DNA of 58,946 nt from an uncultured Lachnospiraceae bacterium (lineage in GTDB: Bacteria; Bacillota; Clostridia; Lachnospirales; Lachnospiraceae), in assembly GCA_947589095.1 (NCBI GenBank), contig CANQBX010000018.1:1-58946 (forward strand), read 5' to 3'. Made by a program: the position numbers and the translations under genes. The notes below the pieces were generated by a model that saw only the letters and a program-made list of their open reading frames with translations, searched no databases and was not told where the DNA came from. The first letter of the stretch is position 1; the number at the start of each line of letters is the position of its first letter. This document shows, in pieces, positions 1 through 58,946 of this stretch.

Positions 1-2
1 AA

Positions 3-443
3 AGTCAGGAAACGATCCGTATGCACAGAAAAAAGCTGGCGCAGGATGAAAAGCGCATCACTGAACTTGACCGGCTTTTTATCCGTATCTATGAGGATAA
101 CGTAGCCGGACGGGTGAGCGACGAACGGTTCGCCATGATGAGCAGGAACTACGAAGATGAGCAGGAGCAGCTCAAAGCCGAAGTGCAGACATTACAGCAG
201 GAAATTGAAGTACAGGAACGACAGATTCAAGATTTGGAACAGTTTATCAAGCGGGTACGCAAATACGCTGACCTAAAGGAATTGACGCCATACGCCCTGC
301 GGGAGCTTGTGAAAGCGATTTATATTGGAGCGCCGGACAAGTCCAGCGGCAAGCGGCGGCAGGAAATTCGCATTGAGTATGACCTTGTGGGCTACATCCC
401 GCTGGATAAGCTGATGGAACAGGAAAAGCAGGAAACGGCATGA
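3..443 (+). CDS. C-terminal part of a large serine recombinase (DUF4368 type), cut by window edge
   Basis: The reading frame is open to the left edge, so only the last ~147 residues are present and the true start lies outside. What is seen is a long charged coiled-coil (roughly the first 75 residues, rich in E, Q, K and R), then a compact C-terminal region containing YADLKELTPYALRELVKAIY and ending near DLVGYIPLDKLMEQ. This layout matches the C-terminal coiled-coil and DUF4368 tail of large serine recombinases (TnpX/Tn4451-like resolvase family) that excise and insert conjugative or mobilisable elements in Clostridia. The catalytic N-terminal resolvase domain is not in view. In such elements the recombinase is often the last gene, so the element end is expected shortly after 443. 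The next gene converges from the other strand. Family assignment is fairly sure; the element type is inference. Confidence 0.85.
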   Translation, partial: SQETIRMHRKKLAQDEKRITELDRLFIRIYEDNVAGRVSDERFAMMSRNYEDEQEQLKAEVQTLQQEIEVQERQIQDLEQFIKRVRKYADLKELTPYALRELVKAIYIGAPDKSSGKRRQEIRIEYDLVGYIPLDKLMEQEKQETA

Positions 444-520
444 CCGAAATCATGCCGTCCCTGCAAAACTTGATAAAACTTTCTTACGATAGCCCCGGTT
501 TCATGGGATTTCTCCACATT

Positions 521-550
521 TAAGGGGCTTTAAGGGGTTCTAAGGGTTCT
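521..550. repeat. Three near-identical 10-bp tandem repeats past the recombinase gene
   Basis: Three consecutive units are TAAGGGGCTT, TAAGGGGTTC and TAAGGGTTCT. They lie between the recombinase stop and the convergent protease stop, where the end of an integrative element would be expected. They may be recombinase-binding or end sequences; that is inference. No inverted-repeat partner can be checked because the other element end is outside the window. Confidence 0.5.
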
Positions 551-581
551 GTTGCCATTATTTCGGATTCTACGTGAAAAC

Positions 582-3278
582 TTACAGCCAGCCGGTCTTC
601 ATTCCCGCGTTGATGTCGATGTAGAACCATCCCGCGTAGAACGGATCGTATAGCCAGCCGGACGCAGCGTAGCTGTCTACGCCGAAGGCGAACCATTGGC
701 CGTTCACCATCTCCCATGCGGGGATCTCGACCGGATTGCCGTTGGCGTCGAGGATCGGCTGTCCCTGCGCGTCGGTGGCGTAGGTTCCCGCCGCAAAGGT
801 ACCGTCCGCGTACTGCAGTCTCCACTGCTTCCCGGTCTGTCCCTCCGCCGGAGTTTCCTCCACCCACCGGCTGTATCCGTCGCCGGTTCCGGTGACGATG
901 CCGGTCAGGGAGTTCACATAGCCCTTCTTACTGTCCTTCGTCGTAACGCCGGACGCGGACGAACGGCTGCTTTCTGTATCCGATGAACTCGACGAACCGC
1001 CGGAAGACGACGGCGTATCCGGCTCATCGGCAGGATCCAGGATCAGGCAGAGCGGGAAGTTATCGTATACCTTCATCGCGAACTGAAGATCGCTGTAGAC
1101 CGGCTGCAGGATGTCCATGAATTTCATTTGTTCATCCTGCATCTCCGCCATCCGGCTTCTCAGTTCTTCCATATATGCCAGCACCTCAGGCCTTTTCATC
1201 ACCTGATTCATAAATTCCTGCTGCTCTTCCACGGACATGCTGCCGATCGCGTTATCAATGGCGGCATCCTCATCCATTGGCGCGTTACCGGGAGTCGCCG
1301 TGTCGGGATCCGCCGTATCGGGATCCGCGTTGCCCGGGGAAGCCTCTCCATAGACCTCCTTATAGAACTCCCGCGCCTGCTCTATCACAAACGACGTAAA
1401 ACCGTTGTATTGCTCCATATATTTCTCTCTCGCACTGACCACCGGCTTCATATGGCCGGCGATTCCTGCCTTCCTATAGACGGCTTCGGATTCGGCTGTG
1501 GCTTCGTCTACGACCCTGCTCCAGTCCTCCCATGTCCCGGTTCCGTCTTCGGAAACGTACAGATAGCTCTCGCCGGGATTGATCACGCCGACGCCGTAAT
1601 AACCGAGGTCGCCGGAAAGAACCGACATGATCGTACGACCGAGATCGGAGGTCATCTGATCCATCACGATCTCGTATCTGCCGTCCCCGGTCAGACTCGT
1701 CACTACGATGGAGAGGGTGCTGCCCGCCGGGACGTAGACCGGTTCATCCAGATAGACGCGGTGATAACCGCCGTAAGGGTAATCCACCGTCTTACGAACC
1801 AGGAGCCTGCCGTCGCGGGGATCCTTAAAATCCTCGTTCAGCAGATACACCTCGTAGGTCGCCGTCGTATTCAGCGATTCCGTCTGGAAGGAGACGGCCC
1901 TTAAGGTACTGTCTTCCTGAATCGGGTATACATTGGCCATACAGGCCTCCTCGTCCAGCTGATACAGCAGGGTGGAGCTGTCGGACGGAAGATAGTCGTA
2001 CTGGCAGATCGTAAACTCTTCATTTTCATAATCATTCGTATCGAAATTCAGGCTCTCCGCATTGCAGAGACTGTGATCATAGTACGAAAGGTAAAAATAT
2101 CCGGTACCGTCGATACCCCAGTCCATGGCGTTGGGGAATTTCGCACCGTCCGCCTCGGAATGGCCCCAGCTGTTCTTGACGATCCAGGCGCCCGGTCCGT
2201 CCGGCTGCCGATATTCCTCGCCGGTACTCAGCTTCGTGCCGCTTAGGAAGTTTTCAACCGGGTAATCGTCGTCCCACCCCACGATCGTCACCGCATGGTT
2301 AGCCATAGCGCCGTTGGTCATATCCTCGTATGCGCTTACCGGAGTGTAGTGGGCCCATGTATCCACATTCAGATACTTCGGATCGACTACCTGTCCCGGC
2401 AGGGACTGGTCGGCGGCAAACGCGATCTCGACGGCCCGGCCCTCCATCAGCTGCTCCTTGATCGCGTCGGTACCGGCCGGGTTGTATTCATAAACCATGG
2501 TGCCGTCCCCGTTTCCGCTGTCAATAAAGGACGCGGGGGACGGAAGCATATAGCTCTCCTCCAGCTCGTAGATCTGATCATACCGGCTGGATTCCGGCAG
2601 GGACCAGTCGTCACTGTCGCTGTAGCACGTCCCGCTGGGATCCTTTATGCCGTTCTTTCCTCTATACGGAAAGTCCTCTTCGAGCATCGGACCGATGCCG
2701 GACGCGAAGATCGAGGTGGCCGCGAAGGGCGTTCCTCCCAGGTTCAGATAGGAACCGGACGAAGCAGAACCGGAGACCATATGAAGGCCCTCGCCGGCCT
2801 GCGGATCGCCGCTCCCCTCCGGGATCGCCTGCTTGGCAAACCAGGCCAGATGATGCTCCGACAGATCCAGCTCCCAGCCGTCGGTTACCGGCATGCCGGT
2901 CTCGCTCATGATGCTGGTCTCCGCGGCCGCGATCGCGGCAAAGCCCCAGCATGTGCCGAAGGGGTTCTGCTGCTTCACGGAAGAAACGTAGTTTTCCGGC
3001 TCCCCGTCGCCGTCCAGATCCGCGCTCCTCAAATCGAACTTCGCCGGAAAATCCCAGCCGGCCAGCGTAGCTGAAACGCCGTCTGCCTGCGCGGCCGGCG
3101 ACGCGCTGCTATTCAGAAGACTTACGATATCGAAGCCTTCATCGGTTTCCTCTCCTGCCTCCGCTCCGGAAGCCGGCGCCGCGTAAGCCGTGCTTACGGC
3201 CGTCACGCCGCCGAGCGGAAGGGACAGGATCAAGGTTAACGCTGTAAATACGCTCAGATCTCTCTTAAAAACCTTCAT
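582..3278 (-). CDS. Secreted papain-like (C1 family) cysteine protease with C-terminal wall-binding-type repeat
   Basis: Start chosen at 3278 because AGAGGAGG sits just upstream and the protein then begins with a signal peptide (MKVFKRDLS, hydrophobic core, AYAAPAS). The product is 898 aa. C1 peptidase signatures are present: Cys in NPFGTCWGFAA (about C110, preceded by the oxyanion Gln), His in NHAVTIVGWDDDY (about H328) and Asn in WIVKNSWG (about N369). A ~220-residue beta-rich region follows, then a helical region (about 640-750), a Ser/Gly-rich linker (about 755-780) and an aromatic/glycine-rich tail with GWFYIDINAGMKTGWL. That tail resembles choline/cell-wall-binding repeats. The protein ends mid-repeat, so the original C-terminus may be lost next to the recombinase-bearing element. 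Likely an exported, wall-associated protease; substrate unknown. Confidence 0.88.
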   Translation of the reverse strand: MKVFKRDLSVFTALTLILSLPLGGVTAVSTAYAAPASGAEAGEETDEGFDIVSLLNSSASPAAQADGVSATLAGWDFPAKFDLRSADLDGDGEPENYVSSVKQQNPFGTCWGFAAIAAAETSIMSETGMPVTDGWELDLSEHHLAWFAKQAIPEGSGDPQAGEGLHMVSGSASSGSYLNLGGTPFAATSIFASGIGPMLEEDFPYRGKNGIKDPSGTCYSDSDDWSLPESSRYDQIYELEESYMLPSPASFIDSGNGDGTMVYEYNPAGTDAIKEQLMEGRAVEIAFAADQSLPGQVVDPKYLNVDTWAHYTPVSAYEDMTNGAMANHAVTIVGWDDDYPVENFLSGTKLSTGEEYRQPDGPGAWIVKNSWGHSEADGAKFPNAMDWGIDGTGYFYLSYYDHSLCNAESLNFDTNDYENEEFTICQYDYLPSDSSTLLYQLDEEACMANVYPIQEDSTLRAVSFQTESLNTTATYEVYLLNEDFKDPRDGRLLVRKTVDYPYGGYHRVYLDEPVYVPAGSTLSIVVTSLTGDGRYEIVMDQMTSDLGRTIMSVLSGDLGYYGVGVINPGESYLYVSEDGTGTWEDWSRVVDEATAESEAVYRKAGIAGHMKPVVSAREKYMEQYNGFTSFVIEQAREFYKEVYGEASPGNADPDTADPDTATPGNAPMDEDAAIDNAIGSMSVEEQQEFMNQVMKRPEVLAYMEELRSRMAEMQDEQMKFMDILQPVYSDLQFAMKVYDNFPLCLILDPADEPDTPSSSGGSSSSSDTESSRSSASGVTTKDSKKGYVNSLTGIVTGTGDGYSRWVEETPAEGQTGKQWRLQYADGTFAAGTYATDAQGQPILDANGNPVEIPAWEMVNGQWFAFGVDSYAASGWLYDPFYAGWFYIDINAGMKTGWL

Positions 3279-3463
3279 CCATACATCCTCCTCTTGTTGC
3301 AGATACAGGAAATTCTGCCACAATTTTGCGCAGAACGCAACGTCGGCGGCGTGAAACGGCTTTTGTGAAGCATAAAATGCTTCCATACTGCTTCCGGATC
3401 ATCATCCGCCCCGCTGTATGACCGGGAGACCGCGTGCGGCAGGCGCTCCCGATCATTAGCTCA

Positions 3464-6400
3464 TTACTTCATGCCGCCGGCCGAAGGCGCCTTCTCCGGT
3501 GGTTTCTTCTCAGCGGGACCCTTCTTTTCCATGGGTTCCTTCTTCTCCGCGGATTTCTGCTGCAGAGCCTCAGAACGCTTACTCTCCGCCGTCTTCGGCT
3601 TTACGCCTCCGCGGATCTCCTCCTGAAGTTCCGTAGCCAGACGACGGTTCGGATTCGCGGCAGGCGCCGGATTCCTGTCTCCAGCCACGGTCTGCTTCTC
3701 CAACGGCTTTGCCTCCGCAGATTCTTTCTTCTCCGACGGCTTCGGATTCGCGATGCCGCGGATCTCCCGCACAAACTCCGAAGCGCGACGACGTTTCGGA
3801 TTCCCGTCCGCCGGCTTCTGCTCCTGCTTTACCGCCATGTTTTCCGCCACGTTTTCCGCCCGGGCACGATTCGCCTCCCTATAGACCTGAAGCCGCTCCC
3901 GGCGCTCTGCCAGCCTCGCTTCTTCCCGGCCCCGCCGCGCCCATTCCTGGCTTTCCTGTATGCTTGCGGCGTCCGCCGCCGGCGGAAGTCCGTGATAATA
4001 CTGCTTATTGTCGATCGGACACACCGGCGCTTTCGCATTCTTATCCGCACTGTCTTTGCCGATATAATACCGTTCCAGTTCTCTGCTGCTCCTGTCGTCT
4101 TTCAGAAGAAGATCAACCCTGGCGGCGATCTCTTCCGGTTTCTGGATGATCCGGAACCGATCCGCGTATTTTTCATTCAGGGTATCGATTACAAGGCCAA
4201 TCGACCCTCTCTGTGCGATGAAACCGCCAACGCCTATCCCGAGCTGATCCAGAATATATCTGGACACAAGCCTGTCAGGAACCGTATCGGCCTGATCGCT
4301 GCCGTAAACCTTCACCGCCGCATCAAAAATATTGTGCGCCGCCTCGATCGCCGAGTTCTCCCTCATGTCCGGATAGACGGCTCTTTCAATATCCCTCAGG
4401 ATCCGCGTCAGGTTCGCAAGATTGGTAAATTCCTGACGGAAGTCGGCGATCTTCTCCGAATCGCTGAAATCCATCCCATAGGGGAAATGGATGCTGACGA
4501 GCGCATAGAACAGACCGTCCATCGTTTTACTCACACGGTTCAGCTTTTTCTCGCGCGTTTTCGGATCATCGGGCTGCAGAACATCCGCAACGTCGGAAAG
4601 AAATTTCTTAAACTTCTTATAACTGTCGGTCCGCATGACATCCGGAACGTCGGGAGACATTACCGGATCAGGACTGTCTAAATCTTCCAGCCGCTCAAAC
4701 AGCCCTGCCAGCAACTTGTATTCATCCTGCAGTACGCGGCTGTCCTGCGGCGCCGGCGTCCCCGACCTGTCCGCCAGAGATCTTCTCAGATCCCCAAATG
4801 TCAGCCAGGCTTCGTCCGTCCGCCCCCGCAGGATACCCACAAGGCTCTTTCTGCGTTCATCGTGGCAGAGCGCCTGGAAGCCCTCTTTCCTCAGCATCTC
4901 GGCAATCTCGCGGTCCTCCAGCTTAAGGCCCGTACACGGCTGCGGTGCCGGAGCCAGCCGCGGGGCCTTGACCGGCTGCGGCCGCGGAGTCCGCGCAGGC
5001 GCCGATTGTGCCGCAGGCGTCGGCTGCGTCGGCCCCGATTGTGCCGCAGGCGTCGGCGCTGGCTGCGTCGAACCCGGCTGTGCCGCAGGGTTCTGCGCCG
5101 GCTGTGTCGTGCCCGGCTGTACCGCAGGCGTCGGCTGTGGCTGTGCCGCGGCCGGCCGCGCGCCCTGTATCCGGTTAAGGCGGTCACTCTCCGCCGCTGC
5201 CGCCAGATCCCGGCGCTCCTGCGCCTCTTCCTCCTGCTGCTCCGCAGCCAGCGCCCGGAAAAGCTGCTCATCCGCGGCCTGCCGGATCTTCTGGTGGCGT
5301 TCGCTTCTGCCGGACATATCTCCGTAGAGCCTCTCCGCCTTCCGGGACGGCCGCGTCTGGTAGAACCGCACCATCCCGTCGAACGGCGACAGATCGATCT
5401 GGATCCCCGCGACGCCGGTCTTGTATGCGACATTTTCTCCCCGTTCATTGGCCGCAAGGCCGCTCCGGATCATATCCACATGATGCTCGCCGCCCACCAG
5501 CACCGACGCCAGGATCGCCTTCCGGTTCGTCTCGGCGTTCTCTCCTTCCAGCATTTTCGACAGTCCGTGCGCATCGGCGTATTCTTTCACGGTCATACCG
5601 TCGATCCGGAACAGATCCGTCATGTTTGTATTGCTGTATCCCATCATCTCCTGCAGCCTGGTCGGGACGGTCTCAGTCCCGATTCGCGGCGCTTCGCCGT
5701 AAGTCGCCTTCTTGATGATCCCATCCAGCCAGCCGGAGGCGGCATTGAGCAGACTATTGTCGTCCTGTGTCCGCGTATAATTCTGCCCGAAGATCCTCTT
5801 AAATTCGCCCTCGCCGTCCGCATACAGCCGGAAAAGCGCATTCCGGATGTCGGCCCCGCCGGTCTCATTGATGTCGTCGGCCATCCGCATCCGATACGCG
5901 ATGCTGTCCGCCACCTGCCCGGTTCTGACGTCTTCCGTCAGCCGGTCGCGGCGATCGGCGCTCCGTTTCTCCTCCCAGCTGCTGCGAACCCGCCGCGTCT
6001 CCGGCCCATCCTGGCCCGCGGAGAGAGCAGGCGCGTTTCCTCCGCGGAGCGCCCGGTCCGCAGCGATCCACTGAGACTCGTAAATGCTTTCGGCCATCTC
6101 CGCCGTCATCGGCGGAACCGTAAAGCCCTGCCGCGCTTCTGTGGCGCCGACAAACCGCGGGAAATTCTCCTCTCCGCGCGGAACCGTAAGCCAGGCCCTC
6201 CGGTTAAAGTCCCGGATATCCGTCTGCAGCGCCATTGCGGACAGGATCTCCACGCCGTTCTGCTCCGCGGCCACGTCGATCCGGGCTCCCTGAAGCAAAC
6301 GGATCATAAATTCCGTTTTCATGCAGTCCATGGCCCGCTTCGGATCCGTCATGGCCAGATCCCTGTATTTCTCCCTGTACAGGTCATTGACGGAACGGCC

Positions 6401-9400
6401 TTCGATATAGATCCGGTCCAGCGGATCCATTCCCTCGGCCGACAGTCTGTTCCGATAAGCCGTGCCAAATACCGGGTCGGAACCGCCTGTGAACATCTGG
6501 TCGAACAGCATCGACGCATAGGCGGCTGTCATACCGTCCCCGGCCGGATCCACGCCCCGGTTCCGGTTCGCCAGGCTCACCAGATCCCCCAATTCCCCGG
6601 TCCTGGTATTAAACTGCTGCGGGATCGCAACCGTCACGGCCGGGTACGCGTAATCGGTCAGTCCCAAATCCGCGAAGGGCCGCTCCGCCAGATCGCGGAC
6701 CAGCTGTCCGGACAGTTCCCGTCCCGTGCGGCGGATCCGGGGACGGAGCCCTTGATTCAGGATCCCGCTGATCTGTAATGTGTTCTCATGGCGAATGCCA
6801 TTTCCGGCCACGATCCGCCTGGTATCCTCCAGACTCATGCGGAGATCCGCGATCTCCTCAACACGCTGCCCGGAAAGGAAGTCCGCCCTCCTTCTGAAAT
6901 TCTGCGCCTCATTCAGCCATTGTTCCTCATGCTCACCGACCAGTCTTATGGCGTACAGCGTATCCGTGGCCTCTGCGTCCGCCCCGTCCGCGGCAAAGGG
7001 CAGCTCGTGCTGCATGGAATAGCGTATCGTCAGCGTATCCCCCGCCAGATGTCCGGCATAAGCCAGCACAGCGCTGACATAGGGCGAATTCTCCGGCGAA
7101 TCCATGAGCCGCAGAAATTCCTCCTGGGAATAAGCGGGATTTCGCCCCAGATCCAGCCCCATAACGGCGGCCAGTTCCTCTTTCATATCCAGACGGCGTA
7201 CGCTGCCCGGCTGCTGCGGAAGGGTCTGCCCCTGCGCCGGCTCCGTCGGATGCACCATCCGGCTCACGCGGGCGGCGATCGCATCGAACGCCTGCCAGTT
7301 TCCGTTTTCAACGCCCTCCCGGAGCGCCTCCGATACTTCGCGTCCCGCATCGCGCTTCTCATTCTTCAGGCTCTCCGGATCGGCCAGATCAGACAGATGG
7401 TACTTCTCATCTTTGGAGAGCAGATACATCTGCGCCATGGAACTGACCAGCCGGCCCGCTTCCTCGTCGCTGATCTCGCTCCCGAACAATTCCCGCATCC
7501 GATTTCCCGCAGCGGTCTTGTCAAAAATGTAGTCGTCGGTCATATCCGGCCGGTTCCGGTCGAACCGCCGCGCCGCCGAACGGTAGAACATATCCTCTCC
7601 GTCGGTATAGCTGATCTCCGCGGCGCGGTCGATCCTGGCCTGCATCGCCCCGCGGATGCGTTCGCGCCGGCTCTCCTGATCCCGGTTGGCGCGGGATGCG
7701 CGGAGCGCGGCGTTCGGATCCTGCCCCCGGCCGTCCAATGGCGCCAGGTCCACATGGACGTCCGTGACCCCGGCCCGCAGATTCCCGGCCGCATCCATCG
7801 CCACGCGGCCGACCTCTACGATATGCCTCCCGCTGATGGCGATAGCCGCGATCTCCGCTTTCAGCTGCCGGTCAGCACTTGCGACGACGTCCGGATACGG
7901 ATCCCCGTTGTTATCCCTCAGGGCCGCGCGGTTCCTCCATAAGTACTCGGCGGCGGACACTCCGTCAATATAGAACAGTTCCGCCTCGCAGGTGACCACG
8001 CCCGCCTCCGCAAGCAGTCCGGTCTCCTGATCGCCCAGCCCCAGCTGCCGCCGGATCTCCTCGTAAACCGGATACGCTCTTTCCACGTTTGCGCTGTCCA
8101 TGTTTACGATCCTGTCATCGGATAACTCCCTTACCGCCGCATAATCCGCCCGCTGCTGCTGCGTAAGCTCACCTTCACTGCCGCCCGGAAGATGGATCAA
8201 AGGCGTAAAGTTTCTTCTTATGTTCCCTGCGATCTGTTCCTGCCTCCGGCCGCGCGCCTCCTTCGTAAACTGCTCCGGATAAATGTGCGCCAGACCTTCC
8301 TGCCCTTCCGGACGGGGTCCTCCCCACTGGTACGACTGGCGGTCGGCCATGGCGGCAATGAGCCCCGCCCGGTCTCTTGCCATGGCTACGGGCAGACGGC
8401 TGTAATCCACGCGGAGTTCCCGCACATTGGACCGGACGTTGCCGCTGACCGGATCGGCCTCCGGCGAAGCGATATCCACCGGGCTGACGCCTCCCAGCGT
8501 CGCGCTGATGACCTCCGCCCGGAATATCCGCAGATACTCGGAATCCGGACGGTAATCCGGCTCCATATCCGCGTACTCCGGTATTCCTCTCATATATTCT
8601 TCCACGGATTTCCCGTCAATATAGAACAGCTGCTCCGGCGCCCGGATCCCCAGAAGATCCATCGTCCGGCGGTCCGGAATATCCGCGGCGGTCATCCGCA
8701 GGATATTGGCAAACATCTCATCCGTCATCTCAAAGGTGTCCTGGAGCACCTCAAACCCTCTTCTGTCCTCTGCGGAACGATCCGGATCCGCGGGCATCCG
8801 AAGACGCCGGGTGGAGTAAACGCCGCCGGACAGTCCGCCGGGTCTGTGGCTCTGCAGCCCCCACAGGGCCGACAGGCACTCGGCGAATATGGGGCCGTCG
8901 TTGCCTCCGTATTTTTCGCTGGATAAAAGCGCCCTCTGATCCCCTATGGGCAGCGCCGTCGTAATGACCGCGTTTTCCGCCCCCACGGCGGCAAAGGGAA
9001 CCGCAAGCCCCCTTCTCTCGGGCACGGGCGCGGCTTCCCTGTCCCTGCGCGCATAGCGGATATGTTCTGTCCTGTCCCTGCGTGCCTTCGGGTCGCTTAG
9101 AAGATCGCCCAGCCTCCGCCTGGACTCCTCCTCGCGGTCCCGGATCAGGTCTTCCTCATCCTCGGACAGCCTGTGCGGCATGGGTCTGACCGGAACTCTG
9201 CTGCTTTCCGCCATAGTACCGGTGCTGTCATAAGGCCACATCGGTATCAGCTTCTCCTGTCCCGCCGCGTCCGCTGCCATTACGTCAATCCGCGCTCCGG
9301 CCAGCATATGCTGCATGAACCGGCATTTCATGTCGGATTCCATTTTCTCATAAGACCGTCTCTCGGGCGTCTCCCGGTAAAGATCGCTTAAGCTTCTTCC

Positions 9401-12400
9401 ATCCACGAAAATGCAGTCGTAGATATCCATGCCGCGGGCCGCGAGCCGCTCCCGCTCGGCGCTTCCGAATACCCGCCCGAATACGGGATCGAAGCTCTGG
9501 GCGGCCCACTGTCTCGCCTCCGGTTCCAGCCTGCCGAGACCGCTCTGCGCATCCGACGACGTCAGTTCGGCGAATATCTCTGCGTCCATGGCTCCCATAT
9601 CCGCCGGGATCCCGTCCGCCGCGGCGAACCGGTTCCCGGCCGCCGGAATGTGATCATGGAGCGCATCCGCCATGGCCACGAAGTCCTCAAGCCGGGAACC
9701 TTCCTCTTCCAGAAGCTCCTCAAGCTCGCTTATATCGTTTGCCAGGAAATAGTTCTGCCATTCCCCGGCGGTGGAGTCGCCCACTCCGTAGCGAAGCATC
9801 TGCACCAGCATCATGCTTGCGCGGTACAGTTTTTCCGCTTCTTCATTCATCCGTTCGTCGGCCGCCTGCCCCGGCCTCTGTCCTTCGCTTACCGGAACCC
9901 TCGCATTTCTCTCCAGATACTCCCCCATCTCGGGATAAATGCGCATAAACTCCTGCTCGTAACGGATCTGATCCAGCTCTCCCCAGTTTCTCCGCAGCAG
10001 ATCCATGCATCGGCCAAAGACTTCCGCCTGGGCTGCGGGAACCGACGCCTGATACGCCTCAAGGCCGCGGAACGCCCTCTGGATATCGGCGACTTCCCGG
10101 GCTCCCAGTGCGGAATGGGCCAACACGTCAAAGATCCCGTCCGCAGCCAGCTCCTTCTTCGCCCTGTCATATCCCTGTCCGAGGACATTTCTCGCATCCT
10201 GATCCGAAGAAGCGATCCTGCGGCTGGTCATGAGCTCCTCGTAAGCATCCGTAAAATCCCTGTTGAGACGCGCTTTTCTTTCCGCCGGACGAAGCTGCCT
10301 GAATTCCTGACGCTGGTTCCCGGCACGTTCTTCCCGCACTCTCGCTGTTGCCCGGACCGTCTCCTGCCGTCTTGCTTCCTCCCTTGATTCCGCCTGCCGC
10401 GCCGCCTCACCGGCGCGTGCAGCCTCCCGCGCTCCGACGGTCGCCTCTACGATCTCCAGGGTTCTCCCGAGCGAGCGCTGGCTCGTCTCCACGCGCAGAA
10501 GCGCGCGGCTCGGCGCTCCGTCATAACGCGGCACTATTTTCCCGTCAGGAAGTACCTTCTCTACCTCGATCCGGTCCCCGGCCAGGAGCCGGGTCATCAG
10601 TTCTACCTTCGCCTTCTCCTCCGCTTCCAGCAGGGAAGCCGAAGACGCATTGTCATAGCTCTGGACAAGGGTCAGCATATCGGTTCCGCCCACCCGGATA
10701 TGCCGGTAGGCGGTACCGTCGCTCATCTGCTGCGGACTGAAATATTTACCGAAGGTCCGGTCAAAATTGGCGGCCAGCGTCGCCCTGGCGTTCGCCGAAA
10801 GGACGCCTGCAGTCGCGCCGCTGGCGTTTGCCGCAGGAGCGTCCGCGCTCCCGCCGTTGGCCAGTTCCCGCAGCCGCCGGGCCGCCTCTGCTCCGGAGGG
10901 CTCCGCCGTCCCGATCTCCTGCGCGATCCTCTGCGCGAACCGTTCGATCTCCGCCGCGTCCGCTTCCCTCCACGCGGAAAGCTGCATGACCGCCTCGTCA
11001 AACCTGCGCTCTTCCATACGCCTGCCGATATTCTCGGCACGCAGACGTTCCACAAGCGGACGTATACTGTCCGGGTCGATCCCGGCTCGGATCAGCTCAT
11101 AATACAGGGTGTAGCCCGGCCGTTCCTCGGCTCCGCCTCTGCTGTCAAAGTCAAATCCCCGCAGCACCTGTTCCAGGGTTTCGTCCGTTTCGCCCCAGGC
11201 ATATCGAAGGAGCCCCTCCGTCATCTTCAGCGCTTCTTCCAGCTGTCCGCTCGCCGCCTCGATCATATCCCTATCCAGCGAGCCGATACCATCGGACTCT
11301 CCGTTTCCGAACCGCTGACGGTTGTATTCATCCACGAACGCCCTCTGTTCCGGCGTCAGACGTTTTCTGTCTCTCGTGCAAAGGTACTGAACCCCGCGAT
11401 TATGGTCGATCTGTTCAAGCCACGCGTCCATGCGCATCAGTTCATCCATCTCGCGGACCAGATTGCGGAAAACATCTGTCAGCACACGGTAATCGTCCCG
11501 GATCGCCGGGTCCGCCGGCATAAATTCCGCCCTCCGGGCATACTCCTCCACCGCTGCTGAACGCTCAGCCACAGCCTCCATATTCGGGACATAGTTCCGT
11601 ACGCTGTCCGAATAAGTGCTCGCGACGGCAAACGTCGGATCCAGTGCCAGGAACCGCGGATTGCGGCCTGCTATCTGATTTGCCAGATCCGTATTGGACT
11701 GCATGCCGGCCGCGACCGTTTCCCACTCCGGAACCTTACGGACGTACTCGGTCGTATCCATCATGTTCTTCCACGCGGAATACAGACGGGAGAACGCCCA
11801 TGCCGGCTGGGCCGTCGCAAACTGCGGCTTCAGCTCTTCCCCATTCGGTCCCGCGGCCGGTTCCAGAAGCGCCCGCATATCTTCGGCTTTCTCACGTATC
11901 AGTGGCTTCCCGTCGGGCCCCCTCTGCCTGGACCCGTCGGGCATCAGGACATATTCCTTCTGTTTCTTCCCGCCGTATGACCGCAGATACGCGCCGGAGG
12001 GCCTTAAACGATCCTCTTCCTCCGGGATCTGAAGATCATTGATAAGTTCTGTGTTCCGGGGCAGAACGCCGTCGACGGCGATGAAGCTTCTCACCTTTTC
12101 CGCCGCCTGCCGGTTTGCCGCGCTGCGCGCGTCCCGTTCGGGATCTTCCGCGGCCTGCCGGGCGGGGCGGCTGAGTTCCTCATTCAGCCACTGTCCCTCC
12201 CTCTCTCCGATCGCCTCCAGGGTCCGGCAGGATCTCTGAAATTCCCTCTGGGTTTCGGATCGGTGGGTAAGCCTGACCGTACACAGCGCGTCGATATCCT
12301 GCGCAAACCGCCCCGTCGAAGCAAGCAGGGCGCCGACGCGGGGCGAATTGGCGGGAGACGCCATAAGCCGCCGGAACTCATCCTGGAAATAGGGCTGCTC

Positions 12401-14323
12401 CCGGCCGTGATCCAGATACATGGCCGAAGCCAGTTCCTGCTTCATATCCATCCGGGGTATCATATAGGCCACGTCCCCGGCAATCCTGTCATACGCTCCC
12501 CAGTCTTCACTGCGGACGGCACTCCGGATCGCGCCGGCCACCTCCAGACCCGCGGACAGCTTCTCTTCAGCGATCGCGGAGGGCGAGTACGTCAGATCTG
12601 CCATACGGATATCCGGTCTCTGGGACAGAAGATACGCCTGCGCCAGCGAAGCAAACATCCGTCTCCGCTCTGCCGCGTCCTCCGCTCTGCCGCCCGAATT
12701 GCCCCCCAGCCTCGCAAAAAAGTCTCTCAGTTCCTCGTCGGATATCACCGGTTCATTTCCGCCCATAAACTCGCCGGCCGCATCCGGCCTCTGCATATCG
12801 AACCGCCGCGCCGCCGTCTGCGCACGCCGCACCCGTTCATTCCGCGCCGCACTTGCGACGGTTCTTTCCAGCGAAGACTGGACTGTTTCCACCCGCAGCG
12901 GCGCCAGCTCCGCCGTTCCGTCAGCACGGCGCTTTACCGTGCCGTCCGGAAGTACCTTTTCCAGATCGACCGGCTCCCCGGTCAGGATCCGTACCATCAT
13001 CTCCGCCTTCGCCATCCGCATCGCTTCTTCCGGCGTATCCGTTTCTCCCGCATAATACCTGAGGACATCCGCCATACTGGCGTTCTCCATGCGGATATGT
13101 GAAAATGCGCTGCCGTCCTGCATCTGCTCGGTGCTGAAATACTTGTTAAACGTCCTGTCGAAATTCGCGGCCAGGGTCTGCCGGGCGCTCTCCGAAAGAG
13201 CCGCCGGATCGCTTAACCGGTCGCGGAGCAGACGTTCCCGGTCAGACGGCGACAGATTCCCTACCGCAGACGCCGCTGTAAGCTCCTGCGCAAACCGGCT
13301 GATATCCCGCGCGTCATCCTCTTTCCAGGCAGCCAGATGCAGGACCGCTTCGTCATACTCGCGGTTTTCCATACGCTGCTTAAGCCCGCTGTTCCTCAGA
13401 TTCTGCAGAAACGGGACCATACTGTCCGGATCGATTCCCGACCGGACCAGGCTGTAGTAGAGAAGCCAGGCGTTCGCCCGGTCCGCGCCGCCGGCATAAT
13501 CGGTTGAAAAGCCTTTCAGACTTCCCGCCAGATTCCCTGCCCCATCTCCCCAGGCATACTCTAATATCTCTCCGTCCAGCTCCGCGCTCTGTGTCCAATA
13601 TATCACCGCGCTAAGCATTTTGTTCTTATTCACCGATCCGCTTTCATCAGCGCGATGGAGCCTGTATGCGTTCCAGAAGTCCCTCTGCGCCTTCGTCATT
13701 CCGGAAGTATTCCGGCGGCTAAGCAGCGCCGCCATGTCAGGATCTTTTTCTATCTGCTCAAGCCAGACCGCCATTCGAACCAGATTTTCTCCTTCACGGA
13801 CCGCATTCCGCAAAACGTCTGTCAGGACGCGGTAATCCTCCCTGACCGACGCGTCAGGCGGCAGAAACTCCTCTCTGCGGGCATATTCCTCAATTTTGCT
13901 GACATTATTGACAATCTGGCTCCAGATGATCTCATTATTGACCAATGAGTTCGCATCATCGTGAGACGGAGAAATGACCGTCGGCTCCAGCGTCAGAAAC
14001 TGCTCTTTCCCGTTAATGAACGCGTCGGCCGCGGCCGCATCGCTTGTCAGACCGTCCAGATATTCATTCCATTCCGGCAATGGATGGTTCGGATCCTCCT
14101 TTAAGGCTTTCCATGCGGAATACAGCTTTGAAAAGCCCCAGGCAGGCCGGAAAGGCTCAAGCGCCGGTCCGTTTTCCTGCCCCTGCGGGCCGGTTCTCAA
14201 TTCCAGGACTGTCCTTGCGTCTTGTCCGGTATGGACCTTTTGCTCCACTCCGTTTATCACTTGTGTCGCGACTATTTCCTTCCCCTCGTATGGTTTTAAG
14301 TATGTTCCCGATGGCTTTGGCAT
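3464..14323 (-). CDS. Giant (~3,619 aa) internally repeated protein of unknown function
   Basis: Start chosen at 14323, which has a strong AAGGAGGAGAAG Shine-Dalgarno; an upstream ATG in frame at 14500 lacks one. I do not recognise a family. There is no signal peptide, no membrane segment and no sorting motif, so it is probably cytosolic. It is rich in Arg, Glu and Ala. The N-terminal ~770 residues are duplicated: PSGTYLKPYEGK near residue 3 matches PSGAYLRSYGGK near 772, followed by parallel stretches such as YRVLTDVLRN / YRVLTDVFRN and SGIDPDS / AGIDPDS. A shorter module (RFDMQRPD... near 505, RFDRNRPD... near 2255) is also repeated. A degenerate motif, [FY]-[IV]-D-G-x-S-[VL]-x-[DE]-[YL], recurs along the chain. 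A Pro/Gln/Thr/Ala linker lies near 3055-3130, with a Lys/Pro-rich tail. The reading frame is intact over 10.86 kb, which argues for selection. Confidence 0.9.
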   Translation of the reverse strand: MPKPSGTYLKPYEGKEIVATQVINGVEQKVHTGQDARTVLELRTGPQGQENGPALEPFRPAWGFSKLYSAWKALKEDPNHPLPEWNEYLDGLTSDAAAADAFINGKEQFLTLEPTVISPSHDDANSLVNNEIIWSQIVNNVSKIEEYARREEFLPPDASVREDYRVLTDVLRNAVREGENLVRMAVWLEQIEKDPDMAALLSRRNTSGMTKAQRDFWNAYRLHRADESGSVNKNKMLSAVIYWTQSAELDGEILEYAWGDGAGNLAGSLKGFSTDYAGGADRANAWLLYYSLVRSGIDPDSMVPFLQNLRNSGLKQRMENREYDEAVLHLAAWKEDDARDISRFAQELTAASAVGNLSPSDRERLLRDRLSDPAALSESARQTLAANFDRTFNKYFSTEQMQDGSAFSHIRMENASMADVLRYYAGETDTPEEAMRMAKAEMMVRILTGEPVDLEKVLPDGTVKRRADGTAELAPLRVETVQSSLERTVASAARNERVRRAQTAARRFDMQRPDAAGEFMGGNEPVISDEELRDFFARLGGNSGGRAEDAAERRRMFASLAQAYLLSQRPDIRMADLTYSPSAIAEEKLSAGLEVAGAIRSAVRSEDWGAYDRIAGDVAYMIPRMDMKQELASAMYLDHGREQPYFQDEFRRLMASPANSPRVGALLASTGRFAQDIDALCTVRLTHRSETQREFQRSCRTLEAIGEREGQWLNEELSRPARQAAEDPERDARSAANRQAAEKVRSFIAVDGVLPRNTELINDLQIPEEEDRLRPSGAYLRSYGGKKQKEYVLMPDGSRQRGPDGKPLIREKAEDMRALLEPAAGPNGEELKPQFATAQPAWAFSRLYSAWKNMMDTTEYVRKVPEWETVAAGMQSNTDLANQIAGRNPRFLALDPTFAVASTYSDSVRNYVPNMEAVAERSAAVEEYARRAEFMPADPAIRDDYRVLTDVFRNLVREMDELMRMDAWLEQIDHNRGVQYLCTRDRKRLTPEQRAFVDEYNRQRFGNGESDGIGSLDRDMIEAASGQLEEALKMTEGLLRYAWGETDETLEQVLRGFDFDSRGGAEERPGYTLYYELIRAGIDPDSIRPLVERLRAENIGRRMEERRFDEAVMQLSAWREADAAEIERFAQRIAQEIGTAEPSGAEAARRLRELANGGSADAPAANASGATAGVLSANARATLAANFDRTFGKYFSPQQMSDGTAYRHIRVGGTDMLTLVQSYDNASSASLLEAEEKAKVELMTRLLAGDRIEVEKVLPDGKIVPRYDGAPSRALLRVETSQRSLGRTLEIVEATVGAREAARAGEAARQAESREEARRQETVRATARVREERAGNQRQEFRQLRPAERKARLNRDFTDAYEELMTSRRIASSDQDARNVLGQGYDRAKKELAADGIFDVLAHSALGAREVADIQRAFRGLEAYQASVPAAQAEVFGRCMDLLRRNWGELDQIRYEQEFMRIYPEMGEYLERNARVPVSEGQRPGQAADERMNEEAEKLYRASMMLVQMLRYGVGDSTAGEWQNYFLANDISELEELLEEEGSRLEDFVAMADALHDHIPAAGNRFAAADGIPADMGAMDAEIFAELTSSDAQSGLGRLEPEARQWAAQSFDPVFGRVFGSAERERLAARGMDIYDCIFVDGRSLSDLYRETPERRSYEKMESDMKCRFMQHMLAGARIDVMAADAAGQEKLIPMWPYDSTGTMAESSRVPVRPMPHRLSEDEEDLIRDREEESRRRLGDLLSDPKARRDRTEHIRYARRDREAAPVPERRGLAVPFAAVGAENAVITTALPIGDQRALLSSEKYGGNDGPIFAECLSALWGLQSHRPGGLSGGVYSTRRLRMPADPDRSAEDRRGFEVLQDTFEMTDEMFANILRMTAADIPDRRTMDLLGIRAPEQLFYIDGKSVEEYMRGIPEYADMEPDYRPDSEYLRIFRAEVISATLGGVSPVDIASPEADPVSGNVRSNVRELRVDYSRLPVAMARDRAGLIAAMADRQSYQWGGPRPEGQEGLAHIYPEQFTKEARGRRQEQIAGNIRRNFTPLIHLPGGSEGELTQQQRADYAAVRELSDDRIVNMDSANVERAYPVYEEIRRQLGLGDQETGLLAEAGVVTCEAELFYIDGVSAAEYLWRNRAALRDNNGDPYPDVVASADRQLKAEIAAIAISGRHIVEVGRVAMDAAGNLRAGVTDVHVDLAPLDGRGQDPNAALRASRANRDQESRRERIRGAMQARIDRAAEISYTDGEDMFYRSAARRFDRNRPDMTDDYIFDKTAAGNRMRELFGSEISDEEAGRLVSSMAQMYLLSKDEKYHLSDLADPESLKNEKRDAGREVSEALREGVENGNWQAFDAIAARVSRMVHPTEPAQGQTLPQQPGSVRRLDMKEELAAVMGLDLGRNPAYSQEEFLRLMDSPENSPYVSAVLAYAGHLAGDTLTIRYSMQHELPFAADGADAEATDTLYAIRLVGEHEEQWLNEAQNFRRRADFLSGQRVEEIADLRMSLEDTRRIVAGNGIRHENTLQISGILNQGLRPRIRRTGRELSGQLVRDLAERPFADLGLTDYAYPAVTVAIPQQFNTRTGELGDLVSLANRNRGVDPAGDGMTAAYASMLFDQMFTGGSDPVFGTAYRNRLSAEGMDPLDRIYIEGRSVNDLYREKYRDLAMTDPKRAMDCMKTEFMIRLLQGARIDVAAEQNGVEILSAMALQTDIRDFNRRAWLTVPRGEENFPRFVGATEARQGFTVPPMTAEMAESIYESQWIAADRALRGGNAPALSAGQDGPETRRVRSSWEEKRSADRRDRLTEDVRTGQVADSIAYRMRMADDINETGGADIRNALFRLYADGEGEFKRIFGQNYTRTQDDNSLLNAASGWLDGIIKKATYGEAPRIGTETVPTRLQEMMGYSNTNMTDLFRIDGMTVKEYADAHGLSKMLEGENAETNRKAILASVLVGGEHHVDMIRSGLAANERGENVAYKTGVAGIQIDLSPFDGMVRFYQTRPSRKAERLYGDMSGRSERHQKIRQAADEQLFRALAAEQQEEEAQERRDLAAAAESDRLNRIQGARPAAAQPQPTPAVQPGTTQPAQNPAAQPGSTQPAPTPAAQSGPTQPTPAAQSAPARTPRPQPVKAPRLAPAPQPCTGLKLEDREIAEMLRKEGFQALCHDERRKSLVGILRGRTDEAWLTFGDLRRSLADRSGTPAPQDSRVLQDEYKLLAGLFERLEDLDSPDPVMSPDVPDVMRTDSYKKFKKFLSDVADVLQPDDPKTREKKLNRVSKTMDGLFYALVSIHFPYGMDFSDSEKIADFRQEFTNLANLTRILRDIERAVYPDMRENSAIEAAHNIFDAAVKVYGSDQADTVPDRLVSRYILDQLGIGVGGFIAQRGSIGLVIDTLNEKYADRFRIIQKPEEIAARVDLLLKDDRSSRELERYYIGKDSADKNAKAPVCPIDNKQYYHGLPPAADAASIQESQEWARRGREEARLAERRERLQVYREANRARAENVAENMAVKQEQKPADGNPKRRRASEFVREIRGIANPKPSEKKESAEAKPLEKQTVAGDRNPAPAANPNRRLATELQEEIRGGVKPKTAESKRSEALQQKSAEKKEPMEKKGPAEKKPPEKAPSAGGMK
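4935..5165. repeat. Minisatellite-like repeats encoding a Pro/Gln/Thr/Ala linker in the giant gene
   Basis: Within the giant gene the DNA repeats with a period of about 33-42 bp, encoding units like TQPAQNPAAQPGS, TQPAPTPAAQSGP and TQPTPAAQSAP. The encoded stretch looks like a flexible spacer between the repeated helical modules and the C-terminal domain. Unit number may vary between strains; that is inference. Confidence 0.7.
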
Positions 14324-14514
14324 ATCCTTCTCCTCCTTGTCCTCCGGATCGTCCGGCAGGCCTGTTTTATTCCATTCGGCTGCTTTGCTTCCGGCCATTC
14401 CCCGCGCCCGCGTCTTTCGCGGCGGAAACAGCCGGTCTGCGTTAATTCTGGATCCATCATAACAGGCAAAGGACAACAAATGTACAACACAGCCCGGCAA
14501 TCAGCCGCATTTTT

Positions 14515-14555
14515 CACGCCAAAGACCGGCGGAACGGTTCTTCACCGCCCGCCGG
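14515..14555. repeat. 41-bp hairpin repeat, copy 1 (behind the GH3 gene)
   Basis: The 41 bases from CACGCCAAAGACCGG to CGCCCGCCGG recur without mismatch at 23966-24006. In both places the copy lies just downstream of a minus-strand gene (26 bp past the GH3 stop here, 47 bp past feoB there) and in the same orientation. Each contains GCGG/CCGC arms around a short loop. It may be a dispersed palindromic element reused as a 3' processing or termination signal. Confidence 0.85.
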
Positions 14556-14560
14556 TCTTT
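14521..14560 (-). terminator. Hairpin downstream of the GH3 glycosidase gene
   Basis: AAAGACCGGCGG at 14521-14532 pairs perfectly with CCGCCGGTCTTT at 14549-14560 (12 bp). It lies between the GH3 stop and the upstream region of the giant gene. There is no long U-run on the minus strand, so intrinsic termination is plausible but not certain. Confidence 0.55.
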
Positions 14561-14580
14561 TGCACATTCTTCCCGCCCAA

Positions 14581-16632
14581 CTATCCTACCATATCGCGCC
14601 CGGTCCCCGACTGGGTGTAGGGGGCGTCGCCTGCAAGATAAACCCGGCTCTGCTGCCGGATATCCCGGGAGGAGGCGGCCGCGCTGATCTCATATTCCCC
14701 GCTCTCGACCACCCATTTCCTCATCAGTACGTTGTAATAGGAAAACGCGTCCCTGTCCAGCGTAAACCGCACAGACGCGGTTTCGCCTGCCCGTAGCCAT
14801 ACCTTCCGAAAAGCCTTCAATTCTTTTTCCGCCCTGCGGCGGACAGCGCTGCAGCTTCCCACATAGATCTGAACCGCCTCCGCACCGTCCCGGTCCCCGG
14901 CATTCCGCAGCTGCAGGCTCACTTTCACCGTATCGCCTGCGGTCTCCGTCTCCATCCGGCCGTACTCGAACCGGGTATAGGAAAGCCCGTGCCCGAACGG
15001 ATAGTCGATCTCCTCCGGATGCCGGTCATAGTATCGATATCCGACGGCCTCCCGCTCCCGGTATTCCACCACATTTCCGCTGCCCGGATAATCCAGATCC
15101 GTGCGCATCCGGTTGGGAAATGTCTCCGGAAGCTTTCCGGACGGATTCACCCGCCCGGTCAGCACATCGGCGATCGCTCCGCCCGCACCTTCGCCTGCCA
15201 GCCACATCTGCACCAGACCGCTGACTTTTCTGTGCCAGCCGCCCAGAATCATGGCGCCGCCGGTCTGCATAACGACGACCACCTTTTTCCCGGCGCCGCA
15301 GGCGGCCTCGATCAGCCGCTCATAATTGGGATTGAAGCCAGCCGAACGCCGGTCGAAGCACTCCGTATCCTCCGAGACCATGGAGCCGGCAAATATAAGC
15401 ACCAGCTCCGAATCCCCGACGAACCGCAGGAATTCTCCCTGCTTCGGCCACAGCATGGTATCCGAATACGCTCCTTTTTTGTAGCTTTCCCGATAGAGGA
15501 TCTCAACGCCGTCTCCCAGCGCCTTTTTCAGTTCCGCCAAAGGGCTGTCTATGTATTCCGGCCACGGATACACCTCCGCGCTGCCCTGGCCGCCAATCAG
15601 GGGACGGTCCGCAAATTCACCGATCACCGCAATACGGTGATATTTTTCCGGCGTGACCGGCAGCACCTGATCCTCATTCTTCATCAGAACAATGCCGGCC
15701 GCAGCAATATTTCGAGCCGTCATGTGCTGCTTATCCCGGTCATACGCCCGTTTCTGCGGCGCTTCTCTGCAGACGAACCGCAGGATCCCGAGAGCCGCCC
15801 GGTCGATCGCCTCCATCGACACCGTCCCCTGCTCAAGCGCTTCCTGCAGGGCCGCGACGATGCCGGCATTTTTCGGCATCTGAAGGTCCAGACCGGCAGC
15901 CGCAGCCCGGCCCGGATCGTGGACCGCGCCCCAGTCCGACACCACAAAGCCCTCGTAGCCCCAGTCTTCCCGCAGCACTTCCGTCAGCAGGTACCGGTTT
16001 TCCGAGCACCAGATGGAATGCAGCCGGTTATAGGCGCACATGACGCTGGCCGGCTTTGCTTCCTTCACCGCGATCTCGAATCCTTTCAGGTAAATCTCCC
16101 GCAGCGTGCGAAGATCCGCCTCCACGCTTACGTTTATCCGGTTCTCCTCCTGATTGTTGCAGGCGAAATGCTTCAGGCTGGCGCCGACGCCCAGAGACTG
16201 AAGGCCGCGGATATAGGCGGCTCCCAGCTTGCCGGCCAGCAGCGGATCCTCCGACAAATATTCAAAATTGCGTCCGCAGAGAATATGGCGTTTCATGTTA
16301 ATGCCCGGCGCCAGAAGCAGACGGATCCCTCTCTCAATGCACTCCTCCGCCAGCGCTTCCCCCAGCCGGCAAACGATCTCCTCATCCCAGGAGGCGCCAA
16401 CGCTGCAGAGATTCGGGAAAGCGGTGCAGTTCTGCTCTTCCTCCCCGCGGATCCCGTGAGGGCCGTCGGCCATTCGCACGGCGGGAATTCCCAGCCGCGG
16501 GATCCCGCATGTTCTCATGCTGCCTCCGCCTGTCAGCAAAAGGGCTTTCTCTTCAAATGTCATCTCCCGCAGCAGTTTTGCCGCCTTATCCGTCTGCATT
16601 TCTCCGCTTTCCTGTTCCTTCACCGGCTCCAT
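14581..16632 (-). CDS. Glycoside hydrolase family 3 beta-glycosidase
   Basis: Start placed at 16632 (683 aa), preceded by GGGGAGGAACCGG; longer upstream frames lie in sequence coding for the preceding gene. GH3 hallmarks in order: an N-terminal barrel with KHFACNNQE and the catalytic Asp in GFVVSDWGAVHD; a second alpha/beta domain with VVVVMQTGGAMILGGW and NPSGKLPETFP; and a C-terminal fibronectin-III-like domain beginning after PFGHGLSYTRFEYG. GH3 enzymes retain configuration and remove terminal beta-linked glucose or xylose units. No signal peptide is seen, so it probably acts on imported oligosaccharides in the cytosol. It is the last gene of the sugar cluster, 52 bp after the GDPD gene, consistent with co-transcription and with degradation of whatever the ABC transporter takes up. 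Exact sugar specificity cannot be told. Confidence 0.93.
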   Translation of the reverse strand: MEPVKEQESGEMQTDKAAKLLREMTFEEKALLLTGGGSMRTCGIPRLGIPAVRMADGPHGIRGEEEQNCTAFPNLCSVGASWDEEIVCRLGEALAEECIERGIRLLLAPGINMKRHILCGRNFEYLSEDPLLAGKLGAAYIRGLQSLGVGASLKHFACNNQEENRINVSVEADLRTLREIYLKGFEIAVKEAKPASVMCAYNRLHSIWCSENRYLLTEVLREDWGYEGFVVSDWGAVHDPGRAAAAGLDLQMPKNAGIVAALQEALEQGTVSMEAIDRAALGILRFVCREAPQKRAYDRDKQHMTARNIAAAGIVLMKNEDQVLPVTPEKYHRIAVIGEFADRPLIGGQGSAEVYPWPEYIDSPLAELKKALGDGVEILYRESYKKGAYSDTMLWPKQGEFLRFVGDSELVLIFAGSMVSEDTECFDRRSAGFNPNYERLIEAACGAGKKVVVVMQTGGAMILGGWHRKVSGLVQMWLAGEGAGGAIADVLTGRVNPSGKLPETFPNRMRTDLDYPGSGNVVEYREREAVGYRYYDRHPEEIDYPFGHGLSYTRFEYGRMETETAGDTVKVSLQLRNAGDRDGAEAVQIYVGSCSAVRRRAEKELKAFRKVWLRAGETASVRFTLDRDAFSYYNVLMRKWVVESGEYEISAAASSRDIRQQSRVYLAGDAPYTQSGTGRDMVG

Positions 16633-16684
16633 CCGGTTCCTCCCCGCCTTTCCTTTTCTCTGTGCCTGACTCCCTTTTTCTCCG

Positions 16685-17518
16685 TCAGACCTTCCTGCGC
16701 CGCCCCGTGCTTTCCAGAAACAGCCTGCACGGAAGCAGAAAATCCGTCTGGATGATATCGTAACCCCGGTCCGCCAGCCAGCCCCAGCCCTTTTCCGGGT
16801 CGTCCAGCATGGCCACGTCGTCGCTGTGTCCCGCGGAGAGAGGCTCTCTGTAATCATACAGGATCCCGTTGCCCCAGATAAGCTTTCCCATTCGGTGCAT
16901 CCGCTCGATGTATTCCTGACCGGCCACAGGCGCGTCCTCCGAGTCGAAGACCACCTCCGAACCCAGATAGTTCACATTCCGGTCGGCCATCGTATCAAAC
17001 AGCCGGTCAACCCATTTCACGATCGGCATAAACGGCAGATCCGGCGCGTAGGTCTCGACCGCGTCCACGCACTCCGGCTGACCCGGCGTCTTGACGAGAA
17101 CCTGATCCTGCATCCCCAGCTTTCTGACCAGCCGGGCGATCTGCTCGGGATTGTCCGCAAACTTGTCGATGGCCACGATAGCCCTGCCTCTCAAAAAGGA
17201 GAGCGCCGTTTCCAGACGGACAATATGCCACTCTGTGGCCGTCATGTCGCCATTGGACAGATACAGCTGGTCCACGAACGAGGATCCGTAATTTCTGATG
17301 GAATCCTTCATCCGCAGATGCACCTTCTCCATACCGGGATGCTGTACGTACAGTTCCCCGTCCCTGCTTCTCTCCACATCCAGCTCTACTATATCCGCCC
17401 CCTGCCGGCAGGCGATCTGAAATGCCTGCAGCGAATTGCACGGTATATTTCCGCCGCATACGCCTCTGTGGGCGGCAAGCAGCGTCTTCCTTTCCCTGGC
17501 CTTTTCCTCAATATACAT
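16685..17518 (-). CDS. Glycerophosphodiester phosphodiesterase (GDPD) family protein
   Basis: A 277-aa protein beginning MYIEEKARER, with GGAGGG upstream. GDPD-family features near the N-terminus are AAHRG (H17), VELDV (E45, D47) and a His in YVQHPG (H60), which match the metal and acid/base residues of the TIM-barrel phosphodiesterase. Two departures are visible: NSLQAF where the family usually has PENT-x-AF, and HPG where HD is common. The C-terminus has GYDIIQTDFLLPCRLFL, typical of the last barrel strand (GxDxIxTDxP). No signal peptide, so cytosolic. The usual reaction is hydrolysis of glycerophosphodiesters to glycerol-3-phosphate and an alcohol, but its place inside a sugar-uptake cluster suggests a carbohydrate-linked substrate; that is inference. 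Confidence 0.82.
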   Translation of the reverse strand: MYIEEKARERKTLLAAHRGVCGGNIPCNSLQAFQIACRQGADIVELDVERSRDGELYVQHPGMEKVHLRMKDSIRNYGSSFVDQLYLSNGDMTATEWHIVRLETALSFLRGRAIVAIDKFADNPEQIARLVRKLGMQDQVLVKTPGQPECVDAVETYAPDLPFMPIVKWVDRLFDTMADRNVNYLGSEVVFDSEDAPVAGQEYIERMHRMGKLIWGNGILYDYREPLSAGHSDDVAMLDDPEKGWGWLADRGYDIIQTDFLLPCRLFLESTGRRRKV

Positions 17519-17546
17519 ACCTGGATTTTCCCTCCTTGCGCGGCAG

Positions 17547-17574
17547 CCGGGGCGCGGACCATGCCGCGCCCCGG
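17547..17574. terminator. GC-rich hairpin between the AraC regulator and GDPD genes
   Basis: CCGGGGCGCGG (17547-17557) pairs perfectly with CCGCGCCCCGG (17564-17574), loop of 6. It lies 18 bp past the regulator stop and before the GDPD start. No U-tract follows, so it may act as an mRNA-processing or partial-termination stem that tunes expression inside the cluster. Confidence 0.45.
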
Positions 17575-17591
17575 GCCCGCCTCCCGATGTC

Positions 17592-19718
17592 TCACATTTT
17601 CTTCATATTGATATATTTCTGCGGCGTCACACCCACATATTTCACAAAGACTCTCCGGAACGTAGACTCATTCTCATAGCCGCACTGCCGGGCCACACGG
17701 ATCATATCGTAATCCCCGCCGTCAATGTACTTTTTCGCCGCCTCCACCCGCAACAGCTGCAGGTAATCCACGAAATTCATATTGACGGTCTCCTTAAAGA
17801 TCTTGGACACCATCGGCCTGGAGATGCCGAAGTGGTCGGCAATCTCCTGCTGCGACAGGGAAGACGACGAGAAATGTTCCTCCACGTAGCGGACCAGCCG
17901 TCCTCCGACGGTGACAAAACGGTTGCGGCTGTGATAGGCCTCCTCGATCTCCTGAAGGCGCAGCATCACCAGGCTCCACAGGCCCTCAAGGTCGCCCGCG
18001 TCGATGAGCCTCTGGCATTCCGATATGCTTCCTTTCCACTCCAGCTCAAATTCCAGCGCGTAGCGGTACAGCGTTTCATAGATCACTCCGGTCACTTTAT
18101 ATTCCATCTCCGCGGGGATCGCTCTCCGGCAGTTCTCCTCCTTCACCTCGCGGATCACCTGCTCTACCTCCGCAAAGCTCCCGCCCCGAAGACTTTTGAT
18201 CAGTTTCAGTTCCATATCGAAGGGATAATAATAGACGGACCGGTTCTCCTCCAGCCTGTCCCCGCGCATGCTCTCTTTTACCTCCTGATAGGAACGGTGG
18301 ATCCCCTTAAAGCCCTCATGGACGCCTCCGGCAAAAAGGCGCATCTCCGAAGCCACGGACCATTCGCCCGCCGTCTTTCTGACCCGCTCCGTCTGCTCCG
18401 CAAGCTTCTGCTCACCGCCCTCCGCCGCCATGATCAGAAGCATGCAGCCCTCCATAGAGGAGGTCAGGACGATGATCCCCTCGCGGTAGCATTCCACCTG
18501 CAGCTTCAGCACATACTCCGCAAATTCCTTATACTCCCCGCTGTCAGGCCGGATGCCCGAAAAAGCCATGACCTGATAGCTCATATCCTGCTTCAGTTCC
18601 GTATGGAATTTCTGGACGTATTCGTCCACATTTTCCTCATCAAAGGTGCCGTTTAAGAGGCTTGCGTAAAAGCTGTCCTGGCCGAGCCGGTAATATTGGT
18701 TCGCCAGCTCCTCCATGCCTTCCTTCTGGTTCCGCATGCTGACGAACACATTTTCCACCTCCCGCAGTCCCCAGAACTGCTCCCGGACATTCATGCCCAG
18801 CCGCTTCATGAGAACGGCGACGGGCCTGTAGGTAAGCCGGCACAGCAGATACGCCAGAAATACCACGGCGGCGGCGTACAAAATAAGCCCCAGCACGACG
18901 ATGCTCAAATTCTGGAATAACTCCTGATTCGGACTCATCCGGACGGAAAACAGATAGCTCCACTGATACAGGGAAGAGGGAATCGCAATATCCAGCAGAT
19001 CTCCCTCCGGCGCGTCCTCCCTCTCATAGGCGTAGATCACCTGGTCGTCCTGACAGATCTGAAACTTCCGGGAATATACCAGATTGGAGCCGATAAATTT
19101 ATCGAACTGCTTCGCGTCCACCAGCACGAAGAGGATCATCCTGGACGCGGTGCCATAGTCGATCTGCCGCAGAATGCAGAAATCCCAGTTGTCCTCTTCC
19201 CCGCTTCTGGGCGAAAGCAGCACCTGGGAACCGTAATTATCCTTAAGCTGCTCCTGAATCGTCCCGAGAAACTCCGGATCCAGCCCGACCCACCGAAAAT
19301 AATTATTTATACGGCGGAAATCCACCCGGTCCACGGCCAGATCTCTTCTTGGAAGCAGAATGGCCGTAGACCGGGCGATCCGCAAAACATCATTAAAGAC
19401 CCCCAGCTCCTTATGGATTTCTTTCCTGTCAAAATAATCCAGCTTTGAATTCAGGATATCCGATTCCGAAGACAGATACGGAGACCATCTGGCGGAATCA
19501 ATATACGTGGCCACCATCTCTATGGTGCTGAACCGATCGTCGATCGACTGCGCCATCAGCTGGGCCGACGCCTGCGCTTCTTTAAATTCTTTCTCCCTTC
19601 TCTGCGCCGTCTCCTGGTACCCAAAGACCAGACACAGAACCAGCAGGAGAACTGCGAAGACAGACATGTAGATCAGGAATGTGTTTCGGAAGAACCGATC
19701 CTTAAAATAGTTCAGCAT
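17592..19718 (-). CDS. Membrane-anchored AraC-family transcriptional regulator (YesS/YtdP-like)
   Basis: Start at ATG 19718 (GAAGGGTGATC upstream); a GTG two codons earlier is possible. About 708 aa. An N-terminal membrane helix (FLIYMSVFAVLLLVLCLVF) is followed by a ~240-residue extracellular-type sensor region and a second membrane helix (IVVLGLILYAAAVVFLAYLL). A long linker leads to a C-terminal AraC double helix-turn-helix: LSQQEIADHFGISRPMVSKIF, then ARQCGYENESTFRRVFVKYV and GVTPQKYI. This is the layout of the YesS/YtdP group, which sense a surface ligand and directly control sugar-transporter operons. It sits between the binding-protein gene and the catabolic genes, so it probably activates this same cluster. 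A direct-repeat operator candidate occurs at the cluster promoter (23844-23872). Confidence 0.9.
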   Translation of the reverse strand: MLNYFKDRFFRNTFLIYMSVFAVLLLVLCLVFGYQETAQRREKEFKEAQASAQLMAQSIDDRFSTIEMVATYIDSARWSPYLSSESDILNSKLDYFDRKEIHKELGVFNDVLRIARSTAILLPRRDLAVDRVDFRRINNYFRWVGLDPEFLGTIQEQLKDNYGSQVLLSPRSGEEDNWDFCILRQIDYGTASRMILFVLVDAKQFDKFIGSNLVYSRKFQICQDDQVIYAYEREDAPEGDLLDIAIPSSLYQWSYLFSVRMSPNQELFQNLSIVVLGLILYAAAVVFLAYLLCRLTYRPVAVLMKRLGMNVREQFWGLREVENVFVSMRNQKEGMEELANQYYRLGQDSFYASLLNGTFDEENVDEYVQKFHTELKQDMSYQVMAFSGIRPDSGEYKEFAEYVLKLQVECYREGIIVLTSSMEGCMLLIMAAEGGEQKLAEQTERVRKTAGEWSVASEMRLFAGGVHEGFKGIHRSYQEVKESMRGDRLEENRSVYYYPFDMELKLIKSLRGGSFAEVEQVIREVKEENCRRAIPAEMEYKVTGVIYETLYRYALEFELEWKGSISECQRLIDAGDLEGLWSLVMLRLQEIEEAYHSRNRFVTVGGRLVRYVEEHFSSSSLSQQEIADHFGISRPMVSKIFKETVNMNFVDYLQLLRVEAAKKYIDGGDYDMIRVARQCGYENESTFRRVFVKYVGVTPQKYINMKKM

Positions 19719-19767
19719 GATCACCCTTCGCTTTCATCTGTTCTTTCGTTTTATCACGTTTCCGGCG

Positions 19768-19802
19768 CGTCCCGGCCGGCGCGCATTCCGCCGGCCGGGA
19801 CG
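19768..19802. terminator. Perfect 13-bp hairpin after the solute-binding-protein gene
   Basis: CGTCCCGGCCGGC (19768-19780) pairs with GCCGGCCGGGACG (19790-19802), loop GCGCATTCC. It lies 34 bp after the binding-protein stop and 50 bp before the AraC regulator start. The minus-strand side lacks a U-run, so it may stabilise the 3' end of the abundant transporter mRNA rather than fully terminate. Confidence 0.55.
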
Positions 19803-19835
19803 TTCTTTCCACTGCCGCCTGATTGAAACTGCCTT

Positions 19836-21551
19836 CTATTCTTTCGTGCGGTCATAGCGGGCCTGACAGATTTCGATCAGTTCATCCAGGCCCAGAGCCT
19901 TCATATCCGCGATATAACTGTCCCAGTCGTCCATCGACTGCTGACCCATGATCAGCTTCGTCAGAAGCTCCGAAGAGTAGGTATCCAGATCTGCTCTGAT
20001 ATCGCTGCTTCTCTGGGTCTCTTCCTCGGTAGCCACAGACAGCCTGTCCGATCCGTAAATATAAGTCAGACCATAAGAATCGTAATTTTCATACAGGTCT
20101 CGGCACGAAGCTGCCTTACTTGTCCAGCCCTGCTCTACGCGGGTCTCCACCTCGGCTTTCAGATCCTCTGTCTCAAATCTTCTCGGCAGGATCCCGTTAT
20201 TCGTCCAAAGAGCCGGAAGCACAGACATGAGCTGCACTTCGCTGATATCGCTGTCTTCTATCCTCACTTTCTTTCCGTCTACCATCTCAAAGGTATATCC
20301 CTCGATCCCGTACTCGGTCAGCAGGACATACTCGTCGCTGGTGAGATAATCCAGAAGTCTTCCGACCGCCTCCTGGTTCGCCTGCGTCGTAAACGCCATC
20401 TGATAATTCGCGGTTTTCTGGATGCCGTCCGTAATCGAGACGACCGGCTTGATGCCATTTCCCGGATCGCAGGAGATACCCATATATTCACAGGGGGCGG
20501 CTCCCTCGGGTATCTGTACGGTCGGCTCCTCCCAAGTCCCTAACCACCAGGAAAGGAACATGGACAGACGGTTCTCGACCTTCACCGGAGTGCCGGACTC
20601 CGCCATGTCCAAAAGGCCGGCGTCATACAGACGTTTCATAAACAGGATGTAATCTTTCACTCCGTCCTGGTACCACGGAGAAGTCACTACGTCGGAGCCA
20701 AAATCCGTAAAGCATACCAGATCGGTACCCAAACCGAAGAACTGCGCGATACCGTTGTAAAAGCTGCCCAGACTGGCTCTGGCGACTTCGTCAGCTACGC
20801 CGTTTCCGTTCGCGTCCTGGGTCTGGAAAGCCAGCAGAGTGTCATACAGCTCATCCGTTGTCTTCGGCACCGGCAGGTTCAGCTTGTCCAGCCAGTCCTT
20901 GCGGATCATCGCGCCTGTAGCGCTTCCCGCTATCCGGCCTTCATATTCGCTGACCGCCGTGGGAGAGAGCCAGTACAGGTTTCCATCTTCCATCCTGTCG
21001 CGGAGCATGACCGAGCCGTAGCCTTTGGTATAGTATTCCTTCGTAGATTCCTGGGAATAGTTTTCCCAGATCTGATTGACCGGGGCCAGGATACCCTGTT
21101 TGACCAGATTCCGTCTCGTCATGGAATCCACTCCCTGAAGATTGAGCATATCGCAGTTCAGGCCCGCTGCGATCTGTGTCTGTACCACCGTCGTATACTG
21201 ATCCGCGGCGATCAGATCCAGTTCCAGCACGATTCCTTTTTCCAGAAGATCCGAAGTCAGACGCTGCCACATCTTGCTGTCGCCGTTCACCCAGTCCGAC
21301 AGATAGACGACTCTGCCGTCCGTATCCGTACCCGAACCGTCCACGCCTAAAATCCGAATGACATCCGGCTCTTTCGGCTCCGCCTGCGTGGTCGTCTCCG
21401 CGGCCGCCTCTTCCTGCGCTGCCGCCGCAGTCGTGGATGCCGCCGTGGTCTGGGCCGTCGTAGTCTTCGCGCTCTCCCCGGAACCGCAGGCCGCCAGCCC
21501 CATTGTCATTGCCGCCGCCAGTATAACAGCCAAAACTTTTTCTTTTTTCAT
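19836..21551 (-). CDS. ABC transporter extracellular solute-binding lipoprotein (carbohydrate type)
   Basis: Start at 21551, supported by AGGAGGGGACATC directly upstream; it gives a lipoprotein signal MKKEKVLAVILAAAMTMGLAACG with a lipobox LAAC. Total 571 aa, long for a substrate-binding protein but usual for the LplA/LipO-like group paired with LplB and LplC permeases. A Thr/Ala/Glu-rich tether follows the lipid-anchored Cys. The protein would sit on the outer face of the membrane and hand a sugar (probably an oligosaccharide) to the two permeases encoded just upstream. No ATPase gene is present in the cluster, so it probably shares a multitask MsmK-type ATPase encoded elsewhere. Substrate not determinable from sequence. 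Confidence 0.92.
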   Translation of the reverse strand: MKKEKVLAVILAAAMTMGLAACGSGESAKTTTAQTTAASTTAAAAQEEAAAETTTQAEPKEPDVIRILGVDGSGTDTDGRVVYLSDWVNGDSKMWQRLTSDLLEKGIVLELDLIAADQYTTVVQTQIAAGLNCDMLNLQGVDSMTRRNLVKQGILAPVNQIWENYSQESTKEYYTKGYGSVMLRDRMEDGNLYWLSPTAVSEYEGRIAGSATGAMIRKDWLDKLNLPVPKTTDELYDTLLAFQTQDANGNGVADEVARASLGSFYNGIAQFFGLGTDLVCFTDFGSDVVTSPWYQDGVKDYILFMKRLYDAGLLDMAESGTPVKVENRLSMFLSWWLGTWEEPTVQIPEGAAPCEYMGISCDPGNGIKPVVSITDGIQKTANYQMAFTTQANQEAVGRLLDYLTSDEYVLLTEYGIEGYTFEMVDGKKVRIEDSDISEVQLMSVLPALWTNNGILPRRFETEDLKAEVETRVEQGWTSKAASCRDLYENYDSYGLTYIYGSDRLSVATEEETQRSSDIRADLDTYSSELLTKLIMGQQSMDDWDSYIADMKALGLDELIEICQARYDRTKE

Positions 21552-21629
21552 GATGTCCCCTCCTGTAATTTTAATCATATATTTTTTTCTCATAAATGAC
21601 CAGACATAATCTTTCATAAATCATCATTT

Positions 21630-22529
21630 TTATTCTTTCAGAGATCCCAAAACCATTCCCTTTACAAAATACCGCTGAAAGAACGGGTACGCCGCCAGAA
21701 CCGGAAGCGATGTAAATATGATCATCGCATACTGAAGCTGCGCGTTAGAAAGCGCTTTTGCTGCCGCCTCCTTGGCCGCCGCCTGATCCATGACCTGCGA
21801 AAGCATCTGGGATGACGACACCAGCACGCGCCTCAGATGAAGCTGCAGAGGCTGCCAGTCGGTATGCGGCAGATAGATCATCGCGTTGAACCAGCTGTTC
21901 CAGGTCCCGACGATGGTATACACCGCGATCACCGCGAAGATTGGTTTGCCTAAAGGCAAAAACACATTGGTCAGCACCTGCAGAATGCCCGCGCCGTCGA
22001 TCTTGGCCGCGTCCACCAGCGAATCCGGAATTGTCCGGAAAAACGACCGGACCAGAATAATATCCCATATGGAAAACGCCGCCGGTATGATCTGGGACAG
22101 CGGGCTGTCATAAAGGCCCAGCTTCATGATCAGCAAAAAATGCGGGATCATTCCTCCCGAAAAATACATCGGGACCAGCAAAAACATCGTAAGAAACTTC
22201 CTGCCGATCAGATTCTTATAACTCAGCCCGTAAGCCACCAGCGTACAGGTCGTCACCACCAGTACCGTGTTAGACACAACATACAGAAATGTATTGGCGT
22301 AGGCCCTCCACATCTTTGCGTCCTTCACCAGAATCTCGTAGGCTACCGAATTAAATCCCTTCGGCCAGGTATATACCTTCATGGTAGCCGCGAACTGCGG
22401 TTCGCTCAGCGACAGAATCAGCACATAATACATCGGATAAAACGTGATAAACGCCACCGCTCCTGCCGCTATGTATAAAAGTACAGTGATCGCAGGATTT
22501 CCCTCGCGGATCTTATTTTTCTTTTTCAT
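21630..22529 (-). CDS. ABC transporter permease, LplC/YtcP-like (carbohydrate uptake)
   Basis: Start at ATG 22529 with AGGGGG 7 bp upstream; a TTG two codons before is the alternative. About 299 aa with six predicted membrane helices. The cytoplasmic EAA-type loop reads IPDSLVDAAKIDGAG, followed by IFLPLGKP-like sequence (VFLPLGKPIFAVIA), the site that docks the ATPase. The C-terminal AYPFFQRYFVKGMVLGSLKE is the usual end of LplC-type permeases. It pairs with the permease encoded 16 bp upstream and the binding protein encoded ~80 bp downstream, forming one sugar importer. Confidence 0.94.
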   Translation of the reverse strand: MKKKNKIREGNPAITVLLYIAAGAVAFITFYPMYYVLILSLSEPQFAATMKVYTWPKGFNSVAYEILVKDAKMWRAYANTFLYVVSNTVLVVTTCTLVAYGLSYKNLIGRKFLTMFLLVPMYFSGGMIPHFLLIMKLGLYDSPLSQIIPAAFSIWDIILVRSFFRTIPDSLVDAAKIDGAGILQVLTNVFLPLGKPIFAVIAVYTIVGTWNSWFNAMIYLPHTDWQPLQLHLRRVLVSSSQMLSQVMDQAAAKEAAAKALSNAQLQYAMIIFTSLPVLAAYPFFQRYFVKGMVLGSLKE

Positions 22530-22545
22530 CTCCAACCCCCTGTAC

Positions 22546-23505
22546 CTACCATAATCCTACGTCCGCCAGCTTGTTGCTGACTTTATTCGCCAGATATGTA
22601 AGCGCGAACGCGATGACCGAAGTGAACACTCCCGCGGCCGTCGTATAACTGTACTTTCCCTCCAGAATCCCCAGCCGGTATGTATATGTCCCGATAACGT
22701 CGGCCACATCGTAAGTCGCCGGCGTGTAATAAAGAAGAATAAAATTCGAGTTCACCGACAGGATGGAACCTACCGTCGTAATCAGCTTGATCGCGATCAC
22801 CGCCTTGATTCCCGGCAGCGTAATGTGCCACGCCTGCTGCCAGCGGTTGGCTCCGTCCAGCTTGGCGGCCTCGTAGAGTCCCGGATCGATGGACGATATG
22901 ACGGAACAGTACAATATGCTCCCAAAGCCAAAGCTTTTCCATACATTGGTAAATGTATAGATCCAGGGAAACGCCGCCGAATTGACGCGCCAGTTCTGTC
23001 TCGGAAATCCCAGCGCCGTCAGCATATTCGTGATCAGGCCGTTGACATCCGTAAAGGAGATCACCATGCCCGCTACGACGACCGTAGAGATAAAATAGGG
23101 CATATAGCTGGCCGTCTGTACGAACTTCTTGAAGCGGAGATGCCGGATCTGATCCAGCAAAAGCGCAAACAGGATCGGAGCGGTAAAGCCGAAAATCAAT
23201 TCCAGAATACTCAGCGTCACCGTATTTTTCAGCAGTCTCTGGAAATAATGTCCCCCGATAAACTGCTTAAACCACTTAAGTCCCACCCATTTTACATCGC
23301 TTCCCCAAAATGCCGCTCCCGGCACATAATCCTGGAACGCGATGATCACTCCGTACATCGGAAGATAGCAAAACGTAAAGATCAGCAAGAGCGTCGGCAG
23401 CATCAGCGCGTATACCTGCAGATTTTCCTTTACGATCCCTCTGCCGTATTTTTTCTTCTTTATCACCTCCGTTTCTCCGTTCCCAGTTTTTTTCCTGTGA
23501 AGCAT
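22546..23505 (-). CDS. ABC transporter permease, LplB/UgpA-like (carbohydrate uptake)
   Basis: 319 aa; AAGGAGG lies 8 bp before the ATG at 23505. A basic N-terminal stretch is followed by six membrane helices (first: VYALMLPTLLLIFTFCYLPM). LplB hallmarks are YLPMYGVIIAFQDYVPG near residue 48 and an EAA loop IDPGLYEAAKLDGANRWQ contacting the ATP-binding subunit. It ends in the family's typical ANKVSNKLADVGLW. It is the first large gene of the sugar cluster and is probably transcribed from the promoter near 23810-23839. Confidence 0.94.
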   Translation of the reverse strand: MLHRKKTGNGETEVIKKKKYGRGIVKENLQVYALMLPTLLLIFTFCYLPMYGVIIAFQDYVPGAAFWGSDVKWVGLKWFKQFIGGHYFQRLLKNTVTLSILELIFGFTAPILFALLLDQIRHLRFKKFVQTASYMPYFISTVVVAGMVISFTDVNGLITNMLTALGFPRQNWRVNSAAFPWIYTFTNVWKSFGFGSILYCSVISSIDPGLYEAAKLDGANRWQQAWHITLPGIKAVIAIKLITTVGSILSVNSNFILLYYTPATYDVADVIGTYTYRLGILEGKYSYTTAAGVFTSVIAFALTYLANKVSNKLADVGLW

Positions 23506-23592
23506 TGAGAATACCTCCTTTCCCCAAGTTCCCCCGATTTACGCCGGGATCCGGCAGCCGCGGCGGCAGCTTTTTCGTCCGGCGAAATCCTT

Positions 23593-23712
23593 TTACTCTT
23601 TCCAGGCAAGATCGATCAGCAGAGGACAATGGCCGGACGCTCCCAGGATCTCCTTCTCTGCAAGTTCCGTAAAAACCACGTACAATCCTCTGACCAGTCT
23701 CGCCTTTACCAT
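23593..23712 (-). CDS. Possible 39-aa small protein at the head of the sugar transport operon
   Basis: A 39-codon frame (MVKARLVRGLYVV..., ending DLAWKE) begins 9 bp after a strong AAAGGAGG. It ends 88 bp before the LplB-like permease. An alternative ATG 4 bp earlier opens a different 146-codon frame that runs into the permease gene and looks like a shadow. The small product has alternating hydrophobic and charged residues but no clear signal or membrane helix. It may be a real small protein, a leader peptide, or the tail of a lost gene. Confidence 0.3.
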   Translation of the reverse strand: MVKARLVRGLYVVFTELAEKEILGASGHCPLLIDLAWKE

Positions 23713-23809
23713 CCATTTGCCCCTCCTTTCTGCCCTTGCAACCACGGCCCGATATAACCGGTCTGTTTCAATGCAATCAGATATATCTGTGCTTCATCGC
23801 GATAAATTC

Positions 23810-23839
23810 AGTATATAATCCGGCAATCTGCATTTTCAA
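23810..23839 (-). promoter_or_regulatory. Sigma-A-type promoter of the sugar uptake operon
   Basis: On the minus strand TTGAAA (23834-23839) and TATACT (23810-23815) are separated by 18 bp. The predicted start lies ~95 bp before the 39-codon ORF and ~300 bp before the LplB-like permease. The region 23713-24052 otherwise shows no gene; it holds this promoter, the repeats at 23844-23872 and the 41-bp hairpin repeat of the feoB 3' side. Confidence 0.65.
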
Positions 23840-23843
23840 CTGA

Positions 23844-23872
23844 CAAAATGTTCTGTGAGCGTCAAAATGTTC
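23844..23872 (-). promoter_or_regulatory. Direct-repeat operator candidate for the AraC-family regulator
   Basis: GAACATTTTG occurs twice in the same orientation on the minus strand (23863-23872 and 23844-23853), 19 bp apart, about two helical turns. The promoter-proximal copy is 4 bp upstream of the -35 box. AraC-family activators typically bind paired direct half-sites adjoining or overlapping the -35, and such a regulator is encoded in this cluster, so it is the likely partner. Confidence 0.5.
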
Positions 23873-23965
23873 ATATTCGCGTGAAAAGACTGCCATTTTT
23901 TATCAATCATGACTATTTTGTTCTGAATATCGGTTCGCCGGTGCCTGCTCCGGCTCCGGACGGGG

Positions 23966-24006
23966 CACGCCAAAGACCGGCGGAACGGTTCTTCACCGCC
24001 CGCCGG
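23966..24006. repeat. 41-bp hairpin repeat, copy 2 (behind feoB)
   Basis: Identical over 41 bp to 14515-14555, including GCGG/CCGC arms. It is 47 bp beyond the feoB stop, in the same orientation relative to the upstream gene as copy 1. The outer arm diverges after the shared block (CGCCGGCCTCC here), so the 12-bp outer stem of copy 1 is not fully kept. Confidence 0.85.
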
Positions 24007-24052
24007 CCTCCGGCACATGTAAGGTATTCACTATGGCAAGTATAAGAAAATG

Positions 24053-26101
24053 TCAGAACAGAAGGTTCCCGATCAGATTGATCAGAAGCGCCACCACATA
24101 CGCGGTGCACATCTGGAACGCGACCGCCCGCAGGGTCCATTTCCAGGAACCCATCTCGCGCCGGATCGCGCCGACCGCTGCGAAGCACGGCATGCACAGC
24201 AGGTTGAAAGCCATGTAGGAGTAAGCGCTCACCTTGGTAAATACTTCGCTGATCGCGGGAAGCGCCTCCTCGCCGGCCATGACGGCCTCCACGACCTCGT
24301 CGCTGACGCCGCCGAACAGCTGTCCGAAGGTAGCGACGATATTTTCCTTGGCGATCCAGCCGGTGACGACGCCCACGCTGGCTCTCCAGTCGGCCCAGCC
24401 AAGCGGAGCGAAGATCCATTTGATCGCGTTGCCGAAGGCAGCCAGGAAGCTCTCCTCCATATCGCACATACCGCTCAGGTTGAAGCTTGACAGGAACCAG
24501 ATCAGCACGGTGGACGCGAAGATCACGGTACCGGCCTTGATGGCAAAGCCTTTCACCTTCTCCCAGGCGTGGATCAGGACGCTTCGGAGGGTCGGGATCC
24601 GGTACTGGGGCAGTTCCATGATGAAATTGGACGTCTCCGCCTTGAAGGCGAATTTATTTAACAGAAGCGCACCGATGATGACGACGACGATGCCCAGCAT
24701 GTAGATGGAAAATACCACCAGCGTCTGGTTGCTGTCCACGAACAGCGTGGTCGCGAACATCAGGTAGATCGGCAGCTTGGCGCCGCAGGACATGAACGGC
24801 GTGATCATCATCGTGATCTTGCGGTCCTTATCGCTCTCCAGCGTCCTGGATGCCATCAATGCGGGAACCGAGCAGCCGAAGCCCATCAGCATCGGGATGA
24901 AGGATCGGCCGCTTAAGCCGAAATGCCGGAAGATCCGGTCCATGACGAAGGCGACGCGGGCCATATAGCCGCTGTCCTCCAAAAAAGACATCAGCAGGAA
25001 CAATACAAGCACCAACGGCAGGAAACCGGCCACGGCTCCGATACCGTCCAGGCAGCTGCTGACCAGGCCCACCGCCCAATCCGAAGCGCCGATGCCTTCC
25101 ACCAGACCGACCACGGCGTCCTGCAGGATCCCCCAGACCGTCTCCACAACGCCGGCCAGCCATTGGCCGGGGCTGGGAAGTCCCGGAATGAACAGGAAGT
25201 TCTCGCTGAAGGTGCAGGCGAACAGGATATACATGATCGCCGCGAAGATCGGCAGCGCCAGGATCCGGTTGGTCAGGATCTTATCCAGCTTGTCGGATTT
25301 GGTCTCCTGGCTGCCTTTCACACTCTTTTTCACACAATCCTTCACCAGCTTCGATATGTACTGGTAGCGGCAGTCAGCGATCTTCGCCTCGGCGTCGCCG
25401 CCGGCATCTTTATTGGCCGCCTGTACCAGCGCGTCAACCGCGGATTTCTTCGCGGCCGGAACCGTGGCGGCGATAATCTCGTCGTTCTCCACCAGCTTGA
25501 TGGCCTTCCACTGGTTCTCGTCATCTCCGGCGTCGCCCAGCACGTCCGCCACCGCGTGGATCGCATCGGTCAGTCCCCGGTCGAATACCGGAAGCTGATT
25601 CGGCTTCTGCTTTCCGTTCGCCACGGCGATGGCTGCTTTCATAAGTTCATCCAGGCCCTTACCGTTTCTCGCCACGATGGGAACCACCGGCACGCCGAGG
25701 ATCTTTGAAAGCTTCGCGCAGTCAATTTTATCGCCGCGGCTTTCCACTTCGTCCATCATGTTCATGGCGACAACAGTCGGTATCCTTGTCTCTATAACCT
25801 GTAATGTCAGATAAAGGTTGCGCTCGATGCTGGTGCCGTCCACGATATTGATGACCGCGTCGGGACGCTCCTTCACGATGCAGTCCCTGGCGATGATCTC
25901 CTCCGCGGAATACGGCGACAGGGAATAGGTGCCCGGAAGATCCAGGATCGTCACGTTCTTATCTTTCCGGTAGACGCCGTCCTTCTTCTCGACGGTGACG
26001 CCGGGCCAGTTGCCGACGTGCTGTCTGGCGCCTGTGATCTCATTGAATAATGTGGTCTTGCCACAGTTTGGGTTGCCCGCGAGGGCGATGGTGATGCTCA
26101 T
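24053..26101 (-). CDS. feoB: Ferrous iron transport protein B
   Basis: 682 aa; GAGGAG lies ahead of the ATG at 26101. The N-terminal GTPase domain has G1 GNPNCGKT (8-15), a T/G2 region around HVGNWPGVTVE, G3 DLPGTYSLSPYS, and G4 MNMMDE (the usual NxxD position). A helical regulatory domain follows, then about eight or more membrane helices from near residue 290, with the family motifs GRSFIPMLMGFGCSVPA and FMSCGAKLPIY (gate/nucleoside-recognition-like repeats) and a second GWIAKENIVAT. It imports Fe(II) across the membrane under anaerobic conditions. Two feoA genes lie upstream in the same direction. The 430-bp leader before it suggests separate control of feoB. Confidence 0.97.
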   Translation of the reverse strand: MSITIALAGNPNCGKTTLFNEITGARQHVGNWPGVTVEKKDGVYRKDKNVTILDLPGTYSLSPYSAEEIIARDCIVKERPDAVINIVDGTSIERNLYLTLQVIETRIPTVVAMNMMDEVESRGDKIDCAKLSKILGVPVVPIVARNGKGLDELMKAAIAVANGKQKPNQLPVFDRGLTDAIHAVADVLGDAGDDENQWKAIKLVENDEIIAATVPAAKKSAVDALVQAANKDAGGDAEAKIADCRYQYISKLVKDCVKKSVKGSQETKSDKLDKILTNRILALPIFAAIMYILFACTFSENFLFIPGLPSPGQWLAGVVETVWGILQDAVVGLVEGIGASDWAVGLVSSCLDGIGAVAGFLPLVLVLFLLMSFLEDSGYMARVAFVMDRIFRHFGLSGRSFIPMLMGFGCSVPALMASRTLESDKDRKITMMITPFMSCGAKLPIYLMFATTLFVDSNQTLVVFSIYMLGIVVVIIGALLLNKFAFKAETSNFIMELPQYRIPTLRSVLIHAWEKVKGFAIKAGTVIFASTVLIWFLSSFNLSGMCDMEESFLAAFGNAIKWIFAPLGWADWRASVGVVTGWIAKENIVATFGQLFGGVSDEVVEAVMAGEEALPAISEVFTKVSAYSYMAFNLLCMPCFAAVGAIRREMGSWKWTLRAVAFQMCTAYVVALLINLIGNLLF

Positions 26102-26181
26102 GACTTTTCTCTCCTCTTTTTTCTGTTCTGATGTCCAAGACGCTGATGTCCGGATCGCAGCCGGCCCGGTGTCTTTCGACC

Positions 26182-26216
26182 GGGAATCCCTGCTTTCACC
26201 TGGGAATCCCTGCTTT
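26182..26216. repeat. 20-bp tandem duplication in the feoB leader
   Basis: GGGAATCCCTGCTTT occurs at 26182-26196 and 26202-26216, period 20 bp, 80-115 bp upstream of feoB. GGGAATCCC is itself nearly palindromic. It adjoins the inverted repeat at 26219-26236. Confidence 0.7.
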
Positions 26217-26218
26217 TC

Positions 26219-26325
26219 GGTTAGATTCCGCTAACCATGGGTCTTTTAAAAACCGGACACTGCTGACCGATTCTATCGTATGTTCGAGTCCGGGTTAATG
26301 GTCTTGGGGTTAGTATCAACTAACT
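26219..26325. promoter_or_regulatory. Two inverted repeats GGTTAG-N6-CTAAC upstream of feoB
   Basis: GGTTAG-ATTCCG-CTAACC spans 26219-26236 and GGTTAG-TATCAA-CTAACT spans 26308-26325, 89 bp apart. TTAG/CTAA half-sites are typical of iron-dependent DtxR/IdeR regulators, although those usually have a shorter spacer. Their place between feoA and feoB suggests an operator for a feoB-specific promoter. The rest of the gap 26102-26532 shows no supported gene. Confidence 0.4.
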
Positions 26326-26532
26326 GTCATCCCTTAAAAATGGGCAGGTTTCATACCTCCCCTCTCTCATACCTTCTATCTGAAAACTGCTCCCCCCACG
26401 AATGCCGTTCCGTCCCGCGGACACCTCTTCTCACCAGCCTCATTGTACGAACATTGCTCTCTTGCCGCACAATCACCGCCGTACAGACACTGCTCACCTT
26501 CCGCCAAACGCAGCCGCATTCGTCCGAAACGC

Positions 26533-26754
26533 TTACGCTTCCACTACGATCTGCGCCGCTTCGTCCTTCCGCAGGCTCAGCTCATATCCTCTCACATTCA
26601 CCTCGATCGGGTCGCCCAGAGGCGCTACCTTGATCACCTTGATCTCAACGCCGGGCGTCACGCCCATGTCCATGATCCGGCGCTTCATACTGCCGGAGGT
26701 GCCGACCGAAGTCACTCTGCCCTGCTGTCCGGGCTTTAATTCCCTGAGTGTCAT
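26533..26754 (-). CDS. feoA: FeoA-family iron transport protein (second copy)
   Basis: 73 aa, with GGAAGGAG before the ATG. It has the SH3-like FeoA fold pattern: LRELKPGQQGRVTSV at the N-terminus, then MKRRIMDMGVTPGVEIKV, the conserved 'L/MDMGxTPG' turn, and a C-terminal YELSLRKDEAAQIVVE. FeoA is a small cytosolic partner that binds FeoB and supports Fe(II) uptake. It lies 72 bp after the first feoA and 430 bp before feoB. Two unequal FeoA copies before one FeoB is common in anaerobic Firmicutes, so this is probably a functional pair rather than a recent duplicate. Confidence 0.93.
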   Translation of the reverse strand: MTLRELKPGQQGRVTSVGTSGSMKRRIMDMGVTPGVEIKVIKVAPLGDPIEVNVRGYELSLRKDEAAQIVVEA

Positions 26755-26826
26755 ACGTTTATTCTCCTTCCGATGATAATCTGTCCGCTCTCATACTTCC
26801 CAGATCCCCCTGCCGCCATTCTCCCG

Positions 26827-27042
26827 TCAGTCTTCCACCATGATCCGGTTGGCAAGCCCTCGGTTCAGCGCCAGCTTCACGCCCTTCACCATCAGGATCA
26901 GACCGCTGGGATTCTCGCCCATGACGCGCACCTTCTCGCCCCTGGTGAAGCCGAGATCCTGCAGATGCCTTTTCATCTCTTCATTCCCCTTGAATTCGCA
27001 GATCGTCCTTGTCTCGCCTGCCATGACCATCGCTAACGGCAT
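26827..27042 (-). CDS. feoA: FeoA-family iron transport protein (first copy)
   Basis: Start at 27042 (71 aa), because AAAGGAATGAG lies directly upstream and the protein then begins MPLAMVMAGETRTICEF as FeoA proteins do; an in-frame ATG at 27093 overlaps the promoter region and is unlikely. Conserved features are KGNEEMKRHLQDLGFTRGEKV and VKGVKLALNRGLANRIMV. It is the first gene of the feo cluster and is preceded by a very good promoter with a Fur-like box. Cytosolic, proposed to act on FeoB's GTPase domain or pore. Confidence 0.93.
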   Translation of the reverse strand: MPLAMVMAGETRTICEFKGNEEMKRHLQDLGFTRGEKVRVMGENPSGLILMVKGVKLALNRGLANRIMVED

Positions 27043-27063
27043 AATCTCATTCCTTTCTGATTT

Positions 27064-27082
27064 GAAATTGATTATCATTTTC
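27064..27082 (-). promoter_or_regulatory. Fur-type iron box at the feo operon
   Basis: GAAATTGATTATCATTTTC matches 15 of 19 positions of the classical Fur box (GATAATGATAATCATTATC). It overlaps the predicted transcription start just downstream of the -10 element and 21 bp before feoA, the standard place for an iron-dependent repressor. Confidence 0.7.
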
Positions 27083-27088
27083 AGCGTT

Positions 27089-27117
27089 ATCATACGCTAA
27101 CTCGTGGCGATTGTCAA
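27089..27117 (-). promoter_or_regulatory. Sigma-A promoter of the feo operon
   Basis: On the minus strand a perfect TTGACA (27112-27117) is followed by 17 bp and TATGAT (27089-27094). The start would fall inside the Fur-like box. Confidence 0.8.
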
Positions 27118-27207
27118 GTACTTTTTTCAAATTTTTTTATTCCCGCCCAAAAACCGTTGTCTTTCATTTTCAGTACCTTTATGGCATCCGCAGCATGCGC
27201 CAACAGC

Positions 27208-27240
27208 AAAAAAATGCCGGCGCCAATCTTCGGCACCGGC
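27208..27240 (-). terminator. Intrinsic terminator of the Rpn-family gene
   Basis: GCCGGCGCC (27216-27224) pairs with GGCACCGGC (27232-27240) with one G-T pair; reading on the minus strand the stem is followed by a run of seven T. It lies 46 bp after the Rpn-family stop and separates it from the feo promoter. Confidence 0.8.
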
Positions 27241-27285
27241 TTTGTCTACAGCCTGAATCCTGCGGAGGAACCCGCAGGGTTCAAT

Positions 27286-28269
27286 CTACAGATTGTATTC
27301 TTTAAAAAGTTTTCTTCGAAAGGTTCTGTCGGAAGCCGCCTTTATGATCAGGTCGTCCTTGTGATTTTCCGACAATGCAACGATCAGACGCGCCAGCCGC
27401 TCCTGGCCGCGCTTCTCTCCGATCCGCTCGCCCTGCTCACGGCCGCGCTTCTCTCCGTCCAATATCAAGTCATCGATTGCCTTGCACATACCGATCTCCT
27501 TCCCTTCCTTCTTCTGCCGGCTCACCAGTTTCCTCAATCTCTTCCGTTCCCCAAGCATCGCAAACGCCGCCGACATCTCCACGCTGTCCATGCGATCTAA
27601 TTCTTCTCTATGTGTATTTACATAATTATACAACTTTTCTTTATCCTCATTAAATCTTAACATATAAAAAATGTGCTGTAAACAGCTTTTGTAGCTTTCT
27701 GGATTTTGTATCGCCCTGACCGGGACGATATTCAGACGATAATCCGCCACGAACGGAAGCAGTTCCTTTACTTCCTCATTCTCACGGTTCACCCTCAGCA
27801 TTTCATGCAGACTCTTGCTGCCGTCCCATTCCTTTCCCATATACAATACCAAGTTCACCACTGGTCTCAGCCTGTCTTCTTTCGTAACGCCCGACATCAT
27901 TTCCTCTGAACTTTTCAGCTCCCCTCTCTCCCTGTGTCCTTTCTCCATCTCCCGGACCTGTCGGTGATACTCCAAAGCGTCGTAAAGCATATTGCGGACC
28001 GGCATCCCATAGTCCACTTTCGTCTGCGCCTCACCGAAAAATGTGACCGAATAAATATCATTTTCCGCTTTCATCCGCACGTCGCCAGTCTTCTCGACCG
28101 CTCTCCTGCGGCCGTCTTCCTCTACGATAACCCCGTACCGGAGCGGAAGCGGCGTCAGATCCTCCGGCCGTAGCACCTGCTCGCCCCCATGGAGCAGTCC
28201 GTTGACAAGGTCAGCAAATACAGCCGGCCTCTCCAGCATCGCGTTTACTTCTGTGTTGATTACCCCCAT
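27286..28269 (-). CDS. Rpn-family recombination-promoting nuclease / putative transposase (PD-(D/E)XK fold)
   Basis: Start at 28269, preceded by AGAGGAGGAG; 327 aa. The N-terminal segment (AVFADLVNGLLHGGEQVLRPEDL) and a PD-(D/E)XK-like core are recognisable: D63 in KTGDVRMK and E80-x-Q82 in FFGEAQTKVDYGMPVRNMLYDAL, the form common in Lachnospiraceae Rpn proteins. The C-terminal third is a charged, Arg/Glu-rich coiled region (RGREQGERIGEKRGQERLAR) with a final FRRKLFKEYNL. Rpn/YhgA proteins are Ca/Mg-dependent DNA nucleases that raise RecA-independent recombination and occur as many paralogues. No mobile-element ends flank it. Followed by a clear terminator, so probably monocistronic. Confidence 0.88.
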   Translation of the reverse strand: MGVINTEVNAMLERPAVFADLVNGLLHGGEQVLRPEDLTPLPLRYGVIVEEDGRRRAVEKTGDVRMKAENDIYSVTFFGEAQTKVDYGMPVRNMLYDALEYHRQVREMEKGHRERGELKSSEEMMSGVTKEDRLRPVVNLVLYMGKEWDGSKSLHEMLRVNRENEEVKELLPFVADYRLNIVPVRAIQNPESYKSCLQHIFYMLRFNEDKEKLYNYVNTHREELDRMDSVEMSAAFAMLGERKRLRKLVSRQKKEGKEIGMCKAIDDLILDGEKRGREQGERIGEKRGQERLARLIVALSENHKDDLIIKAASDRTFRRKLFKEYNL

Positions 28270-28470
28270 ACAACTCCTCCTCTGCGCTATCATTGTCTTG
28301 CTTTTCAAAAATCGTACATCTTCATGGAATCCGCCGGAGAATGATCCGGATGAAAACAGATCCTTAGATATATGAAATACCAGCAAGTTCAGTATAGCAC
28401 AGAGAAGACAGTAAGGCAACCTGCAATCCGCAAAAATAACGTCTGAGAAAAAACATCCGGCACGTCGCCG

Positions 28471-28971
28471 TCACCCTTCCAGCGTCCGCGCGATAAATCC
28501 GCTGACCTCATCCGGCCGGATCCCCAGCGCGCAGGCCAGTTCGCTGTGAAGCAGCTTCTCCGCGCGTTCCATGCTGTTCCGGTCCACCTGTCCCAGGTGC
28601 TTTCCGCGCTGCGCCGCTCTGCGCCCCTTGGCGTATATGGCGCGGATCAGCCGGAGCAGATCCGTGCAGTCGCCGCTCTTTAGATAGACCTGATAGTGTT
28701 CGCTGAGAAGGCGGGGATTATTGTTCTCAATGACATCTTCCTCGATCGCAGGGATCTTACGGATCAGAGAAAGAGCCTGCTGCTCCGTCAGAACCGGACG
28801 AATCGGAACCGTCGTGTCAACAGGCGCAAAAATGATCCCGTCCTGGTACACCGGAACCAGCGTATAATAATCGACTCCCTTCCGGGCCGCCTCCATGTTC
28901 AGCGGGCCGATCGCCTTGATCTCGCACACCCCCGTGGTGCCGTAAATGATTTTCTCGCCAACCTGATACAT
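28471..28971 (-). CDS. CarD-family transcriptional regulator
   Basis: 166 aa; AGGAGG lies 7 bp before the ATG at 28971. The N-terminal CarD/TRCF RNA-polymerase-interacting domain is clear (VGEKIIYGTTGVCEIKAIG, then YYTLVPVYQDGIIFAPVDT and IRPVLTEQQALSLI). A helical DNA-binding C-terminal domain follows (LLRLIRAIYAKGRRAAQRGK, then MERAEKLLHSELACALGI). These proteins bind the RNA polymerase beta subunit and stabilise open complexes at many promoters. It is divergent from the ABC-F gene. Four tandem 11-bp repeats lie in its leader, abutting the ribosome-binding site. Confidence 0.93.
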   Translation of the reverse strand: MYQVGEKIIYGTTGVCEIKAIGPLNMEAARKGVDYYTLVPVYQDGIIFAPVDTTVPIRPVLTEQQALSLIRKIPAIEEDVIENNNPRLLSEHYQVYLKSGDCTDLLRLIRAIYAKGRRAAQRGKHLGQVDRNSMERAEKLLHSELACALGIRPDEVSGFIARTLEG

Positions 28972-28982
28972 CGCTATACCTC

Positions 28983-29026
28983 CTGCTTTATTTCTGCTTT
29001 ATTTCTACTTTACTTCTGCCTTATTC
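28983..29026. repeat. Four tandem 11-bp repeats in the carD-family gene leader
   Basis: Units read CTGCTTTATTT, CTGCTTTATTT, CTACTTTACTT and CTGCCTTATTC (plus strand). The first touches the Shine-Dalgarno of the CarD-family gene. On the mRNA they form purine-rich AAATAAAGCAG units. Confidence 0.8.
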
Positions 29027-29305
29027 CCGTAAACGATAGCAAGCCGCCGCGCCGGATGAACACTGCCTGCGCAGTTTCTATCCTGCATAACATGTTTTTG
29101 CATACGGATATAACACCGGATACGCGGCACCAGCATTCGCCTGTATACGGATGTAATAATAAATAAAACAGCGCGCGGCATTTGCTGGACTTACGCACAG
29201 AGTGCCACACGCTGATTCTGCATTTATTTTACCCGAAATTCCGGCCTTCGTCAAAGGAATTTTTGCACAAAAACGGTAACTGGGATATCCGCGGAATTTA
29301 CGGGA

Positions 29306-29334
29306 TTGAAAGTTTCCAGGTTTCATATTATACT
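29306..29334 (+). promoter_or_regulatory. Sigma-A promoter of the ABC-F gene
   Basis: TTGAAA (29306-29311), 17-bp spacer, TATACT (29329-29334). The start would fall near 29341, giving a ~260-nt structured leader before the ABC-F ATG at 29603. Confidence 0.75.
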
Positions 29335-29352
29335 ATACCCATGCTGCAGTGC

Positions 29353-29463
29353 GCGTCTTCGCTTGCGGGCAGGCGACGCAAGCTTGCTTGTACGAGCCTG
29401 CCCGTAAGTGAAGACGCATAGGGCGGTACGCCCGTGCTGCCTGCGTCCGCAGGACGCAGGCAG
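29353..29463 (+). promoter_or_regulatory. Leader of the ABC-F gene with three consecutive hairpins
   Basis: Stem 1 pairs 29353-29374 with 29396-29417 (20 of 22 positions complementary, the rest G-T type). Stem 2 is GGGCG-GTA-CGCCC at 29421-29433. Stem 3 is a perfect 12-bp stem with a 3-base loop, CTGCCTGCGTCC / GGACGCAGGCAG at 29437-29463. They begin ~12 nt after the predicted start. ABC-F genes are often controlled by leader attenuation. No U-run follows and no leader ORF with a ribosome-binding site was found, so the mechanism is open; stem 1 could instead be a palindromic repeat element. The rest of 28972-29602 shows no gene. Confidence 0.6.
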
Positions 29464-29602
29464 ATACACTGCCTACTCCGCCCCCTCGCAGCCGTCCCTG
29501 CGCCCCCGGCGCAGGCAGGCCGCCACCTTCCCCTGCAGCCCTCCTGCCTCCCCCATACAGGCAGCTGCCCTACCCACCATTTTCCTACACAAGGAGACCG
29601 CT

Positions 29603-31708
29603 ATGATCCTCTCATGCAGCCACATCTCGAAAGCATTTCCGACCGGTGTGGTACTGGACGACATTTCATTCCATATAGAAGACTACGAGAAGGCCGCCAT
29701 CGTCGGCATCAACGGTGCCGGCAAGACCACGCTCCTGCGCATCATCGTCGGAGAAATGGAGCCGGACTTAGGCCAGGCCGTTCTTGCCAAAGGCAGAACC
29801 CTGGGCTATCTGGCCCAGCACCAGGATCTGACCAGCCACCGGAGCATTTACGACGAACTTCTGGAAGTAAAGCGGCCCGTCATCGAGCTGGAGGAACGGA
29901 TCCGCAGTCTGGAACAGCAGATGAAGCATGTGACCGGCGACGAACTGGATCAGATGCTTGAAACCTATACCCGCTTAACCCATGAGTTTGAACTTGCCGA
30001 AGGTTATAGTTACCGCAGCGAGATCGTCGGCGTGCTGAAAGGCCTCGGTTTTACCGAGGAAGATTTCCCGCGGGAAATCTCCACCTTAAGCGGCGGCCAG
30101 AAGACCCGCGTCTCCCTCGGTAAGCTCCTGCTCTCCCGGCCCGACATCATTCTCCTGGACGAGCCCACCAACCACCTGGACATGAGCAGCATCGCCTGGC
30201 TGGAGAATTACCTGCTGAACTACAAGGGCGCGGTCATCATCGTGGCCCACGACCGATATTTCCTGGACAAGATCGCCACGAAGATCATTGAGCTGGAGAA
30301 TGGACACAGCAGCGTCTATCCGGGCAATTACACCGCATACAGCCAGAAAAAAGCCCTGGTTCGCGAAGCCCAGATGAAAGCTTACCTGAACCAGCAGCAG
30401 GAGATCCGCCACCAGGAGGAGGTGATCCGCAAGCTCCGCTCCTTCAACCGGGAGAAATCCATCAAACGGGCCGAGAGCCGCGAGAAAATGCTCTCCAGGA
30501 TCGACGTGCTGGACAAGCCGGCGGAGATCAACGATGAGATGAATCTGCGGCTGGAGCCGGATACCGTAAGCGGCGAGGACGTATTGACCATCCGTAACCT
30601 TTCCAAAGCCTTCGGCAGCAACCGCCTTTTCTCCCATGTGGATATCGACATCCGCCGCGGAGAACGGGTGGCCATCATCGGCGATAACGGAACCGGCAAG
30701 ACCACGCTCCTTAAGATCATTAATCAGCTTCTCCCCGCCGACGCGGGCGAGATCACGCTGGGTTCCCGGGTAAGCATTGCCTACTACGACCAGGACTACC
30801 AGGTACTCCACATGGAGAAGACCCTGTTCGACGAACTGCAGGACGCCTACCCGGAGATGAACAACACGAAGGTCCGCAGCATCCTGGCCGCCTTCCTCTT
30901 CACCGGCGACGACGTGTTCAAGCGGATCGGTGATTTAAGCGGCGGCGAGCGGGGCCGCGTATCGCTGGCGAAGCTGATGCTGGCGCCAGCCAATTTCCTG
31001 ATCCTGGACGAGCCGACGAACCACCTTGACATCACCTCCAAAGAGATTCTGGAGGACGCTCTGAACCATTACACCGGGACGGTGCTCTACGTCTCCCATG
31101 ACCGGTATTTTATCAACCGGACCGCGACACGGATCCTGGAGCTGGCCGGGGAGCAGTTTATCAATTATATTGGGAATTACGATTATTATCTGGAGAAACG
31201 GGATCTGATGGCGCAGCTGTATCTGGGCGGTAACGGTTCAAACGCAGGAAATGGATCATCGGACCGGCCGGGGCAGACGGCTTTCTCGCACAACCCGTCG
31301 GGGCAGTCCGTTACGTCCGCCAGTTCTCCAGAACAAATATCCCGAAAGCGGATATCCCGAGAACAGACCGCAGCAGCTGCCACCGCCTATAACGCCACTC
31401 CGTGGGCCGCCGTTTCCTCATCCTCATCTTCATCCTCCGCCGGCTCTGACACCAGTTCCCGGCAATCCTGGCAGGCGAAGAAGGAAGAACAGGCCCGGCA
31501 GCGCAAGCGCCAGAATGACTTAAAGAAGACAGAGGACGCCATCGCGTCTCTGGAAGAACGTGACAGTCAGCTCGATGAACTTCTGTCACAGCCGGAGGTT
31601 GCCACCGATGTGGCGAGGCTTCTGGAGATCAACAAAGAAAAAGAAGAGATCAAAACACAGCTGGAGACTCTTTACAAAAATTGGGAGACGCTGGCGGAAG
31701 ACGCCTGA
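29603..31708 (+). CDS. ABC-F family ATPase (ribosome-associated, translation or resistance factor)
   Basis: Start at 29603, with AAGGAG 7 bp upstream; upstream in-frame codons lie within the structured leader. 701 aa, two nucleotide-binding domains and no membrane segment. NBD1: Walker A GINGAGKTT (about 35), signature LSGGQ (about 162), LLDEPTNHLD. NBD2: GDNGTGKTT (about 359), LSGGE (about 446), LILDEPTNHLD. The inter-domain arm (LNQQQEIRHQEEVIRKLRS) is of the Uup/YdiF type. A ~90-residue Ser/Gly/Ala-rich linker with SSSSSSSSAGSDTSS then leads to a C-terminal coiled coil (DAIASLEERDSQLDELL). ABC-F proteins act in the ribosomal E site, either resolving stalls or displacing antibiotics; which applies here cannot be told. 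The structured leader hints at inducible expression. Confidence 0.94.
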   Translation: MILSCSHISKAFPTGVVLDDISFHIEDYEKAAIVGINGAGKTTLLRIIVGEMEPDLGQAVLAKGRTLGYLAQHQDLTSHRSIYDELLEVKRPVIELEERIRSLEQQMKHVTGDELDQMLETYTRLTHEFELAEGYSYRSEIVGVLKGLGFTEEDFPREISTLSGGQKTRVSLGKLLLSRPDIILLDEPTNHLDMSSIAWLENYLLNYKGAVIIVAHDRYFLDKIATKIIELENGHSSVYPGNYTAYSQKKALVREAQMKAYLNQQQEIRHQEEVIRKLRSFNREKSIKRAESREKMLSRIDVLDKPAEINDEMNLRLEPDTVSGEDVLTIRNLSKAFGSNRLFSHVDIDIRRGERVAIIGDNGTGKTTLLKIINQLLPADAGEITLGSRVSIAYYDQDYQVLHMEKTLFDELQDAYPEMNNTKVRSILAAFLFTGDDVFKRIGDLSGGERGRVSLAKLMLAPANFLILDEPTNHLDITSKEILEDALNHYTGTVLYVSHDRYFINRTATRILELAGEQFINYIGNYDYYLEKRDLMAQLYLGGNGSNAGNGSSDRPGQTAFSHNPSGQSVTSASSPEQISRKRISREQTAAAATAYNATPWAAVSSSSSSSSAGSDTSSRQSWQAKKEEQARQRKRQNDLKKTEDAIASLEERDSQLDELLSQPEVATDVARLLEINKEKEEIKTQLETLYKNWETLAEDA

Positions 31709-31784
31709 AGCCCGACGTTTTAAAGCCATCCTTAATTTAGTAGACCATACAACCCTATCAGGGAAATTCCGGAGGAACTGCCAG

Positions 31785-32057
31785 ATGAGCAAAAAGCAAG
31801 AAGAAAACAACATGAACAAAATGACCCCCCGGCGGATCCTGGCAATCATCGCTCTGGTATTGATCGCGTGCCTGTACGCGGCCACCATCGTCTTCGCCCT
31901 GATCGACAGTCCGTTTGCCAAAAGCTGCCTTATGGCGGCCCTGTTCTGCACGATCGTGGTGCCTGCGGTGATTTACGGCTTTCTCGTGATCACCAGGCAG
32001 ATCAGTGGAAGCGGAAAGGATCCCCAGGACACAAAAAACAAAAACCAGGAAAAATAG
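31785..32057 (+). CDS. Small membrane protein, two helices, unknown function
   Basis: 90 aa beginning MSKKQEENNM, with GGAGG 8 bp upstream of the ATG. Two hydrophobic segments are seen (ILAIIALVLIACLYAATIVFAL and LMAALFCTIVVPAVIYGFLVI) with a charged, Lys/Asp/Gln-rich tail, so the termini are probably both cytosolic. No family recognised. It follows the ABC-F gene by 76 bp in the same direction and may share its transcript; a bidirectional terminator follows at 32094. Confidence 0.75.
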   Translation: MSKKQEENNMNKMTPRRILAIIALVLIACLYAATIVFALIDSPFAKSCLMAALFCTIVVPAVIYGFLVITRQISGSGKDPQDTKNKNQEK

Positions 32058-32093
32058 CCGCTTCCTTTTTCTACAAAGCCGTATTATATACAC

Positions 32094-32122
32094 AAAAATT
32101 CTGCCCTAATGGCAGAATTTTT
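32094..32122. terminator. Bidirectional intrinsic terminator
   Basis: AAAAATTCTGCC (32094-32105) pairs with GGCAGAATTTTT (32111-32122), 12 bp, loop CTAAT. The A- and T-runs serve both directions. It separates the converging ABC-F/membrane-protein unit from the PIN-toxin unit. Confidence 0.88.
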
Positions 32123-32127
32123 GCATA

Positions 32128-32334
32128 TTAATGTAATTTAGAAAATGCCATAGCTTTATCACTGAGTTCACGGACAGACAAATCATTTTCCAAATTCTGT
32201 CTTCTCCATTCCGTATAATCAAAAGGTTCTTTCGTAATCAATATGATAAATCTCTCTGCATCTACATAGCCAAGATGATTTATCAACGCTTTCATGCCTT
32301 CCTGCTTTACGATCGTATCTGTTTTCATGGTCAT
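32128..32334 (-). CDS. Small protein paired with a PIN toxin, probable antitoxin
   Basis: 68 aa, overlapping the end of the PIN gene by 4 bp (ATGA), with GGAGG inside the PIN gene's last codons. It is acidic/amphipathic: EGMKALINHLGYVDAERFI, then KEPFDYTEWRRQNL and VRELSDKAMAF. Small proteins of this kind, with an 'ERFI...KEPFDYTEW' core, are seen next to PIN proteins; I infer an antitoxin role from the overlap and size. The order is unusual in that the toxin-like gene comes first. The local sequence is AT-richer than its neighbours, suggesting acquisition. Confidence 0.7.
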   Translation of the reverse strand: MTMKTDTIVKQEGMKALINHLGYVDAERFIILITKEPFDYTEWRRQNLENDLSVRELSDKAMAFSKLH

Positions 32335-32762
32335 GCCTCCATTTCGTTGACAAAAGTAATCGGATTAACAATCTGAAGTTCTTCTATATGGATGTTTAGC
32401 AACTTTTTATCTGTTGTCAGAAAATATTTACATTCTGCAGCAACAGCACAGGAAATATGCAATGCATCAAATGCCTTAACTCCACGTTCCGTAAGAGATT
32501 CTGCATAGTTAAGAATATCTTCTGTTTCTTCTGAAATATCAATTTTTGCGATCTTTTTCCATGGTTGAATTGCCAGACGTTTCTCTGCAAATGGATTCTT
32601 CTCATTTTCATAATCCAAAATATATGACCATGCCAGATCATAAATTCCTTCTCGTATTCTCGACTGAACATATAGTTTTGCCTGTGCCTCAAGAAATATT
32701 CTCATCTGCGACTGATCATCAAACGGTCTATTAAAACAGCAATTATCCAGATAAATCCGCAT
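32331..32762 (-). CDS. PIN-domain ribonuclease, toxin-like (VapC-type fold)
   Basis: 143 aa; GGAGGATCGGT precedes the ATG at 32762. PIN acidic residues are in place: D6 in MRIYLDNCCFNRPF, acidic cluster DYENE near 50-54, D99 in KAFDALHIS, and D118 in FLTTDKKLL. PIN proteins of this type cut RNA with Mg2+ and are usually kept silent by a co-encoded antitoxin; the overlapping downstream gene is the obvious candidate. The pair stands alone between a terminator and purA. Confidence 0.85.
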   Translation of the reverse strand: MRIYLDNCCFNRPFDDQSQMRIFLEAQAKLYVQSRIREGIYDLAWSYILDYENEKNPFAEKRLAIQPWKKIAKIDISEETEDILNYAESLTERGVKAFDALHISCAVAAECKYFLTTDKKLLNIHIEELQIVNPITFVNEMEA

Positions 32763-32850
32763 ACCGATCCTCCATTTCTTTATTTAAGTATATCATATCC
32801 CATCAGACATTGGAATACAAATTTTCCCTCATTCCAATTCTCAATACCGA

Positions 32851-32889
32851 AAAGGACTGTCACATCCTTATTCGACGCGGCAGCCCTTT
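32851..32889 (-). terminator. Possible terminator downstream of purA
   Basis: AAAGGACTG (32851-32859) pairs with CAGCCCTTT (32881-32889) with one mismatch; the minus strand then has a short T-run (CCTTTT). It lies 66 bp after the purA stop. Weak compared with others in this window. Confidence 0.4.
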
Positions 32890-32954
32890 ACACATAACAT
32901 CTATTCTGTTTTCAACTCACAATCCTTCCAGAACATCTATTATCTATTCATCCC

Positions 32955-34235
32955 CTACCGCTCCCGGTAAATGATCTCATCCCGCCCCGGCCCATTCGAC
33001 ACCATCGTGATGGGCGTTCCGATCTCCTTCTCGATAAATTCGATGTAATTCCGGCAGTTCTCCGGCAGATCCTCATACTTCTTAATGCCGCGGATCTCGC
33101 ACTTCCATCCCGGAAGCTTCACATAGACCGGCTTCGCCTTCTCCAGCTTCACCGTCGTCGGGAAATCCTTCGTCACCACGCCGTCGATCTCATACCCCAC
33201 GCAAACCGGCAGCTCATCCAGATAACCCAAAACGTCGAGAACCGTCAGGACCGCCTCCGTCGCGCCCTGGATCCGGCAGCCATAGCGGGTCGCCACCGCG
33301 TCGAACCACCCCATGCGCCTCGGCCGTCCCGTGGTCGCGCCGAACTCGCCGCCGTCGCCGCCGCGCCGCCGCAGTTCGTCGGCCTCGCCGCCGAAGATCT
33401 CGCTGACGAACGCGCCCGCGCCCACAGCGCTGGAATACGCCTTCACCACCGCCGTGATATTCCTGATCTCATAGGGCGGTATCCCCGCGCCGATGGCGCC
33501 GAAAGCTGCCAGCGTCGAAGAGGACGTCACCATCGGATAAATGCCGTGATCCGGATCCTTCAGGGAACCAAGCTGGCCCTCCAGAAGAATATTCTTCCCT
33601 TCCTTAATCGCCTCCGCCAGGTACGCGCTCACGTCGCAGACATAGGGTGCGATCCCATCGCGGTACTCATGGAGCGTGTTCAGAAGCTCCGCGGGATCGA
33701 TCTTCGGCTGATGGTACAGATGCTCCAGCATCACGTTCTTCAGCTCGCAGACTCTCTCCACCTTCTCCTTCAGCGTCTCCTCATCAAACAGTTCGCTGAC
33801 CTGGAAACCGATCTTCGCGTATTTGTCCGAATAGAACGGCGCGATGCCGGACTTGGTGGAGCCGAACGATTTCCCGGCCAGACGCGCTTCCTCATAGGTG
33901 TCGAAAAGCACATGGTACGGCATCAGGATCTGGGCCCGGTCGGAGACCAGGATCCGGGGTTTCGGCACGCCGCGGTCCACCAGGGACTGAAGCTCGTTAA
34001 GCAGATACGGAATATTCAGCGCCACGCCGTTGCCGATGATGCTGGTGGTATGGCTGTAAAATACGCCGGACGGAAGCAGGTGCAGAGCGAACTTGCCGTA
34101 TTCATTGATAATGGTGTGGCCGGCGTTGCTGCCTCCCTGGAACCGGATAATGATATCGGATTCCCTGGCCAGCATATCCGTGATCTTGCCTTTTCCCTCA
34201 TCGCCCCAGTTGGCTCCTACGATTGCTCTTACCAT
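32955..34235 (-). CDS. purA: Adenylosuccinate synthetase
   Basis: 426 aa, the usual length. The GTP-binding loop GDEGKGK (11-17) follows MVRAIVGANW; the IMP/active-site segment FQGGSNAGHTI and the C-terminal GTP-specificity region (VSNGPGRDEII) are present. It joins IMP and aspartate using GTP to give adenylosuccinate, the first step from IMP to AMP, in the cytosol as a homodimer. An AGGAGG lies before the ATG and a sigma-A promoter 80-110 bp upstream. Monocistronic. Confidence 0.97.
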   Translation of the reverse strand: MVRAIVGANWGDEGKGKITDMLARESDIIIRFQGGSNAGHTIINEYGKFALHLLPSGVFYSHTTSIIGNGVALNIPYLLNELQSLVDRGVPKPRILVSDRAQILMPYHVLFDTYEEARLAGKSFGSTKSGIAPFYSDKYAKIGFQVSELFDEETLKEKVERVCELKNVMLEHLYHQPKIDPAELLNTLHEYRDGIAPYVCDVSAYLAEAIKEGKNILLEGQLGSLKDPDHGIYPMVTSSSTLAAFGAIGAGIPPYEIRNITAVVKAYSSAVGAGAFVSEIFGGEADELRRRGGDGGEFGATTGRPRRMGWFDAVATRYGCRIQGATEAVLTVLDVLGYLDELPVCVGYEIDGVVTKDFPTTVKLEKAKPVYVKLPGWKCEIRGIKKYEDLPENCRNYIEFIEKEIGTPITMVSNGPGRDEIIYRER

Positions 34236-34316
34236 CTGTACTTCCTCCTTGCATATTACTGAAATTCGTTGCCGCAGCTCCCGGTGGTTCCCCCGCCGCC
34301 CGCACAGCCGCTATAC

Positions 34317-34345
34317 AGTATATAGGATAGCCCATGAAAATGCAA
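34317..34345 (-). promoter_or_regulatory. Sigma-A promoter of purA
   Basis: On the minus strand TTGCAT (34340-34345), 17-bp spacer, TATACT (34317-34322). The leader would be ~75 nt; no purine riboswitch-like structure was recognised. Confidence 0.65.
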
Positions 34346-34368
34346 GGAAATTCTTTATAAAAATCCGA

Positions 34369-37017
34369 TCATTTTCCCTCCAGAAACGTCTGCACCGTCA
34401 TCCTCTCTCCATCCGTAGTTACCGTCACCGCTCCGCTGTCCATCGTGAGAAATGGCTGGATCCCGCAGGCCTTTAGCCGCTCCATCGTGTCCTCTCCCGG
34501 ATGGCCGTACCGGTTATTCGCGCCGCAGGAGATAACCGCCCAGGCCGGATCCGTATATTTCAGGAATTCACTGCTGCTGGAACGGCCGGAACCATGATGG
34601 GCCACCTTAAGAAGCTGAACCGGACCGGTAAGGCCTACGGCCGATCCGGAAGCTCCCGCCGCACCGCCCGGCGCGCCGGACGCACCGGCGTCCCCGGAAC
34701 CGGAAGGCCCGCCGTTTCCCCTCACTCCTTCCATCCACCGTCTCTCCCCTTCCGCGCTCATATCACCGGTCAGCAGGATCCCCGCTCTGTCATAGGAGAC
34801 TTCAAGAAGCAGCGAATGATCGTTCGTATCCTCCCTGTAACCCGGATCGCCGGCATACAGGCATGTAATCTGCAGATTTTGATCGGCGGTACCGATCCGG
34901 TCACCGGCTTTCATCCGGATCAGGCCGGTTCCCGCTGCCTCCGCCAGCCTCTCAAGCTCCCCGTATTTCTCATCGCCTTCCGCCAGCTGCGGCAGCACCA
35001 GCGTACCGACCGCGATCCCGCAGTCCGACTCCAGCAGATACCGGAGTCCGGAAATATGATCCTCGTCCCCGTGGCTCACCACCGCATAGTCGACCCGGCT
35101 GATCCCCCGGCTCTTCAGATACGGCTCCAGAACCTGGTCCCCCAGGTTCTTCTCCGACGTGCTCCCGCAGTCCGCCAGGATCACCATCCCGCTGCTCTCG
35201 AGACAGATTCCGTCGCCCTGTCCCACATCCAGAAATACAGCCCGAAGCCCGGCAGCCGGCAGCGCCTGCAGGAGCCGGTATCCCGCGCAGAAGCAGACGG
35301 CCAGCATCGCCAGACGCAGCCTTCCCGCCGTCTTCCTCCCCGGCACGGGCTCTCCCTCCGAACCGGCCCGTTCCTTCTCCATACGCTGCGCCGCATGGGC
35401 GAGCAGCAGACACCACGCCGCCGCATACACGACGATCTGTCCCATCCGGGGACGCCCCACGATCTGCACCGCTTTCGGCAGAGTCTCAAATACACGGCAG
35501 AGCCATTCATAAAGCCGCAGGATATAGTGCCCGGTCCCGATGGCGAAGCGTCCCGCAGGAAGCCACGCTGCGCCAAGCGCGATCCCCGCAAGCCCCGATA
35601 CCAGCACATAGCCCATAAGCGGGATCACCAGAAGATTCAGCACGATCCCGTAGACCGGATATTCATAGAAATGGTACGCCGTAACCGGCAGCGTCACCAC
35701 CTGGATCACAAGCGCCAGGAGAACGGTCTGCCCGAACCTGCTCCCGCCGGATCCGCCTTCCGCCGTGCCGCGGCCACCCGCTGCTCCGCTGCGGCTGCCT
35801 TCCGCCCCGCCGCGTCCGACGCCCGTCCACGCCTCCAGCACCGGGCAGACGGCTCCGATCGCCAATACCGCCCCGAAGGACAGCTGGAATCCGGCCTGAA
35901 AAAGCAGCGACGGCGATTCCGCAAGCAGCAGCACCGCGGCCAGGGCCATCGCCGAAAGCAGATCGTAGGTCCGCCCCAGTTTATCCGCCAGGATCTGCAT
36001 GCACACCATGACCACGGCGCGTACCACGCTGGCCGAGCCTCCGGTCAGTATCCCGTAGCTGACCGTCACAGCCGCCGCCAGTGCGCCGGCCGTTTCAAAT
36101 CCCAGTCCCGCACGCCGTCTCAAAAGCCGGTAGAAGCCCATTCCGATCAGAGAGATATGAAGACCGCTGACAGCCAGCAGATGGGCGATCCCATTTCTCT
36201 GGTAAAGCTCCCTCACGTCGGACGCCAGCGCGGTCTTATCCCCCAGCACAACGGCCGCGAAAACGCCCGCGTCGCCGCTGTCTGCCCCGCACAGATCCGT
36301 AAGAATCTGCCCGGCCCGGCATTTTAAACGAAAGATCCCGTCCAGATACGGAGAGTACTCGTCTCCGGCCGTCTGCAGGTTTTCCCCGAACATCCGCCCT
36401 TCGATCCCCAGCGCATGATAGTATTTGCCAAAATCGAACTGTCCCGGATTGGTGGCGCGGCCCATGGTCTCCAGCTCTCCCCACACCGAAACGCGCATGC
36501 TGACCCGCAGTCCGCCGGTCCGCGCCGCTCCCTTCTCCGCATTTCCCGCCGTCTGTCCACCGAATGCACCAGACTCCTCCGGAACCTCATCCAGATACAC
36601 CAGCACATCCCCGTCAAACTCCCGCTTCTCTCCCCGCGCATAAAGCGCCACATCCGACAGCGTCAGAACCGCCGCGTAGCTGCCTTCCTTACCGGCCCCC
36701 ACATCGTCCAGGGTGCCTTCCGCCTTAAGCGTGATCCCCTCCAGCTCCGCGATCTGCCCGCCGCACCGCGCGGAAAGCCGCTCATCCGCCCAAAGCCTTC
36801 CCGCGCCCAGCAGCGCGAAACAGAAAAGCGGCAGAAACCACCGTATCAGGCTCCTGCCGCTCGCATTTACATATCCGCGTTCTCTTCGTTTTTTCCACAG
36901 GCAGAAGACCCCGGCCATCACAAGCGCCGGAACCACCGCCTTCATTTCCACGGGCAGCAACAGCCATACCTCTCCAAGTACGAATCCCCCTGCTGCGTAT
37001 ACCAGTGGCCGTTTCAA
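34369..37017 (-). CDS. comEC: ComEC/Rec2-family DNA internalisation protein
   Basis: 882 aa. Starts with TTG at 37017, directly after the stop of the GerMN gene, with GGAGG within the end of that gene. Domains in order: two or three N-terminal membrane helices and an OB-like DUF4131 region; a multi-helix 'competence' domain with DKTALASDVRELYQRNGIAHLLAVSGLHISLIG; and a C-terminal metallo-beta-lactamase-like domain with AVFLDVGQGDGI, VVSHGDEDHISGLRYLL, ILLTGDMS and KVAHHGSGRSS. In transformable bacteria ComEC is the inner-membrane channel for single-stranded DNA and the nuclease-like domain may degrade the other strand. A Gly/Ser/Ala-rich low-complexity insert lies in two loops. It closes a three-gene operon; no other competence genes are in view. 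Confidence 0.93.
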   Translation of the reverse strand: MKRPLVYAAGGFVLGEVWLLLPVEMKAVVPALVMAGVFCLWKKRRERGYVNASGRSLIRWFLPLFCFALLGAGRLWADERLSARCGGQIAELEGITLKAEGTLDDVGAGKEGSYAAVLTLSDVALYARGEKREFDGDVLVYLDEVPEESGAFGGQTAGNAEKGAARTGGLRVSMRVSVWGELETMGRATNPGQFDFGKYYHALGIEGRMFGENLQTAGDEYSPYLDGIFRLKCRAGQILTDLCGADSGDAGVFAAVVLGDKTALASDVRELYQRNGIAHLLAVSGLHISLIGMGFYRLLRRRAGLGFETAGALAAAVTVSYGILTGGSASVVRAVVMVCMQILADKLGRTYDLLSAMALAAVLLLAESPSLLFQAGFQLSFGAVLAIGAVCPVLEAWTGVGRGGAEGSRSGAAGGRGTAEGGSGGSRFGQTVLLALVIQVVTLPVTAYHFYEYPVYGIVLNLLVIPLMGYVLVSGLAGIALGAAWLPAGRFAIGTGHYILRLYEWLCRVFETLPKAVQIVGRPRMGQIVVYAAAWCLLLAHAAQRMEKERAGSEGEPVPGRKTAGRLRLAMLAVCFCAGYRLLQALPAAGLRAVFLDVGQGDGICLESSGMVILADCGSTSEKNLGDQVLEPYLKSRGISRVDYAVVSHGDEDHISGLRYLLESDCGIAVGTLVLPQLAEGDEKYGELERLAEAAGTGLIRMKAGDRIGTADQNLQITCLYAGDPGYREDTNDHSLLLEVSYDRAGILLTGDMSAEGERRWMEGVRGNGGPSGSGDAGASGAPGGAAGASGSAVGLTGPVQLLKVAHHGSGRSSSSEFLKYTDPAWAVISCGANNRYGHPGEDTMERLKACGIQPFLTMDSGAVTVTTDGERMTVQTFLEGK

Positions 37018-37953
37018 TTATTCATTTTCCTCCCCGATCTCCATGTCCTTCTCAAATTGGGTATTCAGCGAGATCGCATCCCGAAACATCACATCCGACG
37101 ATCCGTTCACCGTGAACTGCACCCGCGACACCGTGGGCAGCTGGCACAGCGAATTCACGATCGCATAGATCGGTATGTACTCCTTCACCTCTGCCAGACT
37201 GTTCAGAAACGACGCGTCGAAGTTAATATAGCACACATTTTCATTCACCGACAGGTTCAGAAGCTTCACATCCGAAGGCACCACGGCGTATCTCCCCTCC
37301 AGCTGCGGTCCCTTAAGCACTTCCTCGACCACCAGTCTCTCCAGAGACGTGTTGATGGAATGGACTACCTCCCGTTCCTCCGCCACCAGCCGGCTTCCCG
37401 TCTCATCGGCGAAAAACAGCTTCAGGCTGCTTCTCTCAAAGGTATTCACATCGCTGATGCTTTCGATGAAATCCGTATCCGCCAGAAGCCCTACCGGATT
37501 GCCGTCCCCGTTCAGGAGCGGCTGGTCGCCCGCATAGATGGAAATGTAATCGATACCGTCGATCTGCGTCATCGTCTTCGTCAGCGCCGCCCGGCACAGG
37601 ATCTCCCTGGTCGGATCCATGACCGTATGATTGCTGTACCCGGCGTCAAAATACAGCTTCAGCACCCGGTCCTCCTGCTCGAAGCCCAGGTAATTCACCG
37701 CGCTGGAAAGCGCCACCTGATTCTCCACATCGTTGGGCGCCGTCAGGAACTGCTGCATCAGCTCCCTGATCACCTGGTCTCCGATCACCGTATCCGTCCC
37801 GTACTCCTGAGGCGAAAGCGCCGTCATACTGCTGTTCAGATAATAGATCCGGTAGGTAGCGGCGTACTCTGCCTGTCCGCTTTCTCCCGCCCGGCAGGCC
37901 GTCAGCCCGACTATAAGAAGAAGCCAGGCGGCGATTGATAACCTGTATCTCAT
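37018..37953 (-). CDS. GerMN-domain lipoprotein
   Basis: 311 aa; AGAGGAGGCAGGGTT before the ATG. A lipoprotein signal ends in the lipobox LTAC (MRYRLSIAAWLLLIVGLTAC). Two GerMN-type repeats follow (about 45-165 and 190-300), each with the 'LxxLLxGPxxxG' type segment: IRELMQQFLTAPND and VVEEVLKGPQLEGRYAV, followed by VKLLNLSVNENVCYINFDASF. GerM in Bacillus works in sporulation and germination; the domain is also found in LpqB-like partners of sensor kinases. Here it lies 13 bp after a sensor kinase gene and abuts comEC, so it may be an extracytoplasmic partner of that kinase, by analogy with LpqB-MtrB. That is inference. Confidence 0.88.
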   Translation of the reverse strand: MRYRLSIAAWLLLIVGLTACRAGESGQAEYAATYRIYYLNSSMTALSPQEYGTDTVIGDQVIRELMQQFLTAPNDVENQVALSSAVNYLGFEQEDRVLKLYFDAGYSNHTVMDPTREILCRAALTKTMTQIDGIDYISIYAGDQPLLNGDGNPVGLLADTDFIESISDVNTFERSSLKLFFADETGSRLVAEEREVVHSINTSLERLVVEEVLKGPQLEGRYAVVPSDVKLLNLSVNENVCYINFDASFLNSLAEVKEYIPIYAIVNSLCQLPTVSRVQFTVNGSSDVMFRDAISLNTQFEKDMEIGEENE

Positions 37954-37966
37954 AACCCTGCCTCCT

Positions 37967-39421
37967 CTAGTATATATAGGTTAACGGGATCCGCACCGTA
38001 AATGTGGATCCTTCGCCTTCCTTGCTCAGCAGACGGATGGCTCCGTAATGCATGAGCACCACGTTTTTCGTGATCGACAGCCCCAGGCCGGTACCGCCGG
38101 TCTCCCGGGACCGCGCCTTATCCACCCGGTAAAAGCGCTCGAATACGCTGTCCTGCGCATCCTCCGGAATGCCGATGCCCGAATCCGCCACCTTCACATA
38201 GAAATACTTGTGATCCGCGTCCAGCGTCACCCGTACCCAGCCGCCGTCTATATTGTACTTGATGGCGTTCTCCACCAGATTGCTGATGGCCAGGGACAGC
38301 TTCGTCTCATCCACGTCGGCCGTCACCTCGCGGATGCTCTCGTAGATCAGCTCGATCCCGCGCTTCTCCGCGATGGGCTGCAGGCGTTTCAGTATCTGCT
38401 GCACCAGCACATTGATATCCACCTGCTCCACATTCAGCTCCGCCACCGATTTGTCCATCTTGACAAGCGACAGAAGGTCGTCCACGATCTTGCTCTCCCG
38501 GTCGATCTCATCGGAAATATCCGACATGAACTCCCGGTAAAGCTCCACCGGCGCGTCCTCCATGCTCATCAGCGAATCCGCCAGCACCCGGATCGACGTG
38601 ATCGGCGTCTTCAGCTCGTGGGATACATTGGCCACGAAATCCTCCCTGGAGCGGTCCATCGTCTGCAGCTTCGTCTTGGTCTTCTGGATCGCCTCGGAGA
38701 TCCGCTTCGTCTCCCGGTATGTATTCTCGGAGACCGCCTCGTCCAGACTGCCGTCCGCCATCCGGTCCAGGGATACCTGCAACCGCTCAAACGGCCTTAC
38801 GAAAAGGATCGTAAGCAGTATCCCCGCCAGAACCTGCACCATGGCCGCCACCACGACGAAAAGCCGGGACGTCTCCTCCACGCTGTTCACATTGGACAGA
38901 ATATTCTCCGTAGACGCGATCGTCAGGAGAACGCCGATAATGTTCCGCTTCTCCGTATTGTCATAGATCGGCGCGGTCACCGCGAAATACTGCTTCTCGT
39001 CTTCCCGCAGGATGCTGTTCTCGCCCTTAAAGCAGCGAAGCACCGGCTCCGATACATTGATCCTTCCCACGGACAGCTTGAACGTGTCCTTGACGATGCG
39101 GAAGTTCCGGTCCACCACGACGATCCTTCCGTTAAAAATATCCGCGATCGTGTCCAGCTCCTTGTCAAGCAGCACGTCCCGGCTGGGAGCCGCCATATAT
39201 TCGGCCCTGGTCAGCCGGTCGCTGGTGATCAGGCTCTGGTTCTGTACCTCAATGATGCGTCCCTCGATCTGGGTCCGCCTGAAAGAGCGCCCCATGACCA
39301 GTCCCTGCAGCATCATCGGCGTCACGCCCATCAGCAGGAACATTACAAACAACGGCAGGCGCATACTGACCGTTCGCCGCTTTATCCGGCTAAAATTCAG
39401 CTTCCATAACCGCAATGCCAA
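37967..39421 (-). CDS. Membrane sensor histidine kinase (orphan)
   Basis: 484 aa from a TTG start at 39421 (GGGGGAGAGGG upstream); no better ATG start has a ribosome-binding site. Domains: membrane helix (PLFVMFLLMGVTPMMLQ), extracytoplasmic sensor of ~150 residues, second helix (LFVVVAAMVQVLAGILLTILF), HAMP, then HisKA with the phospho-acceptor in VANVSHELKTPITS (H268) and an HATPase with NLVENAIKYN, VADSGIGIPEDA and TGGTGLGLSI. It autophosphorylates and passes phosphate to a response regulator, but none is encoded next to it: the 127 bp upstream contain no gene, then comes DegV. It heads the kinase-GerMN-comEC operon. Confidence 0.93.
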   Translation of the reverse strand: MALRLWKLNFSRIKRRTVSMRLPLFVMFLLMGVTPMMLQGLVMGRSFRRTQIEGRIIEVQNQSLITSDRLTRAEYMAAPSRDVLLDKELDTIADIFNGRIVVVDRNFRIVKDTFKLSVGRINVSEPVLRCFKGENSILREDEKQYFAVTAPIYDNTEKRNIIGVLLTIASTENILSNVNSVEETSRLFVVVAAMVQVLAGILLTILFVRPFERLQVSLDRMADGSLDEAVSENTYRETKRISEAIQKTKTKLQTMDRSREDFVANVSHELKTPITSIRVLADSLMSMEDAPVELYREFMSDISDEIDRESKIVDDLLSLVKMDKSVAELNVEQVDINVLVQQILKRLQPIAEKRGIELIYESIREVTADVDETKLSLAISNLVENAIKYNIDGGWVRVTLDADHKYFYVKVADSGIGIPEDAQDSVFERFYRVDKARSRETGGTGLGLSITKNVVLMHYGAIRLLSKEGEGSTFTVRIPLTYIY

Positions 39422-39548
39422 CGCTTACCCTCTCCCCCTGCAGACCGCAGCCTTCCGTCTCATGCTTCCCTTTCGTCAGGTTCCCTGCACTTCTCCGCCA
39501 TCCGGCGCCCGGCCGTCACCTGCGGCTCTTTGCCCGGCTCCGCCGCCG

Positions 39549-40421
39549 TCACTTCGTCTCTTCCAGGATCTTCTCCGCCGTGACCGCCAGACTGCCCGGC
39601 CCGATATGGCAGCTGACGCTTAAGGACAGACAGTCAATATAGATCTCACCGGTCTTCGGAAACTGCGCCTTGATTTCGTCCCGCAGTTCTTCCGCCGCCG
39701 CCCGGTTCTCCGTGTGAACCACGCAAATACGGGTATTCTCGCCGGTCGTATCGCCGAACCGCTCCGCCATGTCGCGGGTGATCGCCGCGATCATCGTTGA
39801 CTTGGCCTGTTTGATCGTGCGGGCCTTGGAAAACGCGTCCAGCTTCTCCCCCTGGATCGTGAGCACCGGTTTCAGCCGCAGAAGCGTCCCAAGCGCCGCG
39901 GCCGCCGGCGTGATCCGGCCGCCCTTTTTCAGGTACTTCAGCGTATCCAGCATGATATAGATCGTGGAATCAAATTTGGTTCTCATCAGGATATCCCGGA
40001 TCTGCGCCGCGCCCATGCCCTTCTTCGCCAGCGTCAGCGCGTCGATGGCCGACTGGCGCTGGGTTGTGGAGATCCTCTGATTGTCTACGACCTGAACTTT
40101 ACCGTCATAGTCCTCCGCCAGCATCATGGCCGTCTCGCAGGAACTGCTGAGACCGCTGGACATAGGGATATGAACGATCTCGTCATATTCCTTCAGGATT
40201 CGGTCCCAGAGACCCATGACAGACTCCGGCGTTGGCTGTGAAGTGGAAATATCGCTGTCATTCTTTAATTTCTCATAGAACTGCTCCTGCGTCAGATTGA
40301 TGTCCTCGAAATACTCGGCTCCGTCGATCATAAACGGCATCGGAAGGACAAAGATTCCCAGCTCCTTCGCCTGCGCCTGGGTGATCCCGCTGTTGCTGTC
40401 TGTCACGATTGCTGTTTTCAT
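39549..40421 (-). CDS. DegV family (fatty-acid-binding) protein
   Basis: 290 aa; ATGAGGAG before the ATG. Typical DegV start MKTAIVTDSNSGITQ (TDS), a fatty-acid-pocket segment STSQPTPESV and HIPMSSGLSSSCETA, then LKYLKKGGRI and a second domain with VVHTENRAAAEEL ending at SVSCHIGPGSLAV. DegV/FakB proteins bind a fatty acid and present it to a FakA kinase for phosphorylation and use in phospholipid synthesis. No fakA is nearby. The gene appears monocistronic. Confidence 0.93.
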   Translation of the reverse strand: MKTAIVTDSNSGITQAQAKELGIFVLPMPFMIDGAEYFEDINLTQEQFYEKLKNDSDISTSQPTPESVMGLWDRILKEYDEIVHIPMSSGLSSSCETAMMLAEDYDGKVQVVDNQRISTTQRQSAIDALTLAKKGMGAAQIRDILMRTKFDSTIYIMLDTLKYLKKGGRITPAAAALGTLLRLKPVLTIQGEKLDAFSKARTIKQAKSTMIAAITRDMAERFGDTTGENTRICVVHTENRAAAEELRDEIKAQFPKTGEIYIDCLSLSVSCHIGPGSLAVTAEKILEETK

Positions 40422-40694
40422 AACTGTAACTCCTCATTTTCAATTTATAACAACCGGAAGTTCCGGAAGTTTCTCTTCTCTGACCGTTTTCGGTATGCAG
40501 ATATTCTCACTCTAATATAGCAGCATTCCCCGTCGCGTACCCGCCATTTTCGCATGCTTCAGATACCACAGTGGCATGATGCCGGCCTAATTTGCCGATC
40601 ACAGCCTATCTATCAGACATCGGCCGCAAGCCAATCCCCGCTGACCGCCGCTCCGGCCCCAGAATCCGCTCTGTACGGCGCAGTATCACCAGCT

Positions 40695-42470
40695 TCACGC
40701 TTCCGTCTCTCCCGCGTCCGCCTGCGTCATCCGGTACAGCTCGTAATACATCCCCTTCTTCTCCAGAAGCGTCCGATGGTTCCCCTCTTCCACGATCCGG
40801 TTCCCGGCCAGCACCAGGATCCGGTCCGCCCCCTGGATCGTGGAGAGCCGGTGAGCGATCGTCAGCGTCGTCCGCCCCTGGGCCAGCCGGTCCAGGGAAA
40901 TGTTCACCAGATGCTCGCTCTCATTGTCCAGGGCCGAGGTGGCCTCGTCCAGCACCAGGATCGCCGGGTTCTTCAGAAATACCCGCGCGATGCTGATCCG
41001 CTGCTTCTGCCCGCCAGACAGCTTCACGCCACGCTCGCCCACATACGTATCGTATCCGTTCTTCAGCGCGGAAATGAATTCGTCGGCCCCGGCCATTTTC
41101 GCGGCTTCGATGACTTCCTCCCGGGACGCCCCCGGCCGCCCGTAGGCGATATTTTCATAGACCGTTCCGGAGAACAGATACACGTCCTGCTGCACCACGC
41201 CGATATTGGTACGCAGACTCTCCAGCGTCACCTGCCGGATGTCCTTTCCGTCCACCAGAACCCGGCCCGAGGTCGTGTCGTAGAACCGCGGGATCAGATT
41301 GCACAGCGTCGTCTTGCCACCGCCGGACGGCCCCACCAGGGCCACCTTCTCGCCGGGCCGGATCGTCAGGCTGATGTCGTCCAGCACCGGATTGTGATCG
41401 TCCGGATACGCAAAGCTCACATGGTCGAAGGTAATGCTGCCTTCCACCTTTCCCAAAGGCTCTGCTCCCGGCTCGTCGAAAATATCGATCTTCGCGTCCA
41501 TGATCTCCGCGAACCGCTCGATGCCGGTCATGCCCCGCTGGAACTGCTCCGCGAACTCGATGATCCGCCGGATCGTGGTCAGAAGCGTGGACACATAAAG
41601 CGTGTACGCCACCAGATCGCCGGAATTGATCTGCCCGTTCACCAGGAAAATGCCGCCGGCCACGATGACCGCCGTATACATAACGCCGTCGAACATCCGG
41701 ACCGTATCCTGGAACGACGCCATATAGCGGTACATTTCCCTCTTGATCTCCAGAAACTGCTGGTTGCCCCTCCGGAACTTCTCGATCTCGATGTCCTGGT
41801 TGGAAAATGCCCTTACCACCCGGTTGCCCAGAAGATTGTCCTCGATCTGGGCGTTCAGCTCGCCGATATGGTGGCGCTGCTTCTTAAACGCCGCCCGCAT
41901 TTTCAGATTAAAATAGGTGCAGCACACCACCATGACCGGCACGATGATGAAAATGATCACCGTCAGCATCACGTGGATCCGGATCAGGATCACGAACGCC
42001 ACAACCGCCTTCACAAACGCGATAAAAAACTCCTCCGGACAGTGGTGGGCGAATTCAGTCACATCGAAGAGATCATTGGTAATCCGGGACATTAACTGTC
42101 CCACTTTCGTATTGTTAAAATAGCTGTCCGACAGCTTCTGCAGATGCTCGAAGGCATCCTGCCGCATGTCGGTCTCGATCTTCGCTCCCATGATATGACC
42201 GGTGTAGGCCATATAGAAGTTGGCCGCCGCGTCCACGATCCGCAGCGCGAAATACAGAAGTCCGATCCCGCACACCGTCCGCACCGTCAGAGCGGCCGCG
42301 TCCGCCACGCCCTGATTCGTGATGTAGCGCAGGATCATCGGCAGCACCAGCTCGCAGACCGTCGTCATGGACGCGCAGAACAGATCCGCCAGAAGCGTCA
42401 GGATATAAGGCCGGTAATACGGCGCAAAACGGCGCAGAAGCTCGCCGGTCTTCATTCTCTTTGGTTCCAT
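40695..42470 (-). CDS. ABC exporter, fused membrane and ATPase domains
   Basis: About 591 aa from ATG 42470; alternative starts at 42488 and 42455 cannot be excluded, as none has a strong ribosome-binding site. A six-helix membrane domain is followed by one ATPase domain: Walker A GPSGGGKTT, Q-loop VQQDVYLFSGTVYENI, signature LSGGQKQRISIAR, Walker B ILVLDEATSALD and H-loop IAHRLS. It is a half-size exporter (MsbA/LmrA/McjD type) that should work as a homodimer; lipids, drugs or peptides are all possible substrates. It stands alone, and a 270-bp gap separates it from degV. Confidence 0.92.
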   Translation of the reverse strand: MEPKRMKTGELLRRFAPYYRPYILTLLADLFCASMTTVCELVLPMILRYITNQGVADAAALTVRTVCGIGLLYFALRIVDAAANFYMAYTGHIMGAKIETDMRQDAFEHLQKLSDSYFNNTKVGQLMSRITNDLFDVTEFAHHCPEEFFIAFVKAVVAFVILIRIHVMLTVIIFIIVPVMVVCCTYFNLKMRAAFKKQRHHIGELNAQIEDNLLGNRVVRAFSNQDIEIEKFRRGNQQFLEIKREMYRYMASFQDTVRMFDGVMYTAVIVAGGIFLVNGQINSGDLVAYTLYVSTLLTTIRRIIEFAEQFQRGMTGIERFAEIMDAKIDIFDEPGAEPLGKVEGSITFDHVSFAYPDDHNPVLDDISLTIRPGEKVALVGPSGGGKTTLCNLIPRFYDTTSGRVLVDGKDIRQVTLESLRTNIGVVQQDVYLFSGTVYENIAYGRPGASREEVIEAAKMAGADEFISALKNGYDTYVGERGVKLSGGQKQRISIARVFLKNPAILVLDEATSALDNESEHLVNISLDRLAQGRTTLTIAHRLSTIQGADRILVLAGNRIVEEGNHRTLLEKKGMYYELYRMTQADAGETEA

Positions 42471-42581
42471 CTTGGGGTAGATCTCCATTCTAAGCACAGT
42501 TGCGGGAAGCCCCGCAGGCACGATACTTTTTTATTCTAACTCATTTTACGGGGAAATGGAAGTAAAAAATGCAACTCTCTA

Positions 42582-42610
42582 TGGACGAAAAATTGAAATT
42601 GATGTATGAT
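42582..42610 (+). promoter_or_regulatory. Possible promoter of the zinc-ribbon membrane protein gene
   Basis: TGGACG (42582-42587), 17-bp spacer, TATGAT (42605-42610). The -35 is weak. The gap 42471-42840 holds the divergent start regions of the exporter and this gene; no gene was seen in it. Confidence 0.4.
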
Positions 42611-42840
42611 GAAAGATGCGGATACCGGCGCGGGAACCGTCAGAATGACCATGAATGAACAGCCCACGCAGGAAAGCGTCTGCGGGGTTCCTTCATACCT
42701 GAAGCTGTCAAGCCGCGAAAGCTCCTGCAGATGGACATTTCCTGTGCACCGCATTTATCCGCAGCCAAAAGCCGATACGCAGAGACGCCCGCCCAACGGC
42801 CGTCCCGGCGCATACCAGAAAAACACAAGGAGATACGCAT

Positions 42841-43797
42841 ATGCCATACTGTCCCAAATGCGATATGGAATTCGTAGAAGGAATCACCGTCTGCACAGAC
42901 TGCGGCGGCCCACTATATGAATCGGAAGAAGCCGCGAAGGCGGCCATGGCCGAGGAGCGCGCGAAGGAGCGCGCCAGAGAACTGGCCCGGGAGAAGGCCA
43001 TGTATGAAGAATACCTGAAAAGCATAGCTGCCGGGGACGAATCCGGCGATGATGCCGACGGAGAACAAGACGGCAGTGCTTCGCACTCCAGTGATTCCCG
43101 TTACAACGGCAGCGCCGAATCTCCTGCCGGCATCGAAACGGATGGAACCGGCGACGACAGCGGCTTCCAAAGCGGCGTCTCCGTTCTGAAGAATGTCTCC
43201 GACAGTTCTGATGGATCCGACGGCACCGTCTCAGAAGACGCCGTCCCCACCGAAGAAGAACTCCGGGCGCTCGAAGAGGAAGTCCGGCGCCAGGCACAGT
43301 CGATCCTGCCGCCTGAGCCCGTTCACGTCTACGTGGACAAGTCCCAGAAGTATGACGACCTGAAGTCCTCCGCCTCCGCGTTCCTGTTGGTAGGCGGCGC
43401 ACTCCTCATCGTCTCGATCCTGTGCTGGGCCGGCGTTATCAATATTCCCATGGCGCCGGTATCCAAACTGATCTTCCAGGGCGCGCTGACCGTTATGGGC
43501 GTCTTCTCCCTGATCGTCTTCGCGCGTTCCAGCAGTTCCGCGAAGAAGCTGGCGCCCCAGATCGCCGAAGAAAAGGCCCAGACCCGAATCACGATCGACT
43601 GGTTCACCGACCAGTACACCGCCGAAGATATCGACAACGCCATCGGCAATAAAGACGGCCTGACCGAAGAAGAACTGAGCCTGAAGCGTTTCCAGGTCAT
43701 CCAGGACTGGCTGGTCACCGGCCGGGACCTGCCGGACCAGGCGTATGTGGACGCGCTGAGCGAGGAGATCTATTCAAAGCTGTTCGAAAACCAGTAA
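42841..43797 (+). CDS. Zinc-ribbon membrane protein, unknown function
   Basis: 318 aa; AAGGAG 8 bp before the ATG. The N-terminus is a zinc ribbon, MPYCPKCDMEFVEGITVC, with C4/C7 and C18/C21. A highly charged helix follows (ERAKERARELAREKAMYEEY), then a ~90-residue acidic Ser/Asp/Gly-rich linker, a second charged helix and two membrane helices (about 180-230), and a cytosolic C-terminal helical region. Similar zinc-ribbon membrane proteins are common and uncharacterised in Firmicutes. The stop lies 1 bp from the stop of the convergent antiporter gene. Confidence 0.85.
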   Translation: MPYCPKCDMEFVEGITVCTDCGGPLYESEEAAKAAMAEERAKERARELAREKAMYEEYLKSIAAGDESGDDADGEQDGSASHSSDSRYNGSAESPAGIETDGTGDDSGFQSGVSVLKNVSDSSDGSDGTVSEDAVPTEEELRALEEEVRRQAQSILPPEPVHVYVDKSQKYDDLKSSASAFLLVGGALLIVSILCWAGVINIPMAPVSKLIFQGALTVMGVFSLIVFARSSSSAKKLAPQIAEEKAQTRITIDWFTDQYTAEDIDNAIGNKDGLTEEELSLKRFQVIQDWLVTGRDLPDQAYVDALSEEIYSKLFENQ

Positions 43798-43798
43798 T

Positions 43799-45415
43799 TT
43801 ATTTGTGCTTCTTCTTTTTCTTCGTTTTCGGCGGCTTTACGATCTTCTCCACGTCGTAATCGTCCCGCTCGTCGACGCCTTTATTGTATTCCTGAAGTTC
43901 AGGAAGACCCATGGTCAGGCTCTCGCTCTCTTCGGCGGGAGCCGCCGGAGCCGTCTGATCCGTGTCCGGATCCGCGGAATCCTCTGTGCCGGACGTCCCG
44001 GACATCTCCCCTGTTGCCGTTTCACCATTTTCCTCGGCGGACGTTTCCGTCGCTTTACGCGCCGCCGGGCCACGCGCTGCCGACTCGCCTTCTTCCGTCC
44101 CAGGCGCCGCTGGATCCTCTTCTTCCGCGGAACCTTCCAGGTCGTCTGTCTCCGACACCTCCACGAGATGTCCATCCGCCGTCACCGCCTGCCGCATCGG
44201 CACTGCGCCGCCGGGGATACTCCCAGACAGGAACAGCGCCGCCTTGGCGCTGACCGGTCCCACCATTTCATACAGCACCGACGAGGCCAAAATGATCGTC
44301 AGCATCAGGTTCCCCGTCGCCTCCGGAAGCACCCGCTGGCCCAGAAAAGCCAGACCAATGGCGACGCCGGCCTGTGGGATCAGCGCAAAGCCCATATAAT
44401 TGCGGATCGGAGAGCTGGTCTTCATCGCCAGGCAGCTCAGGTACGTTCCCAGATATTTTCCAACGATACGCACCAGGAAATAGCACACGCCGATGCTTCC
44501 CACCGCCGTCAGCGCGTTCAGATCCAGATTCATCCCCGAAACCACGAAAAACAGCGACATCACCGGCGGCGTGAAGTTATTCATCTGCCGGAACAGCTTC
44601 TTGTCCCGGGTCAGATTGATATAAACCGCGCCGAACACCATGCACGACAGAAGCGGCGAGATATCCACCGCCGCGCATAAGCCCGTCAGTCCCATCAGCA
44701 TGGCGATCGCCAGGATCAGCCTGTTGTCGCGGCTCCTGGTCGGCACCAGAAGGCGGCTTAAGAAATAACCGCAGAAGACCCCAAGTCCGATAGCGAGCAC
44801 ATTGTAGCCGACCGGGACCACCACGTCTTGAACCGACAGGTTCCCCGCCTCCAGGCCATTGATCACCGCTGATACGACGGAGAAGGCCAGAAGGCAGACC
44901 ACGTCGTCCAGCGCCACGATCTGCAGCAGCGTATTGACAAATTCACCCTTCGCTTTGTACTGGTTGATCGTCATCATCGTACTGGCCGGCGCTGTAGCCG
45001 TGGCGATGGCGCCCAGGATCAGCGCGAATCCCCAGTCCAGCCGAAACACCAGCTTCAGTACCAGAGTGACCAGCACGCCAGCCCCCAGCGCCTCGCTGAC
45101 CGTGATCACGATGATCCGCCTGCCCGTGCTCATCAGCACTTCCTTCTTAAAGAACTTTCCGACGCCAAACGCGATGAAAGCCAGCGCCACGTCGCTGACA
45201 AATCCCATATCCTCGATGATATGTACCGGAATAAAATTCAGACAGTACGGCCCGATCAGAATTCCCGCCAGAATATAGCCGCTGACCTTCGGCATATTCA
45301 GCGTGTTGGTCAGCCTGGTCATGATAAAACCCGCAAATAAGATCATAGAGAGAGCCAGAATCACTTCCGTCTCCGGATTCAGTCTTTCCAGAAATTCCAC
45401 TACCTGCATACTCAT
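43799..45415 (-). CDS. CPA2-family cation:proton antiporter
   Basis: Start at 45415 (AAAGGGG 4-8 bp upstream), 538 aa. About 12-13 membrane helices. Family signs include KVSGYILAGILIGPYCLNF in the first third, AIATATAPASTMM in the discontinuous helix, ALDDVVCLLAFS with the paired Asp of the ion site, and ALIPQAGVAIGLAFLG. A ~110-residue acidic Ser/Thr/Glu-rich cytosolic tail replaces the usual TrkA-N domain, ending in a Lys-rich KPPKTKKKKKHK. It exchanges Na+ or K+ for H+ across the membrane. The start region is preceded by an AT-rich stretch (45480-45560) with a TATAAT, likely its promoter. Confidence 0.9.
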   Translation of the reverse strand: MSMQVVEFLERLNPETEVILALSMILFAGFIMTRLTNTLNMPKVSGYILAGILIGPYCLNFIPVHIIEDMGFVSDVALAFIAFGVGKFFKKEVLMSTGRRIIVITVSEALGAGVLVTLVLKLVFRLDWGFALILGAIATATAPASTMMTINQYKAKGEFVNTLLQIVALDDVVCLLAFSVVSAVINGLEAGNLSVQDVVVPVGYNVLAIGLGVFCGYFLSRLLVPTRSRDNRLILAIAMLMGLTGLCAAVDISPLLSCMVFGAVYINLTRDKKLFRQMNNFTPPVMSLFFVVSGMNLDLNALTAVGSIGVCYFLVRIVGKYLGTYLSCLAMKTSSPIRNYMGFALIPQAGVAIGLAFLGQRVLPEATGNLMLTIILASSVLYEMVGPVSAKAALFLSGSIPGGAVPMRQAVTADGHLVEVSETDDLEGSAEEEDPAAPGTEEGESAARGPAARKATETSAEENGETATGEMSGTSGTEDSADPDTDQTAPAAPAEESESLTMGLPELQEYNKGVDERDDYDVEKIVKPPKTKKKKKHK

Positions 45416-45666
45416 ACACCCCTTTGAAACATTCAACAACCGCATCCTCGGCTTGCTGTTTACCTCAACAACAGCATTTATAATCTGTAAATATTAATAC
45501 AGCAATTCATTATACACGAAATATACCAAAACGGCTAATGTTTTTTCCAAAATTTTTCAAAATTTTCCGGTGCGTGAAATGCCCTTAAACGCGCTTGGGG
45601 CGCTTTCCGGGATATCCTGAATACAAGAACGCGTCATTGGCGCATTTCTTGCATACTGACGTAAGC

Positions 45667-45722
45667 AAAAAGCTGCCGCCCCGCGGAAAGCGCCCGGCGC
45701 CCCGCCGCGGAAACGGCAGCTT
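45667..45722 (-). terminator. Intrinsic terminator downstream of gpmI
   Basis: AAGCTGCCG (45670-45678) pairs with CGGCAGCTT (45714-45722) around a second GC-rich stem; the minus strand then has TTTTT. It lies ~225 bp after the gpmI stop, beyond the tandem repeats. Confidence 0.7.
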
Positions 45723-45777
45723 CTGTCATGTACTTATTCTGTTTGATTTCCGCCGTGTCTGTGCCTGCATCCTGGCG

Positions 45778-45956
45778 GACCATTTACCGCTGCCTGCCGA
45801 ATCACTTACCGGCAGATTACCCGCAGTCCGGCCAGATCATTTACCGGCAAATAACTTAGCTCCGCCCGCCGGATCACTTACCGGCAGATTACCCGCAGTC
45901 CGGCCAGATCATTCACCGGCAAATAACTTATCTCCACCCGCCAGCTCACTTCACCA
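45778..45956. repeat. 72-bp tandem repeat with a ~36-bp sub-period, behind gpmI
   Basis: The block starting ATCACTTACCGGCAGATTAC at 45801 recurs at 45873, nearly identical over 72 bp. Each unit splits into two related halves beginning ATCACTTACCGG and ATCATTTACCGG, and partial halves flank both sides, the last running to the gpmI stop. The gap 45416-45945 otherwise holds the antiporter promoter region and the terminator at 45667. Confidence 0.85.
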
Positions 45957-47490
45957 GCAGCGACTCCCCGGTCATTTCCTTCGGCTTCTCCATGCCCATC
46001 AGCTCGATCAGCGTCGGCACGATGTCCGCCAGCTTGCCGCCCTCGCGCAGCTTGTAGGACGGATCCGCGTTCACCAGAATGAACGGCACCGGGTTCGTCG
46101 TATGGGCCGTGAACGGCTCGCCGGTCTCATAGTCGATCAGCTGCTCCGCATTGCCGTGGTCGGCGCAGATGAACATCACGCCGTCCACCTCCTTGATCGC
46201 CTCCACCGCGCGGCCCACGCAGGCGTCCACCGTTTCGATGGCTTTGATCGCCGCGGCCTCCACGCCGGTATGACCCACCATATCCGGGTTCGCGAAGTTG
46301 ATGATGATCACATCGTACTTGCCCGACTTAATGCACTCCACCAGCTTATCGCAGACGCCCGGCGCGCTCATCTCCGGCTTCAGATCGTAGGTCGGAACCT
46401 CCTTCGGGGACGGGATCAGGAACCGGTCCTCACCCTCATTGGGCTCCTCCACGCCGCCGTTGAAGAAGAACGTCACATGGGCATATTTCTCCGTCTCTGC
46501 GATCCTGGCCTGCTTAAGGCCGTTGGCCGCCAGCCACTCGCCGAAGGTATTGGTGACCATTTCCTTCTTAAACGCCACCAGCTTATTCTCGATCGTATCG
46601 TCATAGTCCGTGAAGCAGACATAGACCAGGTTCTTCATCCTGGGTCCGCGCGCAAATCCGGTAAACTCCTCGTCGCAGAACGCCCTCGTGATCTCGCGTG
46701 CGCGGTCCGGCCGGAAGTTATAGAAAATAATGGAATCGCCGTCCTTCACAGTCGCCACCGGATGGCCGTCCTCCATCACAATGACCGGCTCCACGAACTC
46801 GTCGAACACTTCCTTATCATAGGACGCCTGGATTCCCGCCGCAGCGCTCTCCGCCGGATTCCCCTCGCCCATGACCAGCGCGTGATAGGCCCGTTCCACG
46901 CGGTCCCAGCGCTTATCGCGGTCCATCGCGTAGAAACGTCCCTGAACCGTGGCTACCTTGCCTACGCCCAGCTCCGCCATCTTCGCTTCCAGCGCCTCCA
47001 CATACTCCTTGCCGGACGCCGGAGGCGTATCGCGGCCGTCCAGGAAGCAGTGGACATACACCTTCTTCAGGCCATGACGCTTCGCCAGCTCCAGCAGTCC
47101 GTAAATATGCGTATTATGGCTGTGGACGCCGCCGTCGGACACCAGGCCCCACATATGCAGTGCAGAATCATTCTTCTTACAGTTCTCCACCGCCGTCAGA
47201 AATTCCGGGATCTCGAAGAAATCGCCGTCCTGAATGGACTTGGTGATCCGGGTCAGTTCCTGGTACACAATGCGCCCTGCGCCCATGTTCAGGTGTCCAA
47301 CCTCCGAGTTGCCCATCTGCCCGTCCGGCAGACCCACGAAAAGGCCGCTTGCCTGTCCCTTCACGAAGGGGCACTGGCTCATCAGCTGGTCCATGACCGG
47401 CGTCTTCGCCTCACAGACAGCGTTGGCCTCGCACTTATCATTCAGGCCGTAGCCGTCGAGAATCATCAGTACTGTTGGTTTCTTGCTCAT
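45946..47490 (-). CDS. gpmI: 2,3-bisphosphoglycerate-independent phosphoglycerate mutase
   Basis: 514 aa, the usual length. Phosphatase-domain metal site LMILDGYGLN with D12; nucleophile Ser in DGQMGNSEVGHLN (S62); substrate-binding HCFLDGRDTPP; second metal cluster with NFANPDMVGHTG and FICADHGNAEQL. It interconverts 3- and 2-phosphoglycerate with Mn2+ in glycolysis. Upstream (47605-47633) is a good promoter, so it is expressed apart from other glycolytic genes. Confidence 0.97.
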   Translation of the reverse strand: MSKKPTVLMILDGYGLNDKCEANAVCEAKTPVMDQLMSQCPFVKGQASGLFVGLPDGQMGNSEVGHLNMGAGRIVYQELTRITKSIQDGDFFEIPEFLTAVENCKKNDSALHMWGLVSDGGVHSHNTHIYGLLELAKRHGLKKVYVHCFLDGRDTPPASGKEYVEALEAKMAELGVGKVATVQGRFYAMDRDKRWDRVERAYHALVMGEGNPAESAAAGIQASYDKEVFDEFVEPVIVMEDGHPVATVKDGDSIIFYNFRPDRAREITRAFCDEEFTGFARGPRMKNLVYVCFTDYDDTIENKLVAFKKEMVTNTFGEWLAANGLKQARIAETEKYAHVTFFFNGGVEEPNEGEDRFLIPSPKEVPTYDLKPEMSAPGVCDKLVECIKSGKYDVIIINFANPDMVGHTGVEAAAIKAIETVDACVGRAVEAIKEVDGVMFICADHGNAEQLIDYETGEPFTAHTTNPVPFILVNADPSYKLREGGKLADIVPTLIELMGMEKPKEMTGESLLVK

Positions 47491-47604
47491 GATCGTTCTC
47501 CTTGATTTCGTTCTATTCGGCGGCCTGCCTGCCTTCGCAGCCCGTTTCCCGCCGCGTCAGGTGCGGCAGCCGCCGTAAATTCCGTGGATTTTTTAACAAA
47601 GTAT

Positions 47605-47633
47605 ATTGTACACGAATTGGGAGAAATATGCAA
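47605..47633 (-). promoter_or_regulatory. Sigma-A promoter of gpmI
   Basis: On the minus strand TTGCAT (47628-47633), 17-bp spacer, TACAAT (47605-47610). The leader would be ~110 nt. The gap 47491-47867 also holds the upstream region of the divergent kinase-fusion gene. Confidence 0.65.
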
Positions 47634-47867
47634 TATGGATTTTCTTGCGTTTCCGCAGTCCTATCCATAGGGCCGCCTACCTGATACGCTACTTATAAAC
47701 ATCTTTTTGAAAATCTTCAAACTATAAGAGATTTCTGCAATGGAATGAAAGGAAGAGGTCGAATGAAGAAAAAAAGCACGGCCAAACTTTGCCGGAAAAG
47801 GGTAGAAATCACCATTAAAATATGTTATGATATCGATGTATTGATTTTATCTGTTCGGGGACTGTTT

Positions 47868-50003
47868 ATGAAAAAACTGGAATATAGCATTGAGGATCGT
47901 ACTATAGCTGAAATACTTGGTGTTCAGAATTTTACAAACGCTGAATCTGCGGTTCTGGAATTGGTGAAAAACGCATTTGACGCCTGCGCCAAAGAGATCT
48001 TTATCACGATTCATCCCAATGAGATGATCTTCGAGGATAATGGCACTGGCATGAGCGCCCAGACTATCATTCAAAACTGGATGCACATCGGCAAAAGCGA
48101 CAAAGACTATACCGTAACTGACGGTAAAGACGTCCGCGTTCTGGCCGGCTCCAAGGGGGTCGGAAGGTTTGCGCTGGCACGATTGGGAAGTGAGGTTGAA
48201 CTGCACTCTAAAATGCAGGGGAAAGAAAGCATTCTGTGGCAGACCGACTGGAATGTCAGCACTCTGGACCGTTCGGACAGATCAGAAAATGGAACCCGCA
48301 TTGTGATAAGGGATCTCCGCGACCATTGGACCCCCGCCAAGGTGCGTAACCTGCAGTACTTCTTATCGCGAACCTACAATGATGATGTCATGAAAATCTG
48401 GCTGGAATACCAGGGAACCCGAACAGAAGTCAAAAAATACTTTCAGGATTTCACACTGGGAGTTCACGGCGTCAGTATCATCCGTCTGGACTATTCAGCC
48501 AAAAAACAAATCATGACCTGTAAGATCGAATCGGATGAATTCAAGGAAGAAGCCATGCGCTACTGTCCGGAAATAAACTTAAAAAAAGTCCTTCTGCAGC
48601 TGAATATGGTTGACGAACTCATTGGCTATTCCGACGATATGACGCAGGACGACCTGACCGCAGCGCTGAAACGGGTGGGCAGTTTTCATGCGGAGTTGTA
48701 TTTTTCCCTGAAGAATCCATCCTCTGTAGATGCCGATAAATTTTTGTACAAATATCGGTTCCTTAACAATCGATATGAACAGGGCGTAATTCTCTACCGA
48801 AACTCTTTCAGCATCTCCTCCTATGAGGGCAAGAAAGACTGGCTCGGGTTCGGCGCCCGCTCCCGTATGTCGCCTGCGGCAGCCTCACACCCTACCGGTT
48901 CCTGGCGCGTACGTGAAAATCAAATCTCCGGCAAGGTAGTGATCGACAAAAGAGAAAATTGCGATCTGCGCGATCTCGCTAACCGGCAGGGATTAGAAGA
49001 GAATGACTCGTACAAGTTATTCATTCAGCTCATTCTCTCCGGCATACAGTGCTTCGAGCGCTACCGCCAGAACATTATCCGACATATTAATAAAAAGAAC
49101 GCGCCGGAAGAACCTGCTTCCCTGAAGATTATTGAAAAAGTCCTGAAAAGCCCTGAATCCCTGACTGCGTTGACCCTTCCGGAACAGGGTACTTTCCTCG
49201 CTGAACTTAAAACTCTTCAGAAAGAAAACAAAGAGAGCCGCCGGCAGATGTCCGAACAAGAAGAACATTACCGTTATGATATACGGCTCCTCAATCTCTT
49301 CGCAACATCCGGCTTAAAAGCGACTTCTATCGCACATGATATGTATAATAACCGCAACAGCCTGGATGAGAATGTCAATTATATCATCAGCGCCCTAAAA
49401 CAGTATGAGCTCTGGGATATCGTCGATTCAGAAGAAAACAAGCGCTACATCCACCGCAATATTCCGGGCCTTCTGGCCAAGAACCAGAGACTCAATAAAA
49501 AAATGGTCAATTTTATGACCGTACTGCTGTCAGAATCAGAAAAAGAGCAGTTCAACCCAGAAGAAATCGATGTATATAAACTTATGACCGAAATCAAAAA
49601 TGTCTGGGAGAAGGACTATGCCTGGATCCGAATTGATCTGGATATGGAAAAGGATATTATCCATAAAAGCGCCAAAGATATTTTCTGGGTCATTTTTGAT
49701 AATCTGATACTGAACAGCGTCCAACAGAACGATTACAGAAACGGTCTGGATATTTATATTCGTATCATTCAGCAGGGAAGACAGCTGCAGATTGAATACA
49801 GTGACAACGGAGCCGGCCTGCCTCCCAAATACATTCTGGATCCCATGCGGATTCTGGAAGTCCACGAAACTTCCAGAAAGAACGGTCATGGAATCGGAAT
49901 GTGGATCGTAAACAATACCGTAAGGAACACGGCCGGTGAAATATTGAACATCGACGGAAACAAAGGGTTCAAATTCCTTTTCACGCTAGGAGATAAACTA
50001 TAA
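47868..50003 (+). CDS. Hsp90/MORC-like GHKL ATPase fused to a histidine-kinase transmitter
   Basis: Start at 47868 (711 aa), because MKKLEYSIEDRTIAEILGVQNF is the natural beginning of the GHKL domain; an ATG at 47763 has a stronger ribosome-binding site (GGAAGAGG) but adds a basic, unrelated-looking stretch. The N-terminal GHKL domain has an N-box LELVKNAFDA (N35), G1 EDNGTGM and G2 GSKGVGRFALAR (94-105), of the Hsp90/MutL/MORC sort. The C-terminal half is a kinase: H-box TSIAHDMYNNRN (H490), N-box DNLILNSVQQN (about 612), YSDNGAGLP and GHGIGMWIV. There are no membrane helices, so it senses something cytosolic. The stop overlaps the next start by 1 base (TAATG). First gene of the candidate defence operon, AT-richer than the core genes. 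Confidence 0.9.
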   Translation: MKKLEYSIEDRTIAEILGVQNFTNAESAVLELVKNAFDACAKEIFITIHPNEMIFEDNGTGMSAQTIIQNWMHIGKSDKDYTVTDGKDVRVLAGSKGVGRFALARLGSEVELHSKMQGKESILWQTDWNVSTLDRSDRSENGTRIVIRDLRDHWTPAKVRNLQYFLSRTYNDDVMKIWLEYQGTRTEVKKYFQDFTLGVHGVSIIRLDYSAKKQIMTCKIESDEFKEEAMRYCPEINLKKVLLQLNMVDELIGYSDDMTQDDLTAALKRVGSFHAELYFSLKNPSSVDADKFLYKYRFLNNRYEQGVILYRNSFSISSYEGKKDWLGFGARSRMSPAAASHPTGSWRVRENQISGKVVIDKRENCDLRDLANRQGLEENDSYKLFIQLILSGIQCFERYRQNIIRHINKKNAPEEPASLKIIEKVLKSPESLTALTLPEQGTFLAELKTLQKENKESRRQMSEQEEHYRYDIRLLNLFATSGLKATSIAHDMYNNRNSLDENVNYIISALKQYELWDIVDSEENKRYIHRNIPGLLAKNQRLNKKMVNFMTVLLSESEKEQFNPEEIDVYKLMTEIKNVWEKDYAWIRIDLDMEKDIIHKSAKDIFWVIFDNLILNSVQQNDYRNGLDIYIRIIQQGRQLQIEYSDNGAGLPPKYILDPMRILEVHETSRKNGHGIGMWIVNNTVRNTAGEILNIDGNKGFKFLFTLGDKL

Positions 50004-50587
50004 TGGAAAAAATCAGACTTGTTTATATCGATAACGATCCGGAAGAGGCAATCTCCGCCTATCTGGAACAGGAATACCGCAACGACAACTATGAGATCGA
50101 ATATCAGGAGCTTTCATTTAACTGCCAGGAAGGCTACGAGGGTCTTCTTCAATCGCCAATCGTAACCTCAGCTAACGTTATACTGATCGATTCATTTCTT
50201 TTTGACAATGATCTTCGATCCGAAGGAAAGTTTTCCGGAGAAGAATTCCGTATTATTCTTCGTAAAATATATCCCTTTATCGAGGTTCTGGTCATCACAC
50301 AGAACGGCGAGAATAAGGAGTATGGCATTATTCCCAAATACCGTGGCCAGATGGGAAGAAACGCCAGCGACTACTACCGCGAAACTCTGAAAGCGGCCAT
50401 TGACGAAAGCATCGAGCGAATTACCATATTCCGCAATATTTCGCAGAAACTGCAGAATAACGCCGGAATCGACAAGCTGCTCGTCGATCGGGTCGAACAA
50501 TCCTTAAACGGCGTCACAGAAAATTACGATGCTCTCAAAAAAGCAGATATCGATAACTTAATTAAAATATTCCAAAGTTTAGAGTAA
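50003..50587 (+). CDS. Stand-alone receiver (response-regulator-like) protein
   Basis: 194 aa, translationally coupled to the kinase-fusion gene. Receiver signature: acidic pair D10/D12 in VYIDNDPEE, phospho-acceptor D63 in VILIDSFLF, T99 in VLVITQNG and a possible conserved Lys (K112, IIPKYRG). A helical C-terminal part of ~70 residues (about 125-194) carries no helix-turn-helix or enzyme signature. It should receive phosphate from the kinase encoded before it. Its output may be by protein contact, for example gating the nuclease or methyltransferase, or it may be a phosphate sink. Followed after 9 bp by the HNH gene. Confidence 0.82.
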   Translation: MEKIRLVYIDNDPEEAISAYLEQEYRNDNYEIEYQELSFNCQEGYEGLLQSPIVTSANVILIDSFLFDNDLRSEGKFSGEEFRIILRKIYPFIEVLVITQNGENKEYGIIPKYRGQMGRNASDYYRETLKAAIDESIERITIFRNISQKLQNNAGIDKLLVDRVEQSLNGVTENYDALKKADIDNLIKIFQSLE

Positions 50588-50596
50588 GGGGATTTT

Positions 50597-51259
50597 ATGA
50601 CCAACGATTACAGGAACACGGAATACTGTCCTGCTTATGAAAATATAGGTAAAAAAAAGCAGGCCCTGAAATGCAAAATTCTAACAGCTTCACCCAAAAC
50701 CCATAATTTTTATAACAAGATCAGCACCCGAAAGGATCCATATCACCAATCCTTTGCCGAAATCTATAACTGTAAATGCGCTTACTGTGGAGCTAAATGG
50801 GGCGAGCTTCCGACTACATCCTTTGAAATTGACCACTTTATCAAAAAAAATGCCCATCCGGACACTGCGGAAGGCCGGGAAGCTGACGGGCAGATTGAAA
50901 ACCTTGTATGGTCCTGCTATGAATGTAACCGCGGCAAAAGCGATTTGTTGATAACCGCTCCATACGACGCTGCTCTGAACCCGGATGATGGAAGTATCAC
51001 CAATATCTTCTGCCGCAGCGAAGACTATACCATCCGCATCCGTGAAAAATATCAAAATGACAGTTTCATCAGGGCTTTTTACAAGGCCCTCGGTCTGGAT
51101 CGGGAAAGCAAACGCCTGGATTACCTGATTCTAAAACTAAGAGGGAAAATCAAACAGGAAACGGATGCTCAAAAGAAACTGAAGTTTTACGAAGCGCTAA
51201 GTATTTTACAAGAAAAGAGAAATACATATACTCAAAACCATGAAAGACAGAGAAAATAA
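50597..51259 (+). CDS. HNH endonuclease
   Basis: 220 aa; AAGGGGATTTT before the ATG. The HNH/beta-beta-alpha-metal core is intact: zinc Cys pair CAYC (C61, C64), TSFEIDHFIKK with D79-H80, NLVWSCYECNRGK with the Asn (about 102) and the second Cys pair C107/C110. Regions before and after are charged and helical with no other domain recognised. HNH enzymes of this form nick or cut DNA, as in restriction systems and the PtuB subunit of Septu. The gene's last 20 bases overlap the methyltransferase gene, tying it to DNA modification. Confidence 0.9.
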   Translation: MTNDYRNTEYCPAYENIGKKKQALKCKILTASPKTHNFYNKISTRKDPYHQSFAEIYNCKCAYCGAKWGELPTTSFEIDHFIKKNAHPDTAEGREADGQIENLVWSCYECNRGKSDLLITAPYDAALNPDDGSITNIFCRSEDYTIRIREKYQNDSFIRAFYKALGLDRESKRLDYLILKLRGKIKQETDAQKKLKFYEALSILQEKRNTYTQNHERQRK

Positions 51260-52874
51260 ACTTTCCGGCTCCTATTATACTCCATGCAAAACCATTCATT
51301 TTATGCGCGATTATTTGCGGAAGAATGACATGAAATACACATCCATGCTGGAACCTTCTGCCGGCGACGGCCGGTTCCTGAATGAATTTTTGAAAAATCC
51401 TGCTCCTGCCGGAATCAGCATCACAGCCGTAGAACTTATTCCGGAAAAGGCAGACATGCTGCGTGCCCAAAATTACCCCGGCACTGTCACCATCTGCCAG
51501 CAGGATTTTTTGGACTACGCCGTGGGTTCCACGCAAAGATACGATCTCATTATCGGCAATCCTCCTTACATCAACATCAAAAACATGGACGCTCTCTCCT
51601 TAAAAAAAGCGAAAAGCTTCTGTGTAAAATCCAATCTTCCGGAAAGTCTGATGAAGAATATGTGGGTAGCCTTTCTGCTGGCGTCTGTGTCTCTTTTAAC
51701 GCCGCAAGGCTGCCTATTCTTCGTTCTGCCGCTGGAATTCCTTCAGGTACAATATGCGGAAAAAGTCCGCCTTTTTTTGGAAAAGCGATTCAATGCCATA
51801 CACATCATTACATTTGATGAACCGATGTTTCCCGCTATCGAACAGGAATCCTGCCTGGTATACCTGTCCAATTCTCCGGGAACCACCCCATACATACGCT
51901 TCGAACATTACCCTCAGCTTGACTCCAAAACACCCGCCAAACAATCCGTTGTCGAGTGGAACAAACCGCTGAAGAAATGGACCAACGCGATCCTCTCCGA
52001 TACAGATATTGACCTTCTTCACGCCATTAGCCGGCAGTATCCGAAGGTCTCCAGCCTCTGTGATGCCTCTCCAGGTATTGTCACCGGGGCTAACAGCGCA
52101 TTCATTATATCTGACCAAAAGAGTAGGGAACTGAACGCCCAGGACTATGTTCTCACAATTCTCTCCAAAAGCAGCATGGTCAAGGACGAATTAATCATAG
52201 ACCAGAACATTCTGGATGATTTGCGGAACCGGCAGCAAAAAATCTATCTCTTAAACCTCGCCAATTTAAATGAGCAGACGCTTCCGCCAGAGTTAACTGC
52301 TTACCTGACAGCGATTGGAGAAACGGAAAACAGTGCGAATATCAAACTCAAAGACCGCTATAAATGCAAGAACAGGACTCCCTGGTACGGAGTCCCGATT
52401 GTCCGCAATGGTGATCTGTTCTTTTTTAAGCGATACGATAAAATTCCCAGAATAAGCGTGAACGCCGCCGATGTATACACTACCGACATTGCCTATAACA
52501 TGCGCCTCGTCCAAGATTATCACCGCGAGAGCGTCGCTTTCTGTTTCTATAACTCCCTGACCCTCGCTCAATGCGAGTACCTGGGGAGATACTATGCCGG
52601 TGGGGTGTCCGAACTGGTTCCAAGCGAGTTCAAAGAGCTTGTTATTCCCTACCGCCATATCTCTCAAAAAGACATCTCTGCACTGGCCGATATGTTCCAC
52701 CAAAACAAAAGTATCGATGAAATCACTGACTTTGTTAACTCCCGGACAATCGGCCAGGAAATAGAAACGGATCAAATCCGGAAGCTGGATGAAATACGAC
52801 GAAAACTGATGGAAAGGAGATGCAAGATGTCAGTGAATTCACTATCTCGCAACCTATTGCACGTCGATAAATAA
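51240..52874 (+). CDS. N6-adenine DNA methyltransferase (Eco57I/TaqI-like)
   Basis: 544 aa; begins inside the HNH gene. S-adenosylmethionine-binding motif I LEPSAGDGRFLNEF (about 37-50), an acidic motif II region TAVELIPEKA, and catalytic motif IV DLIIGNPPYINI (NPPY 107-110). The order is that of class-gamma adenine methylases. The C-terminal half (about 250-500) resembles a target-recognition domain: TPWYGVPIVRNGDLFFFKRY, then YYAGGVSELVPSEFKELVIPY. No nuclease motif is fused, so cutting is presumably by the HNH protein. Such methylases protect the host's DNA at a specific site that cannot be read off the sequence. Confidence 0.92.
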   Translation: MKDRENKLSGSYYTPCKTIHFMRDYLRKNDMKYTSMLEPSAGDGRFLNEFLKNPAPAGISITAVELIPEKADMLRAQNYPGTVTICQQDFLDYAVGSTQRYDLIIGNPPYINIKNMDALSLKKAKSFCVKSNLPESLMKNMWVAFLLASVSLLTPQGCLFFVLPLEFLQVQYAEKVRLFLEKRFNAIHIITFDEPMFPAIEQESCLVYLSNSPGTTPYIRFEHYPQLDSKTPAKQSVVEWNKPLKKWTNAILSDTDIDLLHAISRQYPKVSSLCDASPGIVTGANSAFIISDQKSRELNAQDYVLTILSKSSMVKDELIIDQNILDDLRNRQQKIYLLNLANLNEQTLPPELTAYLTAIGETENSANIKLKDRYKCKNRTPWYGVPIVRNGDLFFFKRYDKIPRISVNAADVYTTDIAYNMRLVQDYHRESVAFCFYNSLTLAQCEYLGRYYAGGVSELVPSEFKELVIPYRHISQKDISALADMFHQNKSIDEITDFVNSRTIGQEIETDQIRKLDEIRRKLMERRCKMSVNSLSRNLLHVDK

Positions 52875-52904
52875 TGATGTACAATGACAAAGAGAAGGCA
52901 TTGT
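52857..52904 (+). promoter_or_regulatory. Promoter and operator candidate of the Xre/S24 gene
   Basis: TTGCAC (52857-52862), 17-bp spacer, TACAAT (52880-52885), lying across the end of the methyltransferase gene. An inverted repeat ACAATG (52881-52886) / CATTGT (52899-52904) straddles the -10 and the start region, a fitting autoregulatory site for the repressor that follows. Confidence 0.6.
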
Positions 52905-52905
52905 C

Positions 52906-53634
52906 ATGGATAAACTTGAAATCGGAAAAAGAATTAAACATGCCCGAAAAATGAGAAATATGACATTGGAAAATATCGCGCAGAAAGTTAGCGTTGCGCG
53001 TTCCACGATACAGAGATATAAGGCCGGAAAGATTGAAAGGATAAAACTCCCAGTACTCGAATCCATTGCAAAAGCACTCGACGTCAGCCCTTCATGGCTG
53101 TCGGGCCTATCCGATGACATGAATCAACCCGCTTTATCAGACAATCTCGTCAATGTCTTCCCCATCGAGCGGGATCGCCTGCCTGTACTTGAAGAAACCG
53201 TCTGCGGAGGGATACGTTACGCCGATGAAGAGAAGGAAATCTACGTTAAGGCCGGGACGGATCTTAGGGCCGATTTCTGCCTTCAGGCCAAGGACAACAG
53301 CATGATCAACGCTCGAATCAAGAATGGCGACATCATTCTGGTAAGGAAGCAGGACATGACCGAGAACGGTGAAATTGCTGCTGTCGTAGTGAACTGCGAT
53401 AAGGAGGCCACGCTGAAACGACTCCGCAAATCCGACTGCCAGCCAGATGGAAACAAACGCCGCGAGGTGCGGTCACAACACCTCGCTGTGCGTGTATGTT
53501 TTCGCCGCCGTGCTATTACCGTCATGATCCCCACGATGATTCTTCCACTTCTTAAGCTTTCGCTAGTTCACGCTTCATTAAATCGCAAAATTTCTTCCTG
53601 CTGTCCACGCAGGCTCTCTCGTACATCTTATTGA
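52906..53634 (+). pseudogene. Xre/S24 (LexA/CI-like) repressor, C-terminally truncated
   Basis: HTH region in residues 7-62 (IKHARKMRNMTLENIAQKVS, VARSTIQRYKAGKIERIKLP) and a LexA-like S24 domain with catalytic S132 in KDNSMINARIKNGDIILV and K171 in EATLKRL. Beyond residue ~174 the sequence no longer fits the family: instead of the last ~40 residues of the fold there is Arg/Cys-rich, low-quality sequence with no matching frame elsewhere. The dyad is kept but the C-terminal strands are lost, so it is probably inactive or altered. The break point lies near 53430. Likely the regulator of the preceding operon. Confidence 0.75.
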
Positions 53635-53707
53635 ACCATTCACTTTCAGCACACAGCCTGAGAAAATTATCTTCGAAAAGGGCAAGCACCTTCTCGCGGC
53701 CTCCCAT
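53552..53707 (-). pseudogene. Protein-like remnant between the repressor and the GT4 gene
   Basis: A 51-codon frame reads MGGREKVLALFEDNFLRLCA and continues with an amphipathic, charged stretch ending KRELAKA. It has convincing amino-acid usage but no ribosome-binding site and a stop just upstream. It is antisense to the aberrant tail of the repressor, so it is probably the C-terminus of a lost minus-strand gene. The stretch 53430-53777 thus looks like a recombination scar. Confidence 0.4.
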
Positions 53708-53777
53708 GACACTGCGGAATTGATCGATGAACCATAAAGGAAATCATCCGGGCAATTCCATTTCTAAATACAAAAGC

Positions 53778-54938
53778 TTAACACTCCCGATAAATATTTC
53801 TCATTTTCTCTTCAACCCTATCCAATGCGAACTCCCTGCTTCGCATCCGATTCGCCTCTCCATAACGTTCCCATCGCTCGTGATGAGCCAGCATCTCCCT
53901 GATCGCCTTTGCGAACCCATCGGCATCCTTAGAATTCCTGACCATAATTCCGCCGGCACAATACTTTAAAGCCCCGCTTGTCCGCTCTTCCTCCCCCATA
54001 AGATCCCTGTTTCCTCTTATATCTGAACAAACGATCGGAAGCCCGCTTGCCATCGCCTCCAATAGCGCCATCGGAAGTCCCTCCTGCGTAGAAGGAAAAA
54101 GGAATAAATCCGCAGATGCATAGATATCCATGATATCCTCACGATACCCCAAAAAGGATATTCTGTCTGCGACACCAAGCCCCGTAGCAAGACCTTTAAG
54201 ATACTCATCCAGCCTCCCATGCCCGCAGACCACATACCTTACATCCCGCACGCGAAGATTCGCAATTGTCCGCAAGGCTGTTTCATAGTTCTTACGTTCT
54301 ATCAATTCTCCGACAGAAAGAATGAGTATTCCATCCTTCGGTAACCCGAGCGCCTGTCTCACCCCTTCAGCCTTCTCACTGCTGGCAGATACCCTGGTCA
54401 GGTCGATTCCCTCTCCGGGAATATGGGAAACCTTTCTTGCGTGAAACGACTTCTTTGCCCGTTGATAATCCTCCTGATTTATGCAGATCAACCGATCTGT
54501 ATATCGAGACAAAAAGCGTTCCATCGGATAATAACACAGCCAGTTCATCAACGGCGCGCCTTGAAAAAAATGAAATCCATGGGCCGTATAAATCACAGGC
54601 CCGGTATGCGTCGCATGTGCCGCATACCGGGCCATAACGCTTCCCATCGGAGTATGACAATGCACCAGATCAAATCGTTCCCTGCGCATCAGGCCACACA
54701 ATTGCCTGTATACCTTCAGATTCGCTATCCGAAACGGACTTCGGACAAAATCAATCTGATGTCGTACAATACCGGTACCATCAAGCCGATGATTATCTTC
54801 TCCATAGGACGGTGTCTCATAATTAGACGCATAGTGAACCTCGTATCCCAGTTCCTGAAGAAGACGGACATTATTCATTTCAAACTGAGGGACAAACCCA
54901 CTGACGGTTGTCACCAGAAGGGCTTTTTTCACAGGCAT
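53778..54938 (-). CDS. Glycosyltransferase family 4 (polysaccharide synthesis)
   Basis: 386 aa; AAAGG upstream. Two Rossmann domains: the acceptor side begins KKALLVTTVSGFVPQFEMNNV with HCHTPMGSVMARYAA and YTAHGFHFF; the donor side has ILSVGELIERKNYETAL, ADLFLFPSTQEGLPMALLEAMASGLPIV (the EX7E-type motif) and GGIMV. It is of the EpsD/EpsF-like group that adds sugars from nucleotide donors onto a lipid-linked chain at the inner membrane face. It heads the surface-polysaccharide locus on this end of the window. Confidence 0.92.
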   Translation of the reverse strand: MPVKKALLVTTVSGFVPQFEMNNVRLLQELGYEVHYASNYETPSYGEDNHRLDGTGIVRHQIDFVRSPFRIANLKVYRQLCGLMRRERFDLVHCHTPMGSVMARYAAHATHTGPVIYTAHGFHFFQGAPLMNWLCYYPMERFLSRYTDRLICINQEDYQRAKKSFHARKVSHIPGEGIDLTRVSASSEKAEGVRQALGLPKDGILILSVGELIERKNYETALRTIANLRVRDVRYVVCGHGRLDEYLKGLATGLGVADRISFLGYREDIMDIYASADLFLFPSTQEGLPMALLEAMASGLPIVCSDIRGNRDLMGEEERTSGALKYCAGGIMVRNSKDADGFAKAIREMLAHHERWERYGEANRMRSREFALDRVEEKMRNIYREC

Positions 54939-55050
54939 ATTCTTGACCTTTCATCAGTCACACAATATCTTACAAATAATATTAATGAAACTTTATTAGG
55001 AATCTCTCATTTGTAATATATCCATTTCTAACCATCATGCTACATGAATA

Positions 55051-55192
55051 TCAGTTGATGACTTTTTTATAGCCGAAGAGCATCTCTTCATCATAAAAAC
55101 TAAACTTTCCTCGACGTTTGTTATACAAGATAGCCTTATCAGGATAATCTCCAAAAAAACGGAAATAACCCTGCCGTAGTAGCTCCTCGCTC
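55051..55192 (-). pseudogene. Protein-like tail out of frame with the preceding membrane-protein gene
   Basis: In the frame one base off the end of the 55139-56920 gene, the sequence RGSEELLRQGYFRFFGDYPD runs on through DKAILYNKRRGKFSFYDEEM to GYKKVIN and a stop at 55051. No start codon with a ribosome-binding site was found. It is either the tail of a lost gene or the true C-terminus of the membrane protein after a frameshift. The rest of 54939-55138 shows nothing else. Confidence 0.4.
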
Positions 55193-56920
55193 CCACGTAC
55201 TAGCAAATAAATACAGCAGACATATCCCCCAAACCATTACCCCCCCGAATCGTTCCAGTTGTGTTTCCCATATTTTTAAAGTAATTCCTCTTATTCGATT
55301 GGCATCCATACTCCAAATAGTCAAGAAAGAGAAAAAAATTCCTATACCATAACATACAAATAACCGTCCCCAATCACACATAAGGCACATACATAATACC
55401 AATCCAACAAACGTACATGGAAATAATAGAACAATACTCTTGCCAAGCAGACTCTCTTGCGAAACAAAAAGTACACTGATCCACCGAATAGCTAAATATA
55501 TAATAGGGGTCAAAAGAAATCCTGTAATAATCATTTTAGGAATTGTGTTAGTAACTAAAATCACTCTTACGCTGTCAGCCCGCAACGCGGATGTAGACGC
55601 ATACATATCAAAATTTAACAAGGCATCCCAAATCATATCAGCATCACCAAGCGCAAGCATGTTCGCCCAAGCCGTTTCAAAAGGGATTTGTGGTTTTGCA
55701 ATAAACCCGATATACACACCAAGACATATCGCAATAATTGAAGATACAATTAACCATAATAAATATTTCTGCTTTCTCGTTAAATACCATTTATAAAGTA
55801 ATAGGCAAAAAACAAACGGAACAAACAATGCTACATACATTTCATGCGTTAAAATTGCCATTGTAGTAAATAAAGGGATTAAAAATATCCCTCGTTCTTT
55901 AATAATAACGAGACAGCTAAGCAAAAAAGCAATAATTAGCAACTCATCAAGACGCGCAAAGAAACATACTCCAAATAAGGTTGTCGCCGTAAAAGGCAAA
56001 CAGCAAAATAGTAAGTAACATTTTTCCATAGCGCGTCTTTGCGATATATGATGTTTATCATACAAAATAAATAATTCTAAAATAAATAGGATTATAATAC
56101 AAGCTATACCATACAAAACATACTTCCCTTTTGTAAAATTCACACCCAAAAGTTCTATTATTGTACCTACAAAAGCTCGGCGAACAAACCCCAAATTTTG
56201 CCAGGTAAAAAAGTACTGTGCAGTAACATGTTTACTTGTATCATACAATGATGGATAACTGATTATTAAGTTTGTTGAAATAAGAGCAAAAGTAACCCAA
56301 ATTGCTGGATATGCGCGGAAATTCATCTCTATTATAGGATATAAAATAGATATAACAAATGCTATTGCACATATTGTAGCAAACAAGAACGGAATTGTTT
56401 CAAGTTTAAAAATTTTATATTCTGTGCATAATCTCCCATTTATAATTTGTTCTCCATTCACAAACAATTTGTTTTCCGGATTTAATTGCAGTGTATTAGT
56501 AGTAATAAGAAGCTGAATACAGTTTGCCTCATCCAAGCCTACTGTCTCTATTGTCAATCTAGCAGTTCCTACATAGTTTAAATTCTCGGTGGATATATTC
56601 GTTACATTCCATTCACGATCAGTCAATGTAGAAAGCGGTATAAATCCCTCTCGTTTCTCTGCACCCATTATTAGAGAATAATTAAGTCCTACATTCGGTG
56701 CTGGTTGCGAGTAAAATGGCAAAACACTAACACCGATAGATGGCGTATGTTTCAAAAATATCTCTTGTTCAATCACTTCACCATCCAAAAAAGTTTGACA
56801 ATATTCTTCACCATTTCGTACATTCGTTATATCCATATCCTTAAAAAGATACGCTATACATAGTAACACTGCCACCGAAATCGCAAACACTATATCCCGA
56901 AATACAAAAGCTCTTCTCAT
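55139..56920 (-). CDS. Large polytopic membrane protein, possible GT-C-type glycosyltransferase
   Basis: Start at ATG 56920 (593 aa; AGGAGAATTCAACG upstream); an upstream GTG lacks a good site. A single N-terminal helix (IVFAISVAVLLCIAYLF) is followed by a ~150-residue extracytoplasmic beta-rich domain (SVLPFYSQPAPNVGLNYSL region) and then about ten or eleven helices. FFARLDELLII and ILTHEMYVALFVPF are charged/polar turns like those of GT-C transferases, but I see no definitive catalytic motif. Strongly AT-rich compared with the core genes. It sits between the GT4 gene and another large membrane protein, consistent with a role in assembling or decorating a cell-surface glycan. The end of the reading frame is doubtful (see the remnant at 55051). 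Confidence 0.75.
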   Translation of the reverse strand: MRRAFVFRDIVFAISVAVLLCIAYLFKDMDITNVRNGEEYCQTFLDGEVIEQEIFLKHTPSIGVSVLPFYSQPAPNVGLNYSLIMGAEKREGFIPLSTLTDREWNVTNISTENLNYVGTARLTIETVGLDEANCIQLLITTNTLQLNPENKLFVNGEQIINGRLCTEYKIFKLETIPFLFATICAIAFVISILYPIIEMNFRAYPAIWVTFALISTNLIISYPSLYDTSKHVTAQYFFTWQNLGFVRRAFVGTIIELLGVNFTKGKYVLYGIACIIILFILELFILYDKHHISQRRAMEKCYLLFCCLPFTATTLFGVCFFARLDELLIIAFLLSCLVIIKERGIFLIPLFTTMAILTHEMYVALFVPFVFCLLLYKWYLTRKQKYLLWLIVSSIIAICLGVYIGFIAKPQIPFETAWANMLALGDADMIWDALLNFDMYASTSALRADSVRVILVTNTIPKMIITGFLLTPIIYLAIRWISVLFVSQESLLGKSIVLLFPCTFVGLVLCMCLMCDWGRLFVCYGIGIFFSFLTIWSMDANRIRGITLKIWETQLERFGGVMVWGICLLYLFASTWERGATTAGLFPFFWRLS

Positions 56921-56988
56921 CGTTGAATTCTCCTGTACAAGCACTTTCTTATCCTTGACACTTATTAGTTTTTACTTAATTACTTCGT

Positions 56989-58803
56989 TTATTTTTCCTC
57001 CGTTCCTGTTATCTTCATTTGTATATCTGTATCCATTATTTTTTCTCCAGAGTAATATATCTCGCTCGCCTCTTGATTTTTTATCGCCGCAATCGCAAAC
57101 GAGTTTTGAATTTCATTCGTATCAAATACGATAAAATAACTACCTGGATCAAGATGAACATCATTCCATCGAAGTGATGTCACTGTATGATCGCGAATAT
57201 TTGAAAGAGGATATGATATCTCTGCCATTTCATCTCCTGAATTATCCAATACACGCACATGCATCAGGGAATCCCCATATTCATTATCCCATGTAAATGA
57301 TAGAAACTCTATCTTATCCAATCGAATACGGGTTTCACATTTAAATGCCGTTGTAACCTCATTTCCCCGACTAATATCCAACGCACTTGTATTATCTGGC
57401 GAATATTCCATTGGTGTTTCTAATATGTATTTAGGCAAAAGTCCCAAATATCGTATATATACTGGAAAAACATATACAAGCATTGTTAAAATAAAAATGA
57501 CTACTAATAATCCTCCAGTATTAGACGAATCTATTACCACATTCTCATTTTTACAAACTTTATTTTTCATCTTTGGATTTACTAATATCGCAAACCCCCA
57601 AAGAGATGCCGCAAAAATAGAATAGGCAATCCTTAAATCATCTACTTTATAAAAATCATTAAGTGAAACCGCTGATGCTTCGTCAAATAAATGGGCCGCG
57701 CCTATTTTTGTTCCCAAAATACCGTCCTCTAACAGATTCCCAATATGACCATCCTCATTCAAAATTGAAAATATTATGTAGAAACCTATTGTAGCTAAAC
57801 TTAATACTAAAATGTACTTATATAATTGTTCTTTTTTAACGTTAACAAGTCCTAAAACCATGAAGGGAACAGCAATTATAATCCATTGAGGATGGAAACG
57901 ACTAAACCCAAACAGTATCGCCGAAACAATATTACCGACAAAAATACTATTCTCTACATAGTCTTTATTATCGATGAAAAAGAAGCAGAAAAAACACAAT
58001 ACCAAAAAACTAACTATTAAAACATTTATATCTCCAACGGTAGTAACTAATAACATCCCTGAATTACGTTCAGACAGCATTAAACAGTTTCTAATAAACG
58101 CGTCTGAATGTAAAAAGGGGACACAGCAAAACACGTAGGGAATAATAAAAAATAACAGATCTTTAATTAATGCCCAAATTCTTTTTTCCCTAATTACTAT
58201 AAGCGGAATAAAATAAAAAATCGGTAATGTTTTTAAACATATACTTAGTCCAAAAAACAAAACAAAAAGGATACGGTTATATTTTTCTCCCTCCCAATCC
58301 TTAAAATAATAGTTTAATGCCAATAGCATAAGTAGCACATAACCTATATCATACATTCCCATAATAATTGCAGAGAAAAAAGCTAATGGCATAATAAACC
58401 ATACTTTATAGATATTATCTGCGCAAGATTGCTTCACACGCATAATTATTTGCTTTAACAAATAACCACAAGCAATATAACAAATAAATACTAACGCTTT
58501 ATTCCAGAGCAATACTCCTATAGGGATAGCTTGACAATCGACAAATACTTTTCCTGTTAATAGCTTTAATGGAAAATTCCATATGGCATAAATAAGCGGA
58601 TACAAAATAGGATATATTCCACTGGGCCCAATCATTTCTTCAACACATTCATACAAATCATATAGATGCCCAGATAGAATCAAATTCCCCGTTGCAATAA
58701 GAACCGCATTATCATAGTAAAATTCAAAACATAAAAAACATATCAACGTAAAAAAGGACCATATTACTACTGCAAATTTTTTTTCTTTATCTACAATTAT
58801 CAT
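56989..58803 (-). CDS. Large polytopic membrane protein, GT87/mannosyltransferase-like
   Basis: 604 aa; GAGGGATACTTAA before the ATG. The first ~400 residues form about ten helices. After the first, an extracytoplasmic loop DNAVLIATGNLILSGHLYDLYE resembles the 'Asp near first TM' region of DUF2029/GT87 polyprenyl-phosphate-sugar-dependent transferases; FGLSICLKTLPIFYFIPLI and RFHPQWIIIAVPFM are also of that type. The C-terminal ~150 residues are a soluble beta-rich domain (ECETRIRLDKIEFLSFTWDN-like region) ending in TGTEEK. Probably transfers a sugar on the outer membrane face. AT-rich; first of the two membrane proteins in transcription order. Homology is inferred from layout only. Confidence 0.75.
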   Translation of the reverse strand: MIIVDKEKKFAVVIWSFFTLICFLCFEFYYDNAVLIATGNLILSGHLYDLYECVEEMIGPSGIYPILYPLIYAIWNFPLKLLTGKVFVDCQAIPIGVLLWNKALVFICYIACGYLLKQIIMRVKQSCADNIYKVWFIMPLAFFSAIIMGMYDIGYVLLMLLALNYYFKDWEGEKYNRILFVLFFGLSICLKTLPIFYFIPLIVIREKRIWALIKDLLFFIIPYVFCCVPFLHSDAFIRNCLMLSERNSGMLLVTTVGDINVLIVSFLVLCFFCFFFIDNKDYVENSIFVGNIVSAILFGFSRFHPQWIIIAVPFMVLGLVNVKKEQLYKYILVLSLATIGFYIIFSILNEDGHIGNLLEDGILGTKIGAAHLFDEASAVSLNDFYKVDDLRIAYSIFAASLWGFAILVNPKMKNKVCKNENVVIDSSNTGGLLVVIFILTMLVYVFPVYIRYLGLLPKYILETPMEYSPDNTSALDISRGNEVTTAFKCETRIRLDKIEFLSFTWDNEYGDSLMHVRVLDNSGDEMAEISYPLSNIRDHTVTSLRWNDVHLDPGSYFIVFDTNEIQNSFAIAAIKNQEASEIYYSGEKIMDTDIQMKITGTEEK

Positions 58804-58822
58804 TTAAGTATCCCTCTACATA

Positions 58823-58946
58823 TTATGGTAATTTCCTGTATTCCTCTGCAATTGACTCTTCTATGTATCCCCGGACACGCCCCATCACTATCTCAGGCGT
58901 CACTTTATACATGCACTCCGGTTCTGCCAACCCACGGAAGCATTCA
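58823..58946 (-). CDS. C-terminus of a gene running off the right edge
   Basis: The last 41 codons read ECFRGLAEPECMYKVTPEIV and then MGRVRGYIEESIAEEYRKLP, with a stop at 58823-58825, 19 bp before the next start. The residue usage is convincing and the spacing suggests the same operon as the membrane proteins. Family not recognised from so little. Confidence 0.6.
   Translation of the reverse strand, partial: ECFRGLAEPECMYKVTPEIVMGRVRGYIEESIAEEYRKLP

Follow-up and report, generated by a model that had tools for sequence, protein, structure and literature searches.

In Detocs a receiver is fused to a PNP, and Septu places a PtuA-type ATPase beside a PtuB HNH nuclease. The general idea of a kinase/receiver pair beside restriction-modification (R-M) genes has already been published: the accessible part of Bellieny-Rabelo et al. 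2021 (PMC8011034) describes soluble HEF_HK kinases with a three-part layout, which adjoin stand-alone Response_reg_2 receivers. R-M genes are enriched in the neighbourhood of these pairs; most are C5 methylases and Vsr, and HNH variants (most commonly HNH_2) and N6/N4 methylases are named as well. The same text ties the HEF_HK kinases to the paraMORCs (Iyer et al. 2008, PMC2292703) and speculates that HEF_HK signalling controls R-M systems. The four-gene branch with an adenine methylase and an HNH nuclease that we describe here was not found in that text.

The branch came to light in a stretch of 58,946 nucleotides (the window) from an uncultured Lachnospiraceae bacterium. A first-pass annotation, made from the letters of the window alone, had proposed a phosphorelay-controlled restriction/defence operon followed by an Xre/S24 repressor.

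Anatomy of the operon

The genes and their main features are:

47868..50003, plus strand: kinase gene, 711 aa
Kinase, about residues 7-408: MORC/Hsp90-like ATPase module
Kinase, middle: long helix, then a histidine-bearing helix with H490
Kinase, about residues 563-711: catalytic ATPase domain
50003..50587, plus strand: stand-alone receiver gene, 194 aa; phospho-acceptor D63, acidic D10, T99, helical C-terminus
50597..51259, plus strand: HNH nuclease gene, 220 aa; C61/C64/C107/C110, D79-H80, N111, K114
51240..52874, plus strand: Eco57I-like N6-adenine DNA methylase gene, 544 aa; NPPY at residues 107-110
52906..53634, plus strand: Xre/S24 repressor-like ORF, which adjoins the operon and is judged to lie outside the system

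The genes for the kinase, receiver, HNH nuclease and adenine methylase share one strand with near-zero spacing and form one tight operon. This confirms the motifs and gene layout first reported for the locus, i.e. a MORC/Hsp90-like ATPase-kinase with H490, a receiver with D63, an HNH nuclease and an NPPY methylase. The repressor-like ORF, whose S24 match in Pfam is shortened, is not conserved across loci. It was therefore rejected as a controller of the operon, and its proposed membership of the system is not supported.

In the window kinase Pfam finds HATPase_c_3 and HATPase_c, and the protein has a GHKL ATPase plus an S5-like domain, as in the MORC/paraMORC ATPases. Its predicted structure (our models are of single chains) resembles both MORC3/Hsp90 and kinase structures, with MORC3 as the best structural row, and this match supports the view that the N-terminal half is MORC/Hsp90-like. 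The protein also has the features of a histidine kinase: an acceptor histidine in a helix, then a catalytic domain that bears the N, G1 and G2 motifs.

The window receiver, which alone has no Pfam match, has a receiver fold with an acceptor aspartate, an acidic pocket and a Thr/Ser. Searched with the receiver model, Foldseek returned mixed matches with a lysine decarboxylase in the top row, and VIA-align returned almost exclusively receivers among the 50 matches listed. We found neither an output domain nor a DNA-binding domain in this protein. The missing DNA-binding domain argues against a reading in which the kinase and receiver control the methylase or the R-M genes, through their expression or their activity, and do not act directly on the nuclease. 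Signalling cascades that control R-M directly or indirectly are a matter of speculation in the accessible part of PMC8011034, which lends this reading some appeal; since receiver and HNH are also co-inherited far more closely than methylase and kinase (see below), we regard it as very improbable.

The window HNH nuclease belongs to PF01844 (Pfam); we take C61, C64, C107 and C110 to be its metal-binding residues, and its matches to the PADLOC model of PtuB are weak (5.6e-08). The window methylase combines Eco57I and M_Eco57I_C domains (Pfam). PADLOC, a defence-system annotator of the kind proposed for the locus at the outset, matched the methylase strongly, to a Type II methylase model over nearly its whole length (5.9e-123), and had no other strong match in the operon.

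The methylase match is in keeping with an ordinary Type II R-M system, in which the HNH nuclease would be site-specific, the GHKL protein would act as an ATP-driven DNA clamp, as it does in restriction enzymes that bear GHKL, and the His-Asp pair would serve structure or assembly and carry no signal. The kinase N-terminus points the same way, as it resembles the BbrUII/HgiDII restriction enzyme model NF050001 (1.9e-17, residues 15-170) and the PADLOC REase_II model (8.7e-09). Two PADLOC Type II restriction models match 2/38 and 1/38 kinases (E 1e-10). The evidence on the other side comes from conservation and is taken up in the next two sections.

A conserved four-gene unit

Relatives were sought with a kinase alignment only, in one genome per species for 84,980 species. 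The 534 confirmed relatives were found by one peptide pattern and the best 80 of these 534 make up the census, so distant branches are under-sampled. Among these best 80 of 534 loci, the receiver adjoins the kinase in 76, a count that is partly circular because the ORFs used to train the wide receiver profile lay between kinase and HNH. With profiles grown from the window proteins, HNH was found in 71 of the 80 and a related methylase on the same strand in 75. All four genes are present in 70 of the 80; the census demanded a receiver and HNH downstream on the kinase strand, so gene order is a condition of this count. Near-identical loci were counted singly in the census (L087/L088/L097, L089/L090/L093 and L108/L109), and L030 and G400 (80842 each) probably represent a single contig. 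Ample flanks, meaning 3.5 kb or more on the downstream side and 2 kb or more on the upstream side, are available at 55 loci; 53 of these carry the complete set on one strand, and the two exceptions are L083 and L080, described next.

Seven of the ten census failures (L033, L052, L058, L072, L075, L078 and L103) run off the contig end, 0-669 bases from the kinase match. The remaining three are L083, whose methylase is convergent, just past HNH on the opposite strand, and two shortened loci. L080 has lost the C-terminal part of the kinase, the receiver and HNH and has kept a full methylase; L068, with 2.8 kb downstream, hosts a shortened kinase alone, the other three genes being absent.

The spacing is also conserved, with gaps of at most 20 bp between kinase and receiver (66/66) and between receiver and HNH (65/66). 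The methylase comes first in 48 of 70 loci and last in 22, and L055 has one on either side. HATPase_c_3 and HATPase_c are both present in 38 of 38 kinases, with a receiver and R-M genes alongside in the census. H490 is invariant in 73 of 73 kinases and D63 in 72 of 72 receivers; both hold in loci down to about 24% kinase identity, and the ATP-binding motifs of the kinase are likewise kept. Receiver position K112 is K in just 46 of 72.

Two sets of control loci were examined. The first set, 19 loci with generic kinases or GHKL proteins, had no HNH and no methylase, and the receiver profile matched in 2. In 20 loci of the sister branch there was no HNH, and the methylase profile matched in 3 (L111, L117 and L123). 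Together with the selection of loci by kinase alone, these controls rule out a chance neighbourhood, and the four genes form a real and widely conserved unit.

The steady presence of the methylase bears on another explanation, abortive infection, in which a receiver-activated HNH nuclease would destroy host DNA upon infection and the methylase would have some other task. There is a precedent in Detocs, a two-component defence system that, on recognising a phage, breaks down ATP and can bring about abortive infection, according to the accessible part of PMC11249213. However, the methylase is present in all 54 well-covered nuclease-bearing loci and was kept in the decayed locus L080, as self-protection predicts, and we judge abortive infection to be distinctly unlikely.

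One locus, L036, carries receiver and HNH as a single ORF. Its kinase gene is broken and the HNH N-terminus is absent, so the single ORF is possibly a product of decay, and this sole candidate for a receiver-HNH fusion was set aside as proof of contact. The possible decay of L036, the remnant L068, the variable K112 and the single strong PADLOC match were all weighed against the explanation that we prefer, as was the tracking of the kinase by the methylase inside each methylase group (see below).

Co-inherited and exchanged genes

Protein identities were compared among 60 representatives left after thinning near-identical loci. The identity of the receiver follows that of the kinase closely (rho 0.876, best of 500 permutations 0.285), as does that of HNH (rho 0.852, best of 500 permutations 0.160), and that of the methylase weakly (rho 0.325, best of 500 permutations 0.262). 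Kinase, receiver and HNH have thus descended as a set.

The methylase has a different history. Where kinases are 45-65% alike, methylases are less than 15% alike in 184 of 635 pairs, and the HNH median in this kinase range is 38.9% with methylases less than 15% alike versus 40.5% with methylases at least 30% alike. The methylases of 67 loci form two groups, of 52 and 14, with one locus in neither. On the kinase tree the groups replace each other at least 7 times and the layout changes at least 5 times, this being one quick tree of 66 rows (L098 omitted) without shuffles, in which 20 of 64 inner branches are weakly supported. Inside each group the methylase tracks the kinase, so exchange is rare. 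We saw no target-domain swapping within the groups: the two halves of the methylase each follow the kinase, which is evidence against specificity changing often.

These results can be set against the ordinary Type II system described above. HNH proteins stay about as similar when the methylase group is exchanged, H490 and D63 are invariant even in loci with divergent kinases, and the ATP-binding motifs are kept, and we therefore consider an ordinary Type II system unlikely.

Distribution and surroundings

Within the genus of the window, a full-length kinase of the window family occurs in 4 of 26 genomes, and all four have the whole set (the methylase of L149 is cut at the edge of the stretch examined). 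A fifth genome of the genus has a kinase and a longer receiver, and the HNH and methylase profiles have no match in it. An even sample of the phylum, with 398 genomes and two candidates scored per genome, gave two matches at E 1e-30, the window's own alone being full-length. Searching with the receiver alone found 2 genomes among 41 relatives and missed divergent versions picked up by the kinase profile; against plasmids and phages it gave no match. The four-gene set also occurs on annotated plasmids (Bacteroides, Salipiger and Deinococcus) and on an unannotated Ensifer plasmid. The kinase tree mixes phyla, e.g. Rodentibacter, Succinivibrio and Treponema fall among Bacillota.

Such a distribution is a poor fit to housekeeping repair. 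A DNA repair or mismatch system, rather than defence, would combine a MutL-like ATPase, a nicking HNH and a strand-marking methylase, and the accessible parts of PMC8011034 and PMC2292703 do report MutL-type GHKL ATPases and Vsr nucleases accompanying related proteins. With the patchy occurrence and the mixed-phylum clades, we find a repair system scarcely credible.

The gene that borders the operon (45946-47490) is present in 23 of 25 genomes; the flanks compared in relatives differ and include no clean empty site. From 225 eligible flanking ORFs (64 loci) 118 were chosen, and 115 from 33 loci were examined, three locus-edge ORFs being omitted; their families come from the first 25 of 194 and 97 among the matches listed. 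These 115 ORFs include R-M genes (at least 3 Type I specificity subunits and at least 3 Mrr_cat nucleases) and mobile genes (at least 5 integrases, at least 2 TniQ and at least 1 TnsD), counts that have no background control, so no enrichment is claimed. Ordinary genes, such as GidA, MurJ and glycosyl hydrolases, are also among the matches listed. Of the expectation that the set would recur in varied genomes and in defence islands, a patchy recurrence is borne out, and some loci do lie near other R-M and mobile genes.

Proposed mechanism

The four genes are probably a defence operon of the restriction-modification type, with a nuclease under phosphorelay control; we infer both the phosphotransfer and the function. 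The original proposal thus keeps its anatomy and gains conservation, and loses the S24 repressor and part of its claim to novelty.

We propose that the MORC-like half of the kinase would be the sensor and would close when it meets a trigger; the likeliest candidates are foreign DNA, unmodified DNA and structures that arise as phages replicate. Closure of the dimer would allow the C-terminal kinase to phosphorylate H490, from which the phosphate would pass to D63 of the stand-alone receiver. Having no recognised output domain, the phosphorylated receiver would work by protein contact and so activate the HNH nuclease. The presumed target is phage or foreign DNA, and the methylase would mark the cell's own DNA and so protect it. 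The kinase and receiver could instead be a scaffold.

More tentatively, it is possible that the reading of self and non-self is separate from cutting. A MORC-type clamp-kinase may read the state of the DNA, the phosphorelay may license a nuclease that lacks site specificity, and the methylase may be a plug-in for which another methylase group can be substituted while the nuclease stays as it is.

If a phosphorelay does gate the nuclease, restriction would here answer to a signal. That could be how a cell lives with a DNA cutter that might kill it, with no need to hold nuclease and methylase in strict and permanent balance. Furthermore, phosphorylation of H490 would provide a direct read-out of what MORC-like ATPases sense. 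Single mutants of the two invariant residues, H490 and D63, offer a way to test the idea.

Comparison with known systems

In the open-access literature (preprints excluded), a scope that could miss a subscription paper, we found no account of the fixed four-gene adenine-methylase/HNH unit, of the methylase exchange or of the MORC-plus-kinase fold. The accessible parts of PMC12839542 and PMC10952713 have nothing on the four-gene set, and in that of the DefensePredictor paper (PMC13092281) a figure of predicted systems includes the names HATPase and REC. The suggestion that no named system has this exact gene set thus holds for the literature covered, and is weakened by the related kinase/receiver pairs published in 2021 (PMC8011034).

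As in Type II R-M, methylase and nuclease stand in one operon, and both are present in 70 of 80 loci. The BbrUII/HgiDII enzymes share an N-terminal GHKL module with our kinase (NF050001), a likeness that covers kinase residues 15-170 alone and, at 63 bits, falls far short of the 550-bit cut-off. Despite the weak PtuB matches, the ATPase of the operon is a GHKL protein and not of the Septu kind. In VcSduA (Shedu) a GHKL ATPase is thought to control a nuclease, a likeness to our kinase; as described in the accessible part of PMC12137116, VcSduA is a single protein with a PD-(D/E)XK nuclease, without a kinase core, receiver or methylase.

As in Detocs (accessible part of PMC11249213), two-component signalling would drive an effector; in Detocs that effector is an ATP-cleaving PNP, and here it would be a separate HNH nuclease, with an adenine methylase added. 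Pfam finds no PNP domain and no helicase among the five window proteins. The MORC/paraMORC proteins of R-M operons, as far as PMC2292703 is accessible, share the N-terminal GHKL ATPase and the S5-like domain that follows it; in our kinase a histidine-kinase core replaces their nuclease or TIR extension.

At the level of Pfam models, HEF_HK (PF19191) matches 0/38 kinases and Response_reg_2 (PF19192) 0/38 receivers at E 0.01, and neither matches its counterpart in the window at E 1. PF19192 has no match in 299 genomes of the phylum, and the control genomes are likewise without a match, so that this absence says nothing either way. At the level of architecture, as described in the accessible text, HEF_HK/Response_reg_2 and the operon here share a soluble kinase with HATPase_c_3, a histidine helix and HATPase_c, an adjacent stand-alone receiver, an R-M neighbourhood and a spread over many phyla. 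The operon here differs from them in its fixed HNH nuclease (PF01844 in the window) and its adenine methylase.

Unusual layouts of the core genes

Among the loci from other genomes that were compared with the four-gene operon of the window (each denoted by an L-number and given in its own coordinates), several carry the core genes in unusual layouts. In L036 a single open frame of 354 aa (5214-6278) spans the receiver and the HNH nuclease; the HNH part lacks its N-terminus, and the kinase gene beside this frame is broken. Locus L055 hosts one kinase-receiver-HNH core between two methylases, at 6574-7989 and 11354-12946. After the kinase, L025 (9019-11022) and L027 (9022-10932) encode a protein of 636-667 aa, the N-terminus of which is receiver-like by eye and for which no relevant match was found in Pfam. 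It is possible that this protein is a receiver fused to an effector of unrecognised type.

Genomic surroundings

Three further open reading frames of the window are listed here:
45946-47490, gene bordering the operon, a phosphoglycerate mutase by eye, without a family call
52906-53634, Xre/S24 repressor-like frame, in which the S24 match stops early
3464-14500, minus strand, a single open reading frame of 3678 aa

The Xre/S24 frame may be a mobile-element remnant. Another genome of the window's genus carries a strongly divergent form of this four-gene system in methylase-first order (L149, 3-4979); the distance to its counterpart of the gene bordering the window's operon is about 4 kb. The vicinity of this gene is possibly a favoured insertion neighbourhood for the system.

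The sister branch

Related MORC-like kinases outside the four-gene set form a sister branch (L024, L029 and part of L111-L131), found on plasmids and viral contigs. A C5 methylase adjoins the sister-branch genes in two annotated plasmid loci. After the receiver, three loci encode a protein of about 220 aa (L029, 9785-10465; L124, 10235-10900; L129, 10196-10864) with a His-Gly motif and, further on, a Cys motif. In these motifs the proteins resemble peptidases of the caspase/CHAT type and may belong to them. Among the 37 proteins put through a domain scan, one matched PF19191 (HEF_HK) and one matched PF19192 (Response_reg_2). Compared with the four-gene system, the sister branch keeps the MORC-like kinase, whereas its receiver protein is of a different build.
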